Source: Struthio camelus
Taxonomy: Eukaryota > Chordata > Aves > Struthioniformes > Struthionidae
NCBI RefSeq assembly: GCF_040807025.1
Contig: NC_090946.1
Span: 3,142,001-3,206,000 of the forward strand
Direction of reading: 5' to 3'
Length of the DNA stretch: 64,000 nt
Shown here: positions 1 through 64,000 of the stretch, piece after piece
Layout: each line of letters opens with the position of its first letter
Numbering within the stretch: position 1 is the stretch's first letter
Translations under genes and position numbers: made by a program
Notes under the pieces: model-generated
What the model was told of the DNA's origin: nothing
Databases searched by the model: none
What the model saw: only the letters and a program-made list of their open reading frames with translations

Positions 1-437
1 GAGGGGCTGCCGCGCCCCGCGGTGCCGGCAGGCGCTGGCCCCTGCTGGCCTCCGCCTGGGTGCAGGACCTCCCAGTACCCCCCCCCCCCAAACTAACTAC
101 TGGGCCTTATCAGGGCGCACAGCCCAGGGCACTTCCGCCGGGCAGCCCCCGGGCTGGGGGGGCCGGGACAGGCTGCCCCGGGATCCACCCGCAGGCACCT
201 GCCCCCCCCCTCCCCGGAGGACACACTGCCCCCCCCCACCCCGCCGGGGGGGACCCCATTTTGCTGGGGGGGAGGGTGAGTTTGGCAGGGCACTGGTCCA
301 GCTGTGCTCACCCCAGTGCCAGGCAGGACGTCCCCGGGGTGGGGGCGGTGGGAGAGGTGCTGGGGGCTCGCCAGGGGCAGGGGCAATGCCCTTCCCGCGG
401 GGTAACGTTTCCGCCCCCCCCCAAATGCACTTTTTAG
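1..437. other. Left edge: GC-rich DNA, probably SSH3 intron
   Basis: No coding exon could be supported here. It ends at a pyrimidine-rich acceptor directly before the first recognisable SSH3 exon at 438, so most of it is probably SSH3 intron. The missing N-terminal exon(s) of SSH3 could lie to the left of the window or be hidden here. Long C-runs are present at about 80-90 and 410-422. Confidence 0.5.
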
Positions 438-3400
438 GAGGAAGATGTGCCCAGGCGTGGCCGGCTGCAGCGGCGGTGAGAACGGGCCCCGAAACTTTGG
501 GGGGGGGTGGCCAGGGTGCTGCTGGGGTGGGGAACAGCCCCGGGGACCCCTGGAAGAGCTTCCTGGAGTCTCCTGGGCTGCTCCGCCCCCTCCACCCCCA
601 CACCGAGCGCTTTGGGGGGCTCCCTGCCCCCGAGCCCCCCGCCACCGCGCCAGCGGCCGCCCCGGGCCCACGGCGCCGTGCCCTGCCGCCCCGCAGGCAG
701 AGCTTCGCCGTGGTCAAGGGGGCTGCGCTGCTGCTGCCTGCGGAGGAGCCGCCCGAGGCCGAGGCAGCCCCAGCAGCGCCCCCCTGCCCGGCAGCGCCCC
801 CCTGCCCGGCGCCCGGACGGCAGGAGCAGCACCTGGAGCTCATGATGCAGCTGCTGCGCCCGCAGGACGCCGTCCGGCTGGTAGGGCCTGGGGGCGAGGG
901 GCGGGGCCTGGGCACCAGCATGGCCAAGGGGAGAGGGGGAGCTGGAAGGGGGTGGGGCCTGTACACCAGCCTGGCCAATGGGAGAGGGGGAGCTGGAAGG
1001 GGGTGGGGCCTGGACACCAGCCTGGCCAATGGGAGATGGGGTACTGGGAGGGGGCAGGGCCTGGGCACCAGCCTGGCCAATGGGAGATGGGGTGCTGGGA
1101 GGGGGTGTGGCCTGGGCACCAGCCTGGCCAATGGGAGATGGGGTGCTGGGAGGGGGCGTGGCCTGGGCACCAGCCTGGCCAATGGGAGATGGGGTGCTGG
1201 GAGGGGGTGTGGCCTGGGCACCAGCACAGCCAATGGGAGATGGGGTGCTGAGAGGGGGTGTGGCCTGGGCACCAGCACAGCCAATGGGAGAGGGGGTGCT
1301 GGAGGGGGTGGGGCCTGTAGTGGGGCCCTGCCCCTGCCCAATGGGGTGGTATGGGTGGGGCTTGCTGCAGGCCCCACCCCTGCCTGGTGGGGCTGTGTGG
1401 GCGGAGCATGCTGCAGGCCCACCCTGACACGCTCCGCCCCCAGGCAGTGCGGCTGGAGTCGGCACGGCCCCGGCGGATCCGGTACCTGCTGGTGGTGCGG
1501 CCCGAGGAGGCAGGTGCCGAGGGGCAGACGGCGCTGCTGGGTGTGGACTTCCCGCATGAGGGGTGAGCGGGGCCGGGGCACGCCGGGGTGCCGGGACGGG
1601 GGTGCCGGGGCCCCGCTAAACCTCTGCTGCTGCTCCCAGTGCCGCCAGCTGCACCCTGGGCATGGTGCTGCCCCTCTGGAGCGACACCCAGGTCTTCCTC
1701 GACGGCGACGGGTAAGGGCCGCCGTGGGGCTGGGGCTGGGGGTGGGGTGGGGCGCCCACTCCTGACCCCCGTCTCTCCCTGCGGGGCCCAGGGGCTTCAG
1801 CGTGACATCCGGGGGGCAGACCCGCATCTTCAAGCCCATCTCGGTCCAGACCATGTGGTGAGCGAGTCCAGCCCTGCAGCTGGTGGGCACCGCGTGGGCA
1901 CGGGGCATGGCCGTGGGTCTGGGTGCGCGGGCACCTGGCCGTTCGGGCACAGCTGTGGGCGTGGGGCAGGTGGGCGCTTGGGCCGTGGGAACAGCAGCAG
2001 CATTCGGGCTGTGTCGCGGCCACGGGATACATAAGCTGGGGTGAAGGGAGGTGGCACCTGGAGGGGCATGCTAGAAGGGACGTGTTGGCACTGCCCTGGG
2101 GAGATGCCACGGTCATGCCTGGCAGTGGGTGGCATGCATGCAGCTGTTAGGTGACCACAGTGATGGGTGCCCGCGGTGGTGGGTGCTCATGATGCCACGT
2201 GGCTGTGGTAGCAGGTGCCTGCAATGGTAGGCATCTGCTGTGGCGGATGTCCAAGGTAGTGGGTGCCCATGGTCCCAGGTGCCCATAGTGATGGGATCCC
2301 ATGGTCGTGGGTGCCTGTGGTCATGGGTGCCTATGGTCCCAGGTGCTCACGGTGCTGGGTGCCCAGAGTGCCCGGTGGCTGAAGTGGTGGGTGCCCATGG
2401 TGGTTGGTGCCTGTGGTGGTGGGTGCCCATGATGGTGGGTACCCAAGGTCCTAGGTGCCTGTGGTGGTGGGTGCCCATGGTGGTGGGTGCCCATGGTGGT
2501 TGGTGCTTGTGGTGGTGGGTACCCATGGTCCTAGGTGCCTATGATGGTGGGTACCCTGGTGGTTGGTGCCTGTGGTGGTGGGTACCCATGGTCCTAGGTG
2601 CCTGTGATGGTGGGTGTCCATGATGGTGGGTACCCTGGTGGTTGGTGTCTGTGGTGGTGGGTACCCATGGTCCTAGGTGCCTGTGGTGGTGGGTGCCCAT
2701 GATGGTGGGTACCCTGGTGGTTGGTGCCTGTGGTCGTGGGTACCCATGGTCCTAGGTGCCTGTGGTGGTGGGTGCCCATGATGGTGGGTGTCCATGGTGG
2801 TTGGTGCTTGTGGTCGTGGGTACCCAAGGTCCTAGGTGCCTGTGGTGGTGGGTATGCATGGTCCCAGGTGCCCGCGGTGCTGGGTGCCCAGGGTGCCAGG
2901 TGCCTGTCGCGCAGGGCAGTGCTGCAGGAGCTGCACCGGGCCTGCAGCGAGGCGGCCCGCGGGGGGCACATCCCCGGGGGCCCGACGCTGGCCTGGGCCC
3001 GGGACTACGCGGCGGCCGTGGCCTCGGAGCAGAGCTGCATCAACGAGTGGCTGGCAATGGCTGACCTGGAGTCCGTGCGGCCCGGCTCACCCCCGCTGCC
3101 TGCCCCTGGGTATGCCCCGCCCCCAAGCCCTCCCCCCACACCCACTGGCCAATCGGCAGGGGGCTGGCACTGGGAGCTCATTGGCTGGGGACTGGCTTGG
3201 TGTTGTGTGGGGCAGAGGGGGAGGGGCTTGCAGTGAAGGGGCAGGGCTTGTGGCAAAGGGGAGGGGCTTCTGTTTATGGTGAGGGTGGGGCCTGGGAGCT
3301 GGGGGTGTGGCTTATGAAAGGGTGGAGGCTGCTCATAGAGGAGAGGTAGGTGGGGCTGAAAGGGGTTGGGCAGAGCCTCCAGTCAGGGCAGGGCCATGAG

Positions 3401-6400
3401 TTGAAGGGGTGGAGCCAGGGGTGGTCCTTGGCAGGGGGCGGGGCTCGGGGCAGGCAAGTGCCTGCTGACGGGCGGTGGGCGCCAGGCCGGCGGCACCGGA
3501 GCTGACGGAGCAGGCGGTGCGGGCCCTGCTCCGGGACGTCATGGCCACCATGGACCTGGAGAGCGTCACCTCCAAGGAGGTGGGTGCGGGCTGGGCAGCG
3601 CCCCCCCAGGGTGCCCCATGCCCTGTCCCCAGGCAGGTGGCCTTGGTGGCCCTGGTGCCAGGGCAGGGCACACGGGTGCCCCCTGGGCCTCACGCGGAGG
3701 GTGACTGCCCAGGTGCGGACAGAGCTGGAGCGCCGCACGGGGCACAGCCTGGCCCAGCACAAGGACTTCATTGACAACGAGATGCTGCTGGTGTTGGCGC
3801 AGATGGACCGGCCCTCCCGCATCTTCCCGCACCTCTACTTGGTGGGCCCTGGGGCATGGCGGGGGGTGGCACAGGGTGGGGCTGCGGTGCGGGCACCCGG
3901 GGCCAGGCAGTGGGCAGTGCCTGTCCCCGTCCCGTCACCCGCTCTCGCCTGTGCAGGGCTCCGAGTGGAACGCAGCCAACCTGGAGGAGCTACAGCAGAA
4001 CCGGTGAGTGGGGCCACGGGAGCCCCACCATGGGGCACGGGGCGTCGTGGGGTGTCCATTGGGGCGGGCCTGGGGATGTCATTGGGCACCCACCTGGGGG
4101 GGCCTGGGGATGTCTTGGGGCCCCCAACTGGGTGAGCACAGGGGCATCATGAGGCACCCAGCTGGGTGGCATGGGGACATCATGGAGCACCCGGTTCAGT
4201 GGGTGTGGGGTTGTCATGGGGCACCCAGCGGGGTGGTCATGAGGGCATCACGGAGCATGGGCACGTTGTGTTTACGGGGCAGCTAGTGAGGTGGGCACTG
4301 GGCATCGCAGGGCACCCAGGGATGCACCAGCCAGAGGGTGGGTGTGAGGCCTTGCAGGGCACCCTTGGGAGGCCTCCTGGGGCTCCCACAGTGAGGGCAT
4401 GGGGCATCAAGGGGTGCAGCATGGCACACCCAGCAGGGCACTCGCACAGCCCCACTCCTCTGTGCCCACTGCGCCCCTCGTGCCAGGGTGCCTATGTCCC
4501 CTGCATCTGCAGGGTCACCCACATCCTCAACGTGGCACGGGAGATCGACAACTTCTTCCCGGCGCTGTTCACGTACATGAACGTGCGGGTGTACGACGAG
4601 GACACGGCCCAGCTCCTGCCCCACTGGAATGACACCTTCCTCTTCCTCTCTCACGTGCGGTGAGCGTGGCCAGGCATAGCGGGGGACGCAGATGGGCATG
4701 GTGGGGCAGGGGGCAGCAGGTGACACAAGGGGGCTGAGGGGCACCAAGGGGCACGGCCTGGGGCTGGGGGGCAGAACTGGGGTGGGAAGGGGGCACTGGT
4801 GGGTGTATGGTGCCCAGGGAGGCAGGAGGGCACTAGTGGGCACTGGGAGCCCTGGGGACCTGGGTCCAAGGGCACTGGGAGCCCTAGGGGATGAGGATAC
4901 TGGGGACACTGGGACTCCTGGGAGATGGAGTCCTTTGGGGACACTAGGAGCATGGGAGACCTGGGTCCAAGGGCACTGAGAGCCCTGGGGGATGGAAGCC
5001 CTGAGGACACTGGGAGCACTGGAGACCTGGGTGGGTCCAAGGGCACTGGGAGCCCTGGGGGATGGGATCCCTGAGGACACTGGGAGCACTGGATTCTTGG
5101 GTCCAAGGGCACTGGGAGCACTGAGGGACTGGATCCTGAGGATACTGGGAACCCTGGGAGAGGAGTTCCCTTGGGGACACTAGGAGCATGGGGGACCTGG
5201 GTCTAAGGGCACTGGGAGCTCTGGGGACTGGGGTCTAAGGGCACTGGGAGCACTGGATTCTTGGGTCCAAGGGCACTGGGAGCACTGAGGGACTGGATCC
5301 TGAGGATGCTGGGAGCCCTGGGAGATGAGGATATTGGGGACACTGGGACTCCTGGGAGATGGAGTCCTTTGGGGACACTAGGAGCATGGGAGACCTGGGT
5401 CCAAGGGCACTGAGAGCCCTGGGGGACTGGATCACAAGGATACTGGGAGCCCTGGGAGAGGAGGTCCCTTGGGGACACTAGGAGCATGGGGGACCTGGGT
5501 CCAAGGGCACTGGGAGCTCTGGATTCTTGGGTCCAAGGGCACTGGGAGCATGGAGGGACTGAATCCTGAGGATGCTGGGAGCCCTGGGAGATGGGTTCCC
5601 TGGGGACTCTAGGAGCATGGGGGACCTGGGTCCAAGGGCACTGGGAGCCCTGGGGGCCGAGGTCCCTGGGGACACTGGGAGCCCCGGGGTGCCCAGGAGC
5701 CGCAGGGCCCCGGGAGCCCAGGAGCGCTGACGGCCGCGGCAGGGCCCAGCAGGGCCGGGTGCTGGTGCACTGCCGGATGGGGCTGAGCCGCTCGGCGGCC
5801 ACGGTGCTGGCCTACGCCATGAAGGAGTTCGGGTGGCCCCTGGAGCGGGCGCTGCGGCACGTCCGGCACTGCCGCCCCGGAGTTGTGCCCAACCCCGGCT
5901 TCATGCGCCAGCTTGACTTCTACCAGGGCATCCTGCAGGCCAGGTGGGGCCCGGGTCACTGGGGGTGGGTGGAGCCTGGTGGGGCCATGCCCCTTCGGGT
6001 GAGGGGTGGGCCCAGTGAAAGCCACACCCCCAACCTACTGGAAAGACTATTGGGTGGTGCCTGGGCTGGCCACGCCCCTTGTCAAGGGGGGCGTGGTGAT
6101 GGGGAGGGCCCAGGCAGCTGCTAGGGCTCGGCTGGGGGAGGGCGGAGACAGGCAGAAGCCCCGCCCTCACTCTGGCAGGCCATTGGCTCAGCACAGGACA
6201 GAGGAGGGAGGGGGTGGGGTGCCCTGTGAGGGGGCGGGGCCGAGGCTGGGAGCCCCGCCCCCTGCGGCGGGGGCGGGGCCGAGGCTGAGGACCCGCGGGG
6301 CGTGTGGCGCAGCCGGCACAGCAGCCTGTGGGAGCCGAAGGCGGCGGAGCGGGCGGCGGAGCCGGAGGAGGGCCGCGAGGCCGCGCCGGGGGACGAGGGC

Positions 6401-7419
6401 GACGGCTCCCCGTCCCCGCCGCCCCCAGGGCCGGAGGAGGGCGGCGGGCGGCTGGCGGGGCTGGGGGCGGCAGAGGCCCCCCGGCGCCCCCGCATCTCCC
6501 TCTGCGCCGTCATGCGGAGCATCAGCCAGATGGAGCCCCCCGAGCTGGACGGGGAGGTGAGCGCTGGGGGGGGGGGGGGGGGGGGGGGGGCGGGGGGGGG
6601 GGGACGTGGTGGGGGGGCAGGACGAGGACTGCAGGGAGGGGGGGACGGGGTGGGCCCGAGGGTGCCGCGGCCCTGTCTGGAGGCCTGTCCGCCCCCCCGC
6701 AGGTGTTCGAGGCCGCGCCGCGGGGCAGCCCCCCGTCGTGCCCCACGGAGGAGGCGGGGGGTCCCGGGGGCCGAGGCCGAGGCGAGCAGCAGCCGGCGGT
6801 GGCGGGGCACCAGCGCCCCTCCGAGGGCGCTGCCCCAGCGCGCCCCCCGGCAGCCCGGCCCTCCTCCCGGCCTCGGCGCGTGGTGCGCCAGGCCAGCCTG
6901 GATGGGGGCCCCGCCCCCGGGGACGGCTCCGGCCCCGCCCCTGATGCCACACCCTGTGGGGGTGCTGCCCCGGGCCCCGCCCCTTCCCCTGGCCCCGCCC
7001 CCATCCCGGGCCCCGCCCCTTCCTCTGGCCCTGCCCCCAGCCATGACCCCACCCCTTCCCCTGCCCCGCTCCCCTCCTCTGACCCCGCCCCTTCTGGCTC
7101 CACCCCCAGCTGCACCTCCAGTCCTGACCCCACCCTGCTCTCTACCTCTGGCCCCGCCCCTTCATCTGGCCCCGCCCCCTGCCCTGACCCTGCCCTGCTC
7201 CCCACCTCTGGTCCCACCGCCTGCCCCACCCCCTGCCCTGACCCTGCCCTGCTCCCCACCTCTGGTCCCACCGCCTGCCCCACCTCCAGCCCTGACCCTG
7301 CCCTGCTCCCCACCTCTGGCTCCGCCCCCTGCCCCGCCTCCACCCCTGCCCCGCCCCTGCCCCCCACCAGCCCCCTTCCCCCTAACCCCGGGGGCACTGC
7401 CCACATAGGGGAGCCATAG
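438..7419 (+). CDS. SSH3: Slingshot protein phosphatase 3 (5' end outside window)
   Basis: Cofilin/ADF phosphatase that reactivates cofilin to drive actin turnover in the cytoplasm. Exons: 438-475, 697-880, 1444-1562, 1640-1711, 1792-1857, 2915-3109, 3486-3579, 3713-3841, 3957-4003, 4513-4659, 5743-5943, 6313-6556, 6703-7419 (stop TAG). All phases agree, giving 750 residues without the N-terminus. Visible family signatures are GRLQRRQSFAVVKGAALLL near the start, the SSH-N segment (RYLLVV..LLGVDFP, FSVTSGGQTRIFKPIS), the DEK_C-like helix (MDLESVTSKE), and the dual-specificity phosphatase domain GSEWNAANLEELQ...THILNVAREIDNFFP with the active site HCRMGLSRS (CX5R), followed by GFMRQLDFYQGIL. 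SSH3 is favoured over SSH1/2 by RLQRRQSF, by RVVRQAS near the C-terminus, and by POLD4 and CLCF1 lying downstream. After RVVRQAS the frame continues about 170 residues in Pro/Ala/Ser-rich repeats, where human SSH3 ends soon after this motif. Confidence 0.95.
890..1320. repeat. 51-bp minisatellite in SSH3 intron 2 of the visible model
   Basis: About eight copies of a unit of about 51 bp fill the intron from just after the donor at 881. Each copy carries the words GGGCCTGGGCACCAGC and GCCAATGGGAGA. Neighbouring copies differ by a few substitutions. Copies at the two ends are more diverged than the middle ones, as expected for unequal exchange. Confidence 0.9.
2150..2912. repeat. Short-unit (about 18 bp) minisatellite in SSH3 intron 5 of the visible model
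   Basis: The intron 1858-2914 is largely an array built on variants of GGTGGTGGGTGCCCATGG. It also has larger repeated blocks of about 70-100 bp, marked by GTACCCTGGTGGTTGGTGCC. It runs to within a few bases of the acceptor of exon 2915-3109. Confidence 0.85.
4030..4320. repeat. Degenerate repeat in SSH3 intron 9 of the visible model
   Basis: Five to six diverged copies of a roughly 45-50 bp unit carry GGGCACCCAGCTGGGTG and GGGGATGTCATGGGGC. They lie between exons 3957-4003 and 4513-4659. The rest of the intron holds nothing recognisable. Confidence 0.65.
4790..5700. repeat. Minisatellite in SSH3 intron 10 of the visible model
   Basis: Tandem copies carry GGGCACTGGGAGCCCTGGGG, GGACACTAGGAGCATGG and GACCTGGGTCCAAGG. 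The basic unit is about 30-35 bp, organised in larger blocks. It separates the two halves of the phosphatase domain and ends about 40 bp before the acceptor of the active-site exon at 5743. Confidence 0.88.
6566..6603 (+). repeat. Poly-G tract behind the SSH3 exon 12 donor
   Basis: A run of about 25 G, one C, then about 13 G begins nine bases after the donor GT at 6557. Such a tract can form a quadruplex in the pre-mRNA beside the 5' splice site. Its exact length is uncertain because long homopolymers are error-prone in sequencing. Confidence 0.9.
6925..7375 (+). repeat. Coding repeat: Pro/Ala/Ser tail of SSH3
   Basis: The last exon contains short units reading PAPSPGPAPIPGPAP, then about three copies of an in-frame 54-bp (18-residue) unit reading like PDPALLPTSGPTACPT. 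Because the unit is a multiple of three the frame stays open to TAG at 7417-7419. The tail is likely disordered. The repeat follows the conserved RVVRQAS motif. Confidence 0.85.
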
Positions 7420-7599
7420 GGGAGGGGGGCGGAGCCTGTGCATACTGGAGGCGGAGCCAGAGGAGCTGTCCCTGCCCCCCCTCCCCTCCACACACACACA
7501 CTGCCTGCACTTTGGGGGCAGGGGTGGCGCCACCTCGCCCGCCCCCCACACCGCCCTGCTGTGCCATGGGCACCCAGCACCAGCACCCACCAGCCTGAG

Positions 7600-7605
7600 A
7601 ATAAA
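7600..7605 (+). terminator. Poly(A) signal AATAAA of SSH3
   Basis: Canonical hexamer about 180 bp after the SSH3 stop codon, followed by a G/T-rich stretch. No other AATAAA lies between the stop and the next gene. Confidence 0.85.
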
Positions 7606-7975
7606 GAGTGGAAACGGCCACCCCTGGTCCTGGGATGACCGCGGCGGGGTGCTGTGGCCGGGGCAGCTGGCTTTGGGGGTGCGGGGGGGGGGGGACACAA
7701 GGTGGGGCTCTTCCGCAGTGCCCCAAGCCCATGGCCACGTGGGGAGCTACGCGTGTCCTCAGTAGTGACCAGAGTGAACGCGCGGGGTGCAGGGGGGAGC
7801 CTTCTCCCGTGTGTGGCCAGCCGGCCTGCCGCCCCCTCCCCGCAAGCGCGCGCGGATTTCGGCAGCGGGGGGTGGCAGCCCCCCTCAGGCCGGGGAGCGG
7901 CTGCGCACTACACTACCCAGCCGCTTGCGCGCCGCCGACCCCGACAGCCGTCCGGCGTTGCTGCCCGCGCGGCCG

Positions 7976-7990
7976 CATGGGAAATGTAGT
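7976..7990 (-). promoter_or_regulatory. ZNF143/THAP11-type motif
   Basis: On the minus strand this reads ACTACATTTCCCATG, a full match to the ACTACAnnTCCC core bound by ZNF143 and THAP11 at many vertebrate CpG promoters. A second, imperfect copy (ACTACACTACCCAG) is at 7907-7920 on the plus strand. Confidence 0.7.
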
Positions 7991-8082
7991 CCGGCGCCTG
8001 GGCGGCGCGCCGGCCACTCAGGCGCCATCTTGTGCGCGGGGGAGGCGCTGGGCGCGCTGCGGGTGCTCCGCAGAAGGCGAGG

Positions 8083-8102
8083 ACTACAGCTCCCGGCGTG
8101 CC
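8083..8102 (+). promoter_or_regulatory. ZNF143/THAP11-type motif
   Basis: ACTACAGCTCCCGGCGTGCC matches the extended ACTACAnnTCCCrgnnTGCc consensus. It lies 286 bp upstream of the start codon at 8369. Confidence 0.75.
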
Positions 8103-8368
8103 TTGCGCGGGGGCGGTGGGGGGGGTGGGCGAGGCTCCGCGCATGCGCGCGGGGCTTCTTCCTGGTTGCTATGGGAGCCTGAGGCAGGCCTGGTACAACC
8201 GCAGCGGGAGCCGCTGCCGCGGCCTGGGCCGGGCCTAGCCGAGCCGAGCCGAGCCGCGCTGAGGGGCCGGGCCCGGCCTGGAAAGGAAGAGGAGAGAAAG
8301 CGGAGGGGAGAGGGACCCCCCCAGGCAGGGCGTCGTCGCGGCCCCCGGGTGCTGCAGGGGAACCGGCC

Positions 8369-11300
8369 ATGTCGCGGCCCCAGATCATCCACAGCGGCCA
8401 CTTCATGGTGTCGGAGCCACACGCTGAGCCCGAGGCCGAGGCCGCGCTGAAGCAGGAGGAGGAGGAGGAGGGTGGTGCAGCTGGCAGGCCGGGCAGGAGG
8501 CAGCGGGGGGCAGGGGCAGGCTCCCAAGGCAGGGTCAGGGCCAAGGGCCAGGCCCGGGCAGCGGCAGGCCCTGGCGAGGCCTACGACTTCAGCACAGTGG
8601 ACGAGGGCACGTGCCAGACCTACCGCTACGGCCCCCACAGCGCCCTCAGCATCGACGCCTCCCTCACCAAGCTCTTCGAGTGCATGACGCTGGCCTACAG
8701 GTGACGGTGCGGGGCAGGCAGCCCCTCCCAGCCTCCGATGCGGGTCAGCCTGGGGCGGGAGGGCACGTGCGGGTGCAAAGCCACAGAGCGAGCCATGCCA
8801 CGCGGCACTGACTGGCCTCACTTGGCCGGGCATGTGTGCGGGCAGAGCCGCAGGGCATGGACTGCTCTGGGTTGGGAAGGTGAATGTGTAGTAGGGACAC
8901 GGACAGAGCCATGGGGCGTGGATCACCCAGGGCTGGGAGGGCATGTGCTGAGGCAGAGCCGCAGGTCATGGATCCTTTTGAAGCTGGGAGAGTAAACGTG
9001 GAGCCCTGCAAGGGTGCACATCACCTCTGACTGAGAGGGCCCATATCTGGGAAAGTCTAGACTGCAGTCTGCACTGAGACCTGAGGCGGTCACTCCCTAT
9101 CAGCTGAGGCTGTGTCTTGGTGGAGGTGCGGAGCTGGGATCAGCTCTGGCTGTGCTCACCATCCCCATGCTGGGCTGTTCCCTCTCTCCAGCCCAGGACC
9201 TCTCTGGCCAGGGGAGGAGGTGGTGGGAGAGCAGTCACAGAGTCTGTCACCCTTGGGTGCCCGCCAGATTGTGGCTGAGCATGTGGAGAGCTGCTGGAGC
9301 ATAGTCGGAGCCCTCGCTGTGCTGTGGCTCTCCAGGAAGGAGATGGCTGAAACAAGGATGTTGCAGCCCTGGGTTTTCCCTGAGCCCCAACCATTGCTCC
9401 CCTCCATGAGTCATGTTTCACAGCTGCCATCGCAGAAGAGGCAGCGTAGGGCACTGGCACCAGAAGAAGCAGGCAAGGCAGCGTCCTGGGATCTGCAGGG
9501 AGGGGGAAGCAGCTGCCACAGCCTCTTCACACCCCCTTCCCCATGAGGAGACATAAGCTGGGGTGAGATGTGGGCCATGGGATTGAGAGAGGGGCCACAG
9601 TACCGCAGTGGGCTCCTGCAGAGGCTCTGGCTTGTCTCCTGTCCGTACGGGAGCTCTTTCAGAGATGAGATGAATCTTGGTTCTTCTTGAAGCTTTTCCT
9701 CCCTTATGCCATGGCTTGGGGTTTTCTTGATCACTTCCCATGCCTTTGGGGCTCTTCATGTGGGTTTTACTATCACCCTGTCCTAACCCTCTGCCATCCT
9801 GAATAGCCTGGAAACGTCCCTCGTTCTCCCCACCCCCGCACAAACCTGGCTCCTGGCCTCCAGCACACCACGTCCCAATAAGTTTGGTCACAGTCACTGC
9901 CAGGCTGGCCAGGAGGGGGTTGTCTGTGCCCAACCCTAGATAGACAGCTAAGAAACCACACAGACCTGCACTCTGCAGCCCAAGGCGGAGGGAGTGTTGC
10001 TGCAGTGATGGCAATGACAGTGTGGCACCAAACTGGACCCAGGGGTTTAAGCAGAGATGGCAAGACTGCTCCTATAGTTTGCAGTGCCGCGGCCTCTGCA
10101 ATGTGGCTGGCCGGAGTGCGGTGCCATGGTCTGGAGAGCCATGCTCAGAGGAGTCTTCTCCAAGTGCCTTCTTCCTCCTGGCATGTGACTCGGGACACCA
10201 GGCAGGGTGCTGCCACTCTGGGGTCCCTCCGAGCTCTGGGTACACTGCTGGGCTGGCAGGGTGCTGATGTCCTGGGGGTCCCAAGACCCCCTTTCAGTGT
10301 CTCTCCCCCCCCCCACCACCAACGGGCCACTAAATGCCTCCATCCTGTTCCCAGCGGGCGAATCATATCACCCAAGTGGAAGACGTTCAAGGGCCTGAAA
10401 CTCCTACAGCGGGACAAGATCCGGCTGAACAACGCTATCTGGAGGGCTTGGCATTTGCAGTGTGAGTGGGGCCACGGGCACTGCTGCGGGCCCTGCCACG
10501 GGCCAGCCTTCCCCGTCCCCTCCCTTTCCTTCCTTCCTGGCCCTCAAGCTTGGTAAGGTCAGAGTCCGGCACTCTGCCGTTTGATTGCAGGCTGGCGCTA
10601 TAATTAGTTCAAGAGACCATAATCCTTATTAATTAAGCAAATCCTTATTGATTAAGCAACAAGCTACTAAGAAACTAATATATCAAGTAATCAATAACCT
10701 AGCTAATTAACAAGCACATAGCATTATTAATTTAAAATTATGTCATTTTGGATACTAGTAAACAAACAGCAAAGCTACTAATTACTGCTCTTAATCTTAT
10801 GAATCCCACATGACTGCTACTGAATTACGACTCTTATTACTCTTCTGCCCCCAACACTTGGTATTAAGGTGCAAATCTATCCCTCTTTGCTCTGTCTTCC
10901 CACCGTGAGTCTTTTGGACACAGGCCCAATGGAGAGTCCTGTGGGCTGTCCAGATGGTCCCCCTGGCATCACGAGGGGCTTGGGGGTGGCAGCGCCCACC
11001 AGACTTGGATCCACAGGTCAGCCTTACCCCTGTCAGCAGCCACCCACACTCGTACTCTCAGAAGATTTCCCCCCTGTGGTGTCCTTTACCTGATTTTTAT
11101 ACCTCATTCTCCATTTTTTCCATTTCTGGGCCCACCTTTTTGCTGCCCTTGCACCTTCCCTTCTCTGCCCAGAGAACTTTACTTTTTCTCCCTTGGTTCC
11201 CATTCTGCTACATCCATACCCCAGTGAGGTGTTTCTGATATTGTTACCTAGGAAATCTCAGGCTTATATGGGTTTACTGATATGGTTACTTAGATATGGG

Positions 11301-14300
11301 TGGCCTTGCTAGGCTCTTGCCCAAAGCTCCCCTACCAGAGCAGTATGTTTTTTGTATGGCTTCCACAGCATCCTTGCCCATGACCTGTTCTTTGGATGGT
11401 CTCCTGGTTCCTTCTGGAGGCCTTTGCTAGTTATGGGGCCTCTGGCTGCTGGCATGTTGCCTCTGTGGGATGAGGCGACTTTTTCTTACTGCCTTCCAGC
11501 ACCTATGTGTGGGCTGGAGCCCCTGAGGTCTTCCCCAGGAGACAGAGGGTTCCTCGTCCCCTTTCTCTCAGGCTCTGGAGAACATTGGTGCCTGCCAGAG
11601 TGGCATGGCTGGGACATGGGAGAGGATGGCAGCAAAATCAGCTCTGGTCCTTTGTCCCCACAGATGTGGAGAGAAGGAAAAACCTTGCGTGCAATTTTGT
11701 GACGCCACTGGAGGCTGGTGATGGGGAAGAGCACTGCAAGCCAGAGGTGAGCTTCTGGGGCCCCTGCTAGCCCCATACCCTCAAATTCTGGCCCGAATGA
11801 CAGCTCCCATGGTGCCCACCGCACCAGGAGCCGCTCGCTGGGAGGGACAGAGCATTGCCTAATGCAGTGTAGTGGTATGCTCAACCCGCGGCATCCTCAG
11901 CAGCGTTGCTGGTCTGGTGAGTGGCAGTGCCCACCAGACACCTGAGGATGCTGCATGTCCTTGTGCTGCAGGCTGGGGTAATGGAGGGCAAGAACTGGAA
12001 GCGCCACATCCAGGCTGTCACCCGGGAGTACCACAAGTGGAGGATATACTCATGCACCCAGGTAAGGACATGCATGGCCGTGGAGACATATAGACATGCA
12101 GGTGCACAGACAGGCCCTGTGCATGTGCCTCCCCCTCTGCTGCCGCCCTCCAACCCACAAGGCACCGATACCCCTGCCCAGGGCTGGCAGTGCCACCTAG
12201 ACCAACTGCCTGTTGGCATCCTCCAGCTGGCACCCCTGCCCCCCCAGAGCAGAGGGCACCAAGCCAGCGGGGCCTGTGGTCACCTTCAGCCTGTCTTTCC
12301 AGCCCTGCTGGGTGCCACCAACCCCTTCTGTCCCTGAAGTTGCCTTGGAGTAGGAGCAGATTGGGTCAGGCAGCTGGGAAGGGGTGGCAGGGGGCACTGC
12401 CTGCTCTGTGCCAGCTGTGTGTGTGGGGGGGGGACATTGAAATGGGACTCGGACTTGCATCATGGCTCCTGTTTGATTTTTCTCCAGGTTCAGAAGATGA
12501 AAGATGAACTGGCAGCCTCACCCTGCCAGGTGCCAGCACCATGCCCACACCCGTGCCCGCTGCCCCCACCATGCTCAAGGAGAGCCAAAGGGCTCCCCTT
12601 TCCCATCTAGGCCAGTCTCACTGGCCTTACGGGGAGCCCCAGCAGTGCTGGCTCACCAGCTCCCCTCACCCCTTCTGTGCATGGCAGGGGGTGCCCAATG
12701 CCCAGCAGGGGCCGGTGCCCAGTGGCGAGGCAGAGGGCAGCTGTCCCATGGAGCTTGACCCCCTGCACGACCTGGAAATGCTCCTTGCGGACCTGGCCGA
12801 CACCATCTTCTACAGCCGCCACCCCTACGGGGGACCCAACCCACGCAGCCTGGGTGAGTGGGGCAGTGCCCGCCTCTGCACCTGCTGGAGGCACCACGGC
12901 AGTCCCTGCCCCTGCGCCCCAGCAGTGCCTGACTCCGTGCCGCTGCGCAGCTCACCAGGACAACGCGGACATGATCCAGCCCACCCTTGGCCAGCTGCAT
13001 CCCAACTTTGGCGAGGATTTCATGGACACCCTGGACCCCCTCAGCAGTGAGTGCTGCTGGGTGCTGGCCCACAGCCCTATGGCCCCTCTCCTGACCCCCT
13101 CTCCATCCTATATGCTTTCAGCCTGCTGTGGGGCAGCCCACGGCCCCCAGCTGTCCCCTTTCTGTCTCGCTCGCTGTGAGGCAAAGCTCTGCTGCTCTCC
13201 TAAGCTTTCCCGCCCCACAAGCTCTCCTCACAGCTGTGGCTCCCCTTTGGGGGCACCCCAGTGCCTATCACCCTCGCGCTCTCCCTACGGTAATGACCAG
13301 TCCTTCCCCCTGGCATAGGAAAGGGCAAGACAGGCACAAGGTGAGCAGCCCCGCTGCCGTTTGGGGCCAGGCTCTGGTCGCTGGCTCTGCCTGGCGTTTT
13401 GTGCTGGGCATCAGAGCCAGCAACGACGTGTGCCACAGAACTGCCCACCCTGCCAGGGCCTTGTAGGGGCCGGGGAAGCCAAGGTGCCTACCCTGAAGCT
13501 CTGTCTCTCTCTCTCTCTGTCTCTGGCTGTGCCTGCTTGCCCACCGGGACCCCAGGGAGCCTGGCCATCCCTGTCCTGGGTAGCGTCACCTCCAGCCACC
13601 AACTTCTCACCCGCTTCTCTTCTGTCATCTTCTCTGGCTCCCCAAAACTCCCGGCCGTGTCCATGCTGGCTGCCAGGAAAGGTACCACACGGGCACTGCT
13701 TGCCGCTCCCCAAGGCACCCGTAGCCTCTTCCACACAAACACCCCCTGCCCCTTCTGCGCAGCACCCATAGCCCCTTTTGCACGAATGCCCCTTGCCCCC
13801 AGCAGGCGTCAACCGCCCCATGCCTATGCTGGGGAGGGGGGACTACAGCTCCCAGGGTGTCCTGCTCCACCAGTGGTGTGGTGGTGCATGGGTGGGGGAG
13901 CAACGCTGCTGGGAAAAGGAGTCTCCCTGAGCTGCTTCTGGCTCCGCCCCCCCGGCCCCGCCCTGCATTAACCCCGCCTTCTGTCTCGCCCCCACAGATT
14001 TCTTCGCTGCCGGCCGCCCCCCGCCAGCGCCGCTGGTGAGTCCCTGGCCTCGGCCCTGGAAAGGACTGAGCTTCCCTCCCGGGGCGGGGCCGTGGCAGGC
14101 TCCGCCCCCCACGAGGGAGGGCGTGGCCGGGCTGTGCAGGCTCTGCCCCTACAGGGCTCCGTGCCCACCCTCTCCCCTCTCCCTTCCCAGGTGTCTGCGG
14201 TGCCTCCTGCCCGCTTCGTGGCTCCGGCCCCCCCGGGCAGCCCCAGCCCTCCTGCCAGCCTGGGCAGCCTCAAAGAGGAGCCCGTCGGGGGCCCAGAGGT

Positions 14301-16601
14301 GCCGCCACTCACCTTCCCCCTGGAGCTGGAGCCCCCGGCGCCCCTGGGGGAGCAGCAGACCTTCCTGCCCCTCTTCCCCACGTCCCCGCCACGGGCGAGC
14401 CCCTCGCCTGGCCCCCCGGCCCCACAACTCCCGCCCCAGCTCCCCCTGGTGCTCTCTGTTGTCGCCGCCGAGGCCCCAGCACCCGCAGCAGGCACCTTCG
14501 CCGTGCTGGCGCCAGTGCCCCTGCCTGTGGGGGCCCCCCACCGCTGGCCCTTGCAGCGCATCGCCCCAGCCCCGGGCAGCACCCGCCCGCCTGCACCCCC
14601 CGCCGCCGTCACCCCTGCCCCCTGCCTCCCATCAGGTAGGTGTCCGCTGGGCATGGGGGGGCACCCTGGCATGGGGGTCTCGCTAACAGTTTTGCCGCTC
14701 CCCAGGTGCAGCAGCACTGCCCAGCGTGCCAGGCAAAACCCCCCTGCAGGTGAGCGCCCCTTGCACCTACTGGTGCTGTGGCCGGCCACCGGGCCTGGCA
14801 CTGTCCTGAGGCGCCATCTCTCCCCCTCCAGGGCTCTGGTACCCCAGACCTCGCCGCGAGTGTCCTGCTGGCAGAGAAGAGCTCCCACCCCCACTCCAGC
14901 ACATCCCCTAGTGGCACCGGTAGCGTGGGCCCCGCTAGCCTTGGGGCAGGTGTTGGGTGGGGGCGCGGGCACGACCGGGGACAGGCACGGCGGCAGCAGG
15001 AACAGAGGACGGGTGGCGGTGGGCATGCCTGCTGGCAGCCCCCCACTGATGTGCACCCGTTGCACCCTCAGCTGCAGCTTCTGCAGACGTGAAGGCACCA
15101 GAGGGCACGGGGCGCGCGTCGCACCAAGCCTGCAGCCTCCCTGGCGCCAAGGTAAGGGCGTGCGGGGGACTGCTGGCGGTGCCAGGGCGGTGGGGGGCAC
15201 CGCTGACGTGGCCCCCTCCGCTTGTTGCCTGCAGACCGGCCGTCGGGCCACGCTGCCCACCGCCGACCATGCCCGCCGCATGCACATCAGCGCCAGCTTC
15301 AACACTCTTGCCAGCCTCGTGGTGCCCGCCTCTGCCCAGCCCACTGTCAAGGTAGGCGCCCTGTCCCCCCGTCCATACCTCTGACCGTTGCCCATCCCCG
15401 TGCCTACAGCAGTGGCTCTCCCTGCGCCCATCCCGGCGGCCGTCCCCGCTGCATGCGGGGCCGGGGCGCCAGGCTGACGAGCGCCTGCAGCTCAGCAAGG
15501 CCCGGCTGCTGCAGCGCAGCGCGGCCTACGTGGGGCGGCTGCAGCAGGAGCGGCGGCAGGGCCAGGCCACGGCCCAGCGCCTCCGCAGGGAGATCCAGGA
15601 GCTCAGCGCCGCCATTGGGTGAGTGCGGGGCCGGGGCCCCGGCTGCCATTGGCTGGGATCTTGTACGCCGAGGTCTGCCATTGGGTGATGCATGGAAGGT
15701 GGTGGGCAGGGCCTGGGATAAGCTCCGCCATTGGCTGATGGGGGAGGGGGAAGGCCTGGACCGAGTGCTGCCATTGGGCAACACCCAGAGGGAGGTGGGG
15801 CCTGGGTTCACCTCTGCCATTGGGTGAGCCAGGGGGCGGGGCCTGGGGAATCTCATGTGCTGAGCGCTGCCATTGGAGGGTGTTGGGCAGGGGCGGGGCC
15901 TGCATGGCCACACCCACCTCACCCCCTGCCCCCAGCGAGTTCCAGCGGCAGCTGCCCCCCGGCGGGACTCCGGCCGCTGCAGCAGCGGCACCGCAGGCCG
16001 ACCCGGCCGCCCAGCTCTTCGCCGACTACGTGCGCCGGCGGACGCTGCAGGATTGGCGCTTCTGGCTCGTATCCTCCCAGCGCGGGTCCCGGGTGGGGTG
16101 GCCCAGGGGGATGGGACGCCCCACAGGGCGCGCGGCTGGGGGTGGGGGCCGGAGGCAGATCCCAGGGCAGGCAAGCGGCACCTTGTCCTTAGCCCAGCGC
16201 TCCCAGTTCAGTACCATCATGCAGCCGCTGTTTGAGAGCTACAGCGCAGCCGTAAGCACCAGCAGCACCGAGGACTTCTGCCAGTCCGTGCTAGGCTGGC
16301 TGGAGCGGCACTGCGCCCTGCCTGTGCTGCGCCCTGGTACGTCCAGCCCTCTGCCGCAGGGAGGGACCCAGGTGTCCTGACGCCCCCATGTCCCAGGGCC
16401 AGTGGGCACTGCCTGGGGCTCCGCTTTGGCCATGGGAGAGGTGGGCATGGGGACATGGTAGGTACTGATCTCCTTCTCCCCGCAGCCATCTCCAGCTCCC
16501 TGCTGCAGCTCAGCAAGGTCACGTCCATCCTGACGCAGCCCACCCGGCTCCCTGAGCAGGCACTGCAGGCAGTGTCCCGCCTGCCCCACAGCGACAGCTG
16601 A
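8369..16601 (+). CDS. Mondo-family bHLH-zip factor (MLXIP/MLXIPL-like, probable third paralogue)
   Basis: Glucose-responsive transcription factor family that pairs with MLX. Exons: 8369-8700, 10355-10461, 11664-11746, 11972-12061, 12488-12529, 12688-12853, 12951-13046, 13556-13681, 13998-14035, 14191-14635, 14706-14749, 14832-14919, 15072-15151, 15235-15351, 15491-15618, 15936-16068, 16207-16336, 16486-16601. This sums to 786 residues. N-terminal Mondo conserved regions: HSGHFMVSEPH, LTKLFECMTLAYSGRIISPKWK, DKIRLNNAIWRAWHLQYVERR, HCKPEAGVMEGKNWKR, REYHKWRIY. Then comes DTIFYSRHPYGGPNPRSL and NADMIQPTLGQLHPNF (closer to MLXIP than MLXIPL), a Pro-rich middle, a bHLH-zipper (LLQRSAAYVGRLQQER, AQRLRREIQEL), and the dimerisation tail FWLFSTIMQPLFESY...LPEQALQAV. 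The basic region is degenerate. Least certain parts are exons 12488-12529 and 13556-14035 and the 15491 acceptor (15410 is also in frame). It lies between SSH3 and POLD4, unlike MLXIP or MLXIPL in human. Confidence 0.9.
8745..9000. repeat. Degenerate repeat in Mondo-gene intron 1
   Basis: About four diverged copies of a 60-70 bp unit carry GGCAGAGCCGCAGGGCATGGA. They start about 45 bp after the exon 1 donor. The remainder of intron 1 (9000-10354) is ordinary unique DNA of moderate GC in which I recognise nothing. Confidence 0.6.
10590..10870. mobile_element. AT-rich island in Mondo-gene intron 2, possible old transposon insertion
   Basis: A sharply bounded stretch is rich in TTAATTAA-like words (ATTAATTAAGC, CTAATTAAC, ATTAATTTAAAATTATG) inside otherwise GC-rich DNA. 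The following 600 bp is also of lower GC than the surroundings. No terminal repeats, target duplication or coding remnant is visible, so the mobile origin is only inferred from the abrupt composition change. Confidence 0.35.
13842..13862 (+). promoter_or_regulatory. Intronic ZNF143/THAP11-type motif
   Basis: ACTACAGCTCCCAGGGTGTC fits the same long consensus as the promoter copies. It lies inside the intron 13682-13997 of the Mondo gene and could mark an internal promoter or a chromatin contact site. Confidence 0.55.
15611..15905 (+). repeat. Intron array repeating the exon-donor junction of the Mondo gene
   Basis: The exon ends GCCATTGG and the donor follows (GTGAGTG). Within the next 260 bp the word GCCATTGG recurs at 15645, 15677, 15727, 15770, 15816 and 15869, each time in a longer similar context (CTGCCATTGGGTGA, GGGGCCTGGG). 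The copy at 15816 is followed by GTGAGCC, so it recreates a complete 5' splice site. Confidence 0.8.
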
Positions 16602-16888
16602 GCCCCCCATGGCGCTGACAAGGACAGCCAAGCCGCCCTACAGCAGGCCAGGCTCCCCACACTGCCTGTGGTGGACACAGGGTCCCTCTTGGGCAAGGGC
16701 GCCCCAAGGAGGGGACGAGGGATCCCCGCCTGCCCTATGGTGAGGAGCGCAGTGGGGCAGAGTGATCCCTGGCTGCCCCAGAGCAAAGAGCTCTGTGAGG
16801 CAAAGGGATCCCTGCCTGCCTCTGTGGGGCAGAGGGATGGGGGCAGCATGTGGGGTGGCACAGAGCCATGGGTGGTCCTGGGGCTGGC

Positions 16889-16894
16889 ATTAAA
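16889..16894 (+). terminator. Poly(A) signal ATTAAA of the Mondo-family gene
   Basis: The common variant hexamer lies 288 bp after the stop codon at 16599-16601, followed by TG-rich sequence. It is about 200 bp from the POLD4 signal on the other strand. Confidence 0.75.
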
Positions 16895-17090
16895 CCCTCT
16901 GTCTGGACAACCTGCCTGGCTCTCTCCTTGGGGGTAGGAGGGGACCATACCCACCCCTTGGTGCCCCACAGCAGGGCTCTGCCCCTTTCCTGTCTTGCCT
17001 TGGGGCACCACCTGGAGCCTGGGTGCCCCGCTGCTGGGGGCACAGTGCCATAGACAGCACATGCCACAGCTCACCTTGTTCACACCAGCG

Positions 17091-17096
17091 TTTAAT
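17091..17096 (-). terminator. Poly(A) signal ATTAAA of POLD4
   Basis: On the minus strand ATTAAA lies about 117 bp after the POLD4 stop codon (17213-17215). POLD4 and the Mondo gene therefore end tail-to-tail with about 200 bp between their signals. Confidence 0.8.
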
Positions 17097-17212
17097 CTGC
17101 CCAGCGCCCGCTGCGGGACACGGGCACAGCTGCAGGGGTGCCTGGTGCGGGGGTAGCAGGGGGCAGCGGGACAGCCCCAGGCGCTGTCTCTCTGGGGCCA
17201 GCGTGCAGACTC

Positions 17213-18152
17213 TCAGAGCGGGTACTCGTGCCAGAGGCTGTGGGGCACAGGTGCAGGGAGGTCAGCGGGTACCCGTGGCCCAGGCCTGTGGTCCCCGGCC
17301 CAGGCACGTGCCCAGCTCTCCTCCTCGACTCCAGTGTTTCGGCAGAGGGAGGCTGGTGGCCATCAGAGCTATCAGCTCTGGGGGATACCCATGTACCAGG
17401 TAGGGATGGCGTGGGCTGCCCCACGGCACCTGCACTGGAGCTGCCTCCCCGCCCCATAGCACCCACTGGGGAGCAAAGGGGCAGGGGTGACTAGGGATGC
17501 CCAGAGTCCCCCTGCCCAGCGTGGCACCCTCCTCAGTGCCCCCCAGCTGCACTGGTGACTGCAGCCTGGCGCCCCACACTCAGTGCCCTCTGGCCCCCCT
17601 ACTGCCCGCCGCACCGCCACTCCGCAGCCCGGCTGCACCCACCTGTACATGACGGCGGGGTCGTCCTGGTGCTCCAGGAGGGCGTCACGCACTGGGGCCG
17701 GGGGGCTCAGCCCCAGGGCCTGCGCCCGCTCCCACCGCTGCAGCCGGGTGATGCCTGCGGGCAGAGGGTGAGGTGGGGGCGGGCGGGCGCCGCGATGCCC
17801 CGGGGAGGGGCGGACGGGCAGCGCCGGGGCAGGCGCGCCGGGGCTCTCACCCGTGCAGGGGCCGTACTCCCAGCAGAGGTCGAAGTGGCGCAGCATGTCC
17901 AGGACGGCCGGGTCCGGGCAAGGGGCGCCGGGCGCCGGGGCCTCCTCTGCGGAGCACGGGCACGGCTTGGGCACCGGGGGCGGGGCCTGCCCGTGGCCCC
18001 GCCCCATTCCCCCTCGAGACCCCGCCCCCTCCCGCGGCGGCCCCGCCCCCGCACTCACCGCGCCGAGTCCGGCGGCGCCCCTTGGCCCCGGCGCGCCCCG
18101 GCGGCCGCCGCAGCACCGGGAAGGAGTCGGTGATGAGTCGCTTCCGCCCCAT
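17213..18152 (-). CDS. POLD4: DNA polymerase delta subunit 4 (p12)
   Basis: Smallest subunit of DNA polymerase delta in the nucleus. It stabilises the complex, contacts PCNA, and is degraded after DNA damage in mammals. Four exons in transcript order: 18152-18059, 17946-17851, 17754-17643, 17237-17213, with phases agreeing and 108 residues (human p12 has 107). It opens with MGRKRLITDSFPVLRR, where KRLITDSF is the N-terminal PCNA-binding segment, then a basic stretch. Exon 2 carries DMLRHFDLCWEYGPCTG, exon 3 ITRLQRWERAQALGL, and the tiny last exon encodes SLWHEYPL before the stop; human ends LWHLYPL. It is transcribed away from the GLYAT-like genes and faces the Mondo gene. The promoter side contains a C-rich minisatellite from about 18235. 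Confidence 0.97.
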
Positions 18153-18234
18153 GGCCCTGCGAGCACAGCGGCGGGTGAGGCGGGGCCCGGGCGGCCGGGA
18201 ACCCCCTCCCCCCCGCCGCGGCTGACCCCGCCGT

Positions 18235-18560
18235 CCCGTCCCCCCCCCGGCACCGGACCCCGCCCCCCCCCCGGCACCCCACCGGCACCGGACCCCGCCG
18301 TCCCGCCGCCCCCCCCCCCGGCACCAGACCCCGCCACCCTGCCCCCCCCCCCGGCACCCCACCGGCACCGGACCCCGCCACCCCGCCCCCCCCCCGGCAC
18401 CCCACCGGCACCGGACCCCGCCGTCCCGCCGCCCCCCCCCCCGGCACCAGACCCCGCCACCCTGCCCCCCCCCCCGGCACCCCACCGGCACCGGACCCCG
18501 CCACCCTGCCCCCCCCCCCGGCACCCCACCGGCACCGGACCCCGCCGTCCCGCCCCCCCC
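18235..18560. repeat. C-rich minisatellite upstream of POLD4
   Basis: Units of about 35-45 bp, made of a C-run followed by GGCACCCCACCGGCACCGGA or GGCACCAGACCCCGCCACC, are arranged in a larger repeat of about 122 bp (compare 18300-18421 with 18422-18543). It begins about 80 bp upstream of the POLD4 start codon and so lies in its 5' UTR or promoter. Confidence 0.85.
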
Positions 18561-19288
18561 GCCGAGCCCCCCGCTTTACCGCCTCCCGCTGTCAACAGCT
18601 CCGGAGGGAGCCCCGGCGTCCGAGCGCCCGGCCCCGCCCCTTTCCCCTCGCGGCGCCGAGGGACCCAGGCGTCCGGGCTGCCGGCTCCTCCCCCTGCCCG
18701 TGCGGGAAGGCGGAAGCGAGCGCCGGGAGCCGGCCTGGGGCCCAGGCGTCCGGGGGACCCCGGCCACTGCGCGTCCCCCCCCCAAACTGGTGGCTCGCGC
18801 TGTGCGGTTGCCGCCGGCCGGTCCGTGCCCCCCCCCCAACCGGGGCCTGTGCCGCTGTGTGCCCCGCCGCCGTGGGGGGGCCTGTCCCCGGGGGAGGGGA
18901 CACGCACACGCACACACGCACACAGGGCAGGTGCCAGCTGCACGGGTTTGAGGCTTTCCTGCCGTCCCCCGGGGGGGGGCACAAGAATAGCACCGGGCAG
19001 GGCCGCAGTGCGTGTCCCAGCACGGCGCCCCGGGCACGGCGCTGCGCCCCACAGACGGTGACGCCACCAACCTGGCTGCCAGGCTGTAACGGCCGGGGCT
19101 AAGCCAGGCGTGAAACCACCGCCAGCAGCGAGAAAACAGCCCCCCTCCCCCCCCCCCCCAAACGCCCAGGGCACAATCCTATATGAGCCAGCAGAGACTC
19201 CACAGTGTGTGTGTTGTTTGTCCTGCCCCCCCCCAGCTCCAAAGGACCAGCCGCATGGAGCCGGGGGGGGGGGGGGGGTCACCCGGGT
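18561..19288. other. POLD4 upstream region, no gene seen
   Basis: GC-rich intergenic DNA between the POLD4 promoter array and the end of the minus-strand GLYAT-like gene. It contains an ACGCACAC-type simple repeat at about 18900-18928 and C- and G-runs near 19145-19160 and 19263-19278. No coding exon could be supported. Confidence 0.6.
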
Positions 19289-19294
19289 TTTATT
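19289..19294 (-). terminator. Poly(A) signal AATAAA of the minus-strand GLYAT-like gene
   Basis: On the minus strand AATAAA starts only 17 bases after the stop codon at 19312-19314, implying a 3' UTR of only some 40 bases. A G/C-run lies immediately downstream. Confidence 0.75.
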
Positions 19295-19311
19295 GCCCGT
19301 GGGGCGGGGGG

Positions 19312-22300
19312 TCAGGGCCCGGGGCGGCCCAGGCTGGGGTTGTGCAGCACGAAGTGGCAGAGGCCGGGCAGGCGCTGGTGGCCCAGCTGCTCCTGCAGCC
19401 GCTGCATGGGCAGGTTCCCCAGGGCCGTGTGCCCGAAGACGAGGAAGCCGCGGGCCTGCGTCTGGCGGGCCAGCAGCACGGTGAGCGCCTGCATGAGCCC
19501 GCGGCGGCGGTGGGCGGGCAGGGTGTAGCCGTGCGCCCCGCTGCCGAAGGGGCTCTGCAGGGTCCAGCAGACGGGCTGCCCGGTGCCATCGAGCAGGCAC
19601 AGGCTGGGGAAGCGCTCCACCAGCTCGGCCAGGTAGCGGCGGCTCCACGCGTTGCCCCCGTAGACCCACGTGGCGTCCAGCAGGTCGGCGTGCGCTAGGC
19701 TCATCGAGCCCACCTGGATGCCGGGGTCCAGCCTGCAGGTTGGGGGGGGGCCGTGAGCCGGGGCAGGGGGGAGGCACCAGGATTTTGGAGGGGGTGGGGG
19801 GGGGCTCACCGGGGCTCGGGCATGGTGGCAGGGTCAGGGTGCAGGTAGGTGTAGTACTGCGACACCTCCAGCTCGATGCCCTTGGCCCCCGCCATGGCCT
19901 GCGCCGTCGCCACCACCCCGTCCTGCAGCCCTGCGGGACGGTGCCGTCAGCGGGACCCCCCACCCCGGGGAGCCACCAGCCCCGGGTCCCTCCCCGGCTG
20001 CCCCACCACCTTGTACCCCGCTCCCAGTACTACCCGTTTTGCCCCCCCCCAGTGCTCCCCAGCACCACTGATCTCTGCCCCTCCCAACCACAGTGCCCCC
20101 CATTCCTCACCCCCAGCCCCCCCCCCAGCACCGCTGCCCCCAGCGCCACCAAAGATGTGGAAGGCGGTGTCCCAGCGCACGGCTCCCGGCGTCTCCAGCA
20201 GGGCCCGGTAGGCGCCCAGGTCGTGGTAGAAAACCGCGTGCGTGTTCCTGTAGCAGTCGTCCACCGGCGCCTGTGGGGCAGGAGGGGAGTTGGGGGAGGG
20301 GGGGGTTGAGCCGGCCCAGCCCGGGCGCCAGCGTGGCCCCGGCTCCCCACGGCCCACGGCGGCCACCTCGCCACGGCGCCGCGCCAGCACCGCGCGGAAG
20401 TCGGGCCACGCGTCCACTACGGCCTCGAAGTCCCCCGGGTTGCCTCGGGTCATGTTCATCACGGCCCCATACACCTGCGGGCCAAGGGGGTCAGCGCTGG
20501 GGGGGCCGGGCTGGACCACCCTGCCCTCACTAAAGATGGCTGCCCTTGCCCTGGGCTGGCCTGGGGTGAAGGTGGAGGGGGTGGGGCCACAAGCCAGGCT
20601 GCCCGTGAGGGGGCGGGGCTTGGAAAGCCCCTCCTCCAAGCCCCTCCTCCCCCCCAGTGGGGCAGAGGGGACCTGTCGGATTGGCCAGGTGACACCCCTC
20701 CTGGGCTGGGATTGGCTGGGCCATCCTGGCCTGGGAGGGGATTGGCTGGCTCAGAACCAAGCCAGGCTGGGATTGGCTGGCTCCAGCTGGCACTGCCTGG
20801 GAATGGCCTGAGCCGGTTGGGGGGGGGTCACCATTGCTATGGTGCAGGGGGGTGACACTGGGGTCCCCATCATGGGCGGGGGGGACGTGGGGGTCCCATC
20901 GCTGGTGGGGCAGGGAGACGGGGGGGTTCCGTCACCAGCAGGCTGTGGGGCAGGGGGGAGGTGGGGGTCCCGTCACCGGTGGGGTGGGGGGACGTGGGGG
21001 GTCCCGTCACCGGCAGGCTATGGGGCAGGGGGACGTGGGGGCCCCGTTGCCGGTGGAGCAGGAGGGACGTGGGGTTCCCGTCACCGGCAGGCTGTGGGGC
21101 AGGGGGACGTGGGGGTCCTGTCACCGGCAGGCTGTGGGGCAGGGGGACGAGGGGGTCCCGTCACCGGTGGGGTAGGGGGACATGGGGGTCCTGTCAGTGG
21201 CAGGCTGTGGGGCAGGGGGATGTGGGGGTCCCGTCACCAGCAGGCTGTGGGGCGGGGGGATGTGGGGGTCCCATCGCCGGTGGGGTGTGGGGCAGGAGGG
21301 ACGTGGGGGGGTCCCGTCACCGGCAGGCTATGGGGCAGGGGGACGTGGGGGTCCTGTCGCCCGCAGGGCAGGGGGCGGTGGGATGTGGGGGTCCCATCAG
21401 TGGCAGGATGTGGGGCAGGGGGACGTGGGGGTCCCGTCACCGGCGGGCTGTGGGGTGGGGGGATGTGGGGGTCCTGTCGCCGGCGGGCTGTGGGGCAGGG
21501 GGGACGAGGGGGTCCCGTCGCCAGCGGGCTGTGGGGCAGGGTGGACGTGGGGGTCCTGTCGCTGGCGGGCTGTGGGGCGGGGGGACGTGGTGGTCCTGTC
21601 AGTGGCAGGCTGTGGGGGCGGGGGGACGTAGGGGCCCCATCACCGGCGGGGTGTGGGGCAGGGGGACGTGGGGGTCCCATCGCTGGCAGGCTGTGGGGGC
21701 GGGGGGACGTGGGGGTCCCGTCACCGGCAGGCTGTGGGGCAGGGAGACGCGGGGGTCCCGTCGCCGGCGGGGCAGGGGGACGTGGGGGTCCCGTCACCAG
21801 CAGGCTGTGGGGCAGGGGGACGTGGGGGTCCCGTCGCCGGCAGGCTGCGGGGCAGGGGGGACTTGGGGGTCCTGTCAGTGGCAGGCTGTGGGGCGGGGGG
21901 ACGTGGGGGTCCCGTCACCGGCGGAGCAGGGGGACATGGGGGTCCCGTCACCGGCAGGCTGTGGGGCAGGGGGACGAGGGGGTCCTGTCACCGGTGGGCT
22001 GTGGGGCAGGGGGACGAGGGGGTCCCGTCACCGGTGGGCTGTGGGGCAGGGTGGACATGGGGGTCCTGTCGCCGGCGGGCTGTGGGGCGGGGGGACGTGG
22101 GGGTCCTGTCGCTGGCAGGCTGTGGGGCAGGGGGACGAGGGGGTCCCGTCGCTGGCGGGCTGTGGGGCAGGGGGACGTGGGGGTCCTGTCAGTGGCAGGC
22201 TGTGGGGCAGGGGGGACGTAAGGGCCCCGTCACCGGCGGGGTGTAGGGCAGGGGGACGTGGGGGTCCCGTCTCTGGCAGGCTGTGGGGCGGGGGGACGTG

Positions 22301-23625
22301 GGGGTCCCGTCACTGGCGGGCTGTGGGGCGGAGGACGTGGGGGTCCCGTCACCGGTGGGGTGTGGGGCAGGGGGATGTGGGGGTCCCGTCGCTGGCAGGC
22401 TGTGGGGCAGGGGGGACGTGGGGGTCTCGTCACCGGTGGCGTGTGGGGCAGGGGGACGTGGGGGTCCCGTCGCTGGCAGGCTGTGGGGCAGGGGGACGTG
22501 GGGGTCCCGTCGCCGGCGGGCTGTGGGGCGGGGGGACGTGGGGATCCTGTCGCTGGCGGGCTGTGGGGCAGGGGGACGTGGGGGTCCCGTCACCGGCAGG
22601 CTGTGGGGCAGGGGGACGTGGGGGTCCCATCACCGGCGGGGCAGGGGGACGAGGGGGTCCCGTCACCGGCAGGCTGTGGGGCAGGGGGACGTGGGGGTCC
22701 CGTCGCCGGCGGGCTGTGGGGCGGGATGGACATGGGGGTCCTGTCGCTGGCAGGCTGTGGGGCAGGGGGACGTGGGGGTCCCGTCGCCGGCGGGCTGTGG
22801 GGCGGGGGGACGTGGGGATCCTGTCAGTGGCAGGCTGTGGGGCAGGGGGACGTGGGGGTCCCGTCACCGGCAGGCTGTGGGGCAGGGGGACGTGGGGGTC
22901 CCGTCACCGGCGGGGCAGGGGGACGAGGGGGTCCCGTCACCGGCAGGCTGTGGGGCAGGGGGACGTGGGGGTCCCGTCGCCGGCGGGCTGTGGGGCGGGA
23001 TGGACATGGGGGTCCTGTCGCTGGCAGGCTGTGGGGCAGGGGGACGTGGGGGTCCCGTCGCCGGCGGGCTGTGGGGCGGGGGGACGTGGGGATCCTGTCT
23101 GTGGCAGGCTGTGGGGCAGGAGGACGAGGGGGTCCTGTCACCGGCAGGCTGTGGGGCAGGGGGACGTGGGGGTCCTGTCAGTGGCAGGCTGTGGGGCAGG
23201 GGGACATGGGGGGTCCCGTCACCGGCGGGGCTGTGGGGCAGGGTGGACAAGGGGGTCCCGTCGCTGGCAGGCTGTGGGGCAGGGGGACGTGGGGATCCTG
23301 TCGCTGGCAGGCTGTGGGGCAGGGGGACGAGGGGGTCCTGTCACCGGCAGGCTGTGGGGCAGGGGGACGTGGGGGTCCTGTCAGTGGCAGGCTGTGGGGC
23401 AGGGGGACATGGGGGGTCCCGTCACCGGCGGGGCTGTGGGGCAGGGTGGACAAGGGGGTCCCGTCGCTGGCAGGCTGTGGGGCAGGGGGACGTGGGGATC
23501 CTGTCAGTGGCAGGCTGTGGGGCAGGGGGACGAGGGGGTCCCGTCACCGGCAGGCTGTGGGGCAGGCTCCTCCGCAGGGCTCCCTCCAGGCGCTGCAGCT
23601 GGGCCGGGCACGTCAGGATCAGCAT
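19312..23625 (-). CDS. Glycine N-acyltransferase-like protein
   Basis: GLYAT family: GNAT-fold enzymes that conjugate acyl-CoA to glycine or glutamine. Five exons in transcript order: 23625-23548, 20474-20367, 20270-20150, 19930-19810, 19732-19312. Phases agree; 282 residues (human GLYAT has 296). N-terminal GLYAT domain: TCPAQLQRLEGALRRSLPHSLP, VYGAVMNMTRGNPGDFEAVVDAWP, AFHIFGLQDG. C-terminal domain: LAHADLLDATWVYGGNAWSR, FPSLCLLDGTGQPVCWTL, GYTLPAHRRRGLM. The segment that reads TGE(L/M)RM in mammals reads GSGAHG here, without the Glu. Exon 1 is joined to exon 2 across a 3.07-kb intron that is almost wholly a minisatellite. The exact member (GLYATL1/2/3) cannot be assigned. The gene shares a short divergent promoter with its paralogue at 23963. 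Confidence 0.88.
20670..20800. repeat. Short ATTGGCTGG array
   Basis: Four copies of GGGATTGGCTGG or close variants occur at about 30-bp spacing (ATTGG at 20680, 20711, 20741, 20772) in intron 1 of the minus-strand GLYAT-like gene. ATTGG is an inverted CCAAT box, but a regulatory role is not shown. Confidence 0.7.
20835..23547 (-). repeat. 40-bp minisatellite made from exon 1 end and donor, about 65 copies
   Basis: Nearly all of intron 1 of the minus-strand GLYAT-like gene is a 39-42 bp unit. Read on the minus strand a unit contains CTGCCCCACAG, CCTGCCG, GTGACGGGACCCC. The end of exon 1 plus the start of its donor is the same sequence, with about 24 bases identical to many units. Each unit therefore carries both an acceptor-like CCCCACAG and a donor GTGAC flanking seven bases. 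The array abuts exon 1 at 23548 without a break. Confidence 0.93.
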
Positions 23626-23962
23626 GGCCCTGCCGAGACCCCCCCCCCCCGGTTACAGTGGGCCAGGGGGGCCCCGAGACCCCCCAAATAACAGTGGGCC
23701 AGGTCCCCCCCCCCATGCACACCTGGGAGCTGTGGGGCAGGTGGTGACGCTGGCGGGTCCCTGTGGCCGTGGGGCGGACAGTGCCAGCAGCGGGTCCCCG
23801 GGCCGCCGGCAGCCGTCACGGCTGAGCGAGTGTCCCCTGCCCGTGGGGCGGCCCCGGGGGGGGCGGGGGGTGAGCAGGGTCCGTCCCGCCAGCGCCGGTC
23901 ACGGGGCCCCGGGGGCCCGGTGCTGGGGGACGCGCCGCCGCCTGCCCCACGGCTGCAGAGCC
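23626..23962. promoter_or_regulatory. Shared divergent promoter of the two GLYAT-like genes
   Basis: The start codons at 23625 (minus) and 23963 (plus) are 337 bp apart. The interval is GC-rich with C-runs and CpG clusters. No TATA box is visible. It must hold the 5' UTRs and core promoters of both genes unless non-coding upstream exons exist. Confidence 0.65.
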
Positions 23963-26326
23963 ATGCTGGTCCTCACCTGCCCGGCCCAGCTGCAGCGCCT
24001 GGAGGAGGCTCTTCGGAGGAGCCTGCCCCACAGCCTGCCGGTGACAGGGCCCCGGGGACCCCCATGCCACCCCTGGCCCCCCACGCTGCTGGTGATGGGC
24101 CCCAGGGACCCCCCCATGCCACCCCTAGCCCCCCACGCTGCTGGTGAAGGGGCCCCTCCCCAGGGATCCCCATGCCACCATGGCCCTCATGCTACTGGTG
24201 ATGGGGCCCCAGGGATCCCCATGCCGCCCCGACCCCCTGCCCTGCTGGTGACATGGTCCCAGGGACCCCCCCCCCATGCCACCCTTACCTCCCCCCCACC
24301 CTTTCAATGACAAGGACCCTGGGGACATCCCCATGACACCCCTGACCCACTGGTGACGGGGACCTCGTGACCCCCCCCGCCACCCCAACACACTGCCACT
24401 GATGGGGACCCCAGAGCTGGGGAAAGGGCCACCAGGGTCCTGGGGCTGGGGCCAGGTGTGAGAGAGGTCGGCAGCACCCTGGGGTGCAGCTGGGGGCCGG
24501 AGGGACCCATAACACCCCCCCCCCACACGCTGCACCCGCGTCTCCTCCCCAGTGCTGACCCCATCCTGCAGGTCCTGGGTGCCGTCATGACAGTGGCCCG
24601 GGGCAACCCGGCTGGCCACGAGGTGCTGGTGGACTCGTGGCCCCACTTTGGCGTCGTGCTGAGCCGCCGGCGCCCACAGGTGCTGCATCGCGCGCTCTGG
24701 GGTGGGGGCCCCAGGTGGCCGGTGCCGCTCAGACTCTCCCCTGCTGTTCCCCCAGGAGCCCGCGGACCCCGGGGACATCTACGCCAACCAGGTGGCGGTG
24801 CATTACCGGGACGCGGGCGCCTGGCGGGCGCTGCTAGGGGGCACGGCTGCCCTGGACTGGAGCGGGGGCCTCCAGCTGCATGGTAAGGGTGAGCGCCCGG
24901 ACCGCGGGCAGCGCGTGGCCCCCAGCCCCCCGGCAGCCGGCACCCAGCTCGGCCCGCCGCCCCGCAGGCATGCAGGAGGGGCTGCACGAGGCCGTGCGCG
25001 AGGTGGCCGCCGCCAAGGGCCTCCTGCTCCGCACCTACCGGTTCCAGGCGCTGCTGAGCCCCGGACCACCACGGGCCTGGGTGCCGTGAGTGCCCACCGG
25101 CGGGCCGGCAGCAATGGGATGGGGGGCACTGGGGACCCTGAGCACATCCCTGGGTGGCACTAGGGACCCTGAGCACATGCCCAGGTGGCACAGGGGACCC
25201 TGAGCACATCCCCAGGTGGCAGAGGGGGTCCCTGAGCACATGCCCAGGTGGCACAGGGGACCCTGAGCACATCCCCAGGTGGCAGAGGGGGTCCCTGAGC
25301 ACATCCCCAGGTGGCACAGGGGACCCTGAGCACATCGCCGGGTGGCACAGGGGACCCTGAGCACATCCCTGGGTGGCACTAGGGACCCTGAGCACATCGC
25401 CGGGTGGCACAGGGGACCCTGAGCACATCCCTGGGTGGCACTAGGGACCCTGAGCACATCCCCGGGTGGCAGAGGGGGTCCCTGAGGACATCCCTTACGG
25501 GGCACAGGGGACCCTGAGCACATCCCCGGGTGGCACTAGGGACCCTGAGCACATGCCCAGGTGGCAGAGGGGGTCCCTGAGGACATCCCTTGGGGGGCAT
25601 GGGGGACGCTGAGGACATTCCTGGGGGGCACTAGGGACCCTGAGCACATCCCCGGGTGGCAGAGGTGACCCTGAGCACATCACCAGGTGGCAGAGGGGGG
25701 TCCCTGAGGACATCCCTTGGGGGGCACTGGGGACCTTGAGCACATCCCCAGGTGGCACAGGGGGCCCTGAGCACATCCCCAGGTGGCAGAGGGGGTCCCT
25801 GAGGACATCCCGTGGGGGGCCTGGGGGACCCTGAGCACATCCCTTGGGGGCCCCAGCTGTGGGTGCCCCCCTGCCCAGTGGTCAGGGCTGCCCATGCCGC
25901 AGGGTGCCGCCGGGGCTGCGCCTGGCGCCCGTGCCCTTGGCCCACGTCCCGCTGCTCAACGCCACGTGGGGCTTCGGGGGCAACGTCCGGAGCGGGCGGT
26001 TCCTGGCGTCCCTGGTGCAGGCCTTCCCCAGCGCCTGCCTGCTGGACCGCCGCGGGCGCCCCGTCTCCTGGAGCCTGGTGGACCCGCTGGGCTGCCTCAG
26101 CCACGGCTACACGGTGCCGGTGTGGCGCGGCCGGGGGCTGAGCGGGCTGACACTGGCCACCCTGGGCCGGGTGCTGCACGCCCAGGGCTACCCCGTCTAC
26201 TGCGGGGTGCTGCCCGACAACACGCCCTCGCAGCGGGCCGTCCGCGCCGTCGGCTTCCTGCCCCAGCCCGGCACCCTGTACATGCTGGTTGTCACGCCTG
26301 GCGCCCCGCCTGCCCCACAGCAATAG
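23963..26326 (+). CDS. Glycine N-acyltransferase-like protein, second copy
   Basis: GLYAT-family acyl-CoA:amino-acid N-acyltransferase. Exons 23963-24040, 24572-24679, 24756-24882, 24968-25085, 25903-26326 (TAG), with phases agreeing and 284 residues. The first exon encodes TCPAQLQRLEEALRRSLPHSLP, nearly identical to its head-to-head neighbour, then VLGAVMTVARGNPAGHEVLVDSWP. The last exon holds the C-terminal domain: LAHVPLLNATWGFGGNVRSGR, FPSACLLDRRGRPVSWSLV, HGYTVPVWRGRGLSGLTL, GVLPDNTPSQRAVRAVGF. Beyond exon 1 the two proteins differ widely, so the duplication is old or exon 1 has been homogenised. The Glu of the mammalian TGE(L/M)RM segment is absent (GCLSHG). Donors GTGACA and GTGCTG are weak but conserved in position. 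The 3' end faces CLCF1. Confidence 0.88.
24022..24345 (+). repeat. Diverged intron 1 repeat copying the exon 1 end
   Basis: About six units of 45-65 bp. Each begins with a relic of the exon end and donor (CAGCCTGCCG-GTGACAGGG, then ACGCTGCTG-GTGATGGG, ACGCTGCTG-GTGAAGGG, ATGCTACTG-GTGATGGG, GCCCTGCTG-GTGACATGG, ACCCACTG-GTGACGGGG) followed by CCCAGGGACCCCCATGCCACC. It is the counterpart of the much larger array in the neighbouring paralogue. Confidence 0.8.
25100..25860. repeat. Minisatellite (about 32 bp) in the last intron of the plus GLYAT-like gene
   Basis: About 24 copies of CCCTGAGCACATCCCCAGGT plus GGCACAGGGGA or GGCAGAGGGGGTC fill the intron 25086-25902. Alternating variants (CACAGGGGA, CACTAGGGA, CAGAGGGGGTC) suggest a dimeric or trimeric higher-order unit. 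Confidence 0.9.
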
Positions 26327-26612
26327 CTCCTGGCGGGGACGGGGGGGCGGGGATTCGCTCGGGTGCTTGGAGCTGGGGATCTGGGTGAGACCAGGGGCAA
26401 GCAGGGCATCCAGCCCCCCCACCCCAACACACTGAGAGCAGAGCTGTCGGTGTGAGTGGCAGCAGCATAGCTGTTCACTCTGGTCCCTACTGATCCCACT
26501 TGCTAGTCCCTCAGGCGCTCTGCAGCACCCCCCCCCCGGTGGCACTGGTGGGGGGCTGGGAGTGGGGGGGGGAGCCCTCGTGGCAGGCGGCAGCAGGCGC
26601 TGGAGAAAGCCT

Positions 26613-26682
26613 TTTATTCGTTAATACAAGAATAGATCTTCTGCAATAAATACCCTAATAAATAACATCTCCAATAAATAAA
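26613..26682 (-). promoter_or_regulatory. CLCF1 AU-rich element and poly(A) signal; plus-strand AATAAA cluster
   Basis: On the minus strand this reads three ATTTA pentamers (26651-26647, 26663-26659, 26679-26675), two of them inside TTATTTATT nonamers, then AATAAA at 26618-26613. That is the class of AU-rich element that makes cytokine mRNAs unstable. It lies about 1.35 kb after the CLCF1 stop codon. On the plus strand the same bases give AATAAA three times (from 26645), about 320 bp after the stop of the GLYAT-like gene, so one element may end both convergent genes. Confidence 0.8.
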
Positions 26683-26799
26683 CACGCATTAGACGCACCA
26701 AAACAGCGGTCCCTGGGGACCCTCCCCTCCTGCCCGGCCCCGCCCCTTCCCCAGGCCCCACTCCCTACCATGACTGGCAGGTGTTTTGCCAGGGGCAGG

Positions 26800-27400
26800 G
26801 CTACAATGGCTGGGCCCCCCCCCCTGCCAGGCCCCACCCTTCTGCCTCAAGCCCCTCCCACTGCAGCCTCCTCTGGCTGGAGGCTGTGGCAGGCTCTGCC
26901 CAGTTTAGGCCTGGCCCCTCCCACCAAGGCATGTGGGCGGGCCCTTAGGGGACACTAGGCAGCTGTGGGGCTGAGAGGTGGGGCTTGGGGCACCTGGGGG
27001 TGGAGCTGGGAAAGGAGGTGGGGCTTGCTACATGGGTCATGGGAGGGGCTTATTGCCATCTGGAGTGGAGGGGTGGAGCCTATTGCTCTTGGGGCGGGGC
27101 TTATTGCTGCTGGGTAGGGAAGGGTTTATTCCTATGCTCTGCAAGATTGGTCCTTTGGAGGGTGGGCAGGGCTTAAGCCCACCCTGGGGTCCATGGGGGC
27201 GGGGCTTATTGCTGCTGTAGGGCAGGAGAAGAGTGGGCATGGGGCACAGCGGGGTGGCAGGGGCCAGGATGAACACGGCATGGTGGCTGCCATGGTGTCA
27301 CAACCTCTTGCCTCAAGGCCATCCAAAGTGGTGACAGGGCATGTGGGGCGGTTATGGAGGCACATCAGAGACAGCCATCCTGTCCCCCAAAGCACAGCAG
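26800..27400 (-). other. CLCF1 3' UTR, distal part
   Basis: Taken as 3' UTR because no gene and no other minus-strand AATAAA followed by G/T-rich sequence is evident between the CLCF1 stop and the AU-rich element. It contains several copies of GGGGCTTATTGCTGCT-like words (27045-27215) that form a weak repeat. No reading frame here resembles a known protein. Confidence 0.5.
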
Positions 27401-27419
27401 GGTGACAAGGGGGTGTGTG

Positions 27420-28045
27420 GTGGCACAATGGGGTGAGGCGCGCTGTCCCTCAAGGCACAGTATGGGGATAGAGGGGATGTGGGTTGGCCATGGTGGCATA
27501 TGGGGATGAGGAGCACCGTCCCTCAAGGCCCAGTGTGGTGATGTGGGTGACCATGGTGGCACATCAGTGTGAGGAGCTCTGTCCCTCAAGGCACCGTGTG
27601 GTGACAGGGGGGATGTGGGGTGGCCGTGGTGGCACATGGTTGGGGGGGGGGTAAGGAGCTCCAGCCCTTAAGGCACAGTGTGGTGATGGTGGGGGGACGC
27701 ATGTTGCAGTGAAGAGCTCCATCCCTCAAGGCGCAGCGTGGTAACATGGAGTGGCTGTGGTGACACTTTGGGTGAGGAGCTCCATCCTTCAAGGCACAGC
27801 GTGGTGATGATGGGAATTTGGGGGGGGGGGCTGTGGTGGCACGTTAGAGTGAGGATCTCCATCCCTCAAGGCACAGTGCGGGGCTGGTGGGAACGTGGGG
27901 TGACCGTGGTGGCACATCAGGGAAGGAGCTCTGTCCCCCAAGGCCCGACGCGGTGACAGGAGGCCGCGGGGTGGCTGTGGAGGTGCCCCGCGGCTGCAGA
28001 TGCTGCGGGGTGGCGGGCTCAGAAGCCCCGCGCCTCGAGGCGCAG
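27420..28045 (-). repeat. CLCF1 3' UTR minisatellite copying the end of the coding sequence
   Basis: About eight copies at 55-85 bp spacing carry CCATCCCTCAAGGCACAGTG (plus strand). The CLCF1 frame ends at 28019 with the related plus-strand sequence CGCCTCGAGGCGCAGCGTGA. Read on the minus strand the units translate like TLRLEGWSS, matching the authentic C-terminus TLRLEARGF. The array begins within a few dozen bases of the stop codon. Confidence 0.8.
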
Positions 28046-31000
28046 CGTGACCACAGCAGGCGGCACCTTCTTCTTGAGGCGGTTGAAGTCCTTGGCCGAG
28101 CGCCACAGCCAGGTCTGCAGCTCCTTGAGCAGCCAGAAGTCATCCATCTTCTTGAGGAAGTCATTAGGGGAGGCAGGGGCCCCAGCGGGCGCCGGGGGGC
28201 CGGCGGCAGCGCCGGCCGGCAGCGGGTAGCCCAGGGAGGACATGACGCCGGCGATGCTCACCACCAGGCCCTGGAGGCTGGAGCAGAAGTGGCCGAGGCT
28301 GTGGCGCAGCTCGGCGGTGCCCGCCTGCCCGTCCAGGCCCCGCAGGTAGCACAGCAGCCGGCTGTAGGCCCGGTAGTTGGCGGCCAGGCGGGCATTGTCG
28401 GTCAGGCCCCGCCACAGGTCGAAGTCCACTGTGGCGCTGGGCACCCGCTCGGCCCGCGCCAGCCGCGGCGGGTTGAAGTCGGGCTCATTGAAGGGGGGGC
28501 CCAGGTAGTTCAGCTGCAAGCGAAGGGCACGGTGTCAGGCGGGCACCGGGTTCTGCGCCGGGGTGGCCTGAGGGGAGCTGGGGGTGGCAGAGTTCAGTCA
28601 CGGCGCCCCCTGTGCCACGTGTGGCGTCCCTCTGCCTGCCACGGCCCAGGTCTCCATGTGCCCACACCCACAATGTCCCTGGTGGCCATCCTCCCCAGCC
28701 TCCATGTCCTACACCTCTGTGTCCCCCTCCCCACCACGTCCTGGGGCTCTGTCCCCCTCCCCACCACTTCCCTGGTGGCCATCCCCTCCTGCCCTCCAAC
28801 TCCCATGTTTCCATGTCTCCCTGCCCACCACGTCCTGGGGCTCTGTCCCCACCATGTCCCTGGTGGCCATCCCCTCCTGCCCTCCAACTCCCACACCTCC
28901 ATGTCCCCCTCCCCACCATGTCCCTGGTGGCCATCCCCTCCTGCCCTCCACCTCCCACGTCTCCATGTCCCCCTGCCCACCATGTCCTGGGGCTCTGTTC
29001 CCCTCCCCACCATGTCCCTGGTGGCCATTCCTTTCTGCCCTCCACCTCCCACACTTCCATGTCCCCCTCCCCACCACGTCCTGGGGCTCTGTCCCCCTCC
29101 CCACCACTTCCCTGGTGGCCATCCCCTCCTGCCCTCCAACTCCCATGTTTCCATGTCTCCCTGCCCACCACGTCCTGGGGCTCTGTCCCCCTCCCCACCA
29201 CTTCCCTGGTGGCCATCCCCTCCTGCCCTCCAACTCCCACGTCTCCATGTCCCCCTGCTCTCCATGGCCAAGGTCTCCGTGTCCCCCAGCCCTCCACATC
29301 CCGGGAGGCCACGTCCTCCTGCCCACGGCGGCCTGGGCATCCCTCCTGCCCTGCCCTCGGCACAACCGCTCGGTGCCCTGCAGCCGGGGCCCCGGGGGCA
29401 CGTCAGGGCAGAGACGGGGGGAAGCTCCGCGCGTGCCGGCAGCCGGGCGTGCCGGCGGCGGGGAGCCAGGGCGCTGTGGCGGCCCGCGCCCTGCGCCCCG
29501 GGCGGAGGCCGTGCCCGGGCCTGGCAGAGGGCAGGCTCCCGGGAGCCGCCTGCGCCCCGGCCCGCCGAGGCATTTCCGGCGCCCCCGGGGCGGGCACGGC
29601 GAGGGAAGCCTGCCCGCGTGACGTGGCGCGGCGGGGAAGACCCGCGGCGGCCGGGAGAGCTGCCAGCGCCGCCGCACAGCAGCCCCGGCCAGGGCGCCGA
29701 CGCCGGGCGCTACGCCCACTGCACACGCACGCACGCACGCACACACAACACCCGGACACGCTGCTGGGCTATCGCGAATGCAGCCGGCAACGCACGCATG
29801 CTATTGCACGCTCGCGTGCAACCCCCCTGCCCTTGCAGCGGGGCTGCTGCCGGGAGCCGGCAGGGCCGGCCGGGGAGAGGGCGAGCGCGCCGGCCGGATG
29901 CTGGCGCGGTGCCCCCGGCCATGGCGCGGCGCCCGCTCGGCGGAGCGCGGCCCGGCCGGGGCGGCTCCCGGACGAGTCCCGACAGCGGGGCCTCACCTCA
30001 CCCCAGGGAGATGCGGCACAGCAGAGCACAAACACAGGGCAAGGGCCCGGCGCCGCGGGGCAGGGTGGGCACCGACGCGGGGCTCGGCCCGTGGCCCCTA
30101 CTCACGTAAGTGCCGGCGAGGGTGCGCAGCTGGTGCTCCAGGTAGCGGGTGAGGTCGTAGGTCTTCTGGATGGACTGGCCAGCGCCCAGCTCGTCCGTGC
30201 CGTTCAGGGCGGGCACTGCCGGCAGGTTGCAGAGTGCGGCGCACAGGAAGGCAAAGATCCCCCAAGAATCTCCTGCGGGAACATGGGGGGCACCTCAGCA
30301 CCGGGCCACACGGCGGGGCCCGCGGACAGGGGGGCCAGGGTGCAGGGGGCACCACGGCACGCAGTGGGACCCACGCACACGGGTGCCGGGGTGCAGGACC
30401 CACGCACATGAGTGCTGGGGTGCACAGGGGCACCACAGCATGCAGCAGGGCCCACGCACACGGGTGCCGGGGTGCAGGACCCATGCACACAGGTGCCGGG
30501 GTGCACAGGGGCACCACAGCTCGCAGCAGGACCCATGCACACAGGTGCCAGGGTGCACAGGGGCACCACAGCTCGCAGCAGGACCCATGCACACGGGTGC
30601 CGGGGTGCAGGACCCATGCACATGGGTGCCAGGGTGCACAGGGTGGGGGGGCGCCATGGCAGGCAGTGGGGCCCATGTACACAGGTGCATGGGGTGCAGG
30701 ACCCACGCACATGAGTGCTGGGGTGCACGGGGGTGCCACGGCACACAGTGGAGTCCATGCACATGGGTGCCGGGGTGCAGGACCCATGCACACAGGTGCT
30801 GGGGTGCACGGGGGCACCACAGCTTGCAGCAGGACCCATGCACACGGGTGCCGGGGTGCACGGGGGGGGGGGGTGCCACGGCACACAGCGGGGCCCATGC
30901 ACATGTGTACCAGGGTGCAGGACCCATGCACATGGGTGCACGGGGGCGCCACGGCACAGCTGTCCGATGGCACCCACGCGCAGCAGGTGCCGGTGCCCGC

Positions 31001-33426
31001 AGACGCCCAGCTCAGCGGCGCCGGGGTGGGCGGGCAGGCAGTCTGCAACCCCGTCCCGTGGCGCGCCAAGGGCACGGAGCCAGCGCCATCCGGCCCGCAG
31101 CCGGCGCGGGTCAGGCCGGGGCACGGCCCTGCTGCCAAAGCCGAGGGCGCCTGGAGATCGTCCCCGCCGCGGCGTCCCCGCGCGCCGCCGGCAGCGTGAC
31201 GAGCGCTTCGGCACGGCCGAGGGCAGCGGGCGGCTGCGGCCCGCCTGCCCCGAGACCCGTGCGCCGCCTCCCGGAGCGTGCCCGGGCCGCCGCTGTGGGT
31301 GCCGCGGCCCCCGGGGCTCGCGGTGCCGACCCCGCCGAGCTCGGCCGAGGCCGGCCGGCGCAGCCTCTCCTCCCCGCGCTCCCGCCCGCGGGCTGCAGAA
31401 ACAATCCTTTATATGGTCTCGAGAAAGCACTGCTCGGAGCGCTCCCGCCGGGACGCCCGGGTTATATTTGGCTATGCCGAGTCACCTACCATTAACGTTG
31501 GAGCAGGCTCGGTCGCCTCCCGAACTGCGGCCGGCTGGGCGCCCTGGCCCGGGGCACCCGCAGCGGGGAGCCCGGCCGGACCCCCGGGGGCGACGGCGGA
31601 GGGCGAGTCCCGTCTCCGGAGCGCAGTGGAGGCGGCAGGGAGGCGAAGCCCCCGCCAGGCCCCCGGGGCAGGGGAAGGAGCCCTGGGGCCGGGGCAGGCC
31701 GGGCAGGGGCTGCGGGGAGGGAGGCGCGGGGCCGGGGGGACCCTGGTGAGAAGGGGGGGAGGCCGCTGGGGCGCCGGGCGGCCCTTGCCAAGGCCTGCCG
31801 GAAACCGCCGCCCGGGATCCCGTCAGCCGCCCTGACGTCAGGGCCGGGTTACGAAAGCCAACCCCATCAGCCCGCGCTTCTTATAAAGGTCACGGCCCGT
31901 TTCCAAGCTGCTTCCCATCCAACTGGCACCTTGCTCGGCTCCCGGGGGGGCGGGGGGGAGGCCGCGCTTCCCAGCACCTCCGGGCAGGACCTCCGGGGCA
32001 GCCCCGCGGCGGCCGGCCCCCGCGGCGGCGAGGCTGCGGCCGCCCCGGGGCGCGAGGCCAGCTGGGAGCCCCGCGGTGCCCTCGCGCGTCACGCCTCCCC
32101 GTCAAAAGTTGCAAGGAGATTTGGCAAGCGAAGAGGAGCTGAGCTGCAGTGACGCACGGGGGCCCCTGGGGACGGACGCGCCCTGCCCACGGCCGCGGCC
32201 CCGGCCGGGGCCAGCCCCGCCGCCAAGGCGCACCCAGCCCGGCGGTGCCCCGCGCTGCCCCTGCCCACTGGCAGCCCCCCGTCGGCTGGTGCGCCAGCTG
32301 CACCGGGCGGGTGTGCAACCCGCTGCAGGCGTGGGACGCCCCGAGTGCGAGTGATACGCCGCGCAGGCTTGCGACACGCTGCGTGCGCATGTGACACCCG
32401 GGGCAGCGGTGTGACGCATCCTGCCGTTGAGCAACGCATCATGCAAGCAGGCGAAACACCTCGTGCGTGTGTGATACGCCAGTCAAGCATGTGACACGCG
32501 GTGCACGGGTGTGATACACCAGCTGGGCATGTGACACACCGTGCACGAGTGTGATGCACCATGCAGGCATGTGACACACTGTGCACGAGTGTGATGCACC
32601 ATGCAGACATGTGCCATGCTGTGCACGAGTGTGATGCACCAGGTGGGCATGTGACACACCGTGCACGAGTGTGATACGCCATGCAGGCATGTGACACACC
32701 GTGCACGAGTGTGATACACCAGCTGGGCATGTGACACGCTGTGCACGAGTATGATGCACCATGCAGACATGTGACACGCCGTGCACAAGTGTGATGCACC
32801 AGGCGGGCGTGTGATCCGCCTCACGAACCTGTGACATACCATGTGCACGTGTGACAGGCCGGGTGGGCGGGTGACACACCGCGCAGGTGTGCGACACACC
32901 TTGCAGGCGCGTAGCAGGCCATGCATGTGCGCGATGCACGGTACGTGCCCGCGCACGCACCCTTTGGGCTCCTTCCTGCCCTCGTGCGCGCCTGCGTGCA
33001 CAGGCTGGCGAGCCCGCGCGCGGCCCGGCGAGCCGCAGATGCGCCCGCGCCGCGGCGCCACCTGAGCGCCGGGTCGGCTGGTGCCCCGCGCGCGCCTGCG
33101 TGCGAGCAAGCGTGCGAGCGTGGGCTGCCGGGCGGCGGGGGGGCCCGCCGGCGGGTGACTCACCCTCCCCCGGGTGTTTGCTTTGGCCCGGCCCTGCCGC
33201 GGCTGAGCCCCGGCGCTAAACTTCACGGCCCGGAGCGGTGCATGCAGCCGGGGCTGACCGGACCCTGGCCCGCTCCCGGCTCGGGTTTCCAGCGCGGGAT
33301 TGACGCCCCGTCCCAGCCCCCCGCCGCCGTCCAACCCAAACAGAGACGGGGAGGGAGCCGGGCGGGCAGGGGGCTGCAGGCAGAGGGGGACGGCGCATGG
33401 CGGCCAGCCCCGGGGAGTGCGAGGCC

Positions 33427-33465
<39 letters not shown>

Positions 33466-36400
33466 GCTCTGTCGAGGCCGCGGCCCCGCGGCCCCGCGGC
33501 AGCTCGCGAGCGACCGTTGGGGGGAGCCCAGCGCGCCTGGCTCCGAGGAGCGGCACTCATGCACATCAATCATAACGGCGCGAGGGCCGGGCAGGACGAG
33601 GGCTCGCGCGCCGCCGCAGACAATGGCCGGGCTGTCGCGGGGAGCGGCGGAGACGCGGCCTCGGGCCGCGGCATCCCCCCCTGCTCCAAAAGGCAGCGGG
33701 GTGAGCGCTGGCCGGAGGCGGCCGCCGCGCCGGCGGTGAGCTGTTCCCCGGGCATGCTTGTGGGCAGAGAGCGGTCGAGGTCCAACGCGACCGCACGCCC
33801 CGGAGAGCCGGCTTCCCGAAAGCCTTGTGCAAAGCAGCGCCTAGGGTCGGGGCGGCGACCGGGAAACGCGGCCCCCCTGCCCCGGCTGCACTGAAAGCGG
33901 CGGCGGCGGCGGTGACCTCAGCCGAGGCCGGGGGGAGCCCGGCAGCCCCGCTGCAGCCCGGCGCGCGGCGGAAGGAGCAGAGCACCTCCGAGCAGAGCCG
34001 CGGGACCGCAGCGAGGCAGCCGCCGTATCTGATGGGACTCGGGCCAAGGGACAGCATAGCCTAATACCGCGCGGTATGAGCTCAGAAGCGCTCGGCTCCG
34101 TCCGCAGCGCTCATCCGGGTATGGGGAACGTGTGAGAACAGAGCCCGCGATGTCCTGTTGTGGCCAGGCATGAATACGCCGCCGAAGAGAAAGTAGCCAA
34201 GCATGAAGTCTGCAAGCAATAAAAGGAGCAGCTCTGCAGACAATAGGCAGCGGCTAACGTCCTCGGTGCAGGGCCGGCTCGGACCCCTCGGGCCCGCAGC
34301 CATCAAGGCTGGCGAACGCGCTGCCCCGGGGCGGCTCTGCGGCGGGCAGGGGCTCCGAGGGGCCGCCGGGCAAGGAGGGCCACCCGGCGTCTCTTGGGCC
34401 CCCTCTCTCCCCGGGCCGCTTCCAGCCCGGCGCCCCCGGCTGAGCACCGCGCGGCCGCCCCGGTGCCCTGCCGCCTGCCCAGGGAGCCGCCGGCGGCCCT
34501 GGCCGCCCCAGCACGCGCCCGGCGCCTCCGGGGCCCCCGGCCGAGCTGCCCCCGGCTGCGGCGCCCCCCGCCCGGCTCGGGGCACCCGGCCGGCCCCAGC
34601 TGCTGACGCGCGGCACCCAGCGCAGCCGGTGCCGGCCGCGGGCGACGACGCTTCCCCGATGGAGCCCTGTCGTGCGTCCGGCCCCGAGGTCACCTCCCCG
34701 GTCCTCCCGCCCTGGCGTCCCACGGCGGGGCCGGGGCCGGGGCTGGGAGGTGGGGGGTGCGAAACGCCCTTGATATGTCTGCGGCTGTTATTTTTGGCGG
34801 CCGCCGTATTTTGATTCCCCATAAACACAACACGGACGCCCAGCCAGATGCAACAGCAAACCAGCGCGGGAACCGGCTCCCACTCCGGCCGCCCAAGGGG
34901 TTATTAACCCGTCGCAGACCGCCGGCCGGGGTGGAGCGGGGCGGGGGGGCCGCCCCGCCACGGCCCTGCCGCCGCTGTCCTCTCCCTGCCGCCTGCAGAG
35001 GCCGGGGAGCGCCGAGCCGCTGGCACTGGGGGGCAGCGAGCGGGTGCGCGCCGGGGGGCCGCGGCCCCCCCCCCAGCCCGGGCCGTGCATGCGCTCGCAG
35101 CCCGCGCGCTGAGTGTTTACATCCTGTCTCCTCCGTGTGTTTATAAATGCAGCCGCGCACGGGAGACTCCGGCGCGGCCGTAATTAGCTGGGCCTGGATT
35201 TCCCATCCGGCCTGAGGCAAACGCCCCCACCGGAGACGGGGGGCGCAGGCCCCTAATCCCAACCAGAGCCGCCCGCCTCGGCGCGGCCCCAGGCCGACGC
35301 GCGGCCCCGCACGGCACTGCCCGGCCGTCCACTCCCGGCGCCCAGGCGCAGCCCGAGTCGCGCGATCTTTCCCCAGGCCAGCGGCGCAGCCCCGGCGGGC
35401 CGCGACGGGTGCTGGGGGAGCGCGGAGGGCGCTGCTGGCCGGGGCCTTGTCTCCCCCCGCCCCGGCACGTGTCACCCGCAGGCCCGCTGGTGTCACCCTC
35501 CTGCCCCGCACCCTGAGACTTGGCCCCACCGGGCCCGGGGCTCGCCAACGCAAGCGGGGAGGGCGGCCAGCCCGTCCTGCCGTGCCAGCCGGGGTGCTGG
35601 GGGCTGGTGCAGGCCCGGCCGTGCCACGCGCGCGCCGGCGGGCACGGGGGCGCTGGCTCCGCGCGGCCAACGGGGACAGGAGCATCCCGCGCTGCGCGGC
35701 CGGCCCGGGGCGTTTTGGGTGGGGGGGGGGAAGCAGCCTGCCCGGTGGTCGGCGCAGGTCCGAGCGGGGAAGGGGGGTGATTTATGAAGAAATGTGCCAC
35801 TTAGCAGGGCATAAATCTTCCCACAGCCCAGCCCTGTAAGCAGAGCCCTCTGCGTTTCCCTCTGGAGGCTGCTCTCGAGCTGGGGCTAATGCAGCCCAGA
35901 TGTGCGCGGGGACCGTGCCCTCGCACAGCCTGCTAAATAGGAGCCGGGGACAGCGAGCGGTTCCCGTCTGCAGCGAGCGTCCCCGAGCAGCGCGGGAGCC
36001 GAAAGGGCTCGGCCGCTGCCGGGCCGCAGCGACCCTCCAGCGGGGAGCTGGGCCGGGCCGGTGCGCCAGGCGCTCGCCCCTTCCCGAAGCTGCTGCCTCC
36101 CTCCGCAGGCTGCTCCGCTCCCCTCTTCCCTCTCCCCCCGCAACCCAGCTGGAGACGGGCCTTGGACGGCAGCACGGGCCACGGCCCGCGAGCGCGCAGC
36201 CGGCCGGCCGGCCGGGCAGCTCCTGCGGGGCCGGGGCCGGGGCGCAGAGCGGGCGGCAGCGGTGCCCCGGCCCCCCGGGCGGCCGCGCAGCCGGAGAGCA
36301 GCAGGGATAAGGAGCCGGGGGCAGAGAGGAGATGGAGCCGTTAGGTCTCCCGGCCTCGCTTTTCCGGTTCTCCGCCGCTTTCCCCTTCCCGAGTCGCTCC

Positions 36401-38034
36401 AGCACCTCGGCAGCTGGAACAAAAACTAGCACAAACTTTGTGATTTTTCCAAGCCCCGGCTCTATCGAGCCTTCCTCGGCCCGGCCCTGCGCCGGCCGGG
36501 GGATCCTCCGCTGTGTCTGGCCCGGAGCACCCACACTTTGACCTTTTAAGGGTTGTTTTCCAACATTTTCCCCGTCCTTTCCACGCGAGGCAGCCCCGAA
36601 CCCCGCGCTGCCGGCACGTCCCCCTCCGCGTCGCGGGGCCAGCCTGCCCTGCCAACCGCCCCGGCCGCTGGGACCAGCCTAACAAAGCCGGACCGCGGGG
36701 ACGCGCCGTGGCGGGGAGCCAGCCCTCCCCGCACAGGGGCATTTCCCCGGCACCCCAAAATCAAGCCGCCGTGCTGGGGAAGAGCCTGTTGCCGCTCGGC
36801 AAACGCGTCCCCTCGCACCGAGACAAGCCCCGAAATCAAACCGTGGGCAGAAAAAATAGCTCTTCCTGCCCCCAAATCCCAGTGACTTTCATTTTCCTCC
36901 CCTCTGTCAGTCCTGGATTTTAATTCTCCGTGCTAAGCAGCGTTTCCCTCCCTGGTAATCACAAACATGCATGGAAAAGAGGGAACGAGAGAAAGGGAAA
37001 AAAAAAAAAACAGGGGGAAAGTCTTAAATCAATCCCAAAGCCAGACAGACGTTTTAATCAAATCAAATTAAAATCAGCAGTGGCTCGGAAAAGAAAACCA
37101 CGCCACGCACAGCCAGCCCCCCGCCCCTACCCCCGGCCCCTGCCAAAAGAGTCGAGCCGCTTGGTCTTACCTGAAATCTCCCCAGCAACATTTAGCATAG
37201 TAGAGTCAGGGTGTGGGGTTGGGGTGGGGGAAGGCAGGCGCAGAAGGGGCGAGAGGAGCCCAAACTTGGGGTTAGTTATCGCTCTAAGCCCCAAGCCCCA
37301 AGCGGACGGCGAAGCCTGCCTGGTCTCTTCTGCCCTGGCTCTCGCTCACGCGCTCTCGCTCGGGGTTTTTTTTCCTCTCCCTATTTGTTTTGGTTTGTGT
37401 TTGCTTGGGTGTTAGGTGGAAAAAGCCGTCTGGGCTGTGTTTTTTTGGTGTGTGAGTGTGTGCACGGTTTGCACCACGCTCCGGCTCCCTCGCTCGCTGC
37501 CTTTCCCCCTTCCACCTCCCTTGATTTGCTCTTTTGATTGGTGTCCAGGAATGCAAGAATAAAAAAACGCGAGCTCGCATACACCCTCTCTCCAAGCTGC
37601 TGCCTCCCTTTTTTTTTTTTTTTCCCGAAATTCAAGTGTTAAGCAGAACCAGGTTGCTTTCAAGAATGTATTTGATGCAATTGTACGCAAGGGCAGGCTC
37701 CATTCATTTTCCTCCCTCTCCCCCAGCCTCCCCCCCCCCCCCCAGGGTCCCCAGCTCTGGGCAAAGGTAGGGAGGTGTTGAGCTAACTCCCGGCTCGGCT
37801 AAAAACTCTGGGGCAGAGGGAAAAAGCGAAGGGAAGGGGGGATCCCCCCAAGCCCTGTCGGCCGGGGGCAGAGGGGGGTGAGGCCCCCCCGCTCGCACCC
37901 CCCCCCGACGCCGGCCCCCGCGGGGCTTTGGTCAGCGGCGTTGCTGGGGAAGGGGCTGCCGGGGGAGAGGGATGCGGCGGGCAGGAGGGAGGCTGCGAGA
38001 GGCGCGGAGGTCTCCTACCTGCTCGGAAGTCCAT
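28019..38034 (-). CDS. CLCF1: Cardiotrophin-like cytokine factor 1
   Basis: Secreted IL-6-family four-helix cytokine. It leaves the cell with CRLF1 and signals through CNTFR, gp130 and LIFR. Exons in transcript order: 38034-38019 (MDFRA plus one base), 30272-30106, 28513-28019. Phases agree; 225 residues, the same as human. Exon 2 encodes the signal peptide core (WGIFAFLCAALCNLPAVPA), the glycosylation-type site NGT, and helix A (SIQKTYDLTRYLEHQL). Exon 3 opens LNYLGPPFNEPDFNPPRL and ends KMDDFWLLKELQTWLWRSAKDFNRLKKK...TLRLEARGF; these segments are almost identical to mammals. The loop between helices C and D is Pro/Ala/Gly-rich and differs (AAAGPPAPAGAPAS). Intron 1 is about 7.75 kb and GC-rich; both introns hold minisatellites. 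An alternative first exon is proposed at 37198-37171. Confidence 0.97.
28600..29345. repeat. Minisatellite in CLCF1 intron 2
   Basis: Seven or more copies are marked by CCCTGGTGGCCATCCCCTCC, with CCACGTCCTGGGGCTCTGTC between some of them. Spacing of the marker is about 64, 90 or 98 bp, showing a compound unit with optional segments. Confidence 0.9.
29346..30105. other. CLCF1 intron 2, GC-rich unique part
   Basis: CpG-dense unique sequence with one ACGC/ACAC simple repeat at about 29724-29750. I recognise no exon. The density of CpG would fit an internal CpG island. Confidence 0.5.
30290..30960. repeat. Minisatellite in CLCF1 intron 1, next to exon 2
   Basis: Units of about 50-53 bp and shorter 30-bp forms carry GGACCCATGCACACGGGTGC and GGGTGCACAGGGGCACCACA. 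About 15 copies run from just upstream of the exon 2 acceptor. Confidence 0.9.
31833..31887 (+). promoter_or_regulatory. Candidate CRE plus TATA core promoter inside CLCF1 intron 1
   Basis: A perfect palindromic CRE, TGACGTCA, at 31833-31840 is followed 41 bases later by TATAAAGG at 31882-31889. The spacing is typical of inducible CREB-controlled promoters. The orientation would give a plus-strand transcript, antisense to CLCF1, starting near 31912. No open frame downstream looks like a known protein. Confidence 0.4.
32400..32900. repeat. 40-bp minisatellite in CLCF1 intron 1
   Basis: About 12 copies of a 40-bp unit contain CATGTGACACACCGTGCACG and AGTGTGATGCACCATGCAGG. Edge copies are diverged. 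It is unusually rich in TGCACG/TGTGAC words compared with the other G-rich arrays. Confidence 0.9.
33428..33463. repeat. (CGG)12 trinucleotide repeat
   Basis: Twelve perfect CGG units lie in CpG-rich intron DNA. On the plus strand they would encode poly-Ala after an ATGGCGGCC at 33397, but no conservation or splice structure supports a gene there. Confidence 0.9.
33900..37160. other. CLCF1 intron 1, mixed-GC unique DNA with possible conserved elements
   Basis: Unlike the rest of the window this stretch is repeat-poor and has islands of moderate GC with homeobox-, GATA- and MEF2-like words. Examples are 34040-34260, 34765-34870 (TTATTTTTGGCGGCC), 35105-35220 (GTAATTAGCTGG) and 36400-37100. 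No exon is recognised. Function as enhancers is only a suggestion from composition. Confidence 0.4.
37171..37198 (-). CDS. Candidate alternative first coding exon of CLCF1
   Basis: On the minus strand a start codon at 37198 opens nine codons (MLNVAGEIS) plus one base, ending exactly at a strong donor CAG|GTAAGACC (37171/37170). The phase fits the CLCF1 exon 2 acceptor at 30272, giving MLNVAGEISGDSWGIF and then the normal signal peptide. A CCAAT box (minus strand, 37541-37537) lies upstream. Human CLCF1 is also reported with an alternative first exon, but not necessarily this one. Confidence 0.45.
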
Positions 38035-38556
38035 GGGGGGAAGCCCAAGCTACACTCAGGACCAGCCGCCCCGGACGGTAGGTAGGTGCGGGACTTAGTG
38101 CTGCCTCGCTCCGAGGGGGCTGCGCACAGTCTGTGGTCCTGTGCTTTTGGCCAGGATTAATAATCCCATTTGCCAATCCCACTCACTTCGGCTTTGGTGA
38201 GGGCTTGGGTTTGGTGAGGGTAGGCTCTAGCCCTCGCTTTTTTTCCTCCTGACGTGTAAAGCCGTAACCACAAGCCGAGAGCCCGGTCCCCGAGGGGGTC
38301 CGGCGGGGGAGAGGGGCGAGGTGGAGCAGATTGGCTCCTCTCGCCGCCCCGCTGCAAGGTTGGGGCGAGGGGGGCGTGGGGTGCCACCCTGCCTCCCAGC
38401 CGCGGCCGGCCGGGGGGGCTGGGGCAGAGCTGGGAGGGGGGAGGCGGAGAGAGGCAGACGGAGGGATGGAAACGTGCAGGCAAAGACAGGGAGTAAGAGG
38501 AGGGGAGGCAGGACGGAGCTGGTGCGGGGAGGCGAGGCAGGAGGGTGGCGGGGCAG

Positions 38557-38584
38557 ACGGACGGACGGACGGACGGACGGACGG
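38557..38584. repeat. (ACGG)7 simple repeat
   Basis: Seven perfect tetranucleotide units upstream of CLCF1, followed by the related AGGG words. Confidence 0.9.
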
Positions 38585-38750
38585 AGGGAGGCTGTGTTAG
38601 CCTCTCCTCTGGCACGTCCAGCCCCCTCCCCCCCTTTCTGCCTTCTTCCCATTTCAGACTGGAAAGAAAGGGGTTTTCCCAGGGGGGGAAAGCGAGCCCA
38701 CCCCGGCTCCGAGGCAGCCGAGCGCCTTGCCCCAGCCCAGATGCCAGCGG

Positions 38751-38780
38751 CTGGGCTGGGCTGGGCTGGGCTGGGCTGGG
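38751..38780. repeat. (CTGGG)6 simple repeat
   Basis: Six perfect pentanucleotide units in the CpG-rich region upstream of CLCF1. Confidence 0.9.
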
Positions 38781-39300
38781 GGGCGCCGCCGCCGGTCCCC
38801 GCGCTGCCGCCCCGGCGGGAAGGCGCCGTGGGGCGGCCGTGGGGCGGCCGTGGGGCGGCCCGCCGCCGCCGCCGCCTCCGGAGGAGGGGGACAGGACGCC
38901 GGCAGCGGCTCCTGGCAGGTGACTAACCCCGCCGAGCATTTCGCCCAGCGACCGCCACCCGGGACGGAGGGGTGAGTGCAGCCTTGCGGCACGCCGAGCC
39001 CAGCGCCGTCGGGGGCGCCGGGTCCTGCTCCCTGCCCCCTTCCCGCTGCACTTCACAGCTCTGGGGCTTTTCAGCCCTTTTCATTCATGCCTCCCTTCCG
39101 CGCGTGGGGGGCTCCGGCGTGATTCACTGTCAGCAGAAGGCATCAGAGCCCCCTTTCAGCGGCGCGTCGTGACTCAGCTCCCAGCTCCCGCTGCCGCCGG
39201 CGCAGCCTCGACCCCGGGCTTCCCATCCGCTCGGCGGGAGCTGGGGGAAGAAACCTCGCTGCCCGCACACCGCTGAAAGCTCGCCTTATGGCAATGTTAT

Positions 39301-42300
39301 CCGAGTCCAAGCGCCGAAATAAAAGGAAGGCTTCCCTCCTAAAGCAGGTGAAACACTTCCAAAAGACACACGCTGCCCCCTGAGCCCCGAGCCTGAGGCC
39401 AGCAGGGGAAGCCCGCCGTGCAGCCCCCGAGGGCATTTCCAGGCTGCTGAAGGCCGCTGGGGTCGGGGCATCGCTCCGTCTCGGCCGGCTGCTGCTACCC
39501 CCGGGCTGCGCCCCCCGGCACTGCCGTCCTGCCCGTCTCCGCCGCCCACCCCAGCTTCCCTTCCCTGCATCGATGACTCTGGGCGCTGGGAGACGGGGAG
39601 GGAGCCCGGCGTGCCCGCTCCCCGCACGGCACCGTCTCCTCCAAGCCCCGCAAGCTCCAAGCGTTTGCTTCGTACAGTGCAAGAGCTGAAAGGCAGTTTG
39701 TTTTCAATTAACCTCCCCTGATTAGGACAAACTGCGCTCCGCTATCTGCGAGGGCTTTGGAAATAAACTTTGCATTTCAAATGAACTGGCCAGAATTATT
39801 AGAGCTGGTATGTGGGGCGATGGCAAACCTGAAGAGCCAAGTGCAGCGTAAAATTCTTGTTTATTCGCACTGCTAAATATTTACATTTTCCACAGCAAGG
39901 GCAGGAAGGCTGGGTTTGATCTGCCGGCCAGGGAAACACAATCAACCCGTCCCAAATCATTTCCCTTTGTGACCCACATTTGTAAGCGGGTGCCGCTGAG
40001 AACGGCGAGCAGTGTTTGCATGCTGCGGGAAGGCGAAGCCAGAGCAGCTCCTTCTGCGGCAAGGGGACCGTCCTCACTTTTGCAAGCTTCCCCGAAAAGC
40101 TTTGTTTAAAACAAAGGCGCTCACTGGCCGACTTTGCTCAGCGGTTTAAGAGTGCCTGGAAGGGCCGGGAGGTAAAAGGCGGATTTGTTTCCACCCCCGC
40201 CCAGACCAGGTCTGAAACCACCCCCCCACCCCCTGACTCCTTTTTTTTAACTGGCAGAAATCGAGTCCTTTCGGCTTTCTCCGGGGTCCAGAGCAGTGAG
40301 TCCCCTCTCCAGTGCAAGTTAAGACCAGCCTTTCCCTGCGTCTGTGGGGATATAGCCTCCATACCAAACCCACCAAAACTAGGTTTAAGGGAGCCTCCGT
40401 TCCTCCACACAGACACAACTGTGGCTACAGCCCTGGCACTGACATAAAGGCAGTTGTGCAAAAGTACTAGGATAATTTATTGGTTTGAAGGAGTGGGTTT
40501 CTTGTTAAACATGCGATTAAGCATGTAAGTCTCGTGCATTCACAAGCGTTATCCTGTCCCAGGGCTGTGCTGGCTGCTCCGGATCTGCCTGCAGGTCACA
40601 GCCTGGTTAAGATGGGGGATTTTCCTCCTCGCCACGGGACAGGGAGGTGAGCTGGGTGCCCCGAGAGCGCGACTTGGGCGGCAGGCGCCTCGCTGCAGCC
40701 CAAGCGATGCCACTGCTCGCTTGCTTTCTTACACTGCCGGGAGGCGACGGGTGGGAACGAACGACGCAATGTAATAAGCCACCACCAGAGCTTTGCAAAC
40801 CCGTGCAGCGAGCCACTGGAGATGAGAAAGCTCCACAGCGCTCGTTTTGGGGGTGCCAGCGGCCACAATGAGGAGAGAAGTCCAGCAGCAGATGGACGTC
40901 CCCCGCGTCACCACTGTAGGACTGAGCTGCCCCAGCCCTCGTGGGGAAAGCTTGGGGGGGGAGCGGTATCACAGCTCTTGCAGGAGTCCCTGCCCCAACC
41001 CCGTCTAGCCCCAAGATGCAGACCACCTCCCTTGCAGGGCGCTGTGGTCACCCTGGTCAGCTCCCGCCAGGACAGCTTGCCCGAGGACAGGCCACCTCGG
41101 CTCTGAGGAGGTACAGCGGCTCAGCTCGGCTCCCCAACAGTGCTGGCGGCGCAGAGGAAGGGGTCTCCACATCCACGCCTGCCCGTGACCCCCTGCCCAT
41201 GCAGCGTGGGACCGGTCTCTCCACTCTGCTCTCCCCCAGTGCGGTGCAGGGTATCTGGTTTCCCCTCCGAGCAAACAACCCCCCCCCCCCAGTAGTTTCA
41301 AGCAGTTGGGAAAAAACACATTCGAGTCCCTGGGGGCTCCTGGCGGCCAGAGCCCGCCACACAGTGCAGCCGAGCTGCAGGAGCGGCAGCAGCCAGCCCA
41401 GGCTGCCCGGGGTCCCAGCCTGCTAAGAAAGCACCAACCTGACCCATTCGGCATCGACAGGGAGGACTCAATAAAAAGGGCTGTTTGCACAGGGGGTGCA
41501 GGTGGCCCTGCCTCTCCCTGGAGAAGGGGGTTGGGGACAGTGCTGGTGGCAGGGGACAGAGGCCAGGATCCCTCCCTCTGTCAGAGCACAGCGAGGACAT
41601 CATGTTTGAAACCTGCTGTCCCTTCACGGGGTCTGCAGAGCTCGACGGGTGCTCTCTGTCCTGTGGCAGCCGGGGCCGTCCTCAGCCCCCAGCAGGTTTA
41701 CCCTTGCTGCCCCGGTGCGCTTCCCTGCTCCGTGGCTGCTCAGCTCAGGCTCGGCCGCCACCTGAGAGACAACGCTGCCGGGGCAGGTGGGAAAGGAGAC
41801 AGGAAACCGTGGCTGGCAGGCACAGCTGAGCCCCCAACACCCAGGAGCACCGTGGGAAACCCTGCAAACAACCAGCAGCCCAGCGATGGCAGCAACATGA
41901 GTGTGAGACACCTCCCCCCCCCATGCAGCTTGTACCATCCTCCCCGGCTCCCCCAGGGATTCAACACCCCTCCCCTCATCTGGAGGGCATCAGGCAAGCC
42001 CCTTCCAGCGCCAAGGCAGAGCCCCTGCCGCGCCCCTTGCCCCGGGGCAGCTGCGTGCCCAACAGAAGCAGCATGTCCTGGAGCTGCGGCACAACGTACC
42101 AGTGGGTCAGCAGAGAGCCTGTAGCTAGGTTTGGCAGCGCTGACCCACAGCAGCTCTGCCGCAGGCGCGCCAGGGACTCTGCTTGTCCCCAAGTACCAGG
42201 CCGGGAGAGCCACGCGTGGAAGCAGACCCTCCCAGGCGAGGGGCTCCAGCAGGCCAGCTGGTCCCGGCAGGCTGCCGTGCCCTCGCGGCCGAGAAAGCCC

Positions 42301-45300
42301 TCTTGCCTCACCCCGCTCCGAGGCTACGTCACGGGAAGCACCGTGGGCGGCTGACTTCACCTTCGGCGCAGCCGGGGCCGCGTGAGTCGCGCACTCGCCC
42401 TCCACCGGCGCCATTGCCAGCCCGGCCTCCCACTGCTGACCTTTGCAGCGGACGGCTTGCCGCCTGCCCAGGCCCAGCCTCACCACGGCCCCTGCCTGCC
42501 TTAGGCCCCCTGCGCTCCTACCTGCAGCCCTCGCTCTACATCCTGCACTGTCCTCCCTGCCCGAACAGCGCTGACACCCTCGGCCTTGCCGCTCCGGAGC
42601 AATCAGCCCTTTGCAGGCAGGAGGGAGCGAAGAGGGGCCGCTCAGTGCTCCCAGAGCTGGGGGTAGCAGCACTGCCCAAGCTGGCCAAGGCAAACCCAGA
42701 AAGCTCTGCCGAGGGGAGTGTTTTCACCCTGTCAGCCCCCGCAAGTTGCCTGGAGCCCCTCGGAGGCTTGAGGCTGGGCAGCCAGGGCACCATCCCCTCC
42801 CGTCTCCCAGGGGATCCCCTGCGACTCTGCTGGGACTCAGCCAAGAGGTTTATCCCAGCACCGAGCAGACGCCTGGCTCCGCGGTGGCCCGACGCGGCGG
42901 GCCAGCCCAGCGGTGGCGGGCGCCTGTCCCCCCCTGCCGGGCACGGCGGGCAGCGAAGGCAGAGCCCAGCTGTGGCCGTCTGTCTCCCCGCACCGCTGGG
43001 CGAAGGCACAACGCCATGTGCTCTGGCTGCCGTGCCAGGAAGGAAGCAGGGCGCTCGGGGGAGCGGGAAGCCACTGGCGCTGGGAGACAGTCCTTAGTGC
43101 GTCTGGGCAAAGGGGCAGGACGTCAGGGGGCAGCGGGGGAGGAGGGGGGGTTGCTAGCCGAGGGGCTCCAGGACGCACGGTGCGAAGGGCAAAGAATCTA
43201 GCCTCAGAGCAGCGGGGGCTGCGCAGAGCGCGCAGAACTGTGCCCCCCTCCAGCAGGAGGGGTGAGGGTCCCCATGACACTGGGGGATAGGCTGGGAGAG
43301 GCGTTTAACGTGGGGCAGGCTGAGCCCAGGGGCTCTGGAGCCTCCCTGTCCTCGCACAGGGCTGCCAGGCTCCCGCCGCCAGCCCGTATCCAGCCTGCTC
43401 CCTGGTGCCTAGCCAGCACTGCATCGGGGCCGTCAGGGAAGAGGCAGAGGTGCACATGCCTTTGGCCACCACCGAGGTGTGTGTGTCACGACTGCAGCCA
43501 GCTGCGTCGTATCCACAGCCCCATAAAACGCTGAGCCCCGAGGCCAGAGCCCCTCCTGGGGACGCCTGCTCCAGAGGAGCCCGGCTGCCGTTCAAGAGCT
43601 GGAACGGACACTCGCGCACGATCTGGGCTTCCTCCTCCTTCTCCCCCAGGAAGAAGAGGCCAGTAGCCAGGGCTCACCCCAGGGGCACAGGGAGCCAGAG
43701 CCCAGTCTGTCCCCAGGGGGCTAGACCCCGAGCCCAGGCCAAGGCAGCCTTGGAAATCCCCCGAGCCACCCTGTCTGTGGTCCAAGCCCCAATCACATGC
43801 ACATGGCTTGGCCCGCAGAGTGGCCCCGGCAAAGGTCAAAAGTTTGTGTACCTGGAGGGGACGTGCTGCTGAGCCAGGGGTGCAAGGGCCGAAATATCAC
43901 AGCTGTCCAGGCCACACCTATCGCGGCGGATTCAAAGAGGGCTCTAAACATCAGCATGCAAACCTGAGATGGAAAAGAGGAGAGGCCACAGCCACGCACT
44001 GAAGGATGGCGACTGCAGAAGAGGGACTGGGGGCCCCCTCTCAGCCTCCCCTTCTCAGCCCCTGGCTTTATGCGTGCCACAGCTCAGGTGCCAGACCCGG
44101 CTCTGCAGGCTTGCACGTACGCACCCAGGCACGCGGGGTGGGCTGGGGCCTCTCGTCAAGGGCTTCCGTGCAGTTTAACGGCCACCGAGCCCAGGAGGAG
44201 GGACTCGGGCAGTCCCTGATCCTGTCACAGGCGGGGACCCGCTCAAGGACCCTGACGTGAGCACAAATCGAGTTCCTCTCAACCAGATCCCCTGGCCTCC
44301 CTTAAGGCCCCAACCTGCGAGTAAGTCGCTCTGGGCTGGCTGCCCATTATGAGAAAAACAATTTACTAAGCTCCCCTTCCGCCCAGCCTCCCCAGCAGGA
44401 CCAGTTACCTAGTGATATTAGTTTCATACCCGTGGTCGCCTCAGGCGCGGCTCCGACCCTACAGGTACGAGCCTCCAGGTCTCCATATACGTGTTCTGCT
44501 GCGGCTCAAAGCAGACCTGGCAATGCCTGCAGGACGGAGAGACCGCTAACTGTTATAAACTCTTCTCCAGCATCCCTATGCCTCTGAGCGCTCTCTCAGC
44601 CATCCTCCCAGGCAGCAGCTGCACAGCAGTACCACGGCTCAGTGAGCCCCATGGCACCTCCGACCCACGCGGACACCAGCAGTGACCACAGATGCCCGCT
44701 GCAGCTGCAGGCCCGGGGCTGGGAGGAGCCGCTGCCCCGGCCGGCAATGGGAAGGGGGGGGCCCCCAAACACCTGGCTCCAGAGAGGGCCTGGAGCTGGG
44801 ACAGCTCCACCAGCTACTGCGCGCCCTCGTGTGGGAAGCTAAAGCCCTTCTTGAACTCCACGAATGCAAGCCAAGACTGGGCACTGGAAAGCACCATGCA
44901 CAAGCACCATGTACCTACAGTTACATAAAAACCAGCTACTAACACAAAGGGGCCTACCACGTAAATTTGCAGGGTACTGCCTGGGGGAGGGCTGGGGTAA
45001 GAAAGGTCCAGGGAAGGGCTTTAGGAGGAGAAGGAGGGAGGCTGGGACGAGGGAGGGGGCTCTTGGGACCAGAAGGGAAAAAGAGAAAAGAGTAAATCTG
45101 ATGGAGGGTGGCCTGAGGGAAATCAAAGGCAGGAATACTGGCTGTTGGCAGGAGGTTGAAGGGATGGCTGCTTTACGGAGAGCAGGGCAACTGGAACCCT
45201 AGCAGGGTGCATCCAAGAGGCAGGAAAGGGGGCATTCCCCTGGGAGCATGGAGAGGCAGGCTGAGGTCCTCCAGGGAAGTGTGGGGCAGTCTTTTGGGCT

Positions 45301-45535
45301 CCAAAAGACATAAGGGATGACATGTGGATCCCAGAAGAGACGTGGGGACAGCCTGGGGATCCCAGGGCACAGATGACATCGTAAAAGAGGCCTGGTGGCA
45401 GGATGGGCAGCCAGGAGCAGGAAAGAGATGCTGGGGAAGGACAGGGACAGCTGAGGAGTACTGAGGAAAAAACCAAGAGGGCACACTTATGGCTGGAGGA
45501 CATGAGGATCAGGACAAAGACGTAGAGAAGGGGCT
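39301..45535. other. Intergenic DNA without recognised genes
   Basis: Unique sequence of moderate to high GC. In human the gene after CLCF1 is RAD9A, but I see no RAD9A-like or other conserved protein segment on either strand here. The open frames are short, overlap on both strands and have no family resemblance. AT-richer islands at about 39690-40060 and 40440-40560 could be regulatory. Unannotated non-coding transcripts cannot be excluded. Confidence 0.6.
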
Positions 45536-48500
45536 ACCAGCCTAGAGACAGGACAGGAACACAGGGGAGGGCCAGATGTCAGGCTATGCAGCTGGAAATG
45601 GGTCAGGAAACTAGAGGAGGGCTAGGGCCTGAAGGTGAGACAGGGACACAGGGGAGGGCCAAGGACCGGGCCACCAGCCTGGAGACGGGGCAGGGACACA
45701 GGGGAGGGCCAAGGACCGGGCCACCAGCCTGGAGATGGAGAAGGGACACAGGGGAGGGCCAAGGACCGGGCCACCAGCCTGGAGATGGGAAACAGTGGAG
45801 GCCAAGGACTGGGCCATGAACTTGGAGACGGGGCAGGGACACAGGGGAGGGCCAAGGACCGGGCCACCAGCCTGGAGATGGGACACAGGGGAGGGCCAAG
45901 GACCGGGCCACCAGCCTGGAGTTGGGGCAGGGACACAGGGGAGGGCCAAGGACTGGGCCACCAGCATGGAGATGGGACACAGGGGAGGGCCAAGGACCGG
46001 GCCACGACCTTGGAGATGGGGCAGGGACACAGGGGAGGGCCAAGGACTGGGCCACCAGCCTGGAGATGGGGCAGGGACACAGCGGAGGGCCAAGGACCAG
46101 GCCACCAGCCTGGAGACGGGACACAGGGGAGGGCCAAGGACTGGGCCACGACCTTGGAGACGGGGCAGGGACACAGGGGAGGGCCAAGGACCGGGCCACG
46201 ACCTTGGAGACGGGGCAGGGACACAGGGGAGGGCCAAGGACCGGGCCACCAGCCTGGAGATGGGGCAGGGACACAACGGAGGGCCAAGGACCAGGCCACG
46301 ACCTTGGAGACGGGACACAAAGGAGGGCCAAGGACTGGGCCACCAGCCTGGAGATGGGACAGGGACACAGGGGAGGGCCAAGGACTGGGCCACGACCATG
46401 GAGACGGGGCAGGGACACAGGGGAGGGCCAAGGACCGGGCCACCAGCCTGGAGACGGGGCAGGGACACAGGGGAGGGCCAAGGACCGGGCCACCAGCCTG
46501 GAGATGTGACACAGGGGAGGGCCAAGGACCGGGCCACGACCTTGGAGATGGGACAGAGGGGAGGGCCAAGGACCGGGCCACGACCTTGGAGATGGGACAG
46601 GGACACAGGGGAGGGCCAACGACAGGGCCACCAGCCTGGAGATGGGGCAGGGACACAGGGGAGGGCCAAGGACCGGGCCACCAGCCTGGAGACGGGACAC
46701 AGGGGAGGGCCAAGGACTGGGCCACTAGCCTGGAGATGGGGCAGGGACACAGGGGAGGGCCAAGGACCGGGCCACCAGCCTGGAGATGGGGCAGGGACAC
46801 AGGGGAGGGCCAAGGACCAGGCCACCAGCCTGGAGATGTGACACAGGGGAGGGCCAAGGACCGGGCCACGACCTTGGAGATGGGACAGAGGGGAGGGCCA
46901 AGGACCGGGCCACGACCTTGGAGATGGGACAGGGACACAGGGGAGGGCCAACGACAGGGCCACCAGTCTGGAGATGGGGCAGGGACACAGGGGAGGGCCA
47001 AGGACCGGGCCACCAGCCTGGAGATAGGGCAGGGACACAGGGGAGGGCCAAGGACAGGGCCACAACCTTGGAGACGGGGCAGGGACACAGGGGAGGGCCA
47101 AGGACCGGGCCACCAGCCTGGAGATGGGACACAGGGGAGGGCCAAGGACCGGGCCACCAGCCCGGAGACGGGGCAGGGACACAGGGGAGGGCCAAGGACC
47201 GGGCTACCAGCCTGGAGATGGGGCAGGGACACAGGGGAGGGCCAAGGACCGGACCACCAGCCTGGAGATGGGGCAGGGACACAGGGGAGGGCCAACGACA
47301 GGGCCACCAGCCTGGAGATGGGACAGGGACACAGGGGAGGGCCAAGGACCAGGCCACCAGCCTGGAGATGGGACATAGGGGAGGGCCAAGGACCGGGCCA
47401 CCAGCCTGGAGATGGGGCAGGGACACAGGGGAGGGCCAAGGACCGGGCCACCAGCCTGGAGACGGGACACAGGGGAGAGCCAAGGACAGGGGTACGACCT
47501 TGTAGATGGGGCAGGGACACAGGGGAGGGCCAAGGACTGGGCCACCAGCCTGGAGATGGGGCAGGGACACAGCGGAGGGCCAAGGACCAGGCCACGACCT
47601 TGGAGACGGGACACAGGGGAGGGCCAAGGACTGGGCCACCAGCCTGGAGACGGGACAGGGACACAGGGGAGGGCCAAGGACAGGGCCACCAGAGTGCAGA
47701 TGGGCCAGGGACACAGGGGAGGGCCAAGGACCGGGCCACCAGCCTGGAGACGGGGCATGGACACAGGGGAGGGCCAAGGACTGGGTCACGACGTTGGAGA
47801 CGGGGCAGGGACACAGGGGAGGCCAAGGACCGGGCCACCAGCCTGGAGATGGGACAGGGACACAGGGGAGGGCCAAGGACCGGGCCACGACCCTGGAGAT
47901 GGGTCAGGGACACAGGGGAGGGCCAAGGACCGGGCCACCAGCCTGGAGATGGGGCAGGGACACAGGGGAGGGCCAACGACAGGGCCACCAGCCTGGAGAT
48001 GGTACACAGGGGAGGGCTAAGGACCGGGCCACCAGCCTGGAGATGGGACACAGGGGAGGGCCAAGGACCGGGCCACCAGCCTGGAGATGGGGCAGGGACA
48101 CAGGGGAGGGCCAAGGACCGGGCCACCAGCCTGGAGATGGGGCAGGGACACAGGGGAGGACCAAGGACCGGACCACCAGCCTGGAGATGGGGCAGGGACA
48201 CAGGGGAGGGCCAACGACAGGGCCACCAGCCTGGAGATGGGACAGGGACACAGGGGAGGGCCAAGGACCAGGCCACCAGCCTGGAGATGGGACATAGGGG
48301 AGGGCCAAGGACCGGGCCACCAGCCTGGAGATGGGGCAGGGACACAGGGGAGGGCCAAGGACCGGGCCACCAGCCTGGAGACAGGACACAGGGGAGGGCC
48401 AAGGACAGGGGTACGACCTTGGAGATGGGGCAGGGACACAGGGGAGGGCCAAGGACTGGGCCACCAGCCTGGAGATGGGGCAGGGACACAGCGGAGGGCC

Positions 48501-51500
48501 AAGGACCAGGCCACGACCTTGGAGACGGGACACAGGGGAGGGCCAAGGACTGGGCCACGACCTTGGAGACGGGGCAGGGACACAGGGGAGGGCCAAGGAC
48601 CGGGCCACGAGCTTGGAGACGGGGCAGGGACACAGGGGAGGGCCAAGGACCGGGCCACCAGCCTGGAGATGGGGCAGGGATAAAGGGGAGGGCCAAGGAC
48701 CGGGCCACCAGCCTGGAGATGGGGCAGGGACACAGGGGAGGGCCAAGGACCAGGCCACGACCTTGGAGACGGGACACAAAGGAGGGCCAAGGACTGGGGC
48801 ACCAGCCTGGAGATGGGACAGGGACACAGGGGAGGACCAAGGACTGGGCCACGACCATGGAAATGGGGCAGGGACACAGGGGAGGGCCAAGGACCGGGCC
48901 ACCAGCCTGGAGACGGGGCAGGGACACAGGGGAGGGCCAAGGACCGGGCCACCAGCCTGGAGATGGGACAGGGACACAGGGGAGGGCCAAGGACCGGGCC
49001 ACCAGCCTGGAGATGGGACAGGGACACAGGGGAGGGCCAAGGACTGGGCCACCAGCCTGGAGATGGGACAGGGACACAGGGGAGGGCCAAGGACCGGGCC
49101 ACGACCGTGGAGACAGGGCAGGGACACAGGGGAGGGCCAAGGACCGGGCCACCAGCCTGGAGATGGGGCAGGGACACAGGGGAGGGCCAAGGACCGGGCC
49201 ACCAGCCTGGAGACGGGGCAGGGACACAGGGGAGGGCCAAGGACCGGACCACCAGCCTGGAGATGGGGCAGGGACACAGGGGAGGCCAAGGACAGGGCCA
49301 CCAGCCTGGAGATGGGACAGGGACACAGGGGAGGGCCAAGGACCAGGCCACCAGCCTGGAGATGGGACATAGGGGAGGGCCAAGGACCGGGCCACCAGCC
49401 TGGAGATGGGGCAGGGACACAGGGGAGGGCCAAGGACCGGGCCACCAGCCTGGAGACGGGACACAGGGGAGAGCCAAGGACAGGGGTACGACCTTGTAGA
49501 TGGGACAGGGACACAGGGGAGGGCCAAGGACTGGGCCACCAGCCTGGAGATGGGGCAGGGACACAGCGGAGGGCCAAGGACCAGGCCACGACCTTGGAGA
49601 CGGGACACAGGGGAGGGCCAAGGACTGGGCCACCAGCCTGGAGACGGGACAGGGACACAGGGGAGGGCCAAGGACCGGGCCACCAGTCTGGAGATGGGGC
49701 AGGGACACAGGGGAGGGCCAAGGACAGGGCCACCAGAGTGCAGATGGGCCAGGGACACAGGGGAGGGCCAAGGACCGGGCCACCAGCCTGGAGACGGGGC
49801 ATGGACACAGGGGAGGGCCAAGGACTGGGTCACGACGTTGGAGACGGGGCAGGGACACAGGGGAGGCCAAGGACCGGGCCACCAGCCTGGAGATGGGACA
49901 GGGACACAGGGGAGGGCCAAGGACCGGGCCACGACCCTGGAGATGGGTCAGGGACACAGGGGAGGGCCAAGGACCGGGCCACCAGCCTGGAGATGGGGCA
50001 GGGACACAGGGGAGGGCCAAGGACAGGGCCACCAGCCTGGAGATGGTACACAGGGGAGGGCTAAGGACCGGGCCACCAGCCTGGAGATGGGACACAGGGG
50101 AGGGCCAAGGACCGGGCCACCAGCCTGGAGATGGGGCAGGGACACAGGGGAGGGCCAAGGACCGGGCCACCAGCCTGGAGATGGGGCAGGGACACAGGGG
50201 AGGGCCAAGGACCGGACCACCAGCCTGGAGATGGGGCAGGGACACAGGGGAGGGCCAAGGACTGGGCCAGAACCTTGGAGACGGGACAGGGACACAGGGG
50301 AGGGCCAAGGACCAGGCCACCAGCCTGGAGATGGGACATAGGGGAGGGCCAAGGACCGGGCCACCAGCCTGGAGATGGGGCAGGGACACAGGGGAGGGCC
50401 AAGGACCGGGCCACCAGCCTGGAGACAGGACACAGGGGAGGGCCAAGGACAGGGGTACGACCTTGGAGATGGGGCAGGGACACAGGGGAGGGCCAAGGAC
50501 TGGGCCACCAGCCTGGAGATGGGGCAGGGACACAGCGGAGGGCCAAGGACCAGGCCACGACCTTGGAGACGGGACACAGGGGAGGGCCAAGGACTGGGCC
50601 ACGACCTTGGAGACGGGGAAGGGACACAGGGGAGGGCCAAGGACCGGGCCACGACCTTGGAGACGGGGCAGGGACACAGGGGAGGGCCAAGGACCGGGCC
50701 ACCAGCCTGGAGATGGGGCAGGGATAAAGGGGAGGGCCAAGGACCGGGCCACCAGCCTGGAGATGGGGCAGGGACACAACGGAGGGCCAAGGACCAGGCC
50801 ACGACCTTGGAGACGGGACACAAAGGAGGGCCAAGGACTGGGGCACCAGCCTGGAGATGGGACAGGGACACAGGGGAGGACCAAGGACTGGGCCACGACC
50901 ATGGAGATGGGGCAGGGACACAGGGGAGGGCCAAGGACCGGGCCACCAGCCTGGAGACGGGGCAGGGACACAGGGGAGGGCCAAGGACCGGGCCACCAGC
51001 CTGGAGATGGGACAGGGACACAGGGGAGGGCCAAGGACCGGGCCACCAGCCTGGAGATGGGACAGGGACACAGGGGAGGGCCAAGGACTGGGCCACCAGC
51101 CTGGAGATGGGACAGGGACACAGGGGAGGGCCAAGGACCGGGCCACGACCGTGGAGACAGGGCAGGGACACAGGGGAGGGCCAAGGACCGGGCCACCAGC
51201 CTGGAGATGGGGCAGGGACACAGGGGAGGGCCAAGGACCGGGCCACCAGCCCGGAGATGGGGCAGGGACACAGGGGAGGGCCAAGGACCGGGCCACCAGC
51301 CTGGAGATGGGGAACGGACACAGGGCAGAGCCAAGGACCAGGCCAACAGCCTGGAGATGGGACACAGGGGAGGGCCAAGGACCGGGCCACGACCTTGGAG
51401 ATGGGACAGAGGGGAGGGCCAAGGACCGGGCCAGTACGTTGGAGATGGGACAGGGACACAGGGGAGGGCCAAGGACAGGGCCACCAGCCTGGAGACGAGG

Positions 51501-54500
51501 CAGGGACACAGGGGAGGGCCAAGGACCGGGCCACCAGCCTGGAGACGGGGCAGGGACACAGGGGAGGGCCAAGGACCGGGCCACCAGCCTGGAGATGGGG
51601 CAGGGACACAGGGGAGGGCCAAGGACCGGGCCACCAGCCTGGAGATGGGGCAGGGACACAGGGGAGGGCCAAGGACCGGGCCACCAGCCTGGAGATGGGG
51701 CAGGGACACAGGGGAGGGCCAAGGACCGGGCCACCAGCCTGGAGATGGGGCAGGGACACAGGGGAGGGCCAAGGACCGGGCCACCAACCTGGAGATGGGG
51801 CAGGGACACAGGGGAGGGCCAAGGACCGGGCCACCAGCCTGGAGACGGGACAGGGACACAGGGGAGGGCCAAGGACCGGGCCAGCAGCTTGGAGACAGGA
51901 CACAGGGGAGGGCCAAGGACTGGGCCACTAGCCTGGAGATGGGGCAGGGACACAGGGGAGGGCCAAGGACCGGGCCACCAGCCTGGAGATGGGGTAGGGA
52001 CACAGGGGAGGGCCAAGGACCGGGCCACCAGCCTGGAGATGGGGCAGGGACACAGGGGAGAGCCAAGGACCAGGCCACCAGCCTGGAGATGGTACACAGG
52101 GGAGGGCCAAGGACCGGGCCACGACCTTGGAGATGGGACAGAGGGGAGGGCCAAGGACCGGGCCAGGACCTTGGAGATGGGACAGGGACACAGGGGAGGG
52201 CCAAGGACCGGGCCACAAGCCTGGAGATGGGGCAGGGACACAGGCGAGGGCCAAGGACCGGGCCACCAGCCTAGAGATGGCCCAGGGACACAGGGGAGGG
52301 CCAAGGACAGGGCCACAACCTTGGAGTCGGGGCAGGGACACAGGGGAGGGCCAAGGACCGGGCCACCAGCCCGGAGATGGGGCAGGGACACAGGGGAGGG
52401 CCAAGGACCGGGCCACCAGCCTGGAGATGGGGCAGGGACACAGGGGAGGGCCAAGTACCAGGCCACCAGCCCGGAGATGGGGAAGGGACACAGGGGAGGG
52501 CCAAGGACCGGGCCACCAGCCTGGAGATGGGACAGGGACACAGGGGAGGGCCAAGGACCGGGCCACCAGCCTGGAGATGGGGAAGGGACACAGGGGAGGG
52601 CCAAGGACCGGGCCACCAGCCTGGAGATGGGACAGGGACACAGGGGAGGGCCAAGGACCGGGCCACCAGCCTGGAGATGGGGAAGGGACACAGGGGAGGG
52701 CCAAGGACCGGGCCACCAGCCCGGAGATGGGGAAGGGACACAGGGGAGGGCCAAGGACCGGGCCACCAGCCTGGAGATGGGACAGGGACACAGGGGAGGG
52801 CCAAGGACCGGGCCACCAGCCTGGAGATGGGGCAGGGACACAGGGGAGGGCCAAGGACCGGGCCACCAGCCTGGAGATGGGACAGGGACACAGGGGAGGG
52901 CCAAGGACCGGGCCACCAGCCTGGAGATGGGGAAGGGACACAGGGGAGGGCCAAGGACCGGGCCACCAGCCTGGAGATGGGACAGGGATACAGGGGAGGG
53001 CCAAGGACCAGGCCACCAGCCTGGAGACAGGACACAGGGGAGGGCCAACGACAGGGCCACCAGCCTGGAGATGGGGCAGGGACACAGGGGAGGGCCAAGG
53101 ACCGGGCCACCAGCCTGGAGATGGGCCAGGGACACAGGGGAGGGCCAAGGACCGGGCCACCAGCCTGGAGATGGGGCAGGGACACAGGGGAGGGCCAAGT
53201 ACCGGGCCACCAGCCTGGAGATGGGACAGGGACACAGGGGAGGGCCAAGGACTGGGCCACCAGCCTGGAGATGGGGCACGGACACAGGGCAGAGCCAAGG
53301 ACCAGACCAACAGCCTGGAGATGTGACACAGGGGAGGGCCAAGGACCGGGCCACCAGCCTGGAGATGGGCCAGGGACACAGGGGAGGGCCAAGGACCGGG
53401 CCACCAGCCTGGAGATGGGGAAGGGACACAGGGGAGGGCCAAGGACCGGGCCACCAGCCTGGAGATGGGACAGGGACACAGGGGAGGGCCAAGGACCAGG
53501 CCACCAGCCTGGAGACAGGACACAGGGGAGGGCCAACGACAGGGCCACCAGCCTGGAGATGGGGCAGGGACACAGGGGAGGGCCAAGGACCGGGCCACCA
53601 GCCTGGAGATGGGCCAGGGACACAGGGGAGGGCCAAGGACCGGGCCACCAGCCTGGAGATGGGGCAGGGACACAGGGGAGGGCCAAGGACTGGGCCACCA
53701 GCCTGGAGATGGGACAGGGACACAGGGGAGGGCCAAGGACCGGGCCACGACCGTGGAGAAAGGGCAGGGACACAGGGGAGAGCCAAGGACCGGGCCACCA
53801 GCTTGGAGATGGGGCAGGGACACAGGGGAGGGCCAAGGACCGGGCCACCAGCCTGGAGATGGGGCACGGACACAGGGCAGAGCCAAGGACCAGACCAACA
53901 GCCTGGAGATGTGACACAGGGGAGGGCCAAGGACCGGGCCACGACCTTGGAGATGGGACAGAGGGGAGGGCCAAGGACCGGGCCAGGACGTTGGAGATGG
54001 GACAGGGACACAGGGGAGGGCCAAGGACCGGGCCACCAGCCTGTAGACGAGGCAGGGACACAGGGGAGGGCCAAGGACTGGGCCACCAGCCTGGAGACGG
54101 GGCAGGGACACAGGGGAGGGCCAAGGATCGGGCCACCAGCCTGGAGATGGGGCAGGGACACAGGGGAGGGCCAAGGACAGGGCTACGACCTTGGAGATGG
54201 GGCAGGGACACAGGGGAGGGCCAAGGACCGGGCCACCAGCCTGGAGATGGGGCACGGACACAGGGCAGAGCCAAGGACCAGACCAACAGCCTGGAGATGT
54301 GACACAGGGGAGGGCCAAGGACCGGGCCACGACCTTGGAGATGGGACAGAGGGGAGGGCCAAGGACCGGGCCAGGACGTTGGAGATGGGACAGGGACACA
54401 GGGGAGGGCCAAGGACCGGGCCACCAGCCTGTAGACGAGGCAGGGACACAGGGGAGGGCCAAGGACTGGGCCACCAGCCTGGAGACGGGGCAGGGACACA

Positions 54501-57500
54501 GGGGAGGGCCAAGGATCGGGCCACCAGCCTGGAGATGGGGCAGGGACACAGGGGAGGGCCAAGGACAGGGCTACGACCTTGGAGATGGGGCAGGGACACA
54601 GGGGAGGGCCAAGGACCGGGCCACCAGCCTGGAGATGGGGCAGGGACACAGGGGAGGGCCAAGGACCGGGCCACCAGCCTGGAGACGGGGCAGGGACACA
54701 GGGGAGGGCCAAGGACCGGGCCACCAGTCTCGAAATGGGACACAGGGGAAGGACAAAGACCGGGCCACGACTTTGGAGACGGGGCAGGGACACAGGGGAG
54801 GGCCAAGGACCGGGCCACCAGCCTGGAGATGGGACACAGGGGAGGGCCAAGGACCGGGCCACCAGCCTGGAGATGGGGCAGGGACACAGGGGAGGGCCAA
54901 GGACCGGGCCACCAGCCTGGAGATGGGGCAGGAACACAGGGGAGGGCCAAGGACCGGGCCACAACCTTGGAGACGGGGCAGGGACACAGGGGAGGGCTAA
55001 AGGACCGGGCCACCAGCCTGGAGATGGGACATAGGGGAGGGCCAAGGACCGGGCCACCAGCCTGGAGATGGGACACAGGGGAGGGCCAAGGACCGGGCCA
55101 CGACCCTGGAGATGGGGCAGGGACACAGGGGAGGGCCAAGGACCGGGCCACCAGCCTGGAGATGGGGCAGGGACACAGGGGAGGGCCAACGACAGGGCCA
55201 CCAGCCTGGAGATGGGACACAGGGGAGGGCCAAGGACCGGGCCACGACCCTGGAGATGGGTCAGGGACACAGGGGAGGGCCAAGGACCGGGCCACCAGCC
55301 TGGAGATGGGGCAGGGACACAGGGGAGGGCCAACGACAGGGCCACCAGCCTGGAGATGTGACACAGGGGAGGGCCAAGGACCGGGCCACCAGCCTGGAGA
55401 CGGGACACAGGGGAGGGCCAAGGACCGGGCCACCAGCCTGGAGATGGGGCAGGGACACAGGGGAGGGCCAAGGACCGGGCCACCAGCCTGGAGATGGGGC
55501 AGGGACACAGGGGAGGACCAAGGACCGGACCACCAGCCTGGAGATGGGGCAGGGACACAGGGGAGGGCCAAGGACAGGGCCACCAGCCTGGAGATGGGAC
55601 AGGGACACAGGGGAGGGCCAAGGACCAGGCCACCAGCCTGGAGATGGGACACAGGGGAGGGCCAAGGACCGGGCCACCAGCCTGGAGATGGGGCAGGGAC
55701 ACAGGGGAGGGCCAAGGACCGGTCCACCAGCCTGAAGACAGGACACAGGGGAGGGCCAAGGACAGGGGTACGACCTTGGAGATGGGGCAGGGACACAGGG
55801 GAGGGCCAAGGACTGGGCCACCAGCCTGGAGATGGGGCAGGGACACAGCGGAGGGCCAAGGACCAGGCCACGACCTGGAGACGGGACACAGGGGAGGGCC
55901 AAGGACTGGGCCACGACCTTGGAGACGGGGCAGGGACACAGGGGAGGGCCAAGGACCGGGCCACGACCTTGGAGACGGGGCAGGGACACAGGGGAGGGCC
56001 AAGGACCGGGCCACCAGCCTGGAGATGGGGCAGGGATAAAGGGGAGGGCCAAGGACCGGGCCACCAGCCTGGAGATGGGGCAGGGACACAACGGAGGGCC
56101 AAGGACCAGGCCACGACCTTGGAGACGGGACACAAAGGAGGGCCAAGGACTGGGGCACCAGCCTGGAGATGGGACAGGGACACAGGGGAGGACCAAGGAC
56201 TGGGCCACCAGCCTGGAGATGGGACAGGGACACAGGGGAGGGCCAAGGACCGGGCCACCAGCCTGGAGATGGGACAGGGACACAGGGGAGGGCCAAGGAC
56301 CGGGCCACCAGCCTGGAGACGAGGCAGGGACACAGGGGAGGGCCAAGGACCGGGCCACCAGCCTGGAGACGGGGCAGGGACACAGGGGAGGGCCAAGGAC
56401 CGGGCCACCAGCCTGGAGATGGGGCAGGGACACAGGGGAGGGCCAAGGACCGGGCCACCAGCCTGGAGATGGGGCAGGGACACAGGGGAGGGCCAAGGAC
56501 CGGGCCACCAGCCTGGAGATGGGGCAGGGACACAGGGGAGGGCCAAGGACCGGGCCACCAGCCTGGAGATGGGGCAGGGACACAGGGGAGGGCCAAGGAC
56601 CGGGCCACCAACCTGGAGATGGGGCAGGGACACAGGGGAGGGCCAAGGACCGGGCCACCAGCCTGGAGACGGGACAGGGACACAGGGGAGGGCCAAGGAC
56701 CGGGCCAGCAGCTTGGAGACAGGACACAGGGCAGGGCCAAGGACTGGGCCACTAGCCTGGAGATGGGACAGGGACACAGGGGAGGGCCAAGGACCGGGCC
56801 ACCAGCCTGGAGATGGGGTAGGGACACAGGGGAGGGCCAAGGACCGGGCCACCAGCCTGGAGATGGGGCAGGGACACAGGGGAGAGCCAAGGACAGGCCA
56901 CCAGCCTGGAGATGGGACACAGGGGAGGGCCAAGGACCGGGCCACGACCTTGGAGATGGGACAGAGGGGAGGGCCAAGGACCGGGCCAGGACCTTGGAGA
57001 TGGGACAGGGACACAGGGGAGGGCCAAGGACAGGGCCACAAGCCTGGAGATGGGGCAGGGACACAGGCGAGGGCCAAGGACCGGGCCACCAGCCTAGAGA
57101 TGGGCCAGGAACACAGGGGAGGGCCAAGGACAGGGCCACAACCTTGGAGTCGGGGCAGGGACACAGGGGAGGGCCAAGGACCGGGCCACCAGCCCGGAGA
57201 TGGGGCAGGGGCACAGGGGAGGGCCAAGGACCGGGCCACCAGCCTGGAGATGGGGCAGGGACACAGGGGAGGGCCAAGGACAGGGCCACCAGCCTGGAGA
57301 TGGGACAGGGACACAGGGGAGGGCCAAGTACCGGGCCACCAGCCCGGAGATGGGGAAGGGACACAGGGGAGGGCCAAGGACCGGGCCACCAGCCTGGAGA
57401 TGGGGCAGGGACACAGGGGAGGGCCAAGGACCGGGCCACCATCCTGGAGACAGGACACAGGGGAGGGCCAAGGACCGGGCCACCAGCCTGGAGATGGGGC

Positions 57501-60500
57501 AGGGACACAGGGGAGGGCCAAGGACTGGGCCACCAGCCTGGAGATGGGACAGGGACACAGGGGAGGGCCAAGGACCGGGCCACCAGCCCGGAGATGGGGA
57601 AGGGACACAGGGGAGGGCCAAGGACTGGGCCACCAGCCTGGAGATGGGACAGGGACACAGGGGAGGGCCAAGGACCAGGCCACCAGCCTGGAGACAGGAC
57701 ACAGGGGAGGGCCAAGGACCGGGCCACCAGCCTGGAGATGGGGCAGGGACACAGGGGAGGGCCAAGGACCGGGCCACCAGCCTGGAGATGGGCCAGGGAC
57801 ACAGGGGAGGGCCAAGGACCGGGCCACCAGCCTGGAGATGGGGCAGGGACACAGGGGAGGGCCAAGGACTGGGCCACCAGCCTGGAGATGGGACAGGGAC
57901 ACAGGGGAGGGCCAAGGACCGGGCCACGACCGTGGAGAAAGGGCAGGGACACAGGGGAGAGCCAAGGACCGGGCCACCAGCTTGGAGATGGGGCAGGGAC
58001 ACAGGGGAGGGCCAAGGACCGGGCCACCAGCCTGGAGATGGGGCAGGGACACAGGGGAGGGCCAAGGACCGGGCCACCAGCCTGGAGATGGGGCACGGAC
58101 ACAGGGCAGAGCCAAGGACCAGACCAACAGCCTGGAGATGTGACACAGGGGAGGGCCAAGGACCGGGCCACGACCTTGGAGATGGGACAGAGGGGAGGGC
58201 CAAGGACCGGGCCAGGACGTTGGAGATGGGACAGGGACACAGGGGAGGGCCAAGGACCGGGCCACCAGCCTGTAGACGAGGCAGGGACACAGGGGAGGGC
58301 CAAGGACTGGGCCACCAGCCTGGAGACGGGGCAGGGACACAGGGGAGGGCCAAGGATCGGGCCACCAGCCTGGAGATGGGGCAGGGACACAGGGGAGGGC
58401 CAAGGACAGGGCTACGACCTTGGAGATGGGACAGGGACACAGGGGAGGGCCAAGGACCGGGCCACCAGCCTGGAGATGGGGCAGGGACACAGGGGAGGGC
58501 CAAGGACCGGGCCACCAGCCTGGAGACGGGGCAGGGACACAGGGGAGGGCCAAGGACCGGGCCACCAGTCTCGAAATGGGACACAGGGGAAGGACAAAGA
58601 CCGGGCCACGACTTTGGAGACGGGGCAGGGACACAGGGGAGGGCCAAGGACCGGGCCACCAGCCTGGAGATGGGACACAGGGGAGGGCCAAGGACCGGGC
58701 CACCAGCCTGGAGATGGGGCAGGGACACAGGGGAGGGCCAAGGACTGGGCCACAAGCCTGGAGATGGGGCAGGAACACAGGGGAGGGCCAAGGACCGGGC
58801 CACAACCTTGGAGACGGGGCAGGGACACAGGGGAGGGCTAAAGGACCGGGCCACCAGCCTGGAGATGGGACATAGGGGAGGGCCAAGGACCGGGCCACCA
58901 GCCTGGAGATGGGACACAGGGGAGGGCCAAGGACCGGGCCACGACCCTGGAGATGGGGCAGGGACACAGGGGAGGGCCAAGGACCGGGCCACCAGCCTGG
59001 AGATGGGGCAGGGACACAGGGGAGGGCCAACGACAGGGCCACCAGCCTGGAGATGGGACAGAGGGGAGGGCCAAGGACCGGGCCACCAGCCTGGAGACGG
59101 AGCAGAGACACAGGGGAGGGCCAAGGACCGGGCCACCAGCCTGGAGACGGGACACAGGGGAGGGCCAAGGACAGGGCTACGACTTTGGAGATGGGGCAGG
59201 GACACAGGGGAGGGCCAAGGACCGGGCCACCAGCCTGGAGACGGGACACAGGGGAGGGCCAAGGACCGGGCCACCAGCCTGGAGATGGGGCAGGGACACA
59301 GGGGAGGGCCAAGGACCGGGCCACCAGCCTGGAGATGGGACACAGGGGAGGGCCAAGGACTGGGTCAAGACCTTGGAAATGGGGCAGGGACACAGGGGAG
59401 GGCCAAGGACCGGGCCACAACCTTGGAGACGGGGCAGGGACACAGGGGAGGGCCAAGGACCGGGCCACCAGCCTGGAGATGGGGCAGGGACACAAGGGAG
59501 GGCCAAGGACTGGGCCACCAGCCTGGAGATGGGACACAGGGGAGGGCCAAGGACCGGGCCACCAGCCTGGAGATGGGGCAGGGACACAGGGGAGGGCCAA
59601 CGACAGGGCCACCAGCCTGGAGATGTGACACAGGGGAGGGCCAAGGACCGGGCCACGACCTTGGAGATGGGACAGAGGGGAGGGCCAAGGACCGGGCCAC
59701 CAGCCTGGAGATGGGGCAGGGACACAGGGGAGGGCCAAGGACCGGGCCACCAGCCTGGAGACGGGACAGGGACACAGGGGAGGGCCAAGGACCGGGCCAC
59801 CAGTCTGGAGATGGGGCAGGGACACAGGGGAGGGCCAAGGACTGGGCCACCAGCCTGGAGATGGGGCAGGGACACAGGGGAGGGCCAAGGACCGGGCCAC
59901 CAGCCTGGAGACGGGGCATGGACACAGGGGAGGGCCAAGGACTGGGTCACGACGTTGGAGACGGGGCAGGGACACAGGGGAGGCCAAGGACCGGGCCACC
60001 AGCCTGGAGATGGGGCAGGGACACAGGGGAGGGCCAAGGACCGGGCCACGACCCTGGAGATGGGTCAGGGACACAGGGGAGGGCCAAGGACCGGGGCACC
60101 AGCCTGGAGATGGGGCAGGGACACAGGGGAGGGCCAAGGACAGGGCCACCAGCCTGGAGATGGTACACAGGGGAGGGCCAAGGACCGGGCCACCAGCCTG
60201 GAGATGGGACAGAGGGGAGGGCCAAGGACCGGGCCACCAGCCTGGAGATGGGGCAGGGACACAGGGGAGGGCCAAGGACCGGGCCACCAGCCTGGAGATG
60301 GGGCAGGGACACAGGGGAGGACCAAGGACCGGACCACCAGCCTGGAGATGGGGCAGGGACACAGGGGAGGGCCAAGGACAGGGCCACCAGCCTGGAGATG
60401 GGACAGGGACACAGGGGAGGGCCAAGGACCAGGCCACCAGCCTGGAGATGGGACATAGGGGAGGGCCAAGGACCGGGCCACCAGCCTGGAGATGGGGCAG

Positions 60501-63500
60501 GGACACAGGGGAGGGCCAAGGACCGGGCCACCAGCCTGGAGACAGGACACAGGGGAGGGCCAAGGACAGGGGTACGACCTTGGAGATGGGGCAGGGACAC
60601 AGGGGAGGGCCAAGGACTGGGCCACCAGCCTGGAGATGGGGCAGGGACACAGCGGAGGGCCAAGGACCAGGCCACGACCTTGGAGACGGGACACAGGGGA
60701 GGGCCAAGGACTGGGCCACGACCTTGGAGACGGGGCAGGGACACAGGGGAGGGCCAAGGACCGGGCCACGACCTTGGAGACGGGGCAGGGACACAGGGGA
60801 GGGCCAAGGACCGGGCCACCAGCCTGGAGATGGGGCAGGGATAAAGGGGAGGGCCAAGGACCGGGCCACCAGCCTGGAGATGGGGCAGGGACACAACGGA
60901 GGGCCAAGGACCAGGCCACGACCTTGGAGACGGGACACAAAGGAGGGCCAAGGACTGGGGCACCAGCCTGGAGATGGGACAGGGACACAGGGGAGGACCA
61001 AGGACTGGGCCACGACCATGGAGATGGGGCAGGGACACAGGGGAGGGCCAAGGACCGGGCCACCAGCCTGGAGACGGGGCAGGGACACAGGGGAGGGCCA
61101 AGGACCAGGCCACCAGCCTGGAGACGGGGCAGGGACACAGGGGAGGGCCAAGGACCGGGCCACCAGCCTGGAGATGGGACAGGGACACAGGGGAGGGCCA
61201 AGGACCGGGCCACCAGCCTGGAGATGGGACAGGGACACAGGGGAGGGCCAAGGACAGGGCCACGACCGTGGAGACAGGGCAGGGACACAGGGGAGGGCCA
61301 AGGACCGGGCCACCAGCCTGGAGATGGGGCAGGGACACAGGGGAGGGCCAAGGACCGGGCCACCAGCCCGGAGATGGGGCAGGGACACAGGGGAGGGCCA
61401 AGGACCGGGCCAACAGCCTGGAGATGGGGCACGGACACAGGGCAGAGCCAAGGACCAGGCCAACAGCCTGGAGATGGGACACAGGGGAGGGCCAAGGACC
61501 GGGCCACGACCTTGGAGATGGGACAGAGGGGAGGGCCAAGGACCGGGCCAGTACGTTGGAGATGGGACAGGGACACAGGGGAGGGCCAAGGACCGGGCCA
61601 CCAGCCTGGAGACGAGGCAGGGACACAGGGGAGGGCCAAGGACCGGGCCACCAGCCTGGAGACGGGGCAGGGACACAGGGGAGGGCCAAGGACCGGGCCA
61701 CCAGCCTGGAGATGGGGCAGGGACACAGGGGAGGGCCAAGGACCGGGCCACCAGCCTGGAGATGGGGCAGGGACACAGGGGAGGGCCAAGGACAGGGCCA
61801 CCAGCCTGGAGATGGGGCAGGGACACAGGGGAGGGCCAAGGACCGGGCCACCAGCCTGGAGATGGGGCAGGGACACAGGGGAGGGCCAAGGACCGGGCCA
61901 CCAACCTGGAGATGGGGCAGGGACACAGGGGAGGGCCAAGGACCGGGCCACCAGCCTGGAGACGGGACAGGGACACAGGGGAGGGCCAAGGACCGGGCCA
62001 GCAGCTTGGAGACAGGACACAGGGGAGGGCCAAGGACTGGGCCACTAGCCTGGAGATGGGACAGGGACACAGGGGAGGGCCAAGGACCGGGCCACAAGCC
62101 TGGAGATGGGACAGGGACACAGGGGAGGGCCAAGGACCGGGCCACCAGCCTGGAGACGGGACAGGGACACAGGGGAGAGCCAAGGACCAGGCCACCAGCC
62201 TGGAGATGGGACACAGGGGAGGGCCAAGGACCGGGCCACGACCTTGGAGATGGGACAGAGGGGAGGGCCAAGGACCGGGCCACAACCTTGGAGATGGGAC
62301 AGGGACACAGGGGAGGGCCAAGGACAGGGCCACAAGCCTGGAGATGGGGCAGGGACACAGGCGAGGGCCAAGGACCGGGCCACCAGCCTAGAGATGGGCC
62401 AGGGACACAGGGGAGGGCCAAGGACAGGGCCACAACCTTGGAGACGGGGCAGGGACACAGGGGAGGGCCAAGGACCGGGCCACCAGCCCGGAGATGGGGC
62501 AGGGACACAGGGGAGGGCCAAGGACCGGGCCACCAGCCTGGAGATGGGGCAGGGACACAGGGGAGGGCCAAGGACAGGGCCACCAGCCTGGAGATGGGAC
62601 AGGGACACAGGGGAGGGCCAAGTACCGGGCCACCAGCCCGGAGATGGGGAAGGGACACAGGGGAGGGCCAAGGACCGGGCCACCAGCCTGGAGATGGGGC
62701 AGGGACACAGGGGAGGGCCAAGGACCGGGCCACCATCCTGGAGACAGGACACAGGGGAGGGCCAAGGACCGGGCCACCAGCCTGGAGATGGGGCAGGGAC
62801 ACAGGGGAGGGCCAAGGACTGGGCCACCAGCCTGGAGATGGGACAGGGACACAGGGGAGGGCCAAGGACCGGGCCACCAGCCCGGAGATGGGGAAGGGAC
62901 ACAGGGGAGGGCCAAGGACCGGGCCACCAGCCTGGAGATGGGACAGGGACACAGGGGAGGGCCAAGGACCAGGCCACCAGCCTGGAGACAGGACACAGGG
63001 GAGGGCCAAGGACCGGGCCACCAGCCTGGAGATGGGGCAGGGACACAGGGGAGGGCCAAGGACCGGGCCACCAGCCTGGAGATGGGCCAGGGACACAGGG
63101 GAGGGCCAAGGACCGGGCCACCAGCCTGGAGATGGGGCAGGGACACAGGGGAGGGCCAAGGACAGGGCCACCAGCCTGGAGATGGGACAGGGACACAGGG
63201 GAGGGCCAAGGACCGGGCCACGACCGTGGAGAAAGGGCAGGGACACAGGGGAGGGCCAAGGACCGGGCCACCAGCTTGGAGATGGGGCAGGGACACAGGG
63301 GAGGGCCAAGGACCGGGCCACCAGCCTGGAGATGGGGCAGGGACACAGGGGAGGGCCAAGGACCGGGCCACCAGCCTGGAGATGGGGCACGGACACAGGG
63401 CAGAGCCAAGGACCAGACCAACAGCCTGGAGATGTGACACAGGGGAGGGCCAAGGACCGGGCCACGACCTTGGAGATGGGACAGAGGGGAGGGCCAAGGA

Positions 63501-64000
63501 CCGGGCCAGGACGTTGGAGATGGGACAGGGACACAGGGGAGGGCCAAGGACCGGGCCACCAGCCTGTAGACGAGGCAGGGACACAGGGGAGGGCCAAGGA
63601 CCGGGCCACCAGCCTGGAGACGGGGCAGGGACACAGGGGAGGGCCAAGGATCGGGCCACCAGCCTGGAGATGGGGCAGGGACACAGGGGAGGGCCAAGGA
63701 CAGGGCTACGACCTTGGAGATGGGGCAGGGACACAGGGGAGGGCCAAGGACCGGGCCACCAGCCTGGAGATGGGGCAGGGACACAGGGGAGGGCCAAGGA
63801 CTGGGCCACCAGCCTGGAGACGGGGCAGGGACACAGGGGAGGGCCAAGGACCGGGCCACCAGTCTCGAAATGGGACACAGGGGAAGGACAAAGACCGGGC
63901 CACGACTTCGGAGACGGGGCAGGGACACAACGGAGGGCCAAGGACCGGGCCACCAGCCTGGAGATGGGACACAGGGGAGGGCCAAGGACCGGGCCACCAG
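45536..64000. repeat. Giant tandem array, 50/44-bp units, at least 18.4 kb
   Basis: From a few degenerate units at 45536-45635 the array runs without interruption to the window edge, roughly 370-390 units. The long unit is 50 bp; a short form lacks six bases (GGGCAG-type step) and is 44 bp. Two sequence classes alternate: ACCAGCCTGGAG and ACGACCTTGGAG. Rare private variants recur at fixed distances and so reveal higher-order duplications: 2,044 bp (48681 to 50725), 10,117 bp (50725 to 60842), 3,841 bp (54726 to 58567) and 5,294 bp (58567 to 63861). No gene is inside it. Confidence 0.97.

What the first reader, a model, noticed from the sequence alone, without database searches (positions are those of the whole stretch)
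8369..16601. Probable third Mondo paralogue next to SSH3
The human genome has MLXIP (12q24) and MLXIPL (7q11); neither neighbours SSH3-POLD4-CLCF1. This gene has the full Mondo layout and sits in that block. SSH1 and MLXIP are both on 12q24, so SSH3 with a Mondo gene looks like the matching paralogous region, with the Mondo copy lost in mammals. If so it is a retained ohnologue and a little-described sugar-responsive factor.
Basis: partly seen in the sequence, partly recalled or inferred. Interest (0 to 1): 0.75.

Follow-up and report, generated by a model that had tools for sequence, protein, structure and literature searches.

The report
Third Mondo gene beside SSH3
This bird-like genome carries an intact third relative of the two known vertebrate sugar-sensing genes MondoA and ChREBP, apparently left over from ancient whole-genome doubling and altered at its DNA-contact and sugar-sensing motifs, which would mean that the textbook two-member family is incomplete.

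Summary
Window 8369-16601 (+) encodes an intact 786-aa Mondo protein ("M3") in 18 coding exons, all introns GT-AG, between SSH3 and POLD4. The same genome holds separate ChREBP and MondoA genes on other chromosomes; no fourth was found. The 12 introns that I compared share place and phase in the three genes, one of them U12-type. M3 lies outside the ChREBP clade (AU p=0.008 against sister-of-bird-ChREBP). Three chromosomes each carry one Mondo, one SSH, one ANKRD13 and one CORO1-type gene, so M3 is very probably an early-vertebrate ohnologue. The papers that I saw count two Mondo genes. So "sugar-responsive E-box factor" is in doubt; my best guess is an MLX-binding modulator. Orthologues in other species and expression could not be tested.

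The parts
8369..16601 (+). Third Mondo gene (M3), start codon to stop codon, 18 coding exons
   Evidence: all introns GT-AG, 786 aa, no stop; ChREBP 5f74 E 8e-54
8369..8700 (+). Exon 1: MCR1 (QIIHSGHFMVSEPH), the YDFxTVxExTCQTYxxG block shared with MondoA and absent from ChREBP, MCR2 export-signal-like LTKLFECMTL
10355..10461 (+). Exon 2: SPKWKTFKGLKL and the 14-3-3-binding helix RDKIRLNNAIWRAWHLQYVER (MCR3)
11664..11746 (+). Exon 3: rest of MCR3, NFVTPL
11972..12061 (+). Exon 4: MCR4, VTREYHKWRIY
12488..12529 (+). Exon 5, 42 nt, phase 0 at both ends; corresponds to the 42-nt MondoA exon and the 45-nt ChREBP exon
12688..12853 (+). Exon 6: diverged MCR6, LADLADTIFYSRH
12951..13046 (+). Exon 7: MCR5, NADMIQPTLGQLHP
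13556..15151 (+). Exons 8-13 (13556-13681, 13998-14035, 14191-14635, 14706-14749, 14832-14919, 15072-15151): proline-rich middle; exon borders least certain here
   Evidence: not compared exon by exon with the paralogues
15235..15351 (+). Exon 14: diverged basic region (RRATLPTADHARRMHI) and helix 1
15491..15618 (+). Exon 15: helix 2 and leucine zipper
15936..16336 (+). Exons 16-17 (15936-16068, 16207-16336): C-terminal dimerisation and cytoplasmic localisation region
16069..16206 (+). U12-type intron (donor GTATCCTC, branch-like TCCTTAGC) at the same place and phase as in both paralogues
16486..16601 (+). Exon 18 and stop
3506..4660 (+). Open stretches that hold SSH3 phosphatase exons (5' neighbour)
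   Evidence: (Slingshot homolog 2); DEK_C at 23 bits, just under its cut-off of 24.8
17847..18155 (-). Start of POLD4 (3' neighbour)
   Evidence: exon pieces joined
28022..28534 (-). Open stretch that holds a CLCF1 exon

Best explanation
M3 is a third vertebrate Mondo gene. It is an ohnologue of MLXIP and MLXIPL kept since the early vertebrate genome duplications (gene structure, tree and paralogon agree; about 0.9 likely). Mechanism (inferred, about 0.45): M3 pairs with MLX through its helix-loop-helix-zipper and C-terminal region, and is held and shuttled by its export signal and 14-3-3 helix. But it binds the carbohydrate response element weakly or with other specificity, and does not use the canonical MCR6 glucose-6-phosphate switch. 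It then acts mainly as a modulator that competes with MondoA and ChREBP for MLX, or steers MLX to other sites. The confidence below is for the two halves together.
For: 3 Mondo loci in 1.45 Gb by an N-terminal DNA word and the same 3 by a C-terminal protein query. 12 introns compared, 12 agree in place and phase, with a shared U12-type intron. AU test rejects M3 as sister of bird ChREBP, p=0.008, with own-genome and PDB sequences only. Paralogon C5/C16/C17: Mondo, SSH, ANKRD13, CORO1-type, one each. Of positions alike in the bird MondoA and ChREBP, M3 keeps 12/13 in MCR1, 12/13 in MCR2, 37/43 in MCR3, 15/20 in MCR4, 12/14 in MCR5, 18/28 in helix 2 plus zipper, 32/49 in the C-terminal region, but 4/10 in MCR6 and 6/14 in the basic region (regions chosen by hand). 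H-x3-E-x3-R becomes L-x3-D-x3-R. A gene that reads as MLX is present (named by recall).
Against: The excess of change in basic region and MCR6 is only nominally significant (Fisher p=0.025 and 0.028, 11 regions tested, uncorrected), and basic region against the rest of the C-terminus gives p=0.13. The M3 C-terminus is shifted to G/A/R/P residues (35% against 19-21%), so GC-biased drift in this 69% GC window may explain part of it. The outer R-R and inner R-R of the basic region are kept. The strict published strings for the MCR2 export signal, MCR3 extension, MCR4 and MCR6 all fail in M3; the first three pass when loosened. No orthologue, expression or binding data. The zipper heptads look weak to me.
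Confidence: 0.55

Rival explanations
1. M3 is an ordinary glucose-activated E-box activator like its paralogues; MLX supplies most of the DNA specificity and the diverged basic region still suffices.
For: Low-glucose inhibitory module and MCR5 well kept; two R-R pairs of the basic region kept; a gene that reads as MLX is present.
Against: H and E of H-x3-E-x3-R changed and a proline introduced; MCR6 [ST]DTLF[ST] reads ADTIFY, against TDTLFS and SDTLFT in the two paralogues of the same genome.
Confidence: 0.27
2. M3 arose by a later local or segmental duplication of MLXIP or MLXIPL in the bird/reptile line and evolved fast.
For: M3 is a long branch, 0.38-0.89 substitutions per site; only one genome was available.
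Against: AU test p=0.008 against sister-of-bird-ChREBP and, with recalled human sequences, p=0.015 against sister-of-bird-MondoA and 0.002 against sister-of-bird-ChREBP, though the SH test does not reject those two, 0.144 and 0.061. M3 sits beside SSH3 and ANKRD13, and the other two Mondo genes are on the chromosomes of the other SSH/ANKRD13/CORO1 copies.
Confidence: 0.05
3. M3 is a decaying gene or pseudogene whose basic region and MCR6 have lost constraint under GC-biased drift.
For: G/A/R/P-rich C-terminus; window GC 69%; nominal excess of change in two functional motifs.
Against: 786 codons without a stop or frameshift, 17 intact introns; over exons 2-4 the differences to ChREBP are 18%, 20% and 56% at codon positions 1, 2, 3, the mark of purifying selection on at least most of the branch.
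Confidence: 0.08

Closest known systems
ChREBP (MLXIPL, MondoB)
   Same: MCR1-5 order, 14-3-3 helix, proline-rich middle, bHLH-zipper, C-terminal region, intron places compared; the loop before helix 2 (AQPTVKLSKA in M3, TQPSIKVSKA in ChREBP) is shared with M3 and shorter in MondoA
   Different: 64% identity over the MCR1-4 block and 51% over the C-terminus; M3 lacks LxQLLT, has SHQLLT at residue 319, and has a diverged basic region and MCR6
MondoA (MLXIP)
   Same: As above; the YDFxTVxExTCQTYxxG block before MCR2 is shared with M3 and absent from ChREBP; exon 5 has the same length of 42 nt
   Different: 68% identity over the MCR1-4 block and 46% over the C-terminus; same losses in M3
HES-type bHLH basic region (analogy only)
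   Same: Proline three residues before the E/D position of the basic region (HES-1 KPIME, present in PDB 2mh3; M3 LPTAD)
   Different: Not a relation: the match of M3 to 2mh3 is not significant (E 0.5); that HES has no MCRs is recalled

Membership tests
Mondo family (MondoA/ChREBP) | Five N-terminal Mondo conserved regions MCR1-5 in order | tested here: met
   kept 12/13, 12/13, 37/43, 15/20, 12/14 of positions shared by the two bird paralogues. The strict published strings fail by a few residues: the MCR2 export signal, one residue in the MCR3 extension, the end of the MCR4 signature
Mondo family (MondoA/ChREBP) | MCR6 signature [ST]DTLF[ST] (PMC3323566) | tested here: not met
   ADTIFY at residues 255-260; the region is recognisable but the published motif is broken
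Mondo family (MondoA/ChREBP) | bHLH-zipper | tested here: met
   Pfam HLH 24.4 bits over a cut-off of 20.7; helix 1 6/8 and helix 2 plus zipper 18/28 shared positions kept
Mondo family (MondoA/ChREBP) | Basic region HISAEQKRRFNI / H-x3-E-x3-R | tested here: not met
   LPTADHARRMHI in M3; HISAEQKRRFNI in both paralogues of the same genome
Mondo family (MondoA/ChREBP) | C-terminal dimerisation and cytoplasmic localisation domain | tested here: met
   32/49 shared positions kept; found by the bird MondoA C-terminus at E 1.4e-8 for the best exon
Mondo family (MondoA/ChREBP) | Gene structure: 17 coding exons with conserved intron places (PMC4766361) | tested here: inconclusive
   12 introns compared, 12 agree; for the one after MCR5 only the donor side and for the one before the basic region only the acceptor side was compared. 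My model has 18 exons; the 5 other introns lie in the unaligned proline-rich part
Mondo family (MondoA/ChREBP) | Binds MLX and responds to glucose | not testable with these tools
   needs an experiment
Ohnologue of MLXIP/MLXIPL | Lies in the matching paralogous region with other families duplicated alike | tested here: met
   SSH, ANKRD13 and CORO1-type, one copy each on C5, C16, C17; the three families were picked from memory of the human map
Ohnologue of MLXIP/MLXIPL | Orthologues at the same place in distant vertebrates | not testable with these tools
   no other vertebrate genome was available to me; scans of genome contigs and viral contigs gave none

The most novel reading that the evidence does not exclude
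Vertebrates began with three (or more) Mondo genes, and at least one living bird lineage keeps a third that has turned from a glucose-activated E-box activator into an MLX-binding modulator with a non-canonical basic region. This would add a missing arm to the MYC/MAX/MLX network, overlooked because its GC-rich home is poorly assembled in older genomes and because it is gone from mammals.
Probability: 0.4. Interest if true: 0.8.

Novelty: new variant of a known kind. Interest (0 to 1): 0.66.

Why it matters
[quoted passage not shown] A third intact ohnologue contradicts that count. It gives a natural test of which Mondo parts are indispensable, since it keeps the inhibitory and 14-3-3 module while its DNA-contact and MCR6 motifs differ, and it may bear on the unusual glucose physiology of birds (the last point is general knowledge, not tested).

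Tried and rejected
Full-length M3 as a protein query of the own genome never gave an answer. Scans of genome contigs (37 stretches matched a pattern, none a relative) and viral contigs (74 stretches, none a relative) for host contamination found no other vertebrate copy. Two recalled patterns for MLX failed: one search gave two matches that do not read as MLX, none. A piece that reads as MLX was then found through and read. C27:3085247 was first taken for MLX and reads as a FIGLA-like gene by recall. A 22-nt mini exon at 13319-13340 was tried and dropped because it broke the frame. A search for paired E-boxes (carbohydrate response elements) found 2 in the window, against 3.3 expected: nothing. 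An automatic exon search in the ChREBP middle was inconclusive. The fourth hit of the SSH word, on C3, has no SSH context. A zebrafish "mlxipl2" in one 2026 gene list (PMC13162690, one passage) could not be resolved; the Mlxipl2 of PMC7346034 is a promoter fragment. No structure was predicted: I did not try the tool.

Left out before counts: the M3 exon-1 spacer, residues 22-70, was cut from the N-terminal block, the ChREBP chain lacked the stretch not printed, and the proline-rich middles were not aligned. In one search eleven regions were chosen by hand; they hold 63 of the 85 changed positions of the alignments.

Full report
WHAT IS THERE. The model has 18 coding exons, 17 GT-AG introns, 2361 nt and 786 residues without a stop. 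Its GC by codon position is 68, 55 and 81%, with introns at 62% and the window at 69%. phmmer against the PDB finds ChREBP 5f74_B at E 8e-54 and the ChREBP peptides 4gnt_B and 9gcp_B. Pfam finds HLH over its cut-off, 24.4 bits, and nothing else over a cut-off. 5' lies SSH3 (PDB Slingshot homolog 2; DEK_C at 23 bits, just under its cut-off). 3' lie POLD4 on the minus strand, a glycine-N-acyltransferase-like stretch and CLCF1.

ONE OF THREE. The window lies in a 1.45-Gb genome of 262 contigs, at C5:3142001-3206000. A degenerate DNA word for NNAIWRAW occurs three times in it, and the reversed control word not at all: in M3, at C16:9.10 Mb and at C17:17.76 Mb. A 197-residue bird MondoA C-terminus gives 17 matches: 14 at the same three loci, and three weak ones on C25, C2 and C34. 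The C25 one reads as MLX (the name is by recall). The C16 gene is ChREBP: it is identical to ChREBP chain 5f74 at 127 of 135 N-terminal positions, carries LTQLLT and carries SDISDTLFT, which PMC3323566 gives for ChREBP (passages seen). The C17 gene is MondoA: it carries DTLFSTLSS, which that paper gives for MondoA. That 5f74 is the mouse protein is recalled; one search names the molecule, not the species.

GENE STRUCTURE. I compared seven N-terminal introns and five that flank or cut the bHLH and C-terminal exons: 12 of 12 agree in place and phase among M3, ChREBP and MondoA. For the intron after MCR5 only the donor side, and for the one before the basic region only the acceptor side, was compared; the latter lies within two residues of the same place. 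Exon 5 is 42 nt in M3 and MondoA and 45 nt in ChREBP. The intron after FW[IL] is U12-type in all three, with donor GTATCCTC, GTATCCTT, GTATCCTT and branch-like TCCTTAGC, TCCTTAAC, CCCTTAAC (M3, ChREBP, MondoA; the U12 consensus is recalled). The five other M3 introns lie in the proline-rich middle and were not compared. PMC4766361 (abstract, database-search methods, first part of the results and passages seen) gives 17 coding exons for both known genes. My model has 18, so there is one extra exon or one model error in the middle.

TREE. Over the MCR1-4 block (M3 spacer residues 22-70 left out), M3 is 68% identical to bird MondoA and 64% to bird ChREBP, and those two are 69% alike. Over the C-terminus the figures are 46, 51 and 70%. 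With only own-genome and PDB sequences, bird ChREBP and 5f74 group together (support 99), and M3 as sister of bird ChREBP is rejected (AU p=0.008). AU rejects M3 inside either (0.015, 0.002), though SH does not (0.144, 0.061). The tree is unrooted, so which duplication made M3 is open. M3 shares one trait with MondoA only (the YDF..TCQTY block) and one with ChREBP only (the loop before helix 2).

PARALOGON. A word for REIDNFFP hits four places: SSH3 in the window, C16:17.03 Mb, C17:18.94 Mb and a match on C3 without SSH context. ANKRD13_C hits C5:3.136, C16:17.00, C17:19.38 Mb and one further gene on C8 (10 exon matches in all). The coronin domain DUF1899 hits C5:3.749, C16:17.008, C17:18.89 Mb and three others on C12, C15 and C41. 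So four families each have one copy on C5, C16 and C17. I picked the three companion families from memory of the human map; no family was tried and left out. On C16 the Mondo gene lies about 8 Mb from the SSH/ANKRD13/CORO1 cluster, on C17 about 1.1-1.6 Mb. The names SSH1/2, ANKRD13A/B/D and CORO1B/1C/6 are recalled. C5 order is ANKRD13, SSH3, M3, POLD4, CLCF1. Human has the same order without M3 (recalled).

WHAT CHANGED. Taking positions where bird MondoA and ChREBP agree, in eleven regions chosen by hand, M3 keeps 12/13 in MCR1, 12/13 in MCR2, 37/43 in MCR3, 15/20 in MCR4, 12/14 in MCR5, 6/8 in helix 1, 18/28 in helix 2 plus zipper, 32/49 in the C-terminal region and 13/18 in the tail, but 4/10 in MCR6 and 6/14 in the basic region. 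MCR6 reads ADTIFY; PMC3323566 proposes [ST]DTLF[ST], with its S/T positions as a glucose-6-phosphate motif, and two of the three are no longer S or T. The basic region reads LPTADHARRMHI, against HISAEQKRRFNI in both paralogues. Aligned to MITF, the ChREBP H and E fall on the MITF H and E of H-x3-E-x3-R. M3 has D against the MITF E and L against the ChREBP H. That these residues contact the E-box is recalled. The proline stands where HES-1 has one. Against my reading: the two excesses are p=0.025 and 0.028 without correction for 11 regions; MCR3 is better kept than the rest at p=0.036; basic region against the rest of the C-terminus is p=0.13. And the M3 C-terminus is rich in G/A/R/P (35% against 19-21%), so GC-driven drift is a real rival.

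CONSTRAINT. Over exons 2-4 the M3-ChREBP differences are 18, 20 and 56% at codon positions 1, 2 and 3, and M3-MondoA 24, 24 and 58%; dS could not be computed (saturated). With the open frame this speaks for a working gene, at least for the N-terminal half.

MECHANISM. Shown: the parts. Inferred: M3 is exported and bound by 14-3-3, pairs with MLX, and differs in DNA choice and in sugar sensing. I put 0.45 on a modulator or competitor for MLX and 0.27 on an ordinary activator.

LITERATURE. PMC4766361 found single copies of Mlxip and Mlxipl (apart from a marmoset pseudogene copy of Mlxip) and no duplicate Mlxipl in any species. PMC7515633 (passages) says one orthologue each in zebrafish. PMC7003098 (passages) has Mondo giving two genes in jawed vertebrates. 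PMC11900861 (passages) says two paralogues in mammals. In PMC3842043, a frog bHLH survey, the passages that I saw name MondoA. Searches that bear on a third Mondo showed no description in their listings; several lists were cut. One search was swamped by an unrelated word and showed 20 of 367 papers, with narrower terms, showed all 6. A zebrafish "mlxipl2" in one gene list is unresolved and may be a third Mondo gene under that name. Databases such as NCBI Gene could not be searched, so the gene may already carry an automatic name.

HOST. Of the contigs sampled (C1-C11, C20, C30, C37-C42, C262), the numbered ones fall from 226 Mb at C1 to 0.4 Mb at C39, and C40 and C41 are 70 and 90 Mb; these two share an equal-scoring HLH match. 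That looks like a bird with large, similar W and Z chromosomes, perhaps a palaeognath (inference).

Noticed in passing
45627-64000: An 18-kb tandem array of a 50-bp purine-rich unit, about 378 copies, reaches the window end.
   Followed up: no
19950-20750 (-): A glycine-N-acyltransferase-like coding stretch (Gly_acyl_tr_N, E 8e-20) lies between POLD4 and CLCF1.
   Followed up: no
16069-16206; C16 and C17 Mondo genes: A U12-type intron kept at the same place in all three Mondo genes.
   Followed up: yes
13556-13681 (exon 8; residues 319-324 of M3): SHQLLT resembles the LxQLLT nuclear-receptor box of ChREBP but lies before, not after, the long proline-rich exon.
   Followed up: partly
10001-12000: GC falls to 53% around introns 2 and 3 of M3, between stretches of 64-65%, perhaps an old insertion.
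   Followed up: no
C40:68.55 Mb and C41:88.02 Mb of the same genome: Equal-scoring HLH matches on the two large odd contigs, as expected of W and Z copies.
   Followed up: no
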